Positions 1-64,000 of a stretch of DNA of 64,000 bases are shown here, piece by piece. The stretch spans positions 186,001 to 250,000 of the forward strand of contig JAGTXO010000027.1 of assembly GCA_019448385.1 (NCBI GenBank). The letters run 5' to 3'. The position numbers and the translations under genes are program-made. This stretch comes from Diacronema lutheri. Its lineage: Eukaryota; Haptophyta; Pavlovophyceae; Pavlovales; Pavlovaceae. The first letter of the stretch is position 1. Every line of letters starts with the position of its first letter. The notes under the pieces are model-generated. The model worked only from the letters and a program-made list of their open reading frames with translations, had not been told where the DNA came from and ran no database searches.

Positions 1-53
1 ACAGCCACCCACCCACCACCCACCCGCCACCACCCACAACCCACCGCACATAC

Positions 54-1227
54 CTCCATCGTGGGTCGTCTGCCGCACGCCGACGCCACGCCGCTCGCAA
101 AGCGCGAGACGGAGATGACGCACGAGCCCGCGCATAGCCGGTGACCCGGCGTGAGCGCGAAAAGGCGCGAGCGCGCGCGCGGCACGGATAGACGAAGGTA
201 CGTGCCATTTGACGAACCACGGTCCCGAACCCACCAGGACGTGCCGGCGGCAGCGGCGGCGGCGGCGGTGGACCTGCCGCTGCCGCTGCTGCTGCACGCC
301 GCGCTGTGCGCGGCGGCCGTGCCGTTGAGCATGCCCGCCACGCCACCGCCGCCGCCGCTGCCGCTGCCGCTCGGCCGGCAGAGGAGGACCGCGTGCTCTG
401 ACGAAACGGACCTATCCGGGAGCACGACGACGTTGTGCGCCGCCCTGCCAATCGTCACGGCGCCCGCCGCGCCGCCGCCGCCAGCGCCGGCAAGCTGCGC
501 GCCGCCCACCTCGAAGCGTTGCGCCCCCCAGTCCTCCGTCGCCAGGAGCGACAAAGCAATGGCACCCGTTGGCTCAAATGAGACGATGAGTCGCGAGTTG
601 CCGAGGAGGATTTGGTCGCCCGCGCAGACGGGCGCGGGTGGCGCGTCGAGCCCGCTCAGGCAAAGCAGCGAACCTGTGCGCCGCGCGAGCGCGCGCGGGC
701 GTGAAGGGCGGGAGTGGGTGGGTCGGGCGGGGAGTTGGTGAGGGGGAAGGGTGAGGGGAGGGGGGAAGGGGGGGGCGGGGTGAGCGGCGTGCGCGCGTGA
801 GAGAGACGGCGCGCAGCGCTGTATCGCACACGCCCAGTCCACCCGCACACGCCCAGTCCAACCGCACACGCCCAGTCCACCCGCACACGCCCAGTCCAAC
901 CGCACACGCCCAGTCCACCCGCACACACCCAGTCCAACCGCACACGCCCAGTCCACCCGCACACGTCCAGTCCACCCGCACACGCCCAGTCCACCCGCGC
1001 ACGCCCAGTCCACCCGCACACGTCCAGTCCAACCGCACACGCCCAGTCCACCCGCACACGCTCAGTCCACCCGCACACGCCCATTCCAACCGCACACGCG
1101 CGCGCGCCCGGCGCGAGGCCCCCGCCCGCCATGCTGGGTGAAGCCCAACCTGGCTCTTTGCCCCCCCACGTGGGCAATTGGCGCAAGGCACCCGCCCGCC
1201 ATGCTGGGTGAAGCCCAACCTGGCTCT

Positions 1228-1258
<31 letters not shown>

Positions 1259-3021
1259 ACGTGGGCGATTGGCGCAAGGCACCCGCCCGCCATGCTGGGT
1301 GAAGCCCAACCTGGCTCTCTGTTCCCCCCCACGTGCGCGATTGGCGCAAGGCCCCCGCCCGCCATGCTGGGTGAAGCCCAACCTGGCTCTCTGCCCCCCC
1401 CCCCCCCCCCCCCCCCCCCCACGTGGGCGATTGGCGCAAGGCACTCGCGCGCGCGCCCGGCGCACGCGGCATGGCGCACCGTTTGACGAACCCTCGTCAC
1501 GGACTGCCCAACGCCAGCCAGCCGGCTCGAGCGCGAGCCGCTCGGCGCCGCCGCCGTGTTGTGGTGCGCCGATCGCGCCGGCGCCATGCTGCTCGCTGCA
1601 GTGCAGCGTAAAGTGTGTCGAAGACACCCTCTCGTCGGTTAGGCGCAGCGCGGCATCGGCTGCGCGGCCCACCTTCAGTGGTGCCGTATTCGCGCCGTTG
1701 CCAACGCCACCACCGCAGCCGCCACCGCCGCAGCCACCACCACCGCCGACGCTGCCCGCGCGCAGCACAAGCTGCGCGGGGTACGCCACCGCGGCCGCCG
1801 CCGCCGCCGCCGCGGCCGCGGCCGCATCGCCGACCGCCGGCGCGCTCGGCGCCGGCCGCTCGGCCCGCAGGCAGAGCGCGCGCGGCCATAGAGCCGCGCG
1901 CGCGCGCGCGCCGCGCTCGTCGGCAGCGGCCGCACCGCCGCCATCGCCACCGCCGCCATCGCCACCGCCGCCATCGCCGCCCAGGTCCGGGGCAAGGCGG
2001 GTGCCCACCTCAATTAAAATGTCGGCGGAGGCGTCCGTGGCGCGCACGCCCTCGAGGAGACGGCGCTGCGCGGGCAGCAGCGTGAGGAGCTCGAGCAGGT
2101 CGGGCCCGCCGGGCGGCGCGCTCACGGGCGCGTACCCAAGCTTGGCCACGTCCGTCATCTCCGCCTCGCCGTCGGCGTCGACGTCGGCGTAGCGCGCGCG
2201 CGCGCCAGCGGGCGATGGTGTGGCGGGCGAGGCCGCGCCGTCAACGCTGGCGCCGCCGCCGCCGCCGCCGGGCGCCAACGGCCCGACGTGCGTGTGCACG
2301 GCTGAGAGGGACGAGGCGCTGAGGCCGCCCGCGCTCTGCGCCGCCCATTTCTTGATGTGCGGCTCGCCGTGCGCGCCGCCGTCCGCGCCGCCGCAGATGC
2401 CGACGACATCATCCACTCGCCCTCTGCCGCGGCGCGCGCCGTCGCCGGCGGCGGCGGTGGCGCCGTCGGCCACGTGCGCGCCCGCGCCCGCCTCCGCCGC
2501 GGCGACATCTGCCGGCACAACCCGCCGCCTGTTGCCACCGCTGCCCGCTGCCGAGCCAAGCAGCTGCGGTAAGCCGAGTCCGGTACCCGGCAGGACGGGC
2601 AGGAGCGCGCCGGCCACGCGCGCGGGTACGCCACCGTCGCCGGCGCCCGCGACCGCGCCGCCAGCCGTGCCCGCCGCGCGCGCCTGCCTCTGCTGCCAGA
2701 CAGTGTCGAGCGCGGCGCCCATGCTGTCATCCCAACCGTTGGCCTCCTCCTCCTCCTCCTCCTCGTCGTCGTCGTCGTCGCCAGCGCCGGCGCCAGCGCC
2801 GGCGTCCGCAGCCCGCCGTCCAATCCGCGCTCGACGAATGCCCTCGCCGCCGCCGCCACCGCCGCCACCCCCGCGGCCGCCACCGTGCGCGCCGTCTTCA
2901 CGGCGCGCAGCCGTTTCATCCGCCATCGTGGGCGGCTCGTTGAAAGCGGTACCGTCCGTCACATCGTCCGCAACATCGTCCGCAACATCGTCCGCAACAT
3001 TGTCCGCAACGGCGTCGGCGC

Positions 3022-3052
<31 letters not shown>

Positions 3053-3494
3053 CCGCCCGCCCGCCGTGCATGCGCCGCGCCGGTCCACCGGTGCCCGCCA
3101 TGGCTCGGGCGCGAGAGGCGCGCTCGCCCCCCGCTTCGCGCCTGTCAGCGTGGACAAGTCAATGTCCTCGTGCACGCCGCCTCCATCGCGCGCCGATGCG
3201 CCGCGCGCCGCACCGCCGCCGCCGTTCGCGCCAGCGTGCCCGCCCGCTCCGCCGCGGCCGCCGCGGCCACCCTCCGCCGCAACAACGGCTGCGTCACTCA
3301 TCCCCGCGGGCGATGGCGTCGCGCAGGCGGAGCGCGCCGCGCGTGCCGCCGCGACGCTCGCCGCCGCGGCCGCCTCCGCCTCCGCCGCCCGATGCACTCC
3401 TTCGGGAATGTCCGATCCGCTGCTCGCGAGCACAGCCGCGAGCCGCGAGCCACGCGACTGCGGCCGAGCGGAGATTGGCCGCTCGCGCCGCCCA

Positions 3495-3527
<33 letters not shown>

Positions 3528-3528
3528 A

Positions 3529-3570
<42 letters not shown>

Positions 3571-5418
3571 GCACGATTCGCGGCTCGGCGGCCGTGCGCG
3601 CACCCGGCGCGGCCGAGCCTGCGCGCCTGCCCTCGTCTACGCCCTCGTCCACGCCCTCGTCCGCGCGCTGCGTCTGCGCCTGCTGCTGCGCCTGCGCCTG
3701 CGCCTGCGCCTGCGCCTGCGCCTGCGGCGGGCCCTGAAGCCGCGCGGCGGCAACGGCGGCCACCGCCGTCGCCGCGTCCGCCGCCTTGCGCAGCCCAAGG
3801 GCGTCCGGCAGCGGCACCGGCGCAATCTCGCCGAGGCCCTGAGCGCGCCCACGCGCGCCCGCGGGCTCGCCGTCGCCCGGCGCGCCGTCGCCCGGCGCGC
3901 ACCCACCTGCGCCGCCGCCATCGTGATCAGCGCAGGCCGCTGGCACAGCTCTCCTGCGCGCATTCAGTTTCTCAGAATGCGCGCGCATCGCTCGCAACTC
4001 TGCGGCCACGCTGCCCGCCGCGCTGGGCGGAGGTGACGAAACAGGGCGCGGCGAATCGAGCTCCCGCCCACACGATCCGTAACCGCGCCCATTCGCGCGC
4101 CCCGCGCCGTTCCCTGCGCCGTCCGCGCCGTCCGCGCCGGCGTCCACGTGCGCGGCGGCCCAGAGCGCCCGCTGCGACGCCGCGCCGCGAAGAGCAGCGC
4201 TGCCGCCATCGCCGCCATCGTGCGTACCCGCCCCGATGCCAAGCGCCAGGCCCCGCACCGCCGCAGCCACCGACTCGAGCTCGCCCGCCGCGTACGTTGC
4301 CGCGCCGCCCACGCCGCCATGGCCGAGCGCGCCGGCGCCGACGCCCGCGCCCGCGCCGATGCCGCCGCCGTACGCTCGGCCGTTTGAGTAGCCGAGGCTA
4401 CCGCCTTTTAAACCGCCGCCGCCGCCGTCGGCGCCACCGCCGCCCAGCCGACCGTACGCGCACGCGCCGCCATAGTCTCCCGTGAGCGCCTGCCGGAGGC
4501 GTCGGAACTCGGAGGTGGCCGCGCGCAGCCTCAGCAGCTCAAGGTCCATCGCTCGCTGCGTGTGTGCGATCAGCCGCTCGCGCTGCGCCTGCGCGCGCGC
4601 GCGGCCGACGAGCGGCGCGCGACACCGCGCGGCGCGCGCGCGGTGCGGATGGGCGCGTGCACCGCGCGTGCGCGTGTGAAAACCCCCACCGCGCGCGCCA
4701 GCCGGCGTTGAATGGCAGTGCCGGCGCTGCGGCATGCTGGGCGCGCGGAGGCACGGCGGGGCGCCGCGCGCGGCGCGTGCCGCGCCTCTGCGCGCGCGCC
4801 GCGGCGCGCGCGCACCTGACGGGCAATCTGCTGCGCGCGCGCGCCAAACAGCTCCGAGTCGCGCTCCGCACCGCCGTTCGCGGCGCGCCCCGCGCGCGGC
4901 TGCGCGCCTCCGCCTCCGCCGCCTCCTCCGCCTCCGCCCGACGACCATCTCGAGCGGCCGTCGACGGGTGAGCGGCCGCAGCGCGCGCTCGCAGGGCGGT
5001 GGGCGTAGTGCGCGTCGGACGAACGGTCTGCGCGCTCGCGTCGCGCCGTCTGCGCGCCCGCCGGCGTCGCAAGCGCCGCGCGCGGCGGCGCCGAGTAATA
5101 AGCCGGCGCGGGCGGGCGCGGCGGCGGGTTTGGTGACGCGTCGAGCAGGTCCGCGAGGCCGCCATGGCCAGCGTCGCGAGCATAATCGACGGCCGAGCGG
5201 CCATCGGCGTCGGTGGCCGCGGCCGAAATGCCCGCGTCGAGCAGGAAAGTCACCATCCGCTGCGAGCCCCGCTTGGCCGCGGCGCGCAGCGCGACCGCGC
5301 CGCCGCCTGCGGGCGCGAGCAGCGCATCTGCGTGGAGCCGCCAGAGGAGGTGCGCAGCGTCGACGTCGTCGTTGCGCACAGCGTGGAGAAACTCGCGCCC
5401 CTCCGCGCTGATCGCCAT
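54..5418 (-). CDS. Ankyrin-repeat / FHA-domain protein, 3' end outside window
   Basis: Read as exons 5418-4816, 4588-about 1466 and 673-54, with the last exon ending at a GTATGTG donor, so the gene continues off the left edge. The start at 5418 is chosen because an ankyrin repeat begins at once (EFLHAVRNDDVDAAHLL, then AAAKRGSQRMVTFLLDAG and SAVDYARDAGHGGLADLL). Exon 2 is a long Ala/Gly-rich low-complexity region with an acidic run near 2,750. It ends in an FHA core (KVGRAADAALRL, RVSSTHF, RDEGSSNGAPC) whose last strands (CAGDQILLGNSRLIVSF) lie in exon 3. A second FHA follows (VTIGRAAHNVVVLPDRSVSS, WWVRDRGSSNGTYLRL). FHA domains bind phosphothreonine, so a phospho-dependent scaffold is inferred. 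The 4816/4588 junction is phase-matched. The exon 2 to 3 junction needs a GC donor and is less certain. Confidence 0.75.
674..1465 (-). repeat. Intron filled by two tandem-repeat blocks
   Basis: This is the second intron of the ankyrin-FHA gene. About 829-1098 holds some 14 copies of an 18-bp unit (cacacgcccagtccaacc, with aacc/accc variants). About 1122-1440 holds four copies of a longer unit built around catgctgggtgaagcccaac and ending in cacgtgggcgattggcgcaa, each separated by C-runs of different length. The blocks read open in several frames, but those peptides are repeat translations and not protein-like. Confidence 0.85.
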
Positions 5419-5774
5419 CGCACCCCGCGACCGCCCAGCGCCGGCCGCGCGCGACGGCGCAGCTGGTGTGGCCGCTGGGCTCCTGCCTGCCTTGCCTGCC
5501 TCTCTCGGAGAGGGGGCAAGGCCCGGTTTGAAAGAGGGCGTCGAGCGATGGCGGAATGATGGGGCTCGGGGTTTTTTCCCTGAATAGTGAATAAACATGC
5601 AATGAGTCCAGTCCAGGGTTCGAGATTTTCAGTGAAAATTATTTTTGACGTTTCAACCTGAAAATTTTCACCAGACATTTTCACTGAAAATGGTAAAAAT
5701 GGTTAAAATTTTCATTTCTCCCATGTGGATACACACGTAAATAGGGAAAAACACCAGATCGCAGGAGGGCAGCC
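5419..5774. promoter_or_regulatory. Divergent intergenic region with AT-rich inverted repeat
   Basis: This region lies between the ankyrin-FHA gene (-) and the small gene at 5775 (+). The half next to 5418 is GC-rich. From about 5580 to 5710 the composition turns strongly AT-rich, unlike nearly all of the window. Perfect 15-bp inverted repeats lie at 5625-5639 (attttcagtgaaaat) and 5677-5691 (attttcactgaaaat). A 12-bp palindrome (tgaaaattttca) sits between them at 5659-5670. It could be a shared promoter core, a replication or matrix-attachment type site, or a small-element remnant. Confidence 0.5.
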
Positions 5775-6540
5775 ATGCCGCGCAACGGGTCGCCCGTCAG
5801 GTCGGCGTGCCTGCGCGCCGTGGTCGACAAGCACACGACGTCCCTTATCAATATGGATGACTCTGGTCTCGAGGCGATCTTCTTGGATCTCGGTGGCATG
5901 GCCTTCCTCAAGGCGGGCAAGACAGCTACGCGTGCGCGCGCACGCGCGACGCTCGCAAGCGCCCTCGACCGGAAAGGGATCAAGCGCGTGCCGACTGCGC
6001 AAGACAAGGCAGCGGTGTGCATGATGTGCGGCTTCGTCGTCGAACACTGCAACTCCACACGGTGGAAACAGCGCAATTGCTTGGTTTGCGCCGACGACCG
6101 CCCGCACCGCGACGAGTTAATCGCAACGATGCCGCTGCGGAGGAGGCCGCGCAGGAGGGGCCAGAGGGTGCGCTCCGCATGGTGCCGCTCTCGCGGCCCT
6201 CCTTCTTTGCTTGCACACCCCTACCGCGACAGCCATCTTAAAGTCGCTCGCGCCCTCGCAGTCCGTGCACCTGCTGCGGCCGCCGCCGCCGCCACGCAAG
6301 GGGGGCATGGAAAGCTACCTGCACCGCAACCTCAGCCAAACGGAGGTGGCGCAAGTCGCCGCGCAGATGCAGCTCTACGGCACCACCGGCGGCAAGAAAT
6401 GGGCCCTGCTCTCCTCACTGCCGCCAGGCATGGAGCTGGAGGGTTTCGCTCGTCAGGCGGCTGACGCGTACGCTGGCTCCGGCCAAGGCGGCCGCTTGGT
6501 CGTCGCCGGCATTGGGAAGACTGCACGTTCCAACTTCCAA
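5775..6540 (+). CDS. Unknown protein with possible C4 zinc-binding motif
   Basis: I do not recognise the family. The frame from 5775 reads plausibly (SLINMDDSGLEAIFLDLGG, then DRKGIKRVPTAQDKAAVC) and carries two CxxC pairs (CMMCGFVVEHC ... RNCLVC) that could bind zinc. A second protein-like stretch lies in another frame (YLHRNLSQTEVAQVAAQMQL, KKWALLSSLPPGMELEGFA), so an intron is needed. A phase-compatible option is donor 6168 to acceptor about 6260. A poly-C run from about 6550 follows and probably belongs to an intron or the 3' flank. It converges on the MFS gene, whose stop is at 6621. Exon structure is tentative. Confidence 0.35.
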
Positions 6541-6548
6541 TACCCCCC

Positions 6549-6606
<58 letters not shown>

Positions 6607-6620
6607 ACAACAAGAGTTAT

Positions 6621-9122
6621 TCACAGTTGATTTTGATGCCCTTGCGTTCCCGCTGTTGCGCGCGGCACGAGCTCGACCGTCGACTCACTGCGCCCGGGCG
6701 GCCGAGAGGCTGTCGCCGTGCCCTCCGCACCAGCCGTGGTGGCGTCGGCGTCGGCCGTGCGCCTCCCCGTCTCGCCGCGCTCGTCCGCGGCGCCAGCGCC
6801 GCAGACCGCGCCGCTCGTGGCCGCGTCGCCTTCGCCATCGCCGGCGGCATGCGCGCGCTCGCACGGCTGCCCCGCGCGCGAGCCGGGCGTGCAGCACGTT
6901 GCGAGCAGATACGCCGAGAGCGCGAGCCCAACGCACGCCGCGCTCGTGCCGTAGAGCGCGCGAGCCCCCAGCGAATCCATCGCGAGCCCGCCCAGGCCGT
7001 TCGCTCCGATCCCACCGAGCGCCCGGAGGCTTTCCGCAAGGCCCTGCGCGCTCGCCTGGTGCGGGCCATTCGCCGCGAGCGCGGCGACGTAATGCACGGC
7101 GCCAAGCTGCCCAAGCGAGTAGCTGTGAGAGAAACAAAAGAATCAAAAGAGAGAGAAAAATCGCAATAAAAAGGGGTACGTGAGAGCGAGCGCGCCGCAG
7201 GGGCGCGTGCACGAAAGGGCGGCTGCCGTTGGGAGGCGCGGCCAATGGCAGCGCCGCAGAATCGCAGCAGCGGCGCACCGCCGCGCCGCGCACAGCTGCG
7301 CGCGCGCGCTCGCGCATGGACGCACGTGACTCCGTGTAACGGCTCGCAGAGAAGGAGGAGCCATGCTTGGCCGCTAGGCAGTAGCGCATAGGCTGTGACG
7401 CGTGACGTGAACGCGATGCATGCGCCTGCGCGCACGGCAGCGCAGCGCCGGTTGGCCAAGTGCGTCCGTCGATGCGATTGGGTGTTTGCGTGGCAAGCCG
7501 CGCGCAGCGGACGCGCGCGCGCGCAGCGGCTGGCCGTGTGCAGCCGTGCGGCGGCGCTAGCGGCCATCCCTTCCCACACACCCCCCCCCCCCCCCCCCCC
7601 GGCCTCCAGCGAAGTGCCAGCCTCCCATCTGCCCCCACCCCACCCCCTCCTGCCGTGCAGCGCGCACCCGCGATCAGCGCGCGTGGCGAGAAGACCGTGA
7701 CGAGGTAGCGCGACGCGACGAAGAGCGGGATCTCGCACGAGACAGTCACGAGCACGGACACTCCACACAGAGTCGCAGACGCGCCGAGTACCTGCGCCCA
7801 GTATAAGAAGACAAGACCCTTGAGAAGAAGAGGAGGGGGGGCGGGTAACGCGGGTGGTAACGCGGGTGGTAACGCGGGTAACGCGGGCAAGCCGCCGGGA
7901 GGCGCCGGCGTAACCGACAGCGCACACGAGCCGATGGACGACCGCGCGCGCGCGCCTGCTCGCGGGGGCATGCAAGGGCAGAGCCGGGCAGGGCGGGGCA
8001 CGGGCGCCTTGGCGCGCTGCGGCCCAGACGGTGCACCGGACGCACCTCCACAAGCGCCGTGCCAGCGCCGAAGAAGACCATCAGCGTGAAGAAGGCAAGC
8101 GACGCGCCGCCGTCCGCAACGCACAGCGCGCACGCACCACCGCCGCGCCCGACCGCCGCCGCGCGCGTGATTGCATCGCGGCGCGCGCGCGCGCGTCCAT
8201 GCGCCGGCACCGGCGCAACGTCGCATCCCGCGGGTGCGGCGCATGCAGGCAAGCCCAACGGGCGCGCGCCCATCTCGTCCGCGCCGCCGTCGGTCTCCGC
8301 GCCACTCGGCAGCAGCTGCGCGTACGCCGGGGCGGAGCGGCCGGCGCCGCGCGGCCGCCACGCGCGCGCGTCAGCCGCGGCGCGCGCGCGCGCCGCGTCG
8401 TCGGCGGCGTCGCGCGGCGCGGCCGTGTCGTCGGCGGGGCGCAGCTCAAGGGCATCTGGCGAGCGTGCCGGCGGCCTTGGCTCGTCAGCGCCGCCAGCCG
8501 CTCCGCACTGCCCGGGCAAGAGCGCGAGCACGACCCCGATGAGAAGAACGCCCGTGACCAGGTTCGCGACCGCAAGCGCCTCGGCCGCGCCAAAGCGGTC
8601 GATCGCAGGGCCGAGGAGCGCGGCGTTCAGCAGGCCCCACGTGACCGCGCCCCACAGCCGCGAACGGCCCCACTCGCGCTTGTCTGGGAGGCACCGGATC
8701 GTGTACGCGTTGAGGATGGTGTGCATTGGGGCGAGGCTGCAATCCGACGCGACGCGCGACGCCGTGGCCCACCAGGCCGGAAGCGGGCGGACGCGCCCGG
8801 CACCGCACGCGAGGGTGCTCAAACTGCAGCCCACCGTGCCGAACACGAGCACCAGCCGCGCCGCCCGACCGCCGCCACCCAGCCGGTCGAATGCGACCGT
8901 GACGGCCGAGCGCGCGACGAGCGCGGCCACCGCGCCGGCGGCGAGGACGGCGCCGACCTGCGCGTTGCTCAGGCCGAGATCCGCATACATGGGCGCGGAG
9001 AAGCGGCCCGGTGCCGCCGTGAAGAGGAAGAGCGCCGCGTACAGCGCCGACGCGGCCCTCGGAGAGATGCGCTCGGGGTCCATTCGTCGAGAATCCTCAT
9101 GGACGGCTCCATCCTTCTCCAT
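6621..9122 (-). CDS. Major facilitator superfamily transporter
   Basis: Exon 1 (9122-8046) carries the N-terminal half of an MFS protein: FLFTAAPGRFSAPMYADLG, then GAVLAAGAVAALVARS and RLVLVFGTVGCSLSTLACG. The loop motif LPDKREWGRSRLWGAVTWGL is typical of the MFS_1-like / sugar-permease group, with more helices after it. A hydrophilic loop of about 100 residues follows. Exon 2 starts at 7818 in phase (GLVFLYWAQVLGASATLC, SCEIPLFVAS). The last exon begins at 7122 (YSLGQLGAVHYVAALAANG) and ends in a long polar tail with stop at 6621. The end of exon 2, near 7,660-7,700, is not resolved. The substrate cannot be named. An alternative start is 9083. Confidence 0.75.
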
Positions 9123-9296
9123 CGTCCTTTGCGTGCCCGCGTGCCACGACTGGGCCGACTTCCAATGACCAAATCGAGCGACTCGAGCCTATCTTGCTCA
9201 CGTGTGACGGGTCACGGGGGGCAGATGCACGCGGCGGGCGGTCCGCAGCCAAACGTCTCGCGCCATCCCGCGCGGCAGCCCGAAGCCAAACTGCCA

Positions 9297-9664
9297 TCAT
9301 CGCGCGCGCGCCCGCTGCGGAGCGAACATCCAGTCGGTCTCGTCGAGCGTTTTCACCTCCTCGCGCAGCCGCTCGAGGGCCTCGTCGACAAACGCGCGCT
9401 CGTTTTGCACGGCCACGCTGTCGAGCTCGCCCGCATCGCTCACGTGCACCGCGAACTCGTCGTCAGCTGTCGAGCGCGCGCGCGCACGCGCGCACGCGGG
9501 GACGGCAGGGCAGCGCGTGCGTGCATGTAGGGCAGCGCGTGCGTCAGTCGAGCGCGCGTGGGCCGCGCGCGCGAGAACAGCAGCGCGCGCCACGCACGTT
9601 CGCTCAGCCCACCCTCCTGCGCGAAGAGCGCGCGCCGCATGACCGACGCCGGCGTGTTGGGCAT
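9297..9664 (-). CDS. Small conserved-looking protein, 78 aa, unknown
   Basis: Two exons join in phase: 9664-9598 (donor GTGCGTGG) and 9466-9297 (acceptor gacag), giving 79 codons including the stop. The product begins MPNTPASVMRRALFAQEGGL and ends with an amphipathic helix (EALERLREEVKTLDETDWMF) before a short basic tail. The acidic helix and terminal WMF look like a partner-binding tail, but I cannot name a family. It is head-to-head with the gene at 9741 (76 bp between starts) and 174 bp upstream of the MFS gene on the same strand. Confidence 0.55.
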
Positions 9665-9740
9665 CCTTTTGGCTGCTGGGCGCCTTTTTGCCCAGAGCAG
9701 CAGCCGCGGAGTTTGTGGAGCGGACAACTTGCGGAGGGCA
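9665..9740. promoter_or_regulatory. 76-bp divergent promoter region
   Basis: This lies between the start codons of the 78-aa gene (-, 9664) and the coiled-coil protein (+, 9741). It is slightly less GC-rich than its flanks, with no clear TATA box. Both promoters must lie here or inside the 5' ends of the two genes. Confidence 0.5.
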
Positions 9741-11294
9741 ATGAGAGCGGTCTCGCGGCTCGTGTGCGCGCTCGCGGTGCTCGCCGCGGTGACCGAGGGC
9801 ACGCGCGTGCACGTGCGCGCGGCGGCACGCCCGCCGCTGGGGCGCGTGACGTCGCGTCTCGTGCGCATGGGCTGGCTGCCCTTTGCGCCGGGCAGCCGTG
9901 ACGGCGTCGACGACGTCGCCGACCCAAGCGCTCTCGCGCGCGAGGGGCGCTCGCGGCCCGAGCAGCCGGAGGGTACGCCCGTGGAGGACGAGCTGGAGAG
10001 CCTGCGCCGCGAAGTTGCCGCGCTTCGTACCGACGTTCGCCAGACTGAGGCTGCCGTCACCGCCCTCACCGCGCGCCCGCGCCCGAGCTTCGGTCAGTCG
10101 AGCGCGGCGCCTGCCGCGCGCGCCGTCGCGCCGGCGCGCGCCGACGACGCGGCGGTCGACGCGGGCGCCGGCGAAGACAGGGCACACAACGTGGAGCTGC
10201 CTTTGATGCAGGACTTCAACGCGACCTTCGACACGCTCATCCGCGCGACCGAAGCCGCGGCTGACGATGGGATCAACGAGTCCGACCTCCGGCTGCTCAA
10301 GGCCGCGTGGCGTACCGCCATCGAGGCGCAAGCGCGCTCCACGGAGGAGATGAGCGAGGCGAGCGACAAGGCGCTCGAGACGCTGCGCAGCGTGCTCTCG
10401 GCCGAGGACTTTGACAAGGTGCGCGACGAGGTGATGAACGATGACCCGACGGAGGCACTGCCGGTGAGCGCGGGAACCTGTCGCTTCAAAGCAACCCCCC
10501 CCCCCCCCCCCCCCTCCCCCCCGCCCCTCCTTCCTCCCTCAATTTGAGAGCCGCTTGTAGGGCGCGGGCCCGCCCCTCTCTCCCTCTTCTGAGCCGCACC
10601 GCCAACCCGCCATCCCCCCCCCCCTCCCCCCTGTCCCCTGTCCACGCGCAAGGTCGGCATGCTCGCGAGCCGCGCCGGCACCGTCGAGGCCTTCACCTTC
10701 ATCACGGCTGCAGCGTCCATCGTCCTCGACGAGCCGATGGGCGGCTCCGTCTCGACGAGCGACAAGGAGGTGCTGACCGCACGGGAGTCGCTGGTTGAAC
10801 AGATGCGCGCGCACGATGCCGCCAAGCCCGAGCGCGCCACGAATGCGTCCGCCGCCGACGCGCGCGGCGGCGGCGGCGAGGCCGCATCCGACACGTCCGC
10901 CGACATGGCCGCGGCCCAGACGCGCTGGGCGATTGAGCGCCAGCTCCTCGAGATCAAGCTGCGCACGATGGAGTCGCAGCCCAACAGCCGAAACGTGCGC
11001 ATTGCGTCCATTTTCACCCTCGAGCTGATCAAAGAGAACGAGCGAAGGTTCCGGAAGCTGCGCAACGAGCCGCCCGCCGTTGACGACGTCGAGCTCCTCG
11101 GCGGATTCTTCCGCGAGCTCGCGTTCGGCTTGGTGCAGAACGTGGCGTGGATTGCGTTTACGATTTGGATCCTCACCGTCGGCTTCAATGGCGTGCAGTC
11201 CTTCGCCGTGCGCTGGCTCGAGACCGCCGGCACGTCGCCGCTTGCCAGATTGATTGAGGCCGCGACGGGCGCGGGGCCGCCCAGCGTGATGTGA
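9741..11294 (+). CDS. Signal-peptide, coiled-coil, C-terminal membrane protein, 454 aa
   Basis: Exons 9741-10463 and 10653-11294 join in phase 0 (donor GTGAGC, acceptor gcaag). The start at 9741 gives a clean signal peptide (RLVCALAVLAAVTEG) followed by a basic, plastid-transit-like stretch. The middle has a heptad-rich coiled coil (VEDELESLRREVAALRTD) and helical segments (SDLRLLKAAWRTAIEAQ, IERQLLEIKLRTME). The C-terminal part has one hydrophobic segment (VQNVAWIAFTIWILTVGF) near residues 405-430. I do not recognise a domain. An organelle-membrane anchor or tether is possible but unproven. The intron is largely poly-C. Confidence 0.65.
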
Positions 11295-11463
11295 ACGACG
11301 GGCACGGTCCGCGCGCCGCGTTCGATTTTCCAAATCAACTCACGTTCCTATGTCATGTAAGAGCAAAAGACTTCGTTCGTCACGCCCTGAGAAAGTGAGA
11401 AGCGATGCTCCGGCCGCTACGACTTGTTTTGGGGGGTGGCGGAGCGTGCACTCGGGCCGTCCG

Positions 11464-13155
11464 CTACGACCCCGGGCCGATCCGCACATAGTCTGCGCCG
11501 CCCTGCCGCCGCCGCCAGCCGCAGCGCGCGAGCAGCGCGACGACGCCAAGCGCGCTCAGCGCGCCCGCGGCGCCGCGCACCGCGCCGCGCCCCTCCCATC
11601 GCGCGCGCTCCGCCTCGCGCGCGCGCCGCTCGCTGCTCGAAATGACGACCGCCGGCCATTTCTGCCACGCCGCTCGGTAGGGGAGCGCGCCGCGGTTGGC
11701 CGCGAGCGACTCGCGCACGGGCGGCGCCCTCCATCGAATGCCGCGCGCGCCGGGCTCGGCGAGGCCGTAGCAGTCCCACGCGTCGGGCTGCGGTGCGTCG
11801 AGCGCAACCGCCGGCGGCACCGCGCCCATCGCGCCCGCGCCGAAGTGCCGCAGGCGCGCGGCGTGCGTGCGGTACGAGTAGGCGACCTGGATGGCGGGGT
11901 CGAGGAGGATGCGGCCGTGGCCAATGCGCCAGAGGTCCTTGCACATGAGCGAGCACTCGGACGCGGCGCATTCGGCCGAGCCGGGCGCGGCCGGGTCGAG
12001 CCCCGCTGCCCAGCGGAAGCGGGCGCCATCGTAAAATGGCGCCGTATCAAAAACGGCGATTCCGTTCCAACAGCAGAAGACCTGCACCGGCTCCTCGACG
12101 CGGCGCGCGCACGGCGCGGGCGGCGCCGTGCCGCACGCCGCGCGGTCCGCGCGCAGCGGCAGCCACGCGCCCGGCCGCTTATGCATCGGCCGCTCGGGCG
12201 CGCCGCCGCCGATCGACGGCGGGAGCGCGTGGCGGCCATGGATGTCCGTCAGCACCCATTTGTCGTAAAAGTCCGATTCGCCCGGACCGTCCGAGCGGTG
12301 GAAGTCGAGGCCGCACGCGAGCGAGGCGCGCGAGGTCGTGCCGTGCAGCAGCAGACGAAGCAGATCGCCCTCGCAGAAGACCACGTCGTTTAAAAAGACG
12401 AGCCGGTCGAAGCGCGCGGGCACGCCGCCGCGCGCGGTGCTGGCGTTCGGCGCGCCGGCCGACGCGGACAGCGCGCGGCGAAGCCCATCGTTCAGCTCGT
12501 CATCCTGCGCGGCCAAAGCCGCGCCGCTGTCCGCCCGCCGCGCCCGCCCAGCCACGCCGCCAGCGCCCGTCTCGCCGGCGCCGGGCGACGCCGACGGCTG
12601 CGCGCGCACGCCGCCGCTCGCCGCCGGCAGCGCGTCGAGGTGCGTCCACATGGGCGCGAGCACCTCGTTGCGCAGCTTGGCGAGGAACTCGATGCGCAGG
12701 ATGCCCGTGTCGCCCGTCCGGAACGGGCGCAGCACGCTCACCGGCTCAGCGCCCGTCCGGATGGTGTGCGCGACGCCACGCGCCGTGAGCTCCGCCGCCC
12801 ACGCGCGCAGTCGCGTGTCGGTGCCGTCCGTGCTGCCCGACTCGAGGATCGAGACGTGTGCGCGCGATGCGCCGAGTTGCGCGATGGTCCAGTCGAGCGC
12901 CGCAATCCAGCCCTCGAGCACCGGCGCATTGTTGTGCAGCAGCGCGGCGAAGAAGACGTGCGGCGGCCCGCCGTCCGCGCCGTCGCCGCCGCGGTGGAGC
13001 GCGCCGCGCAGCGCCTCGAGTGCCTCGGGCGGGTACTTGCCCGCGCAACGCGCGCGCCGCGCCAGCTCCGCGCCCGACGGCGCGGCCGCCGCGCCCACCG
13101 CGGCGACGTGCAGCAGCAGCGCCGCGCCCGCGGCGGAGGCGCCAAACCTCCGCAT
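11464..13155 (-). CDS. CAP59/CMT1-type alpha-1,3-mannosyltransferase family protein
   Basis: Intronless, 563 aa. It matches the GT69 / cryptococcal mannosyltransferase family: VFFAALLHNNAPVLEGWIAA, then HVSILESGSTDGTDTRLRAW, EFLAKLRNEVLAPM, RLVFLNDVVFCEGDLLRLLL, ACGLDFHRS, FYDKWVLTDIHGR and CSLMCKDLWRIGHGRILLDP. An N-terminal signal or anchor (ASAAGAALLLHVAAVGAAAA) suggests a Golgi/ER-lumen enzyme. Unusually, a second hydrophobic segment sits near the C terminus (GALSALGVVALLARCGW). The start at 13155 sets the signal at the extreme N terminus. Family members transfer mannose to glycan chains, and algal cell-surface polysaccharide is a likely acceptor (inference). An Ala/Gly-rich insert lies mid-domain. 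Confidence 0.85.
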   Translation of the reverse strand: MRRFGASAAGAALLLHVAAVGAAAAPSGAELARRARCAGKYPPEALEALRGALHRGGDGADGGPPHVFFAALLHNNAPVLEGWIAALDWTIAQLGASRAHVSILESGSTDGTDTRLRAWAAELTARGVAHTIRTGAEPVSVLRPFRTGDTGILRIEFLAKLRNEVLAPMWTHLDALPAASGGVRAQPSASPGAGETGAGGVAGRARRADSGAALAAQDDELNDGLRRALSASAGAPNASTARGGVPARFDRLVFLNDVVFCEGDLLRLLLHGTTSRASLACGLDFHRSDGPGESDFYDKWVLTDIHGRHALPPSIGGGAPERPMHKRPGAWLPLRADRAACGTAPPAPCARRVEEPVQVFCCWNGIAVFDTAPFYDGARFRWAAGLDPAAPGSAECAASECSLMCKDLWRIGHGRILLDPAIQVAYSYRTHAARLRHFGAGAMGAVPPAVALDAPQPDAWDCYGLAEPGARGIRWRAPPVRESLAANRGALPYRAAWQKWPAVVISSSERRAREAERARWEGRGAVRGAAGALSALGVVALLARCGWRRRQGGADYVRIGPGS

Positions 13156-13185
13156 GGACGATGGCGGCGCCCCACGCAAAAATCC
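13156..13185. promoter_or_regulatory. 30-bp gap between divergent start codons
   Basis: Only 30 bp separate the ATG of the mannosyltransferase (-, 13155) from the ATG of the small acidic protein (+, 13186). Either the 5' UTRs overlap or transcription starts inside the opposite gene. No motif is recognisable. Confidence 0.5.
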
Positions 13186-13580
13186 ATGGCGCACGACATC
13201 TTCGAGTTCCTCATGATCGACGAGCCGCGCGACCGGATATTCCTCGCCGGCGGCGACTTTTTCAGCAGGGGAGGTAGCTGCGTGCGCGAGCGCGTACCGC
13301 GCACGCGTCGCTGCGTGCGCGAGCCAGCGCCCCGCCGCGGGCTCAACGCCGCGCGCTTTCGCGCGTCCGCGCACGATGCGCGCGCGTGGACGACGCAACA
13401 GGCGAGGTGCTGCCCGACGAGTCCGGGGACGCCGACGAGGACGCTGCGCCCGTCGCAGCTGACGAGGAGGATGCGCCATGGGGCGTGTCGGACGCCGAAC
13501 TGCAGCACAACCCGTTCCCGCGCGCACCGGTGGCCGCGCCGCCATCAGCAAACGGGCGGATGACGCCCGCCGGCTCGTGA
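13186..13580 (+). CDS. Small acidic protein, 88 aa, unknown
   Basis: Exons 13186-13273 and 13402-13580 join in phase 1 (donor GTAGCTG, acceptor acaacag). The product starts MAHDIFEFLMIDEPRDRIFL, then GGDFFSRGGEVLPDESGDAD. It continues with an acidic segment (EDAAPVAADEEDAPWGVSD) and a short proline-rich tail. It is mostly disordered-looking after residue 30. No family recognised. The reading is supported by consistent phase and protein-like composition. It converges on the formin gene, whose stop is at 13768. Confidence 0.55.
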
Positions 13581-13767
13581 GGTCGGACGCGGCGCGCGCG
13601 GCGATCAGGCAGAGTATATCAAGCACCCGTCAGAGGGCGACGTGCTGGATGCCTGCAGTGACCAAAGCAAGATGACATCATGCCACTCAAAAGCAGCGGC
13701 GCGCGTGCGCACGCCCCGAACCGAAGGGGATGCGCACTCGCGATCGGCCCAATGGTCGGGGCGCGGC

Positions 13768-16700
13768 CTAGGCGCGGGGGCGGCCGGCAGGCGCCTTGCT
13801 CGGCGTGATCGAGAGACCGTTCTTGCGCCGTGAGAAGATGGCCGAGAGCTCGGCGGAACGGAGCTCCTCGCCCTGAGCGGTGGCAGGCGCGTCGGCAGTC
13901 GCGCGCGGCCGCTCGACCGTGCCCGCCATCGTGTTGCGCAGCCGGCGCGTGGCGATGCCCGAGCTCATCTCGGCGACAAGCGCGGCGGCAAAATCGGGCG
14001 CGGGCAGGCGCCCCTCGCCGCCGCCAAAGTTGAAGTGCGGCCTCGGCAAGGCCGCGGGCATGCCGCGCGGCGCGGGCGTGTAATCACCGAGCGCGTCCCT
14101 GCCCTCGCCAGCGCTGCCCTCTTCGTCCTCGTCACTCATGTCGCAGCTCTCGTTGCGCGGGTCGTTTTGGATGGCCTCCAGGTTGGCCGCATCGTTGACA
14201 AAAAAGTCGTCGCCGCCATCCACGCCCGCGCCGCCCGCAACCACGCCGAGCGCATGCGGCGGCGCGGGCGAGAAACCCGACGGCCCGTCGCGCGCGGGCG
14301 AGTCTGCGAGCGCCGACTCGCGCGAGCGCGCCTTGGCGAGCAGCGTCGTGGGCTCGCCCTCGCCGAGCGCCTCTGCAAGCGAACCGAGCACCGAGGGCGG
14401 CTCGGCGAGCGCATGCAGCACCGACGGCAAAAGCTCGTCGCACTGCATCGGCGCGCGACGCGCCACCGCGCGCGCAGCCTCGCGAGCGATCGCCGTGGCC
14501 GCCGAGGAGGCAGCGCCGCCGCCGAGCACGCGCCGAGAGCGCGGCGAGAGCAGCGACGCGATGTCGCCATCGCCATCGTGTCCAGCGCTGCGCTCCAGCC
14601 GCTGGCCGTGCGCAACGCGCGCCCACGAGCGGCCGGCGAGCGCCGAGCCGCGTGGCGACGGCGCGAGCGTCTGCCGACCGCGTGGCGACGGTAGTCCGCG
14701 GCCCCCGCTGCCGTTTGAACTGCGCCCGCCTGCGCGCGCACGCGCGCCGCCACCGTGCTCGTGTGCGATGTCAGCGGGCGCGCGAGCGCGCTGGACGAGC
14801 GCACGGCGCGGTGCGAGCGCACGCGGCGAAAACTCCCACGCCTTCTCGTTTGACCGAGCCCCTTCCCGCCTTCGCGTCGCGCGTGCACCCGATCCACGCG
14901 CCGCGCACCTGACTGCCGCTTCACTTTGCGCACGCCGAGGCTCTCCTTGGCCGCCTGCTGCACTGCAAGCGCCGCGCTCGCCGCGGAGAGCTGGCGCGCG
15001 CTCGGTCGGCCGCCGCCCGCGACAGTCTGCCTGCGCTCGCGCACGCGCCGAGTTGCCTCCTCCCGCTTGGCCGCGTCGATGCGCCGGCGCTCGTCCTGCG
15101 GCGAAATGCGGGATAGGCGAATGGTCGCGGGCGTCAGTCGCGCCGTGCAGCGTGGCGCGTCGACCGGCACGTGGAGCCGGAGGGCGCGCGGGGGCCTCGC
15201 CAAGCGGACGCGGCCACGAGGAGGGGAGTGACTGGCGATGCGATGCGGTCAGGTTCCGTGCAGAAGGAGGCCACAGCGCACCGTGCGCGCGTCTGCCCTC
15301 GCACAGCGCGATGCAACCGCCAACGCTCACGCATGCCTTTGCGCTCCCTCTCTCTGCCCCCTCCTGCGCACGCCGCGAAGGCCCCCTTCCACTCCCCCCC
15401 CCCCCCCGGCCCCGGTCCCGCGTGCGCACGCGCCGAGTCGGACTCACCGCGCGTGCAGCCTCGCCGAAGCGCTCGTTCTCATCGAGAGCCGTCGCGAACG
15501 CGCCGAGCGTCGCACCGAGCGCCTCGAGCGCGCCGTCGAGGCTGGCTTCGGGCTCAGCGAGGTAGGTCGCCACGAGCTCGCGCTCAGCGCGCGCCTCGCT
15601 GATCGTCGCCTCGACTGTCGCGAGCGCCGCCTTCGCCGATGCGGCAAACGCATCCGCAACGTCGACAAACGCGTCGCCGTCGAGCGCGAACGAGCCGCCG
15701 CCGGCGTGCGCGGTACCATTCGAATCAGCCCGCGCGTCCACGCTCGCCCCGCCCGGCAACTTGCCCTGGATGAGCGTGGACGCGAGCGCAACCTTCTCTG
15801 AGCTCGCGACGAGCGCGTCCGCCTCGGCGCGCAGTGCGGACGGCCTGAGCTCGAGCGCGGCGGCCACGGCGGCGCCCTCGCACGAGGCGGTGGGAAGGCA
15901 GACGAGGTGGTGCTCCGCCATGTGCGCGGCAACAAAGTGCATGAGCGTCATCCGCGGGTCGGCGTTGGACCGCATGCCTGCGCACGGCACGTGCGGCGCA
16001 GGGCGCGCGGACGCGGATGGATGGCCGGGTGGTCGCAGCGCGCGTGAGGGCCGCGACTGTGCAGCGCCGACAACGGACACGGCGCTAGCAGGCAGGCGTG
16101 TGGGAGGGCAGCGTATGGAGCTTGCGGAGCGGAGGGTTGCGCAAGCTGGCACGGAGCGGCCGTGCGCAGGCGCCCGGTGGACGGTCCGCCGCATACGCGC
16201 ACGCGCGCGGCGCGCGCACCGAGGACGGTCGTGAGCATCGAATCAAGCTTGAAGCCAAGCGCGCCGCCGCGCTGCGTCGAGCCCGCGTTGAGCGCGTTGC
16301 CCACTTCGAGTACCGTCGCGAGCAGCGCGCGCACGCCATCCGACTCGCGCAGCGTGCGCAGCGCGGCCGCGGCGCGCCGAGCATGCCGCGTCGCCTCCTC
16401 CACCAGCGCGCCGAAGCGGCGAATGTCGGCGATGGCGTTCAAACGTGTCTCCAGATGCGGCATGCGCGCCATCTCGACAAAGACGCGCTCCACCTCGCCG
16501 AGCGTGCCAACCTCTGCAGGCGTGAGCGCAAGCGCGGTCTCGCGCTCATCAGCGGTAGGGACAACCTTGAGAAGCATTTCGCAGCCGTCCGCGGAGAGCA
16601 GCGACTCGTCGAGGCTGAGGAGCGCGGACGTGAGCGAGCCGTCCGGCTTGATGCGCAGCTGCCGCAGCGCAATGCCAATGTTGAGCGCGCGCTTCGCCTC

Positions 16701-19700
16701 GAGCAGCGACGCGCCGCCAGCGCCATGCGCGCCGTGCGCGCCGGCGCCAGTCGCGCGCGCGGAGAGCGCAGATCCGGTCTGGGGCGGCTTGGAGCCAAAG
16801 TGGCGCTCGAGCACGGAGGTCTCAATCGGACGTGCGACGAACGACGCCAGCTTTGGCGGCGGCGGCGGCAGCCGCCCGCCGCCCGCCGCAGCGGCGGGCG
16901 CGAGCGCGGGCTGAGCCGCGGCGTGCAGCGTGTGCCACACCGAGGTGGGCGCGAACTGCGCGGCGCCGAGGCGCTTCCAGTAGAGCGGCTTGAGGCTCGA
17001 GCTAGCGGCCGCCTGCGCGTGCGCCGCGATCGCCACCTCCGCGACCGTGCCAAGCCGAGCAGAACCGGGCGGCGGTGGCGGGGGTGGTGGGGCGCCGCTT
17101 GGCGGCAGTGGCGGTGGCGGTGGCGGTGGCGGCGGCGGCGGCGGCGGCGCGAAGCTCTGCCGGCGCGTGGAGGCAGGCGGCGGCGGCGGCGGCGGCGGCG
17201 GAGGGGGCGGCGGCGGCGCAGGCATCGCTGGCGCGGCGGGTGGCTTGGCTTGCTGGAGCGGCGTGCGCGGCGGTGGCCACGCAGCAGCCAAAGGCTCCTC
17301 GCCCAACGGCACGCACGACATTGCGGCGGCCTCATCGGAGTGATGCTCGGCTTGGCGCGGGAGCTCCGCCGCCGGTGGGTCCAGCATGGGCGCCGCCTCC
17401 TCCGCTTGAGCCAACGCAGCCTTGGCGACCACCTCCGCCTCGACGTCGCCTGCATCCATTGTGTCCGCCTGCGCAACAAGGTCGCCGCGCGGTGTTGGCG
17501 GCGCCGTGCGCGCGTCCGCCTCCGCCTGCAGCAGCGCGCGCTGCTCCTCCCCCTCCCCCGTGGTCACCGTCACCGTCACCGTCACCGCCGCGTGCGCATC
17601 TCCGTGCGCCGCCGTCAGCTGCTCGTGCAGCGGCGGCGGCGGCGGCGGCGCGTGCTGTGGCGTGGGCGGCATGGCCTCGTCCGCCCACGCCACGCTTGGC
17701 AGCCGCGCGCAGTTGTCCTTGTCCGCCTCTTTCGCCTCCGCCGTCGCTTTCGCCATCGCATCCTCCGGCACCGGCGGCGGCGTCAGCTGCGGCGCCGGCG
17801 GCGCGGCGAGATTGTCCGCGCTCGCAGCAGCAGCAGCAGCGGGCTGCCCGTCGCGCGTGGCCAACGGCGCAGCGGCGGGCTGCTGCGCGCACGGCGCGCC
17901 GGGCAGCGGTGAGCGTGCATGCACGGAAGGCGACCGCTCGAGCAGGTGGGGCGGGAGCGGCGGCGGGGCGGCGGGCGGCGACCGGAAAAGCGCAGGGCCG
18001 CGATCGCATGCGACGGGCATGGGCGACGGCGGCAGGCGCGCATTTGCGAAGAAGCCGCCGCCGCCGTCGCCCAACGATGGCGGTGGCGACGTTACCGTCG
18101 CCGTCGCCGTCGCGCTGCCGTGCGAGCGCGCGCCGTGCGCCGGCACTTCGGCCGCTGCCTCCGCCGACACCGCCGGCACGTGCGGCGCGCCCGCCGCGCG
18201 CGCCGCGGCAGCGGCAGCGGCGAGGAGCTGCGGCGGCGGCGGCGGTGGCTGCGCGCGACCCGCGCTGCCAGGCGGACGCTGCCGCCCCACCGCTGAGGCC
18301 GGCGCGGGCGATTCGCGCGCAGCCGACGGCGGCGTGCCCGGCGCGTGCGGCGAAGGGTTCGATGGGTCCGCGCGCCGCGGTGGCAAGAGTGGCTTGGACG
18401 GTGTGGCTTCGCGCGACATCGCAGCCATGGGCATCGTCGTCCCGGCGAGCTGCCAAAGCGCCTGCTCATGCGCCGATGGCGGCGGGCGCGCGGGCGAGCC
18501 AGCCGCCGCCATCGCGTTCCTGAAGCCGAAGCCACGGCCGGGCGGCACGCCGGCGGCCGATTTGGGCGGCGGCGGCGGCGGCTCGTCGCCAACGAGCGCG
18601 ACGACGTGCGCGCGCGTAGGCTGGGCTGCGGCGGCGCGCGCGCCGCCGGGCGAGACGGGCGGCGTGTGCGCGGGCGTTGGCGCCGCGGACGATGTGCGCC
18701 GTGGCGGCGGCGGCGGCGGCGGGCCCAGGCCCATGCACACGGGTGCGTCGCGCGTGGCGACGAACGCGCCGCCGCGAGGCGGCGCGCGCGCGGCGAGCGG
18801 CGCCGATGCCGCCGCCGCGCAGGACGCATCCGTGACCCGCGCCTCGCGCTGGTCGCGCGCCTCCTCCTCCGCCTCCTCCGCGCGCGTGCGCGCATCGGCG
18901 TCGGCGTCGGCGCAGACACGATCGACGCTCGTCGCCGCCTGCCGCGCAATTGGAGCGCCAATCGCGTGCTTGCGCGCAAAGTGCGTCACGCCGTGCACCT
19001 CGACGGGCGACGGCTCGCGCGACGGCACCACGCTGCCGCCACCCGCCGCGCGCGGCGCGACGCGCAACGCGCGCGCCGCCTCTGCCCCGTCCGCCGGCAG
19101 CCGCCGCCCTGCGCCGTCGCCGGCGCCCGCGCCGTCGTCCGCCGACGCGGCGTTGCGCGCGGCGGATTCGGCCGCCAAGGCGGCGCGGGCAATAGCCGCG
19201 GGTCTGTCGGCTCCGCCGTGCTCCTCGTCCGCCACGCGCGCGCTGCTGCGCGCCTCCGCCGGGACGGCGCCAGCGCGCAGCGCGCCGTCCGCGGACTCCT
19301 CGAGGACGGCCGCGTCAAAGTTGAGCAGCCGTCCCGCCAGCGGCGGCGGCGGCGGAAGCGGACCGTTGTTCGAGCGAACTGCACGCGCGTTTGAGCCGGC
19401 CGAGCGCACCGCTGCGCCACCCGTCCCGCCCGACGCTGGCGCGCGGCTCGCCGAGCCGGCGGCGCGCGTGGCCGAGCCAACGAGGGGCGCGAGGCCGAGC
19501 CGCGCGCGCTTGGTCGGCGACGCGAGCGTGAGGGCAACGTCGTCGAGCGCGACGGAGCCAGGCGGCTCGAGCACGGGCCCCGCGTGCGTGGCGTGCGGCG
19601 CGCGCTTGGCGATGCTCGGCGGCGTCGGCGGCAGCACCGGCGGCGCGGGCGGCGCGGGCGCCGGCTGTGCGTCGCCGCCGTCGCCCTCCTCCCAGCCGGG

Positions 19701-19955
19701 CGGCGGTGGCGGCGGCGGGAGCGGCGCGCGAATGGGCGCGCCGCCGTTCTCCTTGTTCTCTCGAATGGCCGACGCCGCGTCGAGCTCGTCGCTTGATTCC
19801 TGGCGCGCCGTGCGGAACGAGTCGAACGCCGAGCTCGCGACCGAGCCATCCTTTGCGAGCGGCGGCGCGGCGGGCCCTGCGTCACCGGGCTTATCCTTGC
19901 TGGCGGAGGTTGGCAACTTGGTCGGCTTGAACAGCGTGTTGAAGTTGAAGTTCAT
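13768..19955 (-). CDS. Formin (FH1-FH2), 1,804 aa
   Basis: Four exons: 19955-16220, 15977-15448, 15095-14909 and 14729-13768. All three junctions match in phase and the total is exactly 1,805 codons. The first roughly 950 residues are proline/alanine-rich, ending in long polyproline FH1 runs (about 17,050-17,260). The FH2 actin-nucleation domain follows: [20 protein letters not shown], then [31 protein letters not shown]-like helices, [20 protein letters not shown] (post-lasso region) and [15 protein letters not shown]. After FH2 come a basic coiled coil ([17 protein letters not shown]) and a C-terminal tail rich in charge. No Rho-binding/FH3 regulatory region is evident at the N terminus. 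It should nucleate and elongate linear actin with profilin. Confidence 0.9.
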
Positions 19956-20177
19956 GCTCGACGCGCCCCGGCTCGGCGCCGGCGAGGCTCTCTCGCGCGC
20001 GAGCGTCCCTCGCGGGCGTCCGCTGCGCTGCGCCTTGGGTTTGAACGCGGCGAGCGTTTCAGTTTTACTACGTTAAAAGGCCCAAAATTGCCCCTCGCCC
20101 TTCGGCCAACAAGCACGGCTCGGAAACTACCGGCGGGGGGTGGAGGTTCTTGCGAGGGACGCTGTGCGCGCGGGCCG
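19956..20177. promoter_or_regulatory. Divergent promoter region, formin / MAP kinase
   Basis: 222 bp lie between the formin start (-, 19955) and the kinase start (+, 20178). A short AT-richer core near 20,055-20,092 (gtttcagttttactacgtta) stands out against GC-rich flanks and is the best place for a shared initiation region. Confidence 0.45.
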
Positions 20178-21268
20178 ATGAGCGAGGAGATCGACAAGCA
20201 CGTGCTGCGCAAGTACGACGTGCAGCAGAAGCTGGGCAAGGGGGTGCGCGCGCATTGTTTCTGCGCGCCCGCGCCGCCGCTTCGCGCGCGCACCTCGCCC
20301 GGCGCACGGCGCGCACGTTGCCGGCGCGCGCCGCGCGCACGGCGCAGGGACCGACGCGCGCCGAGCGCGCGGCGGCTCGCGCAGGCGTACGGCATCGTCT
20401 GGAAGGCGGTGGACAAGCGCACTGGTGAGGTGATTGCGCTCAAGAAGATCTTTGACGCCTTCCAGGTCCGCCCGTCCGAGCGCCTCCGCGTGGCGCCGCG
20501 CGGCACGCCGCCATCGGCCGCCGTGCCCGCGCCGCGCGGGCTGCGCGCTGCTCGGCTTGGGAGGTGGATGGCGCGGCTCTCGAGCGCAGGCTGCTCGGCG
20601 CCACGTGCGCCGCGCATCTCTGCCTGCCGATCGTCGGCCACGGCGCGCACGCCCGCCACAGCACGCGGCGGCTTGCGCGGCGAGCGGGCGCGGCACATGA
20701 CGGAGGGCGGGATGTGTGGATTTGCGGCGGCGCCATCGTGCGAGCAAACGCTTGCGTAGGCCAGCCAGACCGCCAGACCGCCGCTCGCCGCGCGCGGCCA
20801 CGGCGCGCGCGCGGCGCGCATCGGCGCGTCCCACCGCCCGCCTGTTGCATCCCTCGTGCGCATGGGCTGCGGACATGCTGCGGCCCATGCGACAGTGGGA
20901 ACGGGCGAGCCCGGCGCGTGCTCCCGCCCTGCCTGCCGCTGGGCAGCGCCGCTGGGCAGACCACTCCCACCCGCGCCTCACCCGGCGCGCGTCAACCCGC
21001 GCCGTGACGCGTTCTGCGCCCGCCCGCCCGCTCGCTCGCCCGCCCGCCCGCTCGCCCGCCCGCCCGCCCGCCCGCCCGCCCGCCTGTATCCCGTGCGCCG
21101 CGCGTGCGCGCGCGGGCGCCCGTCTATGCGCAGAACTCAACGGACGCGCAGCGCACGTTCCGCGAGGTGATCTTCTTGCAGGAGGTCTACGGGCACGACA
21201 ACATCATCAAGCTGCACAACGTGCGGCGCGGTCGGGCCGGAGAGGTCCGGGGGGAAAAGGATGGGGAA

Positions 21269-21322
<54 letters not shown>

Positions 21323-23734
21323 AGCCACGAAAGCGCGACCGCGCAGCAGGGCAGGGCAGGCAGCAGGCAGCTGCGCGCCGCCATCGTGACGACACCACAA
21401 CCCGGCCCGCGCCCACCCGCCCGCGCCGCGCCCGCCCGCGCCCACCCGTCCGCCGCCCGACGGCCCGCGCCTGCCCGCCCGCGCCGGACGCCCGTCAGGT
21501 CCTCAAGGCGGACAACGACCGCGACTTGTACTTGATCTTTGAGTTCATGGAGACGGACCTGCATGCCGTCATCCGCGCGAACATTCTCGAGGATATTCAC
21601 AAGCAGTGCGCGCTTCTCCTCCCCCCCCCCCCCCCCCCCCATACATACCACCCCATCCCATCCCATCCCTCATATCCCACCCCATCCCACCCCATCCCTT
21701 CCCGCCCCATCCCATCCCTTCCCGCCCCATCCCATCCCATCCCATCCCATCCCATCCCATCCCATCCACGCGTCGAGCCGCGCTCGGAACGCCACGCGCT
21801 CTCGCCCTCGTCTGCCCGCGCCTTCCCGCCCCGAAGCTAACCCCACCCCAACCCTCCTTCCCTTCTTTTCCCGCGCCTTCCCGCCCCTAGGTACGTGATG
21901 TACCAGCTGTTCAAATCGCTCAAGTACATGCACTCCGCCGAACTCCTCCACCGCGACCTGAAGCCGTCCAACCTCCTTTTAAACTCGGACTGCCTGATGA
22001 AGGTGGCCGACTTTGGCCTCGCGCGCTCGCTCGCGCAGGACGTCGAGGGCGCGGCGGACGCGGTGCTCACCGACTACGTCGCGACGCGCTGGTACCGGTG
22101 CGGAGCGCACGCGCCGGACCTGCGCCCGGACCCGCGCCCGGACCCGCGACCGGACCCGCGACCGGACCCGCGCCCGGACCCGCGCCCGGACCCGCGCCCG
22201 GACCGAGCGCGCGCGCGTGCGCTGCGCTCACCGCCGCGTGCGTGCGCGCACCGCCGCCGGCGCACCTGCGCGCGCGCGTGGCGCGCGCGCGAGCGCAGCG
22301 CGCCCGAGATTCTGCTTGGCTCGACCAAATACACCAAGGGCGTGGACATGTGGTCGGTCGGGTGCATCTTTGGCGAGCTGATGCTTGGCAAGCCCATGTT
22401 CCCCGGCACTTCCACGATGAATCAAATCGACCGGATCCTCGAGCTGACTGGACTGCCCTCAGACAAGGACATTGAGTCAATCCAGTCGCAATTCGCGCGC
22501 ACGATGCTCGACTCACTCGCAGCGCAGCAGCACAGGCGCGCGCGCCCTCCGCCTGCCCGCCCGCGCGCCCACCCGCCCGCCCGCCCGCGCGCCCACCCGC
22601 CCGCCCTCCGCCCGCCCGCCCGCGCGCGCGCTGCTCGCGTGCGTGCCGTTACGCGTCCATGCGGGGAAGATCGTCACCAACCCCGAACCCCCTCCCTTCC
22701 TCCCCTCCTTCCACACACCCGTCGGCTCACACTGTGTGCCCTACAGGCGGCACCGCACACTCAAGGACATGTTCCCCAAGGCGCCTCCGGAGGTGCTTGA
22801 CCTACTCCAGAGCTGTCTCCAGTTCAACCCGAACAACCGGATCACCGCGGAGGAGGCGCTGCAGCACCCGTGCGCGCGCCCTTTCCCGCCGCTGCCCCTT
22901 CCCACCGACGCCCCTTCCCCGCCGCCGCCCCTTCCCCGCCGCCGCCCCTTCCCCGCCGTCGCCCCTTCCCCGCCGTCGCCCCTTACCGCTCGCGCGCCGA
23001 CGCCGACGCGCGCGCGGCGCCGAGCGCCCGCGGCTCCGCTGCGCGCACTGCCGCGCGCTGCGGCCCTCGCGCGCCGTGGATCATCCGGCCCCGGACTGCC
23101 CTCCTTCGGACTGCCCTCTCCCGGACTGCCCTCCCCCGGACTGCCCTCCCCCGGACTGCCCTCCCCCGGACCGTCCCGCCAACGACCCCTCCCCCGGGCT
23201 GCTCCGCCCCCGCCCCCTCCGGACTTTTTCCCGCCCGTCCGCCACTCGCAGCTACGTCTCGCAGTTCCACCACCCGCAGTCGGAGATCTCCGCGACGCGC
23301 GCCGTCTCCGTCTCGCTCAACGACAACCAAAAGAAGTCCACCGCCGTCTACCGCGACACGCTCTACGCGGAGGTGCGTCCAATGCGCTCTGCCCCCCCCC
23401 CCCCCCTTTCCCCCCCCCACCCCACCCCACCCCCCCCCCCCCCCCACACACACACACACCCCTTAGGCCCTCAAATCCGCCACCGCTTTCTTTTCCCGCC
23501 CTCAAATCCCCCCCCCCCCCCCCCCCCCCCCCCTCATTGCGCGCGCGTTCCACGCCCGCTTCGCACGCGCGTGCCCCGGCCAGCGCGCGCCTCACACGCA
23601 CCCACCCGCCGCACGCCGTGTTCGCGCGCCGCGCGGCGCCCGGCGGCGGGCGGGCGCGGCAGGTCGCGCGAATGAAGCGCGAGGGTCGGATGGACGCCAA
23701 GCAGAAGGCGGGCGCGACGGTCGAGGCGAGGTAG
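20178..23734 (+). CDS. MAP kinase, ERK7/ERK8 (MAPK15)-like, TDY activation loop
   Basis: Nine exons: 20178-20243, 20385-20465, 21134-21220, 21499-21605, 21891-22097, 22299-22535, 22747-22869, 23252-23372, 23663-23734. All phases agree and give 366 aa. The kinase domain is complete: [13 protein letters not shown], Lys42 in [14 protein letters not shown] at 134-141, DFG at 154-156, TDY at 174-176, then VATRWYRAPEILLG and [28 protein letters not shown]-type text and [14 protein letters not shown] resemble ERK7/8. The C-terminal tail is short compared with animal MAPK15. Intron 6 starts with GC after CACAG. Intron 1 has no stop and its length divides by three. ERK7 kinases act in ciliogenesis and secretion in animals; the algal role is unknown. 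Confidence 0.92.
21221..21498 (+). repeat. Poly-G run in kinase intron 3
   Basis: The intron contains an almost pure G run of about 50 bases (about 21,268-21,320) on the sense strand. Its true length is uncertain, since such runs are error-prone in assembly. Confidence 0.8.
21606..21890 (+). repeat. CCCAT microsatellite in kinase intron 4
   Basis: After a C-run, about 21,644-21,770 is made of cccat pentamers with cctt/cccgc variants. The intron ends with cgcccctag before exon 5. Confidence 0.8.
22098..22298 (+). repeat. 12-bp tandem repeat in kinase intron 5
   Basis: About seven copies of a unit gcgcccggaccc (some gcgaccggaccc) fill about 22,121-22,204. The remainder is GC-rich alternating purine/pyrimidine up to the gcgcag acceptor. 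Confidence 0.75.
22870..23251 (+). repeat. Two minisatellites in kinase intron 7
   Basis: About 22,890-22,985 carries repeats of a ccttccccgccgccg-type unit. About 23,091-23,172 carries about six copies of a 15-bp unit ggactgccctccccc. The intron begins GTGCGCGC and ends cactcgcag. Confidence 0.75.
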
Positions 23735-24154
23735 AGCGGTGCGTGGTTGGCGCGACGGGCCGGGGCGCGCTGGTCGACGCGAGCGGAGAGCCTCATGGCC
23801 GACTTTCCGCAAAAGTCCGTGAACCCGTCTTTCCTCGTGACCTCAGTCTGTCCTGTGCTGCGCCTCTCAGCACCGGCGCGAACGAGCCGCCGCGGCGCTG
23901 TTCAGTCAGTCAGTGCCCACGCCAGCGGCGAGCGCCCGAACCGCCAGTGCACCACACACCCTTTGTGAGTGACGTGATGTGACCTGTCGATTCAAGCCCA
24001 TCGAACCTCCGAAGAGGTGAGAGTGGCCCTTAATCGCGACGCTGCACGAAGGCGAGCTCTGCGGGCTGCATCGCGCGTGCCCCTTGCCAACAAGGGCGCG
24101 CGCCTCTTGCTCCGGGCGCAGGTCGCAGGGCTCGCAGCAGCGAGCAAGGGCGCG
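23735..24154. other. Intergenic, kinase 3' end to glutamate synthase 5' end
   Basis: This lies between two same-strand genes. A less GC-rich stretch at about 23,900-24,030 (gtgagtgacgtgatgtgacc, then a ttcaagcccatcgaacctcc segment) is the likely promoter of the downstream gene. No RNA gene or element seen. Confidence 0.4.
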
Positions 24155-27100
24155 ATGCTCGCGCAGTGGTCCCGAGGGGCGGTGCGCGCTCGCGCGTCGG
24201 CTCGACTGCCGCGGCGGCGCGTCGCGCCGCGCGCGCGCGCCGATTCCCTCGGTTCGCTCGGCGCGCAAGCGTGCGTCGCGCGCTGCGCGGCCTTTGACGA
24301 CTGTGGGGCGGTGCTGCGCGCGGCGCGCGCGCCATCCTCGCGCCGCGCAGACGCCCCGACGAGCTGCCCTGCGCGTCTTCAGCACGCAGCGCGAGGCGAA
24401 GCGGCGGGACGGGACGGTCGCGACGCTCTCCAAGACGCGCGGATTCCTCGACTACGAGCGCAGCGCGGAGCCGTACCGACCGCCGGCCGAGCGGCTGGCG
24501 GACTGGGGCGAGATCAACCTGACCTCCCCCGCGTTCGAGCGCGAGGAGCTCAAGCGCCAGACCGCGCGCTGCATGGACTGCGGCACGCCGTTCTGCCAAA
24601 CGAACACGGGTGCGCGCGCGAGGACGGCGACGACCGCCGCCGCGCGCGCGCGTGCGACCGCCGTTTCGCGCGCGTGTGAATGCGCGCCACCGCCTGCGAG
24701 CGCGCGCGCGCGCGCACGCCCGCGCATGCCTGCCCGCTGTGCTCCTCCCCCCGCTTGCGCCCGCCCGCGCCCGCCCGCCCGACCGGTCCCCGCGACCGTG
24801 GCGGCGCGAGTGTGCGAATGGCGTGGCATGCCTGTCCTCTGTGATCCGCGGCGCGATAGGGCGTGCGAACGTCGCACGCCTGGCGCGCTCCGCCTGCAGC
24901 CCACGCGAGAGACGAGCGCTCGTGGCTTGCCGCGCGCCGACGGCGGCGGCGTGTGCGCGCACCCGCGCACCCGCGGGCACCCCCGCGCAGGCTGCCCGAT
25001 CCACAACATCATCCCGGAGTTCAACTCGATGGTCTTCGAGGGGCGGTGGCGCGACGCCTACGACAACCTGCGCGCGACGAACAACTTCCCCGAGTTCACC
25101 GGCCGCGTCTGTCCGGCGCCGTGCGAGGGAGCGTGCGTGGCCGGACTCATCGACTCGCCCGTGACGATCAAGAACGTCGAGTATGCCATCATCGACAAGG
25201 CCTTCGCCGAGGGCTGGGTGCTGCCCGAGCCGCCGCGCGCGCGCTCCGGCAAGAAGGTCGCGGTCGTCGGCTCCGGCCCCGCCGGCCTCGCCGCGGCAGA
25301 CATGCTGAATCGCGCGGGTCACCTCGTGACGGTCTATGAGCGTGACGAGAAGCCGGGTGGCCTCCTCATGTACGGCATCCCGAACATGAAGCTCGAGAAG
25401 GACAAGGTGCAGCGCAGGTGCGCGCGCACGTGTCCGCGCCCGCCGCGCACGCGCGCGGCGCAGCCCGCACCCCCTTCCTCCGTCGTCCGGCACCCCCTTT
25501 CCCCCGTCGTCCGGCACCCCCCTTCCTCCGTCGTCCGGCCCGCCCCTTCCTCCGTCGTCCGGCACCCCCCTTCCCCCGTCGTCCGGCACCCCCCTTCCTC
25601 CGTCGTCCGGCACCCCCCCTTCCTCCGTCGTCCGGCACCCCCCTTCCCCCGTCGTCCGGCACCCCCCTTCCTCCGTCGTCCGGCACCCCCCTTCCCCCGT
25701 CGTCCGGCACCCCCCTTCCCCCGTCGTCCGGCACCCCCCTTCCTCCGTCGTCCGGCACCCCCCTTCCCCCGTCGTCCGGCACCCCCCTTCCTCCGTCGTC
25801 CGGCACCCCCCTTCCCCCGTCGTCCGGCACCCCCCTTCCCCCGTCGTCCGGCACCCCCCTTCCCCCGTCGTCCGGCACCCCCCTTCCTCCGTCGTCCGAC
25901 ACCCCCCTTCCCCCGTCGTCCGGCACCCCCCTTCCTCCGTCGTCCGGCACCCCCCCTTACTCCGTCGTCCGGCCCGCCGTGCTATGCCGTTCGCCCCGCC
26001 GAATCACACACGTGATACACGCCGTCACGCCATCACGCCGTCACGCCGCGCAGGCTCGACCTCCTCGAGGCGGAGGGCATCCGTTTCAAATGCGGCGTCG
26101 AGGTTGGCGTCGACCTGCCCGTCAAGGAGCTCAAGTCGCAGTACGACGCGCTGCTGCTGACGGTGGGCTCGACGCTGCCCAACGACCTCAAGATCCCGGG
26201 GCGCGAGCTCGAAGGGGTGCGATCCGCGCTGCCGCTGTCCCGCGACCCTCGCCCGCACACTGTGACGAAACTGGCCAACTCTTCTCCACTGTCCCTCTCC
26301 CCTTTCCCGCGCCCCACCTTAACCGCTCACGCCGCGTCCCCCCTACCCCTGCCCCCCGGCCCCCTGCACCCTGCACCCTGCCACTTGCCCCCTGCCGCTG
26401 CCTTCGCTGCGACTGCCCCGCCGCATCGGTGCGCCAGGTGCACTTTGCGATGGAGTTCCTGCGGAAGAACCAGTATGCGCTCTTCACTGACAGACAGGGC
26501 AAGCTCAAGTCACACTGGACAGGCGAGAAGATCGACGCAAAGGGGAAGAATGTGATCGTGATCGGCGGCGGCGACACGGGCACCGACTGCATCGGCACGT
26601 CCCTCCGCATGCACTGCAAGTCACTCGTCAACTTTGAGCTCTTCCCGCGCCCGCCCGACTCGCGCGCGCCGCAAAACCCGTGGCCAGCATGGCCGCGCAT
26701 TTACCGCACGGACTATGGCCACGAGGAAGCCGCGCACGTGCAGGGGTCGGACCCGAGGTTTGCGCCGCGCGCGCGTTACGCCGAACGGGCGCCGCCGGCG
26801 GCGAGGCGTGGCCCAGCGGAGTGGGGTCGTGCCGCGCACGCACGGTCCCACCCCCCATCCGCGCCCCACCCCACCCCCCGGTCCTCTGCCTGCCCCCCCC
26901 CCCAACCCAATCCCCCCCCCCCCCCGTCCTCCTCCTCCTCCTCCTCCTCCTTCTCTCCCCCTGCTGGCATTGTAGAGCGCACGTGGCGCGCAGCGAGCGG
27001 CGCGCAGTGCGAGCGATTCGGCGGCGCCTGACGCGTGCCGCTCGCCCCTCGCCCCTCGGTGCCCCCTCGTGCCCCCCTCCTGCCCCCTCTTGCCCCCTCC

Positions 27101-27896
27101 TGCCTCCTTGCTTTCCTCCTGCCCCTTTGCTTTCCTCCTGCTTTCCTTTCCCTGCTCCTTTCCCTTCTACGCACTTGCCTGCCCCCGTTGGCCGTGGCTG
27201 CCTTTTCAGGGAATATTCCATCCTTTCCAAGGGCTTCCACGGCAAGGACGGCAAGCTCACGTCGATCAAGACGGTCAACATCCGCGTGGAGAGCGGCAGG
27301 CTCGTCGAGATTGACGGCTCCGAGAAGGTGAACGCGGCGCGCTCTCTCGCTTTCACCGCCCCCTCACTCCTGCCATCCCCTCTGCTTTCGTTTCGTGCCC
27401 TGCCCTGCCCTCCCCTCGTGTAAGCCCACACCGATCCACCCACCCCGCCGCTTTTCCAAAAAACCCACACCGCGCGCAGGAGTGGCCATGCGACCTCGTC
27501 ATCCTCGCGATGGGCTTCAAGTCGCCAGAGGCCGCCATCGCCGAGCAGCTCTCCCTCGAGCTCGACGGCCGCGCCAACTTCAAGGCCAAGTATGGCGAGT
27601 ACGCCACATCCGTTGATGGCGTCTTCGCCGCCGGCGACTGCCGCCGCGGGCAGGCACGCGCCGCACGCCTGGCCTCGACACGCGCGCGCGGCGTTGCGCG
27701 ACGCCACCCCGCGCCCGCGCGGTGGCGCTCGTCGCATCTCTGCGCGCAGAGATGTGCTTCTGTCTAACCCTTCCCCTTACCCCTCTCCACCCCCCTCCCT
27801 CCCCTCCTCTCCGCCGAGCAGTCGCTCGTCGTGTGGGCGATCAACGAGGGCCGCGAAGCGGCGAACAAGGTGCATTCATACCTTTCGCCCAAGTGA
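24155..27896 (+). CDS. gltD-like: Glutamate synthase small (beta) subunit, NAD(P)H-dependent
   Basis: Exons 24991-25417, 26054-26216, 26438-26757, 27210-27327, 27480-27653 and 27822-27896 follow a first coding exon ending at 24609. All these junctions are phase-matched. The N terminus is tentative: ATG 24155-24181 joined to 24351 gives 520 aa and a basic presequence ([10 protein letters not shown]) suited to organelle import. Features: N-terminal cysteine cluster for [4Fe-4S] ([30 protein letters not shown]), FAD-binding [24 protein letters not shown]-binding [13 protein letters not shown], and the terminal flavin segment [11 protein letters not shown]. It passes electrons from NAD(P)H to glutamate synthase. 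A stand-alone small subunit is bacterial-style; plant NADH-GOGAT is fused. Intron 6 uses a GC donor after GGGCAG. Confidence 0.93.
25418..26053 (+). repeat. 24-bp minisatellite, about 21 copies, in an intron
   Basis: From about 25,470 to 25,980 a unit of about 24 bp (cccttcctccgtcgtccggc plus four C) repeats about 21 times, with a two-state tcc/ccc variant alternating along the array. It lies wholly inside an intron of the glutamate synthase subunit. The repeats are adjacent without unique spacers, so this is not a CRISPR array. Confidence 0.9.
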
Positions 27897-28680
27897 GCCA
27901 AGTTGGCCGAGAAAGCGTTCGGCGAGTAAGCGTTCAATTTCTTCCGTCCCTCGACGCTTTGCCGGTTCGACGCGTTGCTGCGGGCTGCGGGCTGCGTAAC
28001 CGCTGCCGCCGCCCAGCCGCGGCGCGCGTCCGGCTTTGATGAGGCGCGACGAGCTGAGCGCGACGACGACTGCGACCTAGACGTGCGAGCGCGACTGTCC
28101 GCCCTCGCCACACCGCTTGGAGAAGAGCGCTTTGGCCTCGCCGCGTGGCGTTGTGAATGACGACGACCACGCCGTATGTCGTGCGCGCGCGTCGCAGCCC
28201 GCGCCACCGGCCACGGACGGCGTCGTTTGGCGTGGCCAGCATGATTGACAACTGTAAACTCTATCATCAAAATTTGTTACGAGCATGATTGTGAATATAC
28301 CAAGTATGTGTCCCTTAAAAAGGGGGAATGGCACCTTTGGGCGAATTTGTGTTTGGTTTTGGTCGAGCACTTTGGGGCGGTCCGGCCCAGTTTCAAACAT
28401 GTTTGAAACTCATGAGCAGCACTTTTAGGCGGTCGGCTGCAGGCACGCAGTTGGGCTGCGCGCGCTTCCCGAGACCACATTGGTGCGCGCGACGCGTGTC
28501 CGACGCGCGCGAAGCGGGACGGGAAAAGGAAGGGGTGAGGGGGGGCGAGGGGGGGATTGCATCGTTTACGGGCCCGCGTTTGCCCTCTGCGCGCCGTGCA
28601 AAGCTGCGCGTCATTGGCTGCTCGCCGCCCAGCTCTCCGACGCAGCGGCTGGCGTGGCGGGCAGCTTGGCGGCGGACGAA
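27897..28680. other. Intergenic, 784 bp, with AT-rich segment and palindrome
   Basis: The first 330 bp are GC-rich with no convincing ORF. From about 28,235 to 28,420 the sequence turns AT-rich (gacaactgtaaactctatca, ttaaaaagggggaatggcac). It contains a perfect 22-bp palindrome at 28389-28410 (core gtttcaaacatgtttgaaac). No gene is apparent. The AT-rich segment may be the promoter of the gene at 28681 or an element remnant. Confidence 0.45.
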
Positions 28681-29683
28681 ATGTCAGGCGCGATCAAGAG
28701 CGAGGCGGTGGGCGTAGCAGCGGGAGTGGCAGCGGGCGCTGCTGTGGGCGCGGCCGCCAGCACGTGCGCGGGCGCGGTGGCCAGCACGGAGGCGGGCGCT
28801 ATGACGGGCGCCGTGGCGGGCGAGGCGGCGGCGAGCGCGGCTGCGGAAGCTGGTGCGGTGGGCGAGACGATGGACGGCGCGCTGGGCGAGGCCGTGGGCG
28901 TGGCGCGCGCCGCGGCGGGCGCGGCGATGGGCGCTGCGGCGGGCCCGGCGGCGGGCGCGGCGACCAGCGCGGCGGCGGTTGGACCAGCAACCATGGCGAG
29001 TTCTTTCGTTGCAAATTGTTTGAGCAAGTTCACTGTCGAGCGCGCCCTCAAGGAGATCGACGTTTTTCTCAGCTACGTGGGTGCGCTACATGCAGCCAAA
29101 CACCCACCGTTTGCGTTTTCGTACGTGCACGTCGTGCGCGCATGTGCGCTCATGCTGCAAGCACGGTCCTCTTCATCAGAATCAGCGCTTCCTGCAACCG
29201 AGGCCAAGCCGATCAAGGATGCGCTCAAGCAGTTCTCCATCGATGCGCTGCGGAGGGCACCGAGATTTTTTTTCGAGAGCGCGCGCAACATGGGACTCGC
29301 AGCTTCAATCCTTCGAGGAGAAGCAACATGGGCAACGGCGCCCTCTCCCTTGCGCACGCTCTTTGTTTTGGCACAGACATTGCAGGCGGCAAGCAGTGAC
29401 GGTGGGGAGCTGCCCGGTGGTGAGATGTTCCCTTTGCTTCCCTCCCGCCCGTGAGGATCGCGCTGATCCCTGCTTGGTGCGTCGTGCCCTGTGCGCCCGC
29501 CCGCCGCCGCTGCACGTAGGTGAGAATGAGATGCGGATGCGAAGGTTGCACGCAGGTATAGGCTCTACAGCGCACAATCTGGAGAGCGCGCGCGCGCAGC
29601 CGCCCGCCAAACGCCAACGCTGCAAGGTCTGTCAGCAGCCAGGGCACAACGCGCGATCCTGTGGCCGCAGGAGGGCGGCTTGA
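28681..29683 (+). CDS. Ala/Gly-rich protein with C-terminal CCHC zinc knuckle, 300 aa
   Basis: Exons 28681-29419 and 29520-29683 join in phase 1 (donor GTGAGA, acceptor cacgtag) to give 300 aa. Residues 1 to about 105 are an Ala/Gly/Val repeat-like region. The middle is globular-looking (MASSFVANCLSKFTVERALK, IDVFLSYVGALHAAKHPPFA). The C terminus carries a zinc knuckle, CKVCQQPGHNARSC, in a basic context (PPAKRQR). Such knuckles bind RNA or single-stranded DNA and occur in host RNA-binding proteins, MULE-type transposases and retroelements. No transposase or polymerase motif is visible here. The stop is 47 bp before the next gene's start on the same strand. Confidence 0.5.
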
Positions 29684-29730
29684 CCCTTCATAGCGTCTCA
29701 CTATTAGCAGTCTTTGTGGCCGGGCTCGCG

Positions 29731-32130
29731 ATGGCGGACAGCCTTTTCGCGAGGACGCGCGTCGTCGGCTTCCCGCTCGAGGGGCGCGAGCGGCGGATGG
29801 CGGAATGCCCGCGCTGCTCACAGAGCACGCCCGTACCGCTCGGCCCGTATGCTGCCGCCGTCGAGTGCTGCGCGTGCGCCGCGCACCTCCGCTTCGCGCC
29901 CGCGCGCGCCGGCGCGGACGCGTCGCTCTTCTTTCACGTCGTCGAACAGCCGTACGCGGCGGGTGGCGCGGGTGACGCGTGCGACGGCGCGGCGGGCGCG
30001 CCGGCGCGCGAGCTCGTGCTTGAGCTTGACGGCTGCTCGCGCCTCGCGCTCTGGCCGGCGGGCGGCGCAGACGGGCATGGCGCGCGGCCCGTCGCGACGG
30101 TCGATCTTGCGTCCGAGCTGCACGACTTCATTGTCGGCCTCGCGGCGGCGCACGCCGCGTCGGCGTCGGTGCCGCAGCAGCACCAACTCGCGCGCACGCT
30201 CACGTCCACCGACGCGCTCGCCGCCGCGCCGCCCAACGCCGCGCGCACCGTGCACCCGTTCGGCATCCTGCGCGCTGCGCGAGGCCAGCCGCCCATCCTG
30301 CTCCGCGCGCCGTCCGCGCGCGAGCTCGCGCTGCTCGCCGCGGCGGTCAACGCGCGCCGCGACGTGGCGACGGGTCTCGCGCGCGCTGCCGGCTTGCCCG
30401 CCGCCGCCACCACCGTCGCGTGGCAGGGCGAGGCGAACGTGCGCTACGCGCCAGGCGCGGGCTCGATGCGCGCGCTCTCAGCCGTGCGGCGCGCGCACGT
30501 CGTGCTCGTCCGCCCGGCCAAGCTGCTCGTCTTCGCGTCGGCGGACGCATGCGCGCCGCTTCGCGTGATCGCGCTCGCTGCGGGCTCGCACGACGTCGAC
30601 GCGCCCGCCGGCGCCGACGCCGACGCCACCGGCGCCGGCGCGCGCGCGCCCGCCGCGGCGCCCGCCGCAGCGGACGACGGCGTGCGCGCGCGCGGTGAGC
30701 GGGGCGACGGTGCCGGCGACGAGCGGCGTGTGCGCCTCGTCTCGCGCGGCTTCGCGCGCGAGATCGCGGCCGAATTTGAATTTGAGCTGCCCACCTCCGC
30801 TGACGCGCGCACGCTCGGCGCCGCGCTCCGCGCGGCGCTCGCGCGCTCGGCCGCCGACACGCGCCGGGCGCTGCACGCGCGCCGTGGGCGGTGGCTCGTC
30901 GTCGTGACCGGCGCGTCGCGCGGCTTTGGCCGGGCCTTTGTCGTGCGCATGGGCGCAGAGCTCGCGCGCACGCACGCGCAACGCGCCGCGCGCGCCGCGC
31001 GCGGCGCGCACGGCGCGGGCGAGGCGGGCGCGGCGGGCGCGGCGGGCGCGCACGCGCGCGCGCCGGCAGAGGCGGCGCCGGTCGCCCAGGCCGACACCGG
31101 CGCGCACGTTGGCCGCGCGCGCGCGACACGCGCGCGCGCGACGGAGGCGCGCGCGCGGCCGCTCGGCGAAGCCGCCGCCGTCGGCGGCGATGGCGGCGGT
31201 GGGGGCGGCGGCGACGGCGACGACGACTGGCGCGCCGACTGTACGCCCGACGCCACCGCGGCCGCCGCCGACGGCCTGGGCGCGCGCGGCGAAGGCGGCG
31301 TGTGGTGCGACGGCGTCCACTTCCTGCTGATTGGGCGCGACGACACTGCGCTGCAGGCGGCGCGGCACGAGATCGAGGCCGGGATGAGCGCCGCGCTCGG
31401 CGAGGGCAGCGGCGACGCGAAGGTCGCCGATTGCGGGAGCCACGCGCGGCGCGGCGCGGCGTCCGCGCGCTGGGCTGTGAGCACGTGCACCGTCGACCTG
31501 GCGGACGCGAGCGCGGTGGGCGAGCTGGTCGACGCCGTCGTCGAGCCGCTGCTCGCGCGCGCGCGCAAGGCGGCGGCTGGCCTCGAATTCAGCCACGCGC
31601 TCCTTTTAAATAACGCCGCCGAGCTCCCGCCGCTCCGGCCGCTCGCGTCGCTGCCCGCCGCGGCGCTCGCGGCCGGCGTGCAGGTGATGGCGCTCGTGCC
31701 GGCTGCGCTCAGTGCCGCCTTCGCGCGGCACGCGCGACTGTGCGCGGGCACGTGCGAGGTGACGGTCGTGCACACGTCGTCCCTGTTCGCCGTGCAGCCC
31801 GCGCGCTCGTGGGGCGGCTACTGCGTCGCGAAGGCGGCCGCGGACATGCTGCACGCCGTGCTCGCGCTCGAGGGCGGCGCGGCCGACGGCGACGGCGAGC
31901 TGCCCACGCTGCGCGCGCTCAACTACGCGCCCGGCCCGCTCGACACCGACATGCAGGCCGCCGTGCGCGCGAGCGCGGGCTGCGACCCGGCGCTGGCCGA
32001 GCAGTTTCGTCGCCTCAAGGCGGAGGGGAACCTCGTGCAGCCGGCGGCGTCGGCGGCGGTGCTCGTGCGGCTGCTGCTGCTCGGCTGCTTCGAGAGCGGC
32101 AAGCACGTCGATTATTACGACCTGTGCTGA
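29731..32130 (+). CDS. Zinc-ribbon / short-chain dehydrogenase (sepiapterin-reductase-like) fusion, 799 aa
   Basis: Intronless. The start at 29731 is the first ATG in frame. An N-terminal zinc ribbon (ECPRCSQ ... VECCACAAH) is followed by an uncharacterised region of about 350 residues with a hydrophobic-basic pattern (PRELALLAAAVNARRD-like). The C-terminal half is a Rossmann short-chain reductase: VVVTGASRGFGRAF at residues 390-403, LLIGRDD, NNAAELPP near 627, HTSS, and the catalytic pair Tyr697/Lys701 in GGYCVAKAAADML, then LNYAPGPLDTDM, which is typical of sepiapterin reductases. A disordered Ala/Gly/Arg insert of about 110 residues splits the cofactor-binding half after the first helix. 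A pteridine or carbonyl substrate is inferred only from family resemblance. Confidence 0.75.
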   Translation: MADSLFARTRVVGFPLEGRERRMAECPRCSQSTPVPLGPYAAAVECCACAAHLRFAPARAGADASLFFHVVEQPYAAGGAGDACDGAAGAPARELVLELDGCSRLALWPAGGADGHGARPVATVDLASELHDFIVGLAAAHAASASVPQQHQLARTLTSTDALAAAPPNAARTVHPFGILRAARGQPPILLRAPSARELALLAAAVNARRDVATGLARAAGLPAAATTVAWQGEANVRYAPGAGSMRALSAVRRAHVVLVRPAKLLVFASADACAPLRVIALAAGSHDVDAPAGADADATGAGARAPAAAPAAADDGVRARGERGDGAGDERRVRLVSRGFAREIAAEFEFELPTSADARTLGAALRAALARSAADTRRALHARRGRWLVVVTGASRGFGRAFVVRMGAELARTHAQRAARAARGAHGAGEAGAAGAAGAHARAPAEAAPVAQADTGAHVGRARATRARATEARARPLGEAAAVGGDGGGGGGGDGDDDWRADCTPDATAAAADGLGARGEGGVWCDGVHFLLIGRDDTALQAARHEIEAGMSAALGEGSGDAKVADCGSHARRGAASARWAVSTCTVDLADASAVGELVDAVVEPLLARARKAAAGLEFSHALLLNNAAELPPLRPLASLPAAALAAGVQVMALVPAALSAAFARHARLCAGTCEVTVVHTSSLFAVQPARSWGGYCVAKAAADMLHAVLALEGGAADGDGELPTLRALNYAPGPLDTDMQAAVRASAGCDPALAEQFRRLKAEGNLVQPAASAAVLVRLLLLGCFESGKHVDYYDLC

Positions 32131-32401
32131 CGTGTCTCGCATTTCCAGCCCACCGGCGCACAGGACGGCGCGGCGTGCACGGCCGCACACGCGGGGCACG
32201 GAGTCTGGCCGTGGCCAGCGCGGCCGGGCAGCGGTGCGGGCAGATGTGCGTCGCCACGCGAGAGCACATACCGTGCGGTGGACCCGCTCAGTCAGATGGC
32301 GCGACGGCGCGCCAACGGCCCAGGCTCTGGTGCCTTCTTCCGAGATGGTCCCCTCGCAGACCTCCCTGCTTGGCCCGCCCAAGCGGGCGCCCCTGCGCGT
32401 G

Positions 32402-32725
32402 TCAAATCTCACCGCTGAGCTTGAGCCGGATGAACTCGTACGCGAGAATGGCTGTGTAGCCGCCGATGGCGACGAGCGCAAAGTACGCGACGAAGCGATC
32501 GTCGTCCTGCCCGGCGTCCATCACGACCCGGGCGACACGATCGGTGCGCGCGTGACCTCGCCGCGCGGGTGCGCTCGCGGGCGCATAGCTCGTCACGGGC
32601 GTCGGGCGGCGCACGCCGGCGAGCGTGGGGCAAGACGAGCGCATGCATGGCGCCAGGGCGGCTCCGCTGGCCCCGAAAACCACGAGGAACAAAGCGACAT
32701 GCAGCGCTCGTCCCGCTGCCGCCAT
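32402..32725 (-). CDS. Small single-span membrane protein, probably plastid-targeted, 107 aa
   Basis: Start at 32725 puts a signal peptide at residues 6-25 (ALHVALFLVVFGASGAALAP), with a cleavage context reminiscent of the bipartite plastid leaders of secondary algae. A Ser/Pro/Arg-rich transit-like stretch follows. The mature part is short: an acidic start (DAGQDDDR), one membrane span (FVAYFALVAIGGYTAILAYE) and a short basic end. It resembles small photosystem or cytochrome-complex subunits in build, but I cannot assign a name. It converges on the reductase fusion gene. Confidence 0.55.
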   Translation of the reverse strand: MAAAGRALHVALFLVVFGASGAALAPCMRSSCPTLAGVRRPTPVTSYAPASAPARRGHARTDRVARVVMDAGQDDDRFVAYFALVAIGGYTAILAYEFIRLKLSGEI

Positions 32726-33074
32726 CGTGGGTCGGCTCTGATTTTTGTCATCCCAGCGGGCTCCGAAGTGCCGTTGACGCCTCCGGGGCGGCGGGGGGCG
32801 CGCGAAAAACCCCCCCGAGGGCCAGGACCATGCGCGCAAAGCGCGGCGCCGGGCTCGTCGACGAGGTCGACGACGGGCCGGCGGGCGGTCGTGCGAGGGT
32901 CGAGCAAGGCGCGGGCGCTGTTGCTGCCGTCACTCGAGCCGCACGCGATCGGCCAAGGACGGCTGCACAGGCGGCGGGCGCGCCGTTGCCTTTGGCGCCA
33001 CATGTGCACGGGGAGGGGGCGAGCACGCGCCAAGCGCCCGTGGAGACTGGGCCAGCGACGTGCGAGGATGCAGA
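32726..33074. promoter_or_regulatory. Divergent intergenic region, 349 bp
   Basis: Lies between the plastid-type small protein (-, 32725) and the intronless orphan (+, 33075). GC-rich throughout, and I see no repeat, RNA gene or clear core-promoter motif in it. Confidence 0.35.
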
Positions 33075-35624
33075 ATGGCGTGCCGGTGGCGCGACGGCCG
33101 TGCAGCAGCCGTCCGGTGCGTTGCCATTGGCGCTAAGCGCGCATGCGCAGCCCACCGCGACCGCGCCCCGTCAGTCGCCGCGCCACCTGCGGCGCCAGCG
33201 CGGCCGGGCAGGTCGGACGCGGCGGCGCCTCTCTCGGTGCCTGCGGGCGGAGCGGGCGCCACATTTGGCGTGACAGCCTTTGGCTTGCGTCCGCCCAACT
33301 CTGGCTCATTGCGCGGGCACGGAGCCGTGGAGCGCGGCGCGAGCGGCCGCGAGCGCGACGGCCGCCGAGGAGACGCGCAGCCGCGCTCCGACGGGCAGCA
33401 CACAGGGAGCGACGACGTCTTTGCGAGCATGCCCGACGAGCATCTCCCGCACCCGAGCGCAAATTGGGCGCACGGCGGTCCGCCGCGCACGGCGCAGCCT
33501 ACGGTCGGCGCGGCCGTGTGGGCGCGCGGCTGCTTGGACCACGGACACGACGGCCCTATCGGCGTTTCTTTCGGCGGTCGTGGGCAGCCGAGCGCGGGAG
33601 CTGGCTTCGGCGGGCCTGCGACGCAGGCTGCGATGCCGCCCGGCTTCTCCTTCCCGCCGCAGTGGCCGTCGGCCATTGCCGTGCCGCTAGGCATGCCGTG
33701 TCACGGCGTGCCGCCGCCTCCGCAGCAGCTGCAGCAGCAGCAGCGGCAGCAGCTGCAGCAGCGGCAGCAACAGCAGCGGCAGGCCGTGCCGCTCGGCATG
33801 CCGTGTCACGGCGTGCCGCCGCCTCCGCAGCAGCAGCAGCGGCCGCAGCAGCAGCAGCTCTGGCTCTTGGAGGCCGATTTCCTCCGACTGCGGCCGTCCC
33901 AGAGGCTCGACCGCGTGCGCTCGCGGCTCGAGAACTCTGGCCACGCCGCCGCCGCTGCGGCGCCGCAACGGGGATGGGACTGTGCTCCGGCCGAGAAGAG
34001 CGTTGATGCCCGCAACGCGCTCGAGAGCGTGCTCACTCCGTGGGAGATTGAGTTCTTCCGGTACCCTACGGCAAAGAACGCACCGTGGCACGGGCGCGAG
34101 TCTCTGGTCCTCCTGCAGTCGATCGCCAAGATCGGCGACGAGGCCATCGATCTGCTCATCAACACGCGGAGCACCGACGTGTCTTCCAGGGTGCAGAAGG
34201 CGAAGATCAACAAGCGTACGGCCGAACTGGCGTTGCTCGTGTACGACGAGTGCTTTGGCGAGCTGTGCTGGTCGGAGCGGTGGGACCCGGCGCGCGGGCC
34301 CCATACCTTCCAGAATCGCATCATCGCAATGAGCGACAGGTGCGAGCACGGCGGTCGCACGACTGGCTCGGGCCAGGCGGCGGACTGGGAGGAGCTCTTC
34401 ATGCAGCTGCGCGGGACGGAAGTCGTGGACTACGAAACGATGCGCGTCGTGAATGCGTCGCGATCTCATCGGATATCGCGCGTCAGCGAGCTCATGGGCA
34501 CGCCAGGTCGCGCCTCGCTTGCGCTGCCTGACCCGCCGTCAGGCGGCGCGCGCAAGGGCTCTCGCGACATTCAGCTTGATGACGCTGACGCGTTGACGGC
34601 CGAAGGAGCGAACTGGGCGCGCGAATTCCTCGCAGGCCCGCGAGCTGCGAACGGGCTGCTGAGCGACCCGCGCGGCCCGCCGCGCGGAGGGGCTCGCGGC
34701 GAGGTGCGCGGTGCAGCGCTCGGAGGGGCGCGCGACAGGGGCAGCGATGGGGCGGAGGCGCGCGGTCAGGCGTGCCGCAACCGCGGGCCGATGGCAGGCG
34801 TGCTTGGGCCGCTGGCGTGCCCGCCGACTTTCGACCAGACCCCTCACGATTCGGCCACGGACGAGGACGAAGACGGCTCGCTGGACTTCAATTTGGGCGA
34901 TGGTGGGGGGAAGGGCGGCAGGGGTGACGACGATGGTGGGAACCCCGCCAACGCAGAAGACGCGCTGGCAGGCTTGGACGCGCCCAAACTTGCGTCGATG
35001 GCGCAGTACATGGAAGCATTCGCCATTCCGAGGTTGCCAGAGGCGGCCGCGTGGGTGCGAGCCCTGGGCAAGGGACGGCGGCCGACCTATGTCTGCCCGG
35101 CGTCGGTCGACGTGCTGGCAGGTTGCCGCAAGGGCTGGCGCGCGTGGGCAGCAGCGCACATGCAACGCGCGGAGCGCGCGGCCAACGCCGCTGCTCGCGC
35201 CGTCGCCGGTGGCGAGCGAGGCGGGCGAGGGGCGAGCTGCGCGCGACTGGGTGCTGCGCAGGCGGCGGCGAGCGGAGCGGCGCGCGGAGCAGCGAGCGGG
35301 GCGGGCGCGAGCACGGACGGGCGGCGAGCCGCGCAGGCGATTGCGCGACCCGCGCGGCTGATCCCGGCGCCGGACGTTGAGGAACAGACAGCGCGGCTGA
35401 AGAAGGTTGCGTTTGCGCAAGGCATGCCGCAAGACAAGATCGCCATGCTTGTCCAGCTGCCGCTCCGCGATGGGGTTCTCACTGTGGTCCGGTTCATCAA
35501 GACCTCGCACCACATCGCGAAAGTCGGCCTGACGCCGGAGGACGACGACGAGACGCACCTCCGCAAGCTCGAGCGCTGGCATGCCGCGACTGCGAGCGAG
35601 CGCTGGAAGGACTGCTACGCGTGA
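33075..35624 (+). CDS. Intronless orphan protein, 849 aa
   Basis: One uninterrupted frame; 33075 is the first ATG. The N-terminal third is disordered, with a Gln-rich tract and an internal duplication of PLGMPCHGVPPPPQQ (about 33,688 and 33,793). A central globular block (ALESVLTPWEIEFFRYPTAK, then ESLVLLQSIAKIGDEAIDLL, KRTAELALLVYDECFGELCW) and an acidic segment (ATDEDEDGSLDFNLGDGG) follow. A C-terminal block (QTARLKKVAFAQGMPQDKIA, LPLRDGVLTVVRFIKTSHHI) ends at KDCYA. Arg/Gly-rich linkers connect the blocks. No family recognised. Lack of introns and long linkers set it apart from most neighbours. Retroposed gene, element-derived gene and ordinary single-exon gene are all possible. Confidence 0.55.
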   Translation: MACRWRDGRAAAVRCVAIGAKRACAAHRDRAPSVAAPPAAPARPGRSDAAAPLSVPAGGAGATFGVTAFGLRPPNSGSLRGHGAVERGASGRERDGRRGDAQPRSDGQHTGSDDVFASMPDEHLPHPSANWAHGGPPRTAQPTVGAAVWARGCLDHGHDGPIGVSFGGRGQPSAGAGFGGPATQAAMPPGFSFPPQWPSAIAVPLGMPCHGVPPPPQQLQQQQRQQLQQRQQQQRQAVPLGMPCHGVPPPPQQQQRPQQQQLWLLEADFLRLRPSQRLDRVRSRLENSGHAAAAAAPQRGWDCAPAEKSVDARNALESVLTPWEIEFFRYPTAKNAPWHGRESLVLLQSIAKIGDEAIDLLINTRSTDVSSRVQKAKINKRTAELALLVYDECFGELCWSERWDPARGPHTFQNRIIAMSDRCEHGGRTTGSGQAADWEELFMQLRGTEVVDYETMRVVNASRSHRISRVSELMGTPGRASLALPDPPSGGARKGSRDIQLDDADALTAEGANWAREFLAGPRAANGLLSDPRGPPRGGARGEVRGAALGGARDRGSDGAEARGQACRNRGPMAGVLGPLACPPTFDQTPHDSATDEDEDGSLDFNLGDGGGKGGRGDDDGGNPANAEDALAGLDAPKLASMAQYMEAFAIPRLPEAAAWVRALGKGRRPTYVCPASVDVLAGCRKGWRAWAAAHMQRAERAANAAARAVAGGERGGRGASCARLGAAQAAASGAARGAASGAGASTDGRRAAQAIARPARLIPAPDVEEQTARLKKVAFAQGMPQDKIAMLVQLPLRDGVLTVVRFIKTSHHIAKVGLTPEDDDETHLRKLERWHAATASERWKDCYA

Positions 35625-35698
35625 ATCTGGGAGGCTCAAACTGGCAGGTGCAAGCTCTGAACTCCCCCTCTCTTCCCTCCGCGTGGGCCCGCCGCCGA

Positions 35699-36121
35699 TT
35701 AAGTCGCGCCCTTCTTGACGGAGGACGCAAGGGGCGGGCCGCCGGTCGCGCGCTCCGCGCTCGCGCCGTCCCTGCTCCCGCGCCGCTCGCCGAGCACGCC
35801 TCCTAGCCCCGCCGTCCCGAGGACACCCGCCATCGCGTGCTGCGCGCGAATGCGCGGCGCCCGCTGCGCGCGCCCATATGTGAAAAGCGTCCCTGCCACG
35901 ACCATGAGGAAGACGCCAAGAAGGTTGGATGCAGACACGTCGAGTTTGTGCTCGAAGAGCAGCGCGAACGCCCACTGCGGTGCGATCTTGACGCCGCCGA
36001 CGAGCCCGACCGTTACAGCGGATGTGAGATGTGTGAGCCACGTGATATTCACCTGCACGGTGAGAGCGGGAAGGGCCGGGGGCCGGGATGGGGCGGAGTG
36101 GGGCGGGGTCAGGGGCGGGGT

Positions 36122-36169
<48 letters not shown>

Positions 36170-37076
36170 GCAGCAGCAGCAGCAGCAGCGGGTGGTGATC
36201 AGGGCACCAACCTGAAAGATGAGCACAAGCGCCGATCCGCCAAAGAGGCCAGCAAGCTCCGAGCGGTCGAGCTCGGCCAACGCCGTCCACCACGGCCGCG
36301 CGAGCGCGTGCGCGGCCGCGCCCGCGCCGGGCCCGCCGTGCGCCGCGGGCGTCACGCCCAACGCGCCCGGCATGAACGGCGGGGCGGCCGGCGCGTGCGC
36401 GGCCGCCGGGTGCGCGCGCAACGCCTGCAGTGATTGCGCGAAGATGCCCTCGAGCAGCATGGCGCCAAGGGCCGCCGTGAGCGACGAGAGGATCAGCTTG
36501 AAGCACGTGAGCTCGCCGTGCGACATTGTCCCCTGCAACGACCGCCCGCGGGTGCAGGCGCGGGCGCGGGCGCAGGCGCAGGCGCGGGCGCGGGCGCGCG
36601 ACACGCGCGGGCGGTGAATTCGCGGGTATCCGGCGGCGTCGTCATTGGCGGGAAGAAGGCGGGAACGAGAGGAATAGAGCGAGCCAAAAGAGAGTGGGGC
36701 AACAAACAGTTCAACAAATGCACAAAGTGCGAGAAAGGGGGAAACCGAAAAAAGGCGAAAAGTGAGAGGAAACGAGGACCGGGCATCCGCCGGCGGCGCG
36801 AACGGGCGCGCGGGTGGGGCACCGGCTGCTGCGGCCCCCTCCGCCCGGCATGGCGTGGCTGTGGCCGTATCCGTGGTCGTAGCCTTGGCGAGACGTGCCG
36901 CCCCGCGCCCCGCGCCCCGCGCGCCGCGCTCAACACCACGGCCACACCCCGCGCCGTACGCCGCGCCGTACGCCGCGCCGTACGCCGCGCCGTACGCCGC
37001 GCCTCGCCGCGTGGCAGCCGCGCGGCGCGGGGGGGCGTGCGGCGCGGGGGGGGGGGGGGGGGGGGGGCGTGCGGCG

Positions 37077-37143
<67 letters not shown>

Positions 37144-37169
37144 CGTGCGGCGCGGGGGGGCGTGCGGCG

Positions 37170-37217
<48 letters not shown>

Positions 37218-37746
37218 CGTGGGCGTGCAGCGGCGCACGTTGAGCGGGCCATCCGTGCGCATGAGCTCAACGGTTGCGAGGCGGAGGGTAGATATGCACA
37301 ATCCGAGCAGCATGGGCGAGGCGAGGTTGACTGCCAGCGGGAGGAGCGGTGCCGTGAGGGTCGCGCCGACGCGCAACGAGAGGAGGGTCGACGCGGCCGA
37401 GCAGAGGGTACACGCCCAGAGCTCGAGTCGGCCAATGCGCTCGCGGTTGATGAGCAACGCGGCCGCGACGGTCCACAAAATGTCCGTGCCTTGCAGCAGC
37501 AGGTGCGTCGACGTGGGGAGTAACATGAGGCCTGCAGCCGGACAGGCGCGGCCGGACAGGCGCGGCCGGAGAGGCGCGGCCGGAGAGGCGCGGCCGGAGA
37601 GGCGCAGCCGGATGGGCGTGAGCGGGGTAGCGCCAATACGCACGCGGGGAGGTGATCGCGCGCGGGTGGTTGCGTGCGCTGCCAGCGGTGGAATCGGAAG
37701 CCCCCCCCCCCCCACCCCCCCCCCCCCCCCCCCCTCCCCCCCCCCC

Positions 37747-37797
<51 letters not shown>

Positions 37798-37843
37798 ACC
37801 CCCCTCTTCCCCACCCCTCCCCTTCCCCCCCTCCCCCCTTGCG

Positions 37844-37898
<55 letters not shown>

Positions 37899-37909
37899 CC
37901 CCCCCCCCT

Positions 37910-37979
<70 letters not shown>

Positions 37980-38989
37980 CCTCCCCCTCCCCCCTCATCT
38001 CCCCCCTTGCGCCCCCCCCATCCACACACAACCAGCCCCCCACCGAGGTTCGTCAACGAGTATTTGAGTCCAAAGAAGAAGCCAATGGGCGCGACTTCGC
38101 GCAGCTTGTAGCACAGGTGTGGCCCGAGCACCCACGACGGGCAGCCCGCGTCGGACGGCGGCGCCGAGCCCGCCGCGCCCGCGCCGCCGCCCGCGCCCGC
38201 GTGCGCGCCGGCGAGCGCGGGCGGCAAGGCGCCCGCGCGCGCGTGGCCGTGGCTCCCGACGTTGGCGTAGTTCGCGGTGGCGGAGCGGCGCGCGCTGCGC
38301 TCCTCGGCGAGCGCCGCCGTCTCGCGGTAGTAGTGCAGCTCCGCCGCCGACGGCACCGAGGCGAGCGACGTGTGGCGCGACGCGCCGCCTGGCGACGACG
38401 GGAGCAGGGGCGCCGCGCTGCCCGCGGCGCCGTGCATATGGGCGCCGAGCGAGTCGGCGCGCAGCGGGCGCGAGCCCCAGCGCCGGCCGAAGAGCGAGCC
38501 GGCGAGCAGCGAGTCGAGCCAGTAGTGCTGCACGATGGAGGACAGGAAGAGGACCGACGCGACCGTGCCGAGCTGGATCATGGCCGTCGCGATTGGGTAG
38601 GGGAAGCGCGTCGCGTGCATCACGCGCTTGTTCCACACCGGGACGAGCGAGACGGCGACCCAGTAGAGCATGACCGACGCGGTGACGCACAGCCGGTGCT
38701 CCGCCACCGCCGCCCGCTGCGAGATCAGCGCGCGCAGCGACAGCTGCGCGCCCGCCGCGGGCGCGCTGCCCGCCGCAGGCGGACCGAGCGCGAGCTCGGG
38801 CGGCTCGAGCGCGGCAATGGGCAGCGCGCACGGGCTCGGCGTGCTGCGCGCAGACTCGCGCTCGCCACGCGCGCCGTCGCCGTCGCGCCCGCCCTCCTCG
38901 TCGCCCTGCGCGAGCTCGCGCTCCTCGGCGATGATGATGAACTCCTCGAGCGCCGCGCGGTGGTGCTCGAGCAGCACGCTCTCGTCCAT
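35699..38989 (-). CDS. DMT-superfamily transporter, triose-phosphate/nucleotide-sugar type, 637 aa
   Basis: Exons 38989-38044, 37531-37239, 36532-36212 and 36052-35699 are phase-consistent (638 codons). The fold is recognisable: first span VMLYWVAVSLVPVWNKRVM, then FPYPIATAMIQLGTVASVLF, a long hydrophilic insert (about 130 residues, longer than usual), and APIGFFFGLKYSLTNLG. The second half has LMLLPTSTHLLLQGTDILWT, GELTCFKLILSSLTAALGAM, ELAGLFGGSALVLIFQVNIT, LTHLTSAVTVGLVGGVKIAP and LLGVFLMVVAGTLFTYGR. These match TPT-domain sugar/nucleotide-sugar transporters of Golgi or plastid membranes. Substrate unknown. The three introns are dominated by G or C homopolymers. Confidence 0.85.
36121..36169. 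repeat. Poly-G run (plus strand)
   Basis: About 48 consecutive G inside the last intron of the transporter, followed by an agc triplet run. On the transcript this is poly-C. Confidence 0.9.
37030..37217. repeat. Extended poly-G tracts broken by cgtgcggcgc
   Basis: G runs of up to about 65 bases are interrupted by the same spacer (cgtgcggcgcg) three or more times, so the tract is itself a repeat of spacer plus G-run. It lies in the intron 37238-36533 of the transporter (poly-C in the transcript). Next to it is a 10-bp gccgtacgcc array (about 36,951-37,005). Confidence 0.9.
37700..37980. repeat. Extended poly-C tracts (plus strand)
   Basis: Nearly 280 bp of C with a few T/A interruptions in the intron 38043-37532 of the transporter. 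The transcript strand is poly-G here, the opposite of the neighbouring intron. An 11-bp gcggccggaga/gcggccggaca repeat adjoins at about 37,540-37,610. Confidence 0.9.
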
Positions 38990-39716
38990 GAGCGCGGGCG
39001 GCGGCGCGAGCGCGCCGCCAGCGCACCCAAGCCGGCGCGCGAGAGCGCTGGCCCGCTGGCGCTCAACGCCGTGCGCGCGCGGCAGAAGGCGCTGATCGCT
39101 TCCCTCCGCCACCGATCGTGGCGCTGACGCGCGTTCTTCCGCGCGGCCAGGGTCTGACTGGGCGAAAGTCAGAGAGAGGCATCGCAAGTTCACGGCACGG
39201 CGGGAGCCCGCGTCTGTGGGTGTCGTTTCGGCCGCGAATGCCGCGCCTCGCTCAGACTCATGCGGGTGACAGCTGACGAAGGTGACAGTCTCAGCCGACT
39301 CGCGCCTTTCGAAGCCCTGCTGCCGTTGATCAGCCGCCCCGCGGCCGGGCTGTAGGCCGCGCGGCGCGCGCATTCACAGAGCGCGCGCCGCCGCCGCCGC
39401 CGAGCCGCCGCTGCGCGCGCGAGTTGATGGACGAGGCATGACGGCGTGTCGCGCGCGGCCCCGCGGGTACGTGCGTGCCCGATGCGGGGCCGCGCGCTGC
39501 GGCCCGCCGCGCGTAAGCGCCAGCGGGCCGCACCCTCGCTCAAAACTCCTCCTCGCGCACGCCGTCGAGCGCGACAGCCCGAGGCGGCGGGGTAATGTCG
39601 AGCCGGCGCGCGCGCAGCCCCTCGCGGCGCAGGCCCTCGCGCGAGCGGCCGCGCGCCAGGCATGCCCGGCCGGCGCCTGCCAGCGCCGAGCCCCGAGCGG
39701 CGCGGCGCGCCCGCGC
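38990..39716. other. Intergenic, 727 bp
   Basis: Lies between the transporter 5' end and the eS27 3' end, both on the minus strand. No repeat or RNA gene is seen. A short minus-strand frame at 39,540-39,690 reads plausibly (RRLDITPPPRAVALDGVREE) but has no start and is unsupported. The transporter promoter should lie in the part nearest 38,990. Confidence 0.4.
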
Positions 39717-40236
39717 CTAATCGCTCTTCTTCCTGAACGAGCAGCCCTCGGTTAGCCGCGCCTTGCCGCCGGTCGGCTGGCAGAGCACGGTCGAGCACGA
39801 GCCGCAGATCACGACCGTCTGCGCGTGGCTGAACACCGTCGTGCTGCGCGCCCGCGACGCCAAGGGGAAGGGGAAGGCGAGCCGAGCGAATGCCCGCGCG
39901 CGCGCGAGGTCAGCACGCGAGGGCGGGTCGGCAGCGGCTGCGGTGCGGCGCGGGGGTCGACACGGTGCTCTCGCAGTGCGTGCGCTCGCTCGTTGCGCCC
40001 GGCAAGGCGACCGCCCACCCTGCGACGCCGCCAGCCGCTGGCGCGCGCCCGCGCGCGGCGTGCGCCCGCCCGAAGCGCACGCGCGCGCACATGTTGTAGC
40101 AGCCCGGGCACTTCACGTCCATGAAGAAGGAGTTGGGCGTGGGGATCTTGCGCTTGAGCTTGTGCTTGCGCGCCTCCAGCTCCGCTGGCGGGTGCAGCAG
40201 GTCGATGTCACCGACGCCGTAAAGCATCTTGCCCAT
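39717..40236 (-). CDS. RPS27: Ribosomal protein eS27
   Basis: Exons 40236-40091 and 39843-39717 join in phase 2, giving 90 aa. It is a full-length eS27: [75 protein letters not shown]. The zinc-binding cysteines are Cys43, Cys46, Cys62 and Cys65. The N terminus is a few residues longer than usual ([11 protein letters not shown]), and Met4 is an alternative start. It is a component of the cytosolic 40S subunit. It shares a 96-bp divergent promoter region with Psf1. Confidence 0.97.
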
Positions 40237-40332
40237 GGTGAGCAGACGCCTCCCTGGCACGTGCTGCGTAGGCGGCGGTGTACTCCGGACCCGGACTCCC
40301 CACTAGGCGCGGGAGAGTGTTTTGAGTCCAGC
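40237..40332. promoter_or_regulatory. 96-bp divergent promoter, eS27 / Psf1
   Basis: Start codons at 40236 (-) and 40333 (+) face away from each other. The interval has a short tgttttgagtccagc segment near 40,318 and no TATA box. Coupling a ribosomal protein gene with a replication gene would fit growth-phase expression (inference). Confidence 0.5.
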
Positions 40333-42021
40333 ATGTCGGGAGTGCCATCGACCTGCTCAGCACTGTTGCGCGAGCTGCGGACGAGCCCGTGGGTGCCGCA
40401 GTACAACGTGCGCGACACGCGCCGTCCGCCAACGTGCCCGTCTGCTTCGCCGCGCGCGCAGCCTTCGCGTCTCGCCTGCGCGCCCGCGCGCTATTTCGCG
40501 CCGCTCGCCGCTGCGGCGCGCCACAGTCGCGCCGTGCCGGCGACGTGCGCGTCGCGCGCTCGCGCAGGAGGCAGATGTTCAAAAGGCGATCGACGAGATC
40601 GACGAGCTTCGCACGCATGCGCACAGTGTAGCACAGTGCGCGCCGCGCCTTGGCCTCGCGCACCTGCGGCGATCGGGCGCGGCCAGCACGCGCGCGCGCG
40701 CGCGCGGAGCCGCGCGCGCGGCGGCGGTGCGCGTGCGCGCGCGCGTTTGGCGCGCGCTTCGTCGGCTCGATGTGCCATATGCCTCTGACGCGCCTGCCGC
40801 GCGCGGCGCGCCGCTCTGTCCGCCGGCCCCTCGCGCCGTGCGCCATTGCCGTGCCAGCCTCGACTCGTTCAGTGACGACGACCCAGCATGGACGAGCACG
40901 CTGACCGCGGAGATACAGATCTACACGCACGCGCGCGCGTGCTTGATCGCGTACGCCACCTGCCGCCTCAGCAAGGTGCGCGCGCGCAAGCGCCGCCGCC
41001 GCGTGAGCCGGCAAGCCTTGGAGCCGAAGCGCGACGGCGACGGCGCCGCACGGGCAGCGCGCCGCGCTCTCGCGCGCCGTGCGCGCGCGCGCTCAGCCAC
41101 GCGCCGCCCTCGCCGATGCCATCGCGCACCGTCCGGCGCGCGCACACCGTCCGGCACGCGCCCACCGTCCGCCCCCATCCCATCCCGTACGCGCACGCGC
41201 GCGCGCGCACACGATAAGATTATGGAGCTGCGGTGGGCAGTGGGCGGTGAACTGCCGGCGGCGAACCGCGCGCTCCTTTCGCCTGCCGAGCTCAAGTTCG
41301 CCGACGCGTACGACGGCGTGCTCGCTGAGTACATGGGCGCGGTCGGCGGCGGGCTTGACCTCACCAACGTCGCCTCGCCTCCCAAGGAATTGTGCGCCGC
41401 GCGCCACGCCGCGCCCTCGCCGCGCGCCACGCCGCGCGCCACGCCGCAGGATGGCCGCCGCGGCGGCGCGCGCGCTGTCGGCCGGCGCGCGCCCGCCGTG
41501 CCGCCGCGCCGCCGCGCCACCCGCGTGCGCACGCTGACCCCGGCGGCCATCCTCGCGCGCCGCGACCGCCGCGCGCGCCGCCTCGTCGGCGCGCATACCC
41601 CACACCGGTGACGCTGTGCGCAGATATGTTGGCGTGCGTGTCGAGCGCTCTGCTGGCGCGGTTGTGCTCGCGTCCGGCCAGGTGCTGCAGCTGAACGCGC
41701 ACGAGCGCCACCTGCTGCGCCGCGCCGACGCTGAGCCGCTGATACTGCAGGTGCGCGCGCGCATCCTCGCGCCCGCGCGCCAGCTCGCTTGCTGGCGAGA
41801 ACGCGCGCGCGTCCGTCCGCCATGGCGCCAGGGCCGGCGGCGCATGGGCGCGGGGAGAGGTGCCAGCGCAGCCGCGGCGCAGCGCGTCGACGTTCGCCCT
41901 GTCGCGCATGGTGGTGCGCGCCGCGGATCTAGCCTACTTATGGCGCGCGCGTGCGTGCGCTGCTCCATCGCCGCTTTTCGTCGCACGCGCGCAGGGTCTC
42001 GTCGAGCACTGCCAGCAGTGA
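40333..42021 (+). CDS. PSF1: GINS complex subunit Psf1, 190 aa
   Basis: Six exons: 40333-40407, 40568-40635, 40873-40975, 41219-41391, 41624-41750, 41995-42021; 191 codons, all phases consistent. Alignable to Psf1 along its length: the N-terminal ALLRELRTSPWVPQYN, helix VQKAIDEIDELRTHAHSV, IQIYTHARACLIAYATCRLS, KIMELRWAVGGELPAANRAL, FADAYDGVLAEYMGAVGGGL, DLTNVASPPKELYVGVRVE and a B-domain end RRADAEPLILQGLVEHCQQ. Psf1 is part of the Cdc45-MCM-GINS replicative helicase in the nucleus. The last exon is only 27 nt, a small exon easily missed by gene finders. Confidence 0.92.
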
Positions 42022-42260
42022 CGGTGGCTGTCACTGTGTCACTGTGCCGAGTGCCGACAGAGACAGCAGAAAAGAACACGTTGGACCAACGGACGCGGCC
42101 CCCGCGACTGCAGTCTGTAGATCACATCAATTCTGAGTGCATCATACTGTGCCTGCCACGAGCACGCCCAAGGCAGACTCGTCAGAGTGGCCCAGTCAGA
42201 GTGTGCATCGTGGACCACCACTCGCTGTGCCACTGCCCACTGTCCACTGCCCGCGAGCCG

Positions 42261-43598
42261 TCAGCGCTCGGCCTTGGCGCCCTCGAGCTCCCTCGCCTTT
42301 GCTGCCTTCTTGTCGGCGACGATCTGCGCGATCCGCGCCTCCTCGCTCAGTCGCTCGTTGAACCGCCCGCCCGACTTTCGGCCCTCGCGCACAAAGCCGA
42401 CCATGCCAAGGACGTTGTTCTTAAAGCCGGCGAAGAAGGACCTGGCGTGCGCGCGCGCGCGCGCAGAACCGGCAGGCCGACGCGGGCGGGGCGATGCTTG
42501 GCCGCGGGCGTGCGCCGGGCAGGCGGCGGGTGAAGGGGGGAGAGCGCACTTGCAGTACGGCGCGATAAGCGCTCCCCTGTACCCAAATCCCCCCCCCCCC
42601 CCTTCCCCCCCCCTTTCCCCCCCAAACCGTCCGCCACTCGCCAGAGGGCGCGCGCGCCCTCGCCTCGCTCGCCGACGTGCAGCGTCGACGCGCGAGCGCA
42701 CGCGGCGCAACGGCGCGGCGCGCGCGCGCGCGCCTGATAGAGAAGAAGCGGCTTGACTTTTTAGACTGCACCATCGTGCCGCGCACGTGCACGCGGTAGA
42801 CCTCGCCCTTGGAAAGTCCGGGCACGCGCGTCGAGCACGTCCGGATCCACTGGCCGTCCACCCGCACCTCGCACGTACCGCACTCACCCTTGCCACACTT
42901 GTATTTAATGAACTGGCCTGCCTGAGCCGCGACCTGCAGGCGCGCGCGCGCCGCGCGGGCCGAGCGCGGCCGGTCACGTCGGCGGACGCGCGCACGTCGA
43001 CCAATGACCGCCCCATGCAGCACGCACGCGCGGCAGGCAGCGTGCGCGCGCGCGGAGGTGCGACCTGGCAGGCGGGCGGTGCGGCGCGAGCGACGCGCAT
43101 ACGGCGCAGCCTACGAGCGCGCGCGCGGCGCACGCGCATCCGGCCCTCGGGCCGAGCGCGCGCGCGCGCCGCGCGCGCGCGTCGCGCGCGCGCGCGCTGC
43201 ATGCATGCGCCGCGCGCGCGCGCGCGCGGCGCACCTCGGAGAGTGGCTGGTTGGCCATCGCCATCGTCTTGAGCGTGTTGTTGCCCTGGACAAACTCGAC
43301 GGGGACGGTGCCAATCAGCCCCACCGCCTCAGCGCCCTTGTCCATCAGGCCGCCCGCCTTATCCGCGAGCGTCTGCGCCGGCTCGCGCGTACAAGCGCGC
43401 GCGCCGTGCGCGTGAGCGGGCGCGCACGCGCGGGGGAGCAGCGGGGCGGAGGGACGCGCGCGGCGTCATCGCGCGCACCTCGCGCTTGGACCAGTCCTTC
43501 ATCGTGACGGTGCGAGCATTCCAGCGCGCCGGCGCTGCACGCGGCGGCGGCGCGAAGCCGCACGCCAGCGCGAGCACTGCGGCGAACGTGCCGGCCAT
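42261..43598 (-). CDS. Plastid-type [2Fe-2S] ferredoxin-domain protein, 212 aa
   Basis: Exons 43598-43479, 43372-43235, 42933-42734 and 42441-42261 (213 codons, phases consistent). The N terminus is a bipartite-style leader (MAGTFAAVLALACGFAPPPR). The cluster motif is FIKYKCGKGECGTCEVRVDG...WIRTC with Cys99, Cys104, Cys107 and Cys119: C-x4-C-x2-C-x11-C. Plant-type ferredoxins have a much longer last spacing, so this belongs to a shorter ferredoxin-like group. The C-terminal part is helical and basic (RIAQIVADKKAAKARELE). The last intron uses a GC donor (AG then GCGCGC). It is divergent with protochlorophyllide reductase 91 bp away, suggesting coordinated plastid function. Confidence 0.85.
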
Positions 43599-43689
43599 AC
43601 CTACCCGTTACGACCGCGTGAGAAGAACGCGTTCGTAATTAGAGAAACAACGCCGCCTTCTCTCCGACACGCGGGGGCCGACATCGAGG
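43599..43689. promoter_or_regulatory. 91-bp divergent promoter between two plastid-protein genes
   Basis: Separates the [2Fe-2S] protein start (-, 43598) from the protochlorophyllide reductase start (+, 43690). Contains a small AT-richer core, gttcgtaattagagaaacaa. Both products have plastid leaders, so a shared light-responsive control is plausible but not shown. Confidence 0.5.
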
Positions 43690-45390
43690 ATGTCCCGCCT
43701 CGCGCTACTGCTCCTGCTCGCGGGCGCTCATGCGGTGGCGGGATTCAAGGGTATGGCGAACTGGAAGGTGCCGACCGTCGGCGACTACATGCGCCGGATG
43801 GAGGCCGAGAAGAAGTTTGGCTCCAAGAAGCTCGTCGTGATCACGGGCACGTCGTCGGGCCTCGGCCGCAAAACGGCGCGCGCGCTGCTGCGCACGGGCA
43901 AATACCACGTGGTCGGCGCGGTACGTGACCTGGAGAAGATGGAGACGATTGCCGAGATCGACGAGTTCGACCCCGCCTCCTTCACGCCTATGCACCTCGA
44001 GCTCAACTCGTTCGAGTCGGTGCGTGCGTTTTGCGACCAGCTGTACGACTTCAAGGGCGCGAAGCACGTCGACCGGCTGATCTGCAACGCGGCGGTGTAC
44101 CAGCCGTCGCTGCCGTACGCCAAGTGGTCGGTCGACGGGCACGAGCAGCAGATGCAGATCAATTACCTCTCCCACTTCCTCATGATCTCGAAGCTGATGC
44201 CCGACCTCGCCAAGGCGCCCGACCCGCGCGTGATCCTCGTCGGCTCCGTCACGGGCAACGACAACACTGTGGGCGGCGGCGGCGTGTACCCGATCGCTGA
44301 CTTGAAGGAGCTCGAGGGCCTCAAGGCCGGCGCGCGCAACCCCGTCTCGATGTTTGACGGTTACAACTTCATCGGCGCAAAGGCGTACAAGGACTCAAAG
44401 CTCTGCCTGATGATGCTCTCGAACACGCTGCACGACAAGTACCACAAGCAGACGGGCATCGCCTTCTCGTCCATCTACCCGGGATGCATCGCCGAGTCGC
44501 CGCTCTTCCGCGAGAAGCGCCCGTGGTTCCGCAAGTACTTCCCCATCTTCATGAAGTACATCACTGGCGGGTTTGTCGGCGAGGAGGAGGCAGGCATGCG
44601 CCTCTTCCAGGTCGCGCACGACCCGCGCTGCTCAAAGTCGGGCGTGTACTGGTCGTGGAACGGCGGGCCGCGCGAGGGGCGCGGCGAGGCCGCGCTCGAG
44701 CAGGACGGCCAGATCCTCGGCGGCGGCGGCGCAGGCGGCGGCTGGGACTCGATCTACGAGAACGACCAATCCGATAAGGTGCTCAACCCGGAGACGGCGC
44801 AGACCCTCTTCAAATACTCGTCGGTCATCACCGGCGCGGAGTGGCCGCCGGCCAACCAGCCAAAGTCGCCGTGCCCGACGCTCAAGCTCGTCGGCGCCAT
44901 GACCTCCATGGCAAACCGGCGCGAGGAGCTCAAGCGCATGCAGCCCGCGCCCGGCATGGTCGGCGGCGGCCTCGCGGTCGGCAAGTCGGCGGTGACCGTC
45001 GCGGACACGATCGTCCTCGGCACCGCCAGCCGCGTCGTCAAGCTCGCGCAGAACCGGCTGCTCGGCGAGCTACCCGTGACCGCGCTGACGGGCTCGCTGC
45101 AGGCCGACGCGCCGAGCGCGCCCAAGCCGCAGCGCAAGGGCCTGCTCCGCCGCCTCCGCCTCCGCCGCGCCGCGCCGGCCGAGCCGACGGCATTGGCGCC
45201 GGCGCCGGCCGCACCTCGCGCGGACGCCACGCCGCACGCGCCCGATGACGCTGCGCCGGCGGCCGCGCCGAGTGACGCGACGGCGGAGGCGGAGGCGGAG
45301 GCGCTCGTGCAGATTGAGTCGCGCATCATGGGCGTGATTGGCGAGTACAACGCGACGTCGGCCGGCCAGCGCGAACGCGTCTCCGCCTGA
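43690..45390 (+). CDS. POR: Light-dependent protochlorophyllide oxidoreductase, C-terminally extended, 566 aa
   Basis: Intronless. Signal peptide at residues 1-18 (LALLLLLAGAHAVAG), cleaved before GFKGM in the manner of secondary-plastid leaders. The reductase core is clear: LVVITGTSSGLGRKTARALL (52-59 cofactor loop), NAAVYQP, GSVTGND, the catalytic pair Tyr233/Lys237 in GAKAYKDSKLCLMML, SIYPGCIAESPLFREKRPWF, FMKYITGGFVGEEEAG and RLFQVAHDPRC. It reduces protochlorophyllide to chlorophyllide with NADPH and light in the plastid. The core ends near residue 420. A tail of about 140 residues follows, with a basic patch (RKGLLRRLRLRRA) and an acidic Ala-rich end. Usual enzymes lack this tail. Confidence 0.95.
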   Translation: MSRLALLLLLAGAHAVAGFKGMANWKVPTVGDYMRRMEAEKKFGSKKLVVITGTSSGLGRKTARALLRTGKYHVVGAVRDLEKMETIAEIDEFDPASFTPMHLELNSFESVRAFCDQLYDFKGAKHVDRLICNAAVYQPSLPYAKWSVDGHEQQMQINYLSHFLMISKLMPDLAKAPDPRVILVGSVTGNDNTVGGGGVYPIADLKELEGLKAGARNPVSMFDGYNFIGAKAYKDSKLCLMMLSNTLHDKYHKQTGIAFSSIYPGCIAESPLFREKRPWFRKYFPIFMKYITGGFVGEEEAGMRLFQVAHDPRCSKSGVYWSWNGGPREGRGEAALEQDGQILGGGGAGGGWDSIYENDQSDKVLNPETAQTLFKYSSVITGAEWPPANQPKSPCPTLKLVGAMTSMANRREELKRMQPAPGMVGGGLAVGKSAVTVADTIVLGTASRVVKLAQNRLLGELPVTALTGSLQADAPSAPKPQRKGLLRRLRLRRAAPAEPTALAPAPAAPRADATPHAPDDAAPAAAPSDATAEAEAEALVQIESRIMGVIGEYNATSAGQRERVSA

Positions 45391-46060
45391 GCCTCGCCCG
45401 CTCCTCGCCGACCGGCGCGCCGACGCCAGCGCGGCCGCCACGGCGGCAGCGGCTGCGGCCGGCCGCTCGAGCAGCCGCGCGCGCGTGCCTCTACTGCCTC
45501 AGCGCGTGGCGTCCCGGTGCCCTCGCCGTGCCGCCACTGCCACTGTCCGACCGACCGACAACAAATCCGCACTCACGCCGCTGGCGCTGTACGCGCCGCG
45601 GCTGCAGTCATGCACATCGTTTCCCACCCCCGGACCTTGCACCGGCATTCGAACCGACGGCCCTCAGGGGGGTTTCCCCCCACTCGGTGGGTTGGTTGTA
45701 GATATTGAAGCGCTGTCGAGTCTTAAGGGCAGTATATAGGGCGCGGTCCGGGCTGGTCCGGCCAGTGTAAGGCTGAGAGTACGACCCGGGTCGTACAATC
45801 AAGGGTTAAAAGCCAGCCAATGAGCGCTCGAGGGGTCGGGGCGAGGCTTATGACGAGCCTAGGACCGAGACACCCTCCTGACCGGCCGATTTGGAGTAGA
45901 ATTCGGGGTCGAGCGGGCGCGGCGGACGGAGGGCCCGAGCCGGGCCGACGGAGGGTCCGACCCCGGAATGCGGGCGACCGGAAGGGCTTGGGTGATTTAC
46001 GCCTAGTAGAATAGAATGGCGGATTCCGGGGGGGCTCGCAACTGGCATCGCGCAAGCTGA
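45391..46060. other. Non-coding stretch with palindrome and possible tRNA-like segment
   Basis: Downstream of the reductase. Codon-like structure stops and composition falls. A perfect 18-bp palindrome lies at 45779-45796 (gtacgacccgggtcgtac), and a TATA-like agtatatagg at 45,731. On the minus strand an A-box-like accgagtgggg and a B-box-like ggttcgaatgcc (about 45,646-45,690) are spaced roughly as in pol III genes. The arms do not fold into a full tRNA. This may be a SINE head or chance. Confidence 0.35.
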
Positions 46061-46349
46061 GGCCCCCTGACTGACCGGACCGCGCCGAGTGCGCGTGCAC
46101 CCCGTGGAGGGCGCGGCCAGTCGGACACTCTTCGCGACTGAGCTCGCCGCGGCATACCGTGCGCTGCGCCGGCGCGCTACTTGCCGTTGGCCGAGCTGCG
46201 GGTGTTGCGCACCGCCGTGTTGCGCAGCCAGCGGCTGGATGCGCCGGTGGCCGGAACCTTGGCGCGCTTTGGCTAAGCGACCTCGGCCTGCACAGACTCG
46301 AACGCGTGCGTAAACTCGAGGCGTTGCAGGTGGCGAGCACGTGAGTTCG

Positions 46350-46450
46350 CGTAGGAGGTCTTGTACTCGGTGGCCTGACTGTCGACCGACGAGAGCTTGG
46401 GCGAGTTCGGCGGCACGTTGGCTCACTTGGGCTCGGTGCGCGGCTCTGCC

Positions 46451-46483
<33 letters not shown>

Positions 46484-47430
46484 CTTCGGACTCGCTGCCC
46501 GGCTCTGCCTGTGCGGGCGCGATGCACTCGGACTCGATGCCCGGCTCTGCCTTCGTGGGCGCGGTCGCGGGCACGGGCGCGCCCTCGACCCCGTCGCGGT
46601 TGAAGACATCGAACTCGACGCACACGCCGTGGTCCTTGAAGTCGGTGGCCTCGCTGTCGTTCGCGTAAGCCTCGGGCGAACTCGCAACGAGCGACGACAT
46701 CTCGGCGTGGAGCCAGCACATCTCATGCTGCACCGCGTGTTCAGGTTCTCGAGCGCTCCGTTGAAAGAGTCACTCTCACCGAGGCGCTCGCTGCATTACA
46801 CCAGATAGCCATCGAGCTTGTGAGCGTGCTCGTGCGCCCGTGCGAGGTCCTTGGAGAGCGCGTCGGCGCGCGCGCACATGCCGTCGCATGACTTGGCCGG
46901 TGTCATGCTGTGCTTCCAAGGCCTGGTGCTCGGCGTTGAGCGTGTCGTGATCCTCGCGAACGAGCTGCAACCAGCTGCAGCAGCCGCGCGACGCCGCTGT
47001 CGCCGACGATGCGCTGGAGCATGTGGCCCATGAGGTGTGCGCGGCACGTGGCGAGCGCCACATTTTTGCGCAGCAGCGCGAGGATCCGGGCGCCGCGGAC
47101 GAGCCGGCCCATGCACTTGAGCGCGTAGATTCGGCCGCACATGCACGCGCCGACGACCGAGTCGGCGGGCCCGCCGTCGAGCCAAAAGTTGGCCTCGGCC
47201 GCATCGCGGCGGCGGGCGACGCGCTGAAGGATGCGCACGCGGTAGTGCCGGTCGACGAGCAGCTCGTCGCCGAAGATCTCGTCGGGCAGCAGCTCGGAGA
47301 CGTTCTGGGGGTACATGCTGTGCGAGCGTGCACGCGACGAGATCTCGTCGGGCGTGCCGTCCGTTCGTTCAGAGCAGAGCGCGTCGGACCGGCAGACAGA
47401 CGATGCAGCGCGCGAAGGCACCTGCGGCGC
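46350..47430 (-). pseudogene. Broken coding region, unknown family
   Basis: Protein-like segments on the minus strand fall in successive different frames: ELLPDEIFGDELLVDRHYRV, MGRLVRGARILALLRKNVAL, REDHDTLNAEHQALEAQHD, ARADALSKDLARAHEHAHKL, and WLHAEMSSLVASSPEAYAND with an acidic Pro-rich end (AEPGIESE, AEPGSESE). Only some of the frame changes could be introns, since good splice sites are lacking, so I read this as a decayed gene with several breaks. The later part is coiled-coil in character. Family and origin are unknown. Confidence 0.4.
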
Positions 47431-47734
47431 GCGGCGTGGCCTCGCGTGCCGTCACGAAGCCGCCTGCGCGCACTGCGGAGGCGGCGAGCGCGACGAGGGC
47501 GGGCGCGGACGAGGTGCTGAGCGGCGTCACGTACGCGCCCTCGCTCGCCGAGCTCGACGCCGCGGCGCTGACGATGCGCGCGGCGTACCACACCGACCGC
47601 CCCTGAGACGATGCGCGGCGCCCGCGGAGGACTGGTCCGTTGGCGCGCAAACCGTGGGCGAAAGGGCGCGAAGCCAACGGCCGTCCGCGCACGTTCAAAC
47701 GCGCGCATACGGGTGGCATCCTCCCACCTTCGGC

Positions 47735-48047
47735 GCCGCTTTCCAAAAGGGTGTAGGGTGTAGGGTGTAGGATGCAAAACAAGCCCTCCCCACATTTGGG
47801 CCCGACGTCATTCCTTCTTCGAAGCCGTGACGTTACTCACATACGAGTACCTTTACTTAGTGTAGGATGGATCTATTCTCTAAGTATTTGCATAGTGTAG
47901 GGTGTAGGATACGTACGGTTATGAAAGTCCCATAGGGGGGAGAAGGAATGACGCTGTGACGAAAGAAGGAATGACGTCGGGCCCAAATGTGGGGAGGGCT
48001 TGGTTTGCATCCTACACCCTACACCCTACACCCTTTTAGAAAGCGGC
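47735..48047. mobile_element. MITE-like element with about 80-100-bp terminal inverted repeats
   Basis: Left arm about 47,735-47,824 and right arm about 47,960-48,047 are near-identical reverse complements. They begin gccgctttc(c/t)aaaa, run through three tandem gggtgta units into ggatgca, then agccctccccacatttgggc and gacgtcattccttctt. I see about one mismatch in the central 70 bp. The core of about 130 bp is AT-richer with extra gtgtagg copies and has no ORF. The terminal gggtgta repeats and lack of coding point to a non-autonomous DNA transposon, recently inserted. A target duplication is not clear (perhaps ggc). Confidence 0.75.
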
Positions 48048-48182
48048 GGCGCCTCGGAGCATGGCGGCTCGACAGCATGGCGCCTCGACAGCATGGCGTC
48101 GTCCAGCGTCACGCCGCGTCGTGGTCCTGCCGCTCCTCCGTGGCGCACGGATGGCGCTCCTCCGTGACGCAGCCGAACGACG

Positions 48183-50294
48183 CCGCGGCGTCACGGCCCG
48201 GGCGCAGTCGCCATCCTGGACGCCACGGATGGCGAACCGGTCGACGAGATCCGGCACGAGGACGTCTGCGCCATCGCCACGCAGCTCGACTGCGTCTACA
48301 CGGGGCTCACGGGCTCGATGTTTGGCACCAAGTGGAACGTGTGCGGGGTCATGCTCCCGAAGCGCGCCGAGCAGCGGCCGCAGCCCGGCTCGGACGCCTT
48401 CGCCTCGTACAGCGTGGCCGCCTGGGCCGACACGTTCGACTCCACGGGGCTGTACGTGCCCGACGAGCGCGAGCGCGCGGCGGCGCTCGCGGCGGTGGCC
48501 GGTCTGCGCACGGCGCGCGCGCCGGCCGGGCCGGGCGGGCGCGAGCTCGCGCGCGCGCAGGGCTACGATCGCGCCGAGCAGGCTGCGAGCGCGGCGGCGG
48601 CGCGCGCGGCGATGGCCGAGACCGGCCAGCAGCGCGCGCTCCACGGCGCGGTCGTCGACTCGGCGCTGCGCGGCGTGGGCGACCGGCTGCACTTTTGCGA
48701 CGCGCCGGGCGGCACGGGCAAGACGTTCGTCGAGCGCGCCATCATCGCCGCCGTGCGCGCGGATGGGCACGCGGTCGTCGTGTGCGCGTCCTCGGGCGTC
48801 GCCGCCACGCTGCTGCCCGACGGCCGCACCTTCCACTCGACCTTCAAGGTGCCCGTCGGCGCCGACTCGGACGGGCAAGCCGTTCAATGGCGTGCCGCGC
48901 TCCGAGCGCGGGCGCTCCGTGGCCGCCGCGGCGAATGATCGTGGGGGACGAGGCGCCGATGCAGAAGCGGGGCCGCCTCGACTCGCTCGATCGGTGTTTG
49001 CGCGACGTGACGGGCGTCGACGAGCGCTTCGGCGGCAAGACGTTGCTGCTCGCCGGCGACTTTTGCCAGTGCTTGCCGGTGGTGCGGCGCGGCTCGCGCG
49101 CGCAGATCGTGCGCTCCTGCCTCGAGTACTCGGCATCGTGGCAGCACGATCGGCCGTACGCCTTGGTCGAGAACTCTCGCGCCTCGAACGCGGCGCGCGA
49201 CACGGGCGACGCGCTCGGCGCGGGCGAGTGGGCGAAGCTGCCGCGCAGCCTCGGCGACGGCGCCTTTCCCGCGGCGGTGCCGCCTGCGGGGGCCATGCCC
49301 GGCGCATTCCCGCTCGATCCCGTGCAGCTGCCCGAGGCGTCTCGGCCTACCCGGCGGAGCTCGTAGCCACTCGCCTCCTCTCGCTCGGCGAGGGGCTGTG
49401 CAGCGGCACGCGGCTGGTCGTGCGCGGCGTGCGCGCCGGCGGCCGGCTGCTCGAGTGCGCGCGCCCCGGCGCGGCCGCCGGGCGCGACAGCACCGTGCTC
49501 ATCGCGCGCATCGACCACCACTCGCCCGACGAGGGCACGTTCGCGTTTGCATGGCTGCACCGCCAGTTCCCGGTGCGGCCGGCGTAACAAGGCGCAGGGT
49601 CAAGCGCTCGGGTGCGCGGGCGTGTGGCTCGCCGAGCCGTGCTTCACGCACGGCCAGCTCTACGTGGCCGCTTCGCGCGTCGGGCACGCGTCGCGCATCC
49701 GCTTTGCGCTTGGCCCGGACCATGTGACGCGCACCGTCGTCTTCCAAGAGGTGCTCCGCGCGGTCAGCGGTGGCGAGGCGGCGGCGGCGGCGGCGGCATT
49801 CGCCGCGGCCGCCGTCGCCGCCGCGCGCGAATGCGCGGCGGCGGCGCGCGGTGGCGGCGGGCGCGGCGGGCGCGGCTCGGACGGCGCGCGCGGCGCCGGC
49901 GGCGGGCGGCGCGCTGGCGGCGGGCGCGACGCCGGCGCGCGGTGCTGCCCAGCACCCGCCGGCGCGACGCCCGTCGCGCCGCTCGCGGCCGACACGCAGC
50001 CGGCGGGTGCTCGCCAACACCGCGCGCCGCGCGACTGGCCCGCGTACCTGCGCGCCCTTCTAGGGCGCGCAGGGCGGCGCCAATGCGGCCGGCAAGCAGG
50101 GGCCTCAAGCCGGCGCGCTGCCCGACGCCGCGTGGGTCGCCGCCGCGCGCGTGCCGTCGGCGCTGCCGCCGTCCGGCGTCGCGCTCGCGCCGCTGCCGCA
50201 ACCTCAGCCGCCGCCGCCGCCGCCGCCTGCCGGCAAGCAGGGCAAGCGCGCAGCGGCGGCGACGGCGGTGCGCGGCCCGGCGAGCAAGCGGTAG
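48183..50294 (+). CDS. PIF1-like DNA helicase, damaged
   Basis: Recognisable helicase blocks lie in order: FCDAPGGTGKTFVERAIIAA (Walker A), AVVVCASSGVAATLLPDGRT, FHSTFKVP, MIVGDEAPMQKR (Walker B), GKTLLLAGDFCQCLPVVRRG, SRAQIVRSCLEYSASW, TRLLSLGEGLCSGTRLVVRG, and the final NKAQGQALGCAGVWLAEPCF then THGQLYVAASRVGHASRIRF. This is the PIF1 family as found in host PIF1 and in Helitron-type and other elements. The blocks fall in more than one frame; introns may explain some changes but at least two look like real breaks. The C-terminal tail is Ala/Gly- and Pro-rich, with stop at about 50,294. No Rep-type HUH motif was found upstream, so Helitron membership is unproven. Confidence 0.65.
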
Positions 50295-51686
50295 CGGTGC
50301 CGCCGAGCCGGGGGCGGGCTCCGTGGGCGACGCGGCTTGGCCCGCCACTCGCACCACTCGCGCCGGGCGCGCACAACGCGCCGTGGTCCGCTGCGTGGCC
50401 GAGCGAAAATGCGGTCCTGGCACGCCATGCGGGAGAGGCCGTACAGCGCGTGAGCTTGGGCCCGTGATTTATTACTCATGGATTTATTACTCATGCCATG
50501 GCGTCGCGCCACGATTACGCCCGTGGCCCCGGCCGCCAGCCTCGCGCCGCTACGCCGTGTCGTCGCGGCCGGCGCACACAGCGAACTGTGTGTCCGCGGC
50601 ACATGCCCGGCTGCTCGCGAGCTGCAAGCTTGCCGAACTGCTCGCGCTAAAATGGCGCGTTGCGGGCGTGCCCGCGCACCGCGCGTATGTTCCGCGCGTT
50701 CCAGGCGCGCCGCGCCGCGCGCCGAAGCGGCGCGCGGCGCACGTGCGGCCGCGAGCCGAAGAGGGGCCGGCGCGACCGGCCGCGAGGCAGACGCAGACGC
50801 TCGGCGTGCCGGTCGACGCGTCGTCCAAATCCGCGTCGGGCGGATGCGCGCCTAGGCCGGCGCTGCGTGCAATCGGCGCGGGTCGCCGCCGCATGACGAA
50901 GCATGCTTCCATCCGGTGCTCGGCCACGCGCTCGGGCGTAACGTTCGCGCCTGTTCGGCCGAGGCGCACTCGCCGTCCCCTCGCGCCGGCAATGCGCGTG
51001 CGTGCCAGCACGCCGGCAGCGGAGGATGCCACGGCAGCGGCGAGCGGGTCCCCGCCGGTGTGCCGCTCGGCGCCCCGTCACGCGCAACGCGCGCGCCGCC
51101 CGCTGAACGCGCACAATTGCCTGGGCAAGATCGTCCCGCGCTCACGCCGCCGTCGCATCGTTCCATGCATGGCGCCCGGCTCGTCCGTACCGCTTTCGGG
51201 CAGTGCCGCGACGCCCTTTTTCAAAGGCGGGTGCCGCGCTGATTCGTCATCGGCCACCATCCATCTGGCCCTCTAAAGCCGGTTTGCGCGTGGGCGCCCG
51301 TCCGGTGCGAGAAGCGGCTCGCGTCCTCGCGCGGGGCGCCTCCGCGCCAGGCGCCCGGCGCGCGCTCGTCTTGCCGCGCCACCACGCTGATCTGCGCCCA
51401 ACCCTCGCTCGCCTATTCCCCCGTCGTTTCTGCTGCGTAGCCCGCAACAGCGCGCGCATGACGCGTGCACGGCGCAGCGCCTGGAGCAACTTCCGAGTCG
51501 TCGGCCGGCAGCCTGTGGGGGGCGCGTTCATCGGCCCGATGTGGCCGGTGAGAGTGCCCGACGTGCCGCGTGGTGAGCGCCTGCACGGCTCGCCGGGTTC
51601 GGCGCGTTCCCAGTCGGCCTCTCTCCGACCCGCCGTAAACCTTGCGTGCGCACCCCGCACACCCGGCGCTGCGCGGCGCGGCGCAG
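50295..51686. other. Gap of 1.4 kb before the giant gene
   Basis: No domain is recognisable. The opening 200 bp has a duplicated tgatttattactcatg (about 50,465-50,498). The stretch likely holds the promoter and perhaps an unplaced first exon of the giant gene. The protease frame is open back to about 51,203, with ATGs at 51,458 and 51,539, so an intronless start is also possible. Confidence 0.4.
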
Positions 51687-54600
51687 GCGTGAAAAACGAG
51701 GGCAACGCGTGCTACGTGAACGCCCTCGCGCAATCGCTCGTCGCCTTGAACGTGCTCCGTCCGATGCCCCGCTCCGCTTCGCGCCGTGCGGGAAGAGTCG
51801 AGAAGGCGCTTTTTCGGGACTTTGGCACGCTGCTCGAGGACACCGAGGCGCCGGCACAGCTGTGTCTTGTGTCCGTCGTCGACGTCATCTTGGGCCGTGG
51901 CACGCGAGGGACGCAGCAGGACGCTGCTGAGTTCTTCCAGATGCTACTCGGCCGAGTGCCCGGGCTCGCTGCTGCCTTCGAAGACGACAGACGCGTAGTG
52001 CTCGAGCCGATCGCTGTGGCCTCGAGCGAGCGCGGTGAGGGCATCGCCATCCTCGTCAGCATTGGCGGCGATGCGGCGCGCACGCTCGCACACGCTCTGG
52101 GGGGCGTCGCTGGGCCGCCGCAGGGTGGCAGCCCGGACGCGTGCCGCTCGGACGTGCTCATGCCAGCCAGCATTGCCGTCGAGGTGCCGCGCACGACGCG
52201 CGGCAATGGCTCGCAGTGCAAGAACAAGCACGCGTTCGTGTGCGCGCCGCGGCTGCTACTCGGCGGGCGCGACTACCTCCTCGTCGCCGCCGTCGTGCAC
52301 TTGGGCGAGGAGTCGACGAGCGGGCACCTTGTCGCCATCGTGCTCCGCAACGGGGCTTGGTTTCTGTGCGACGACGACAACGTGCGGCGGCGCGCACGGC
52401 CGCTTGGCGCCGCGACCGGCGGTTGATCGCAGCCGCAGCCGCCCCGTCCTCCCGCGCGGCACGCGCGCGTGGCCTGAAAGCTCGCGCCGCGCGCCTGCCG
52501 CACGCACGCGCGTTGCCCGCGCAGATGCACAACTTGTCTCAGTCCGACGCGCTGGCGTGGGCAAGTGGTGCGAGCATGCTCTTCTACAGCCGGCTCGACG
52601 CGGAACCGTTGGACCCGGCGCTGGGCTCAGCGTCACCGCCGTCGGCCGCATCGCCTGCGTGGCCGAGCTCGGCGCCCGACGCGCCGACCCTGTCGGCAGC
52701 CTGGTCGCGGGTGCGGCAGATGGCAGCGGTGCCAACAGATGCGACGATCGGCATCGCGGAGACGGCTGCAGACACCTCTGCGGCGGCGATCGGCCCAGCT
52801 GCGTGCGAGGCCCGCCAAGTTGTCTCCGCGACGCGCGCATTGCCAATGGCGGTGAGTGCCTCGCACGCGCACGCCGTCCGCTGTCCACAGCGTGGCGCCC
52901 GGCGCTTGCGTTCGCGCCAGGTAAAGTTTGCGCGTATAGCGTGCAGCACCCTCACGCATCCCCTACGCCTCCCGCCCGCCCGACCTCTTGCCCGCCGGCC
53001 GCGCGCAGGACCAGCGCACGCCAATTGTTGGGCGCGGCCAAATCTGGGCATGCGCAAATTTTGAGCCGGCAGCGGAGGGCGGGGATGCGCAGCACAACTG
53101 GCGCAAGCGCACGTGGTGCCCGCAGCACGAGCAGCGCGAGCAGCGCGAGCAGCGCGAGCAGCGCGAGCAGCGCGAGCAGCGCGAGCAGCGCGAGCAGCGC
53201 GAGCAGCGCGTGCAGCGCGTGCAGCGCGAGCAGCGCGAGCAGCGCGAGCAGCCCTGGCAGCCAGCGCGGCCAGGCCTCGGCGCGGGCGCTGGCGTTCGGC
53301 CCGCTGCTCTGCCGCCGAGCCATCCGCGCGCCAGCATGCGCGCGAGCAACCGCTTCGAGCCGCTCTTGTTGGCCGAGGCGGACGTGCCCGCCACCGAGCC
53401 CGCCGCCGCCCAGCCCGCCGCCCAGCCCGCCGCCGAGCCCGCCGCCAAGCCAGCCGCTGCCAAGCCCACCGCCGAGCCCGCCGCCCAGTCCACGGCCCAG
53501 CCTCCCACCGTGCCTGACGCCAAGCCAGCCGACCAGCCCGCCGTCAAATGCGCTGCCGCCAAGCGCGCTGACGACCGCATTGCTGCCGCTGAGGTAGGCG
53601 CCGTCGCCGCCACGCTTGCCGCCGCCACCGAGCCTGGCGGCGTTGCCGAGCTCGCCGCCGCCGCCGACGAGGGCTGCAGGGCGCGTGCCGACGCGCTCGC
53701 CAAGCGCGAGACCCGCCGCGCGCTCCACCGCGAGCAGCTTTTTCGCGAGGACAAGCGCGCGGCCGGCCGCCTGATCGAGCAGTGCGCGCTGGGCTCTGCG
53801 GACGATGCAGCGCGCGCGCGCGCCCTGCTCGAGCGCGTCAAGGCGCGTGGCCACGCGCTGCCTCCGCACCTGCTGCGGTCGCTGCGCGACCTCGCGTCGC
53901 CGCGGCTCGCGCTCGCCGCTGAGGCGGCGGGCGTGCTCGCCGCGTCCGAGATGGGCGAGGCGGACGCACCTGCGGAGGCGCGCGCGCTACTCATGCACGC
54001 CGAGGCCGTGGGCGCCCACCTGCCCGCGCACACAGAGCTCGCGCTGCGCCGCGCCTGCATCCCCACCGCCGAGCAGGCGGAGCTGCTCGCGACTGCGCGC
54101 GAGCTGCTCGCGCCGCGCGACCCCGAAGGCTCGGTGGCTCCGGCGGGCGCGCGTGCCGAGTGCGACGGCGCCGCGCTCGGCACTCGCGCGCGCGAGCTCC
54201 TCTCGCGACTCGACGAGGCGCACCTCGACGTGCAGCCCTGCATTGCGCGGCAACTGCGCCGGCTCGCCGCCACCGAGCCAGACGCAAGTTCGAGCGCTGC
54301 GCTCGCCGCCACGCCCGGCACCGCCGGTCGCGCGGCCGCCGAGCCGCGGCGCGCGTGGCGCCCGCGCGGGTGGCGTCTCGCGGTAGGCGCAAAGGGTGCG
54401 CGCGCGCGCGCGCGCGCCGCGGCTGCTCCGCTCGACACGGCGCCGCCCGCGGCGGCCGGCGCCGTCCCGCCGCTCGAGCCGCAGCCCGAGCGCCGTGCAG
54501 CCGACGCCGCGGCCGCCGCAGCGGCGCCGGCGGCCGGCGACGACGGCGTGGCACGCGCGCTCGCAGCCGCAGCGCGCGGCGACGGCCTCGACGGCGTCGA

Positions 54601-56301
54601 TGGCGCCGACGACCTCGTTTGCGCGCCGTGCGACCGAGGCTGCGCGCACGCACGCGACGGCGGCTGCTGCGAGCCTGCCGCGCGCAGCTCGCCCGACCAG
54701 TGCCCGCGCGCACCGCCGCGGCGCGCACGGCGGGCGGCAAAGCGCGCGCGCGACCGGCTGCGGAGATCAATCGACAGGTCAGAGCGGGCTGTCGGCCGCC
54801 GATTGCGTGGCGGCGACGCGCGCCGCGAGCGCAAGCGCAGGTGCGCGACGGGCGGCCAGCACGCACCGCAGCCGCTCCGCCGCGCGAGTCGCAGCCCGCC
54901 GTCGCGCACCGATCGGCCCTCGGCCGAGCATGCCGCCGAGCCTGCCGCCGAGCCCGACAGCCCCCACCGCCGCCCGTGTGCCGGTGCCGCCGTCGCCGTC
55001 GCCACTGTCCGGTGCGCCGTCGGCATCTTCGCGAGTGTCGTCGCCGCCTCTGCCGTCCGGGCCGCCATTGCTCCGGCCGCTCGCCCGTCTGCAGCCACCG
55101 CCTTTTGGCTCGTCGCCGTGTGCTCGGCCGCCGCATGGGCCGCCTTCGCCTCCGCCGCCCGCCCGACCGCCGCCTTGGCCGCGCCGCAGCCTGCCACGCA
55201 ATCGTCGGCCGCCGAGCCCACCGCCGCCGCGCCAGCCCCCGCCCAGCCCGCCGCTGCCGAGCCAGCCGCTGCCCAGCCCGCCGCGGCCGAGCCCGCCGTG
55301 GCGCAGCGCGACGTCCAGTCCGCCGCCCCGGCGCTGCTCGCGTGGGCGGGCGACGCGGCTGCGCTCCGGCTGGCCGATGCCGCCGCGCGCGCCGGCATCC
55401 CGCAGGCAGAGGTGGACTGCATTGCGGGCGGCGACATGCTCGCCTCCACTGTGGACGCTTGCTGCGAGGTCGTGCTGCGCGTGCACGGGCAGGCCGGCGA
55501 AGGGCGCGTCTGCCACGTACCGCTTGCCGCTCAGCCCGCGGTGTTCCAGGACGGCGCCGAGCGCGCCGCGCTGCTGCACCGCCTGCACAGCGAGGCGACG
55601 ACGCAGGCGGTCATCGGCATGTGGAGCCCGCCGGGCGGGCGCGGCGGTGCGGGCAGTGACGATGGCACGCCGCCCGCCTCCGGCCATTTCACCGCGTTGC
55701 GCCTCGTGCGCGTCGCGCGCGCGGGCGAGCATCGCTACGACGCGGTGCTTGTCGACACGCTCGCGTCGCCGAGCAGGCAGGCGCTCAAGCGTGCCAGGTC
55801 GATAACCGCCACGCTGCACGCGGCGGGCCTCGACGTCTTGCCCGTGCGCCGCGCGCGGCTGCTCGACAACGCGGCGCAGCGTGGCGCGACGTGCGGCCTC
55901 GCCGTGGTGGGCGCGCTCAACGACGCCGCGCTCGCTGCGGCGGGCGGTGCATCCGCGCCGCGCACGTTCAGCGTGGCGGACATGTACGCTGTTGGCGAGC
56001 ACCTCCGCGTCGCGTTGACTGGCGCGGTCAGCGGGCGTGCGCCGAGCGGCGCCTGCGCCGGGGCGGGCGCGGTGCGCGGCGGGGGCAGCCGCGATCGCGC
56101 TGCCGAAGCGCCGCGGCAGACGCGCGGCGCCAAGGCCGCCGCAGACGCCGCCGCCGCTGCCGCCGTTCCGCCGCCGCCGCCACCTCCGCCGCCCGCGCTG
56201 GGCGCCGCCGCCGCCACCACCACCGCCGCTGCCGCTGCTGCCGCCGCCGTGGCCGCGCCGCCACCGCCGCCACCGCCGCCGCGTGCCGGCGACGAGGGCG
56301 A

Positions 56302-56347
<46 letters not shown>

Positions 56348-59300
56348 GCGCGCACGTTCTTGAAGCTCGCGCCCAGGGCGCGCGCGGCCGCCTCGGCGCG
56401 TGAGGCGTTGCGCGCCGCGTGTGCGCGCGCGGACGCGGCGGCGTCGTCACACGCGTCGGCGCCGCACGCGCCCGCCGGTGCGCGCCGCCGGCGGCGCGCG
56501 GGCGCAGGCGAGCTGGCGCTCGCGGCTGCGCGCGCGCTCGCCTCGACGGAGCACGGCGATTTGACGGACGACGCGCTCGAGGCCGCCGTCGAGCAGGAGC
56601 TGGGCGACGAGCGCGGCCAACTGCTGCTGTGCACGCGGGGCGCAGCGGCGCAAAGGCCCGCGCTTTGCCGGCTCCTGAAGCACGCGTGCGCGTCGGCGCG
56701 CGCGGCGAAGCGCGCGCAATTCACGGTGTTCGTCGTGCGCGCGGCCACGCGCGGCGAGCGGGGGGGCGCCGCCGCGAGGCGCGTGGACTCGGTGGTCGAG
56801 CTGTCGTGCGCGCTGCACGAAAAGGCGGGCGCGCTCGGCGGCCTCCAGAGCGTCTGTGTGCGTGGCTTCGCCCTCGAGCGCCGCCGGACACTCGACGGTG
56901 GCGCCGAGGCCGGCGCGTCCGCCATCGGCCAGGACGAGCAGGTCGAGGCAGAGGCGGGCGAGGCGTGCGTCGCCGGCGTGACGATGGCCAAGCAGCTGCG
57001 TCAGTTTGCCGAGCAAGCTGCCCGCGACGACGTGCTCTTCCGCGTCGCCGTGTCCGAGGCCGACGCCCACGCCCGGCTGGCGCGCGTTGCGGGTGACGAT
57101 GTCGGCGCGTACAGCGTCGTGCTCGCAGTCGCCGGGCTCGTCTGGCTGGCCAAGGCCGACGAGGTTGCGCCGGCGGCCGCCCGGTCCGCCGCCGCGCCGC
57201 CCGCCGCCCCGCCTGCTGCCGCCACGTCCGCCGACGCCGAGCGCGACGCCTCGCCTTCCGACCGCCTGCGCGCGCTGACGCTCGCCGTGCGAGTCGCGCT
57301 CGCGCGCGGCGTGCTGCGCCACCTCCTCGCCGACGCGTCGCCGGGCGCGTCCGCGACCGCTGGCGGTAGTTGCGCGACGCCCGTCGAGGCGGCCACGTCC
57401 GCCGCCGCGCCGCCCGCCACGGGCGTCGTGACGAGTGGCGTCGCGGCGGGCGCTGTGGCGGCCGCACCGGCTGCTGCGGGCGGTGCGACGGCGGGTGCAT
57501 CGCCCATCACGCGGCCGGCGAAGCGCGCGCGGCGCACGCTCACCGCCGCTCCAGCCGCCTCGGCCGTTGCGGCCGCTGGAGGCGCACGCGCGGGCGCACG
57601 CGGCGCGGCCGGCGCGCCTCGCGCGCGCGCCGCGCGCGCGCCGGCCGAGTACGTCTGGCTTGCCATCGCGCGCCGGATGCTGGCGGCGCGACACGCGGCG
57701 GCCGCGGGCGGCGACTTTGTCGCGTCGTGCGTCGCCGCGATGCAGGCCGAGTACGGCGACGGCTGTGCCGTCGTCGTCGGCGACGCGCCTGATGACGCCT
57801 TGGTCGAGGCTGCGGCGGCGGCGCTGCTCGAGGGCAAGCACGCGGCGGTGAGCCTCGGCTGCGTCGACCGGCCGGCGGTGCTCGTCGTGCAGCGCGCCGT
57901 GGACGCGCCCACGTCGCGCGTGCACGGGTGGTGCGCGCACGCGGCGGGCGCCGCCGAGTTTGACGAGGGCGCCGCGCACGGCGTGTTCAACGCGATCGTC
58001 GAGCGCGCGTGGGCGCTGCGTCCGGACCCGGCTGACGGCAGCCCGCCGCCCACGCGCACGTGGGAGGTCGAGCAAATCGCTGGCGACGCGCCCGACCAGG
58101 CGGGCGTGGCCGCGCTGCGCGTGCTCTACGCGCTCGTCGCGGCGCACGGCCGCTACCGCTCGGCCGCCGCGCTCTTTGGCGCGCTCGCGCAGCTGCACGC
58201 GCCCGACGCCGCCGGCGCGCGCGCGGAGGTCGTCGCGGCGGCGTGCGCGGTGCCGCACGGCGCGCGGCCGGGCGCCGCGCCGGCGGCCGCGCGGGACGAC
58301 GCGAGGGAGCGCGCATGGGAGGGCGCTCAGATCGCCGCGCTCGCCGTCGGCGCGGACGCTGCGCGCAGGCGTGTCGCGCCCGTGCGCGCGCTCGTCGACG
58401 CGCTCGGCACGCCACCGACCTCGGCGATCACGGGCGGGCCGGCGGTCCGGCTCGCGGGCGCGGGCGACGGCGGCCACGGTGCACGGTGGGTGGGCGGGCA
58501 GGCGGCGACGCCCGCCGAGCAGCTGCCGAGGGAGCTGCTGCGCGCCTACCACGAGGCGGTGCTGTGCGTCACGCCCGGCAGCCTCCAGCTCGGCCCGGCG
58601 GCGCTCGACGCGGTCACGCGGCCGCGCGAAAACGACACGCTGGAAGGCCTCCTCGCGCGCGTCAGCTGGCAGTGCGGCGCGAGGGCGAGCACGTGCGCCA
58701 TGCTCGCCACGTTTTCCGAGCAGGCGGGCACCGGCTCGCGCGTCGCGCTCAAGGCCCTCCGCACGAGCTCCGACCTGGCCGGGCTGACGGCGGCTGCGGT
58801 CGGGCAGCAGGCGCCGCAGACGCCGCCGCCGCCGCTGCTCGTGATGCTCGGCCGCTGCCCCAGCCCGCTCGTCGGCGGCGGCCTCTTCCCGCCCGACCGC
58901 GCGACGGGCGAGCCGGCGGTGCACGCGGCGACGTCCGAGCTCGCCGTCGAGCTGCTGCGCGACGCGCGCGCGCTGGCCGGCACGGACGGGCGGCTCGTCG
59001 TGCTGTGCCTCGAGGCGTCCAACCCGCTCTGGTTCTGCCCCAAGGTGCGCGAGCTCGAGCTGCCGCGGACGCGGTCGGACGGCGTGCGCGCGTCCGGCTG
59101 CACCTGCCCTGCGACGTGCAGCGATGCGCGCGGCGCGGCGGGTGGCGCTGCCCGCGGCGCATCGACGCGGCCGGCGGCGCGCGCGATCAACAAGGCGGTG
59201 CTCGACCACTTCGTCGCGCTTTTCGGCCGCGAGGGCTTCGCGACCTTTGAGTTTGCGGGCGGCGGCGAGGCGAGCTGGCTGTGCGACAGCGCGGCCGGCA

Positions 59301-62300
59301 AGACGACCGTCGCGGCGTGCGCGTCGCTCCCGCCGCGCATGGGCGATGGGCAGCTGGCCATCCGGCGGCACACGCTCGGCACGGGCGCCGACGCGCCGGC
59401 GCACGCCGTCGTCTCGCTCCGCGTCGCGCACGTGAGCCACGCCATCCGCCGCGCGGCGGACGACGGCGGCGCGCGCGCCGAGCGGATGGCGCGCGCCGCG
59501 CGCGCGTTTTGCGATGTGGCGGCCGCGCTGCGCGTCGACGCGATCCTGGCGGAGGTGCCCGAGGACCGCCCGACGGGCACGCCCTTCCTTGGCGGGCTGC
59601 TCGAGTTTTGGAACAAACGCCACGGGAGCTCGACGGCGCCAGCCACGCTCGCGCTCGGAGACGTGCGCGAGGTGGCCAAGCGGACGGCCGACGCAGCGGC
59701 CGGCCGAGCGGACGAGGTCCCTGCGGCTGGCCGTCCGCAGGTCGCGGCGCGCGCGTGCGCTGGCGCGATTGGCGGCGGCGCGGGCGCGGCGGGCGCCTCG
59801 GACGCTGCGCCCCGTGCACTGGCGGGCGCGTCGGGTGCGCGCACGGACGGCGGCCCTGCCGACGCACCGCGCCAGCTGGAGAGCCGCTACGGCGAGGCGA
59901 GCAAGCTCGACCTACCCCAAGATTCCACTACGGGCTGCGTCCTCGACGCTCGCGAGGCCCAGGACCGCGCGCGCGTGCCTGCTGCGCCCGACGGCACAGC
60001 GCTGCGCCGCGTGCTCGACGCCGTCGGCGCGGGCGCGCCCGCGCAGCGCAGCCCGCGCTGGCACGACGAGCGATGGGAGGAGGTCACGGGCAGCAAGGTT
60101 GGCGACGTCGTGAACGACAACGCCGGCGTCGCGCACGAGACGCTCACCGACGAGTACGTGCACCGGCGGCGGCGCGAGGTGCGGACCAAGGCGACGACCG
60201 CGGGCATCCTCGGCGAGGCCGTCGCGCTGCGCAAGCTGGCGGCCGCGTACGGCATCACCGTCGTGTGCAACCTGCCGATGGTGCGTGCGGACCCGCACGA
60301 CAAGAGCGCGCCGTTCGCCTTCTCGCCGGACGGGCTCGCCATCCTCCCCGAAGACAACGAGCAGGTCCTCGTCGAGGTGAAGACGCTCACCAAGGCGGAC
60401 GCCAAGGCGCACGAGGACGGGCCGCCGCAGCCGCACCGCGATCAGCTGCAGCTCGGCATGCACGTCCTCGGCGTGCGCAAAGCGCTCTACGTGCAGTACC
60501 TCAGGCACGAGGACCGGATCGTCGTGCACGTCGTGACGCGCGGCGTCGGCTGGCTTGCATTCGCGCAGCCGAGGGTGCAGGCCTTCTGGGCGCGCGTCGT
60601 CGAGCGGCGCGCGCGGCTCGAGCGCGCGCGCGCCGACCACCCGGCTGCGAGCCGGCGGCACCGGCGGCAGCAGACGCCGGCCGGGCCGCCGCTCGTGCTC
60701 GCGCTGGACGGGCGCATCCCCGCCGCGCGCGCCGCCGCGCTGCACGCCGTCGCGCACGGCACCGCGAGCGCGGCGGCGGTGACGGCGGCGGCGGCGACGG
60801 GCGACGCGACGGCGTTGCAAGACGCGATCGCGGCGCTGCGCGCGCCCGTCGGCAATGCGGCGATCGACAGCGCAGCGCGTGCGGAGGGCGCGGCCGTCGA
60901 GCGGGCGATCGCGTACCTCGGGCAGCCGGCGGGCGACGCCGCCGCCCGCGGCACGGCCGAGGCGGCCGAGGAGGAGAGGACGGTCGACGCCGACATCTGC
61001 GCGTTGCTGCACCAGCTCGGCGCGAGCGTGGCGCACGTGCACGTCGAGGACGCGGATTGCGTCACGCGTGAGCACTGGGGCGAGGCGGTGCTCGCTGCAG
61101 CGGACGACCCGTCGAGCGCCCCCGCCATTTCGAGCGTCATCGTCGCGCACATCGTGCGCCTCGCCGGCTTTGGCGTCGAGCTCCCGCAGTCGATTCGCGT
61201 CGCCCCCAGCACGGCCGACTGGCACGAGGGCTGGCTCGACGTGCAGTGCGTGCTGCTGCGCACGCGCCGGCGCGGGCGGCGCGACGACGACTTTGTGGCC
61301 GTCGTCAGGCGCGGTGGGCGCTGGTTTGCGTGCGAGCCCGGCCGCGCGCGGCGGCTGCAGTGGCGGTCGGTCCTACGCCGCGCGCGCGGCGGCGTCGACG
61401 GGACCGGCGAGGAGGCGTTCGCGATCGTCTACGTGCGGCGCGGCGACGCGGCCGGCGACGCGGCTGGCGACGCGCAGGCCGCACGGGCGCGCGGCGGGCG
61501 CGCGCGCAGGCGCACGCGCGGCGGCACGCGCAAGCGCAAGCGCGGCGCCTCCGCCGGGCTCGAGGCGGCCGCGCCCGCCGGCGCGCCGGCTGCCGCGCCC
61601 GCCGGCGCGCCGGCGGGCGCTGCTCACCGCCCGCCCGCCATGCGCGCCACGGTCGCCGCGCGCACCACGCGCTCTGTGACCGACGCGCTGCACTCGGCGC
61701 CTGCCGCCACGGTTGCACCTGTCTTCGACTGGCGCGCCGGCCGCCCGCCCCCCGCCGCTCGAGCCCGCCACCCGCGGCCGCGTGGGCGCGCGCCACCGGG
61801 CAAGGCCTGGGACAGCGTCTCGGGTGCGTGGGCGGACAAGCCGACTGGTGCTGCCGTCGCCGCCGCGCCGCCGCCGCTGCCGCCCGCCGCCGCGCCGCCG
61901 CCCGCCGCCGCGCCGCCGCCCGCCGTCGCGCCGCCGCCCGCCGCCGCGCCGCCGCCCGCCGCCGCGCCGCCGCCGCCGCCGCCACCGGCGGCGCTCGGCC
62001 GCCGGCAGCACGTCGGCGCGGGCGGCAGCGCGGCGGGCCGGCGGCTCGCGGCCATCGCACGGCGGCAGCGCGGCGTGCGCGCGCCGCCGCCCGCCGCGCG
62101 CTTCCTCGCCACGCTGCCGCCACCGCCACGCGACGGCCTCGCGCGCACGAGCAAGCAGGCGCGCGCGAGGCGCAACGCGGACGGACGGCCGGCGCACGCG
62201 CGCGCGGCCAACGCGCGCGCCTTCTACCGCGGCGTGGAGCTCGGCGTGCACGCGACGCGCGCCATCGTCGACGCGCGCCACGCCGACCTGCCGCAGGCCG

Positions 62301-64000
62301 TCTTCGTGGCGGAGGCGCGGGCGATCGTCGCGCGCTCCGCCGGCGGCGGCGCGCTGCTCGCGCCGGACGACGTGCGCGACCTGTGCGACGCGCAGACGGA
62401 CGCCGATCGCGCTGCGATCTGGGCGTCGGTGGGCGCGCACGAGGCGACGCGCATCTTCGCGCTCGTCACGCGCAACGCGAGCTTGGCGGGCGCGGCGCTG
62501 CTCGTGCTGCACACGCCGGCGGGCGCGCCGGCGCGCGCGCTCGGGCTCCTGGCGACGCGCTCGCGCGCGCCGTCGACGGGCGCGCCGCGCGACGCGCACA
62601 GGGCGCTGGTGCAGCGGTTGGACGTGCTGATGGACGCGATCGCCGCGGCGCGAGGCGCGTCGCCGCTCGAGCTCGAGCTCGCGCTCGCGCCCGAGCCGCA
62701 GAGCGCGTGCAACGCGCGTGCGGCCGCGCTGCTCTGCCTGCAGGCCGTCGCGGACGCGAGCGGCCGTCCCGCCGCTGAGGACGCGCTGGCCGCGCTCGAC
62801 GACGCGCGCGGCATCGACCGGCACTGCCACGCCGTCCGGCAGCAGATCGAGGCGAAGCTCGCGTGGCGGCGCGCCGACGGCGCCGTCGGCGTTGACGGCG
62901 CCGACGGCGCGCCCGCGCTCGCGCCTGCCGCCGCACCGCCGGCGTGCGCGCCGGCGCACGCTGCCGGCGAGGCGGCGGTCGACCAGGCGATCGTCACGCG
63001 GGTGCGCGACGCGCTGCGCGCGTGGGCGACGACTGGCACCGCGCCCAGCGCGGCGGTGCTCGACGACGCCTGCGCCGCGTACACGGCCCGCGCACGCGCG
63101 CGCAAGGACGCGCGCACGGCGCTGGGCCCGACGCGCGCGGCCGAGCTGCTCGCCGCGGCCGCGCGCGGCGGAGCCGACGGGGCGGATGCCGCGCGCGCGC
63201 TGCTCGGCGGCACGCCGCGCCTGCTCGTCGTGCTCCTCTGCGTGCCCGTCGCCGCGCCGTCCGGCGAGCCGCCGCGCCCGGTCGGGCTGCTCGTCGCCGA
63301 CCGGCCGACGGACGACTCGCGCCCGGCCGCGCTCGTGCGCTACGACTTTGCGCCGCTCGACGCGGACGTGGCCGTCGCGGTCGGCGCGCATGCCGTCGCG
63401 CTGGCCAGTGCGATCTGGCCGCTGCTCGCGGCCGAGGGGGAGCCGCGGCCATCGCCCGTCGTGCGCTCGCAGCCGCGCGGCGGCGACGATGGCGCGCGTG
63501 CGCTCGCAACGTTCGCGTGCCTCGACGCGCTGATGACCGCCAGCGTCGGCGCGCACGGCCTCGCGGGCGGCGCGGGCATGCTGCCCGCGCTGGTCGCGCG
63601 AGGCGCCGCGGCCGCCCAGCGCGAGCGGCAGCTGCGCGCGGCCGCCGAGAGGCTGGGCGGCACGGTCGCTGGGTGGCCGGACACGGGCGCGAGCGCGGCG
63701 GGCGCGAGCGTCGACGAGGAGGCGCGCACGTACGAGGTCGAGGCGGTCGTCGACGAGCGCCGCAAGGCGGGCAAGAAGGTGACGTTCCAGTTCCGGATCA
63801 GGTGGCGGGGCTACGACGAGAGCGCCGACACGTGGGAGCCTGAGGCCAACGTGAGCAGCGACCTCGTCGCCCAGTTCCGCAAGACGCGCGACGAGCAGAA
63901 GCGGCGCGCGGGCGTATCGGGCAGCGGCAGCGGCGGCGCGGGCGCGGCGTCGGCATTGGCGTCGGCGCCGCTTCGCGCGCACGGCGAGTCGGGCGCCGCG
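51687..64000 (+). CDS. Giant multidomain protein: USP protease, Ulp1-like protease, YqaJ-like nuclease, chromodomain; 3' end outside window
   Basis: Exons 51687-52381, 52525-52851 and 53009 to the window edge join in phase (donors GTGCGG and GTGAGTGCC, acceptors gcgcag). The last exon has no stop in 3,664 codons. In order: C19 ubiquitin protease (Cys at 51,710 in KNEGNACYVNALAQSL, TQQDAAEFFQML, His at 52,325 in TSGHLVAIVLRNGAWFLCDD, ASMLFYSR). Then an EQR repeat and an Ala/Pro linker; a Ulp1-like protease (His 55,685, Asp 55,754, Gln 55,877, Cys 55,892); a degenerate Ulp1-like block (about 57,640-58,160); a YqaJ-like nuclease (about 60,060-60,610); a USP-like block lacking His (about 61,200-61,450); and a chromodomain (63,728-63,880). 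The first exon is unplaced. The role is unknown; mobile or virus-like origin is possible. Confidence 0.75.
53129..53264 (+). repeat. 9-bp coding repeat (Glu-Gln-Arg)n
   Basis: About 15 copies of gagcagcgc (two with gtgcagcgc) inside the giant gene, encoding an EQR repeat likely to form a charged helix between the USP domain and the Ala/Pro-rich linker. The frame is kept because the unit is a multiple of three. Confidence 0.85.
61880..61985 (+). repeat. 15-bp coding repeat (Ala-Ala-Pro-Pro-Pro)n
   Basis: Five or more copies of a ccgcccgccgccgcg unit within the giant gene give a rigid PPPAA linker between the USP-like block and the C-terminal region with the chromodomain. Confidence 0.8.

Follow-up and report, generated by a model that had tools for sequence, protein, structure and literature searches.

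Genes and open reading frames at the locus

The analysed stretch of DNA (the window) comprised 64,000 nucleotides of Diacronema lutheri contig JAGTXO010000027.1 (positions 186,001 to 250,000). A PIF1-type helicase, a USP-type deubiquitinase frame and a giant open frame were found on its forward strand, and all features described below lie on this strand unless stated otherwise. The helicase (48,168–49,363) was present as pieces in two frames, with Pfam PIF1 scores of 68.8 and 83.2 bits, and was truncated compared with that of a 31-kb copy of the same element, which had an N-terminal extension and a Pif1_2B domain (48.7 bits). The extension was missing in all five copies of the 21.5-kb class that were read, and Pfam gave no Pif1_2B match in the window frames scanned. 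By eye, a C-terminal helicase-like motif could be discerned in the following open frame (49,367–50,464), which was regarded as weak because the frame had no Pfam match of its own. The helicase upstream of the USP was outside the preliminary description of this DNA, as were the repeat nature of the locus and the exon past the window end.

The USP frame extended from 51,107 to 52,423 (core 51,686–52,423). Its Cys and QQD boxes were located at 51,686–51,952 and its His-box region at 52,232–52,390; the Pfam UCH score was 55.7 bits (cut-off 23.9), and the nearest PDB chain was USP46 (E 4e-6). The C19 catalytic core recognised earlier from these boxes was thus confirmed.

The giant frame occupied 52,940–64,000 (3,687 codons in the window, in agreement with the at least 3,664 codons previously described) and stayed open beyond the window for 346 further codons, up to a likely splice donor. 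Under a simple composition model, the probability of such a stop-free frame by chance was ∼4e-16, and the other five frames contained 7–31 stops over the same stretch. In all six element copies read, the longest frame was 4,089–4,518 codons. When its segments were scanned singly with Pfam, most had no recognisable domain. No protein relatives were found among the ∼8,000 candidates sharing most words that were scored; this is weak evidence, because only these candidates were compared and low-complexity words may fill them.

Two domains were recognised in the giant frame. A YqaJ/RecE-like exonuclease domain at about 60,059–60,466 scored 22.6 bits in Pfam when isolated (cut-off 22), and 16.1 bits, under the cut-off, within the whole frame. 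The giant frame of the 31-kb copy matched the RecE-like exonuclease PHROG 434 with 58.5 bits. The NCBIfam lambda-exonuclease family TIGR03033 gave 33.1 bits, under its cut-off of 68, and no meaningful PDB sequence match was obtained. A chromodomain of HP1/CDY type was located at 63,731–63,883 (Pfam Chromo E 4e-12), with CDY1, CDYL and HP1 as PDB matches and CDY1 as the best chain (E 5e-10). The YqaJ-type nuclease and the chromodomain near the window edge had both been proposed from the sequence, and these matches bear them out.

The same could not be said of a Ulp1-type C48 protease. The best candidate segment (55,334–56,119), with a His/Asp/Gln-Cys pattern seen by eye, matched neither Pfam nor PDB sequences; as 55,334–56,041 it had no NCBIfam match, and its AlphaFold2 model (pLDDT 47.9) was too poor for judging the fold. 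The notion of a self-processing polyprotein was left unsupported, since no C48 protease was confirmed. As regards the putative splice from the USP frame into the giant frame, the two were in the same phase, with stops between them at 52,424, 52,475, 52,853, 52,922 and 52,937, and in the one 31-kb copy read they were 7 kb apart with a 1,345-codon frame between. Because the USP lay in a separate frame and this further frame intervened, the proposal that USP, Ulp1-type protease, nuclease and chromodomain all belong to one protein was not supported.

A Fanzor exon beyond the window

It was found that the chromodomain frame ran past the window via a GT-AG intron into an exon encoding a divergent nuclease of the Fanzor (TnpB) family. 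In D. lutheri, gene model KFE25_006464 connects the chromodomain-frame and Fanzor stretches in the same way. The exon matched the TnpB/Cas12f-like zinc-ribbon domain PF07282 with 28.4 bits (cut-off 26.3). The NCBIfam guided_TnpB score was 14 bits, far under the cut-off of 100, and the sole match in the PDB sequence search was a Cas12f1 (E 0.38). Among the ∼8,000 word-sharing candidates scored per search, the relatives were near-identical P0002, a D. lutheri gene model, and a single fragment of metagenomic origin (P0004); as for the giant frame, the lack of further relatives is weak evidence.

Fanzor proteins are characterised by a DPG motif in RuvC1, a relocated RuvC2 glutamate and a RuvC3 aspartate behind a zinc finger with two CxxC, as set out in the available part of PMC10711439. 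The relocated glutamate was present in P0002 as E353, six residues before the first zinc-finger cysteine (C360). RuvC1 read DPN in P0002 and in the exon of the window element, and DPG in P0004. At the zinc finger and RuvC3, CPAC and RDYNAARN were present and the first CxxC was broken; the gap to the RuvC3 aspartate was 9, compared with 4–8 in the pattern of the same partial source. The AlphaFold2 model of the Fanzor was poor (pLDDT 38.6).

Extent and copies of the mobile element

Alignment to four other copies (C4, C17, C5 and C27), which shared the right-end base in all four cases and were 99.3–99.96% identical to the window element, delimited an element of 21,564 bases, from window position 45,733 to 3,296 bases beyond the window end (contig C14 position 253296); its in-window part was 45,733–64,000. 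In the C4 copy, identity fell to 96.0% over one 527-base stretch and there was a small gap close to the left end; the C5 copy was without ∼95 bases of the left tip. The flanks of the aligned copies, internal sites included, were unrelated to one another.

At the left end (45,733–45,767), TATATA was followed by a single C or G and a constant 28-mer. With up to one mismatch, this 28-mer had 219 matches genome-wide, and the right end had 215, the control giving 0 in both cases. On contigs 1–44, 66 complete left/right pairs could be placed, 56 of which fell within four narrow size bands of 21.5, 26.3, 29.2 and 31.0 kb. Scaled up from these pairs, the element would account for roughly 9%, about a tenth, of the genome. 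Relative to the 31-kb copy read, the window copy, a member of the 21.5-kb class, was missing a net 8 kb and some parts of the helicase. The ends were the regions best conserved between these two classes (left 2370/2376, right 405/405); identity in the helicase/USP part was 90–96%.

These results demonstrated that the locus belongs to a family of giant mobile elements whose ends are precise and whose sizes fall into discrete classes, and the very large transposable element with a polyprotein-like giant frame anticipated in the preliminary description was borne out by the end matches, the unrelated flanks and the size classes. A host gene was ruled out because of the copy number and the precise ends; the other earlier suggestion, a chromatin-targeted host enzyme, found no support. 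No earlier description of the family was found in the literature. The element is read as an unclassified giant transposon of 21–31 kb with many copies in one marine alga.

For one pair, the window copy and the 31-kb copy, dN/dS values were 1.26 for the Fanzor, 1.06 and 1.50 for the helicase pieces, and 1.15 for the USP; the giant-frame part common to both copies gave 0.61. This comparison does not show constraint on the helicase, USP or Fanzor.

Ends and insertion sites

A related left-end pattern, in which the seventh base upstream is T, had 190 exact matches genome-wide. The base after TATATA, among the 100 listed of these 190, was C in 49, G in 40, T in 2 and A in 1, the other 8 having other forms. 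The 28-mer preceding the right core had 213 exact matches, of which 190 were followed by TATAC; the remaining 23 differed or were cut by contig ends. Both ends were read in 11 copies, and none of these showed a target-site duplication; the sequence of one stopped one base past its right end. A neighbouring short repeat showed an apparent empty site; its own boundary was T/A-rich, and the case was ambiguous. Head-to-tail copies were not indicated, as no such junction occurred within 30 bases.

A perfect 18-bp palindrome began at base 47 of the element (45,779–45,796, no strand assigned), to which a role can only be ascribed tentatively, and the hairpin scan of the ends also revealed hairpins near the right end. 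By RNA folding, z at the right end was −1.1 for the terminal 150 bases, −0.2 for the terminal 100, and −2.4 for the 150 bases preceding the terminal 150; the left 150 bases gave −2.5. Rfam had no match at the right end. The best asymmetric inverted repeat of Helitron2 type was 9/10, a score that 40 of 500 shuffles also reached; for lengths of 8, 12 and 15, the best scores were reached by 297, 267 and 80 of 500. An imperfect inverted TATA-type motif was common to both ends; with the most favourable offset, 7 bases agreed among the first 12.

Comparison with known elements

No known transposase was recognised in the element frames scanned. The nearest analogues are Fanzor-carrying Helitron2 elements, such as CRe-1,2,3 of Chlamydomonas. 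As far as the available part of PMC3627910 describes them, these resemble the Diacronema element in a Fanzor within an algal transposon, hairpin-forming ends, T as the first base of the 5′ end, full-length ends that lack a target duplication, and a PIF1-type helicase in the full element. By the same partial account they differ from it: the Diacronema element has no recognised Rep (HUH), measures 21–31 kb, does not follow the TTTT insertion rule, and has its Fanzor read through from the chromodomain/exonuclease giant frame. Helitron_like_N had one match genome-wide (contig 63), against ∼200 element ends; a classical Helitron was rejected, as no Rep domain was recognised across the family although the PIF1-type helicase is present.

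The unclassified Fanzor elements MCi-2, MCi-5 and CMe-1A, in the available text of PMC3627910, likewise carry a Fanzor, have no assigned transposase class and occur in several to many copies; MCi-2 and CMe-1A are given there as a few kb, and the section on the three (section 12) mentions no USP, exonuclease or chromodomain. The giant KDZ and EnSpm transposons of the brown alga Ectocarpus, according to the available main text of PMC12477816, are generally >10 kb, can exceed 30 kb, occupy a substantial genome share and carry extra genes; unlike the Diacronema element they belong to named groups, and Fanzor is unmentioned in that text.

Interpretation

We consider it somewhat more probable than the contrary that the family, with its precise ends, helicase, USP, exonuclease/chromodomain giant frame and Fanzor, is copied by means of the 31-kb form with Fanzor-aided restoration of sites. 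The 31-kb form would supply the proteins. The helicase, perhaps together with the exonuclease, would peel a single strand off the element, to be copied into a new site without duplicating the target. RNA made from the constant right end would guide the Fanzor to cut the emptied site, and repair would restore the element there. The chromodomain might anchor the complex on methylated chromatin; the USP might keep element proteins from being removed through ubiquitin. An unrecognised strand-transfer enzyme may be hidden within the giant frame. In favour of this reading are the repeat structure with its ends and size classes, the Fanzor motifs and intron, the strong conservation of the ends, and the palindrome and hairpins near them. 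Points against it are the lack of a recognised transposase in the frames scanned, the dN/dS values, the RNA-folding scores, the missing head-to-tail junction, the inverted repeat that shuffles also reach, and the DPN, broken first CxxC and weak PDB match of the Fanzor.

The TATA near both ends, with mostly C or G after the left core among the listed matches and TATAC at most right ends, together with the lack of a longer target duplication in the 11 copies, would also suit a Crypton-like element: a tyrosine recombinase would insert a circle into a TATA-like core, and each end would then carry TATA(C) as a short direct repeat. Cryptons share short terminal direct repeats and no target duplication in the available part of PMC3627910; unlike them, the Diacronema element has no recognised tyrosine recombinase. 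The 16 Phage_integrase matches in the genome (one, on contig 92, left out of the placement) included none inside placed copies, Pfam scans of the element gave no integrase, and the variable right core weakened the case. A Crypton was rejected, as no recombinase was recognised inside the element; a Crypton-like element, whose recombinase might be very divergent, is considered unlikely. Rather less is to be said for a cut-and-paste transposon with a DDE transposase too divergent for recognition: the segments of the giant frame that had no recognisable domain could hide it and the inverted TATA-type motif would suit it, but it is at odds with the missing target-site duplications in the 11 copies.

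It is improbable that the element is an integrated virus, or is virus-like, with recombination genes and a polyprotein, for although the RecE-like exonuclease, helicase and giant frame are reminiscent of one, Pfam scans revealed no capsid, polymerase or packaging domain, and four scans of IMG/VR no viral relatives. A dozen contig ends coincided with the 3′ end of the element, as an assembly artefact might produce; however, identical ends stood beside unrelated flanks at internal sites, the ends had 219 and 215 matches, and a host gene, segmental duplication or artefact is effectively refuted already. These contig ends also brought a telomeric element to mind, which was rejected as TTAGGG telomere arrays were present at other contig ends.

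Beyond the preferred reading of 31-kb-driven copying, it is conceivable, though we hold it doubtful, that the family represents a new giant eukaryotic transposon superfamily, in which chromodomain, RecE-like exonuclease and RNA-guided Fanzor form one polypeptide, chromatin state and guide RNA set where copies are restored or gained, and an unrecognised strand-transfer enzyme resides in the giant protein. The near-identical copies suggest, from sequence, recent activity of the element, so that strains could be compared directly. The missing transposase is a concrete question posed by the element. If the superfamily reading were true, a mobile element would have an RNA-guided nuclease physically coupled to a reader of chromatin.

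Copies, ends and size classes of the element

The locus is a mobile element, of which the copy in the window extends from window position 45,733 to 3,296 bases past the window end (21,564 bases). A genome search with the USP family found 103 places, many with an identical 439-codon frame and an identical score. By alignment, the window copy was 99.4, 99.96, 99.6 and 99.3% identical to the copies on contigs C4, C17, C5 and C27, respectively; in the C4 copy, a further 527 bases aligned at 96.0%, and there was a small gap close to the left end. The right boundary fell on the same base in all four, and the left end was common to the compared copies save that of C5, which begins ∼95 bases inside. 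The genome-wide search for further copies and their flanks proposed in the preliminary description returned many copies, with precise ends and unrelated flanks in the 11 read at both ends (one of them, on C3, is truncated by the contig end one base beyond the right end).

With ≤1 mismatch, a right-end 23-mer gave 215 genome matches and a left-end 28-mer gave 219, the reversed controls giving 0 in both cases. Pairing in the correct orientation within 45 kb was performed on exact matches listed on contigs 1–44 only. Among the matches listed on these contigs, 68 of 94 left ends were paired with a right end, using 66 of 99 right ends, and 56 of the 66 pairs fell into four size bands: 21.4–21.7 kb (12 pairs), 26.0–26.6 kb (6), 29.1–29.5 kb (9) and 30.9–31.1 kb (29). 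The paired copies total 1.85 Mb; multiplied by 213/99 right ends, this gives ∼4.0 Mb or 9% of the assembly, an estimate that leaves 26 of the 94 left ends unpaired and may include nested copies.

The assembly comprises 43.49 Mb in 103 contigs, with the window on contig 14 (186,001–250,000). The D. lutheri NIVA-4/92 genome was described as 43.503 Mb in 103 contigs with 73.25% G+C; repeats made up 22.9%, LTR and LINE elements being the majority of those annotated, and the word stem 'transpos' is absent from the main text (PMC8379373). The host genes adjoining the element (window 11467–45387) are of ordinary kinds, including a CAP59-type mannosyltransferase (11467–13629), a formin (15951–20072), a Fer4_20/FAD oxidoreductase (24021–26012) and short-chain dehydrogenases (29530–32127 and 43639–45387).

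It was also observed that the outward-facing 3' end of the element coincides with the ends of 12 contigs, exactly or to within one base on C1, C12, C3 and C14 and, give or take a few bases, on C5, C6 and C10; on C26, C29, C80, C83 and C91 this was deduced from left ends ∼31 kb in. Only one 5'-outward contig end (C32) was seen among the matches listed. These coincidences may be assembly breaks, although their orientation is biased.

Gene content

The preliminary description had read a USP, an Ulp1/C48 protease, a YqaJ nuclease and a chromodomain in one giant gene. The USP boxes (in a frame at window 51,107–52,423) and the chromodomain were recovered by Pfam and PDB-sequence searches, and the YqaJ-like nuclease was found in the giant frame by profile searches. 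The long open frame was confirmed as well, with 3,687 codons in the window (52,940–64,000). Because the probability of such a stop-free run was ∼4e-16 under a simple composition model, the giant frame is not a chance effect of high G+C. The Ulp1/C48 protease was not confirmed: it is a pattern by eye only, and its best candidate segment gave no match in Pfam, PDB-sequence or NCBIfam searches.

One 31-kb copy was read whole (contig 29, 177,479–208,551). From left to right it carries a helicase, the USP, a 1,345-codon frame, the giant frame (4,518 codons, with YqaJ/RecE and chromodomain) and a Fanzor frame. The helicase gene combines an N-terminal extension with PIF1 and Pif1-2B domains, and the Pfam score of the USP was lower (33.5 bits) than in the window copy (55.7 bits). 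The 1,345-codon frame (1925–5959 of locus L033) gave no profile match and no PDB match of note. By eye, it showed an Ulp1-like pattern N-terminally and a nuclease-like pattern further on.

In the window copy, the helicase N-terminus and part of the second helicase frame are missing, and 2.4 kb particular to it stand in place of 10.3 kb of the 31-kb copy. The N-terminal helicase part was missing in all five 21.5-kb-class copies read, window copy included, so the proximity of the USP and the giant frame is a trait of this class, and the ancestral gene order need not match. A minus-strand open frame without Pfam match (window 46903–47451), lying in the well-conserved left 2.4 kb, could be a further element gene.

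A putative Fanzor linked to the giant frame

The giant frame continues for 346 codons past the window end up to a GT donor, followed by a putative 128-base intron with an AG end and a 574-codon Fanzor exon, which stops 405 bases before the right end of the element. Its TnpB/Cas12f-type domain scored 28.4 bits, over the Pfam cut-off, and the sole PDB sequence match was Cas12f1 (E 0.38). Judged by Fanzor criteria described in PMC10711439 (relocated glutamate, RuvC motifs and zinc finger), the exon carries the relocated glutamate, a Fanzor hallmark; its RuvC1 motif, however, is DPN, and one CxxC of the zinc finger is not intact. DPG is present in P0004, a metagenomic relative with 40% identity across 51% of the query, so this particular protein may or may not be active.

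A D. lutheri protein overlaps the last gene of the element, and the public gene model KFE25_006464 (P0003) crosses the same junction between giant frame and Fanzor exon. In this model, the last part of the giant frame and the first part of the Fanzor exon are fused to a SAM-domain protein; it looks like a chimera of the element end and a SAM-domain gene, possibly a host gene having captured a transposon fragment.

Selection and divergence

The longest frame spanned 4,089–4,518 codons in all six copies read. For the shared giant frame, dN/dS between the window copy and the 31-kb copy was 0.61 (0.40 to 1.11 in 500-codon blocks), the alignment extending ∼157 codons beyond the likely splice donor. 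For the same single pair, values of 1.26 (Fanzor frame), 1.06 and 1.50 (helicase pieces) and 1.15 (USP) gave no evidence of constraint, as would be expected if many copies are moved in trans. The element ends were nearly invariant between these two copies (left 2370/2376, right 405/405), in contrast to the helicase/USP part, which was 90–96% identical. The size classes look like mosaics.

Insertion sites and possible mode of movement

No transposase was recognised in the element frames scanned. There were 190 exact left ends with T seven bases upstream of the fixed sequence; among the 100 listed, TATATA is followed by C (49 cases), G (40), T (2) or A (1), with other forms in 8. On the right, the 28 bases that precede the tip were located at 213 places, 190 of which end in TATAC; at least 3 of the remaining 23 sit at contig starts. 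Apart from the shared TATA, the 11 copies read at both ends showed no target duplication. In 10 of them the base preceding the left TATA was C/G and the one before it A/T, a post hoc hint (n = 11) of an insertion rule.

A palindrome close to the left end and hairpins close to the right end are reminiscent of Helitron2 elements, in which Fanzors can occur (PMC3627910), but the Rep domain of Helitrons was not recognised here. We favour a model in which the element would be copied as a single strand into a new site and the Fanzor would help to restore the donor site. PMC10432273 raises the possibility that Fanzors promote ssDNA transposons. Movement by a tyrosine recombinase or by a hidden DDE transposase is a possible alternative to such single-strand copying. 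Two of the 16 tyrosine-recombinase matches in the genome (C17:194914–195378 and C69:95472–95945) are found beyond the left ends of element copies, at a distance of a few kb upstream; this nearness may be due to chance.

A short repeat ending in GTTAG and followed by T/A-rich sequence was noted at five loci (L031:6540–6690, L010:677–760, L036, L042 and L044), with an apparent 12-bp target duplication, by eye, on L031. Three giant elements directly adjoin this repeat.

Relation to known transposons

Fanzors in unclassified transposons (PMC3627910) and giant algal transposons are already known. Among open-licence PMC articles, as far as their available text goes, no such element was found, nor were its gene combination and the apparent chromodomain–Fanzor fusion in one reading unit. 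There is therefore a real chance that this element family represents a new transposon superfamily.
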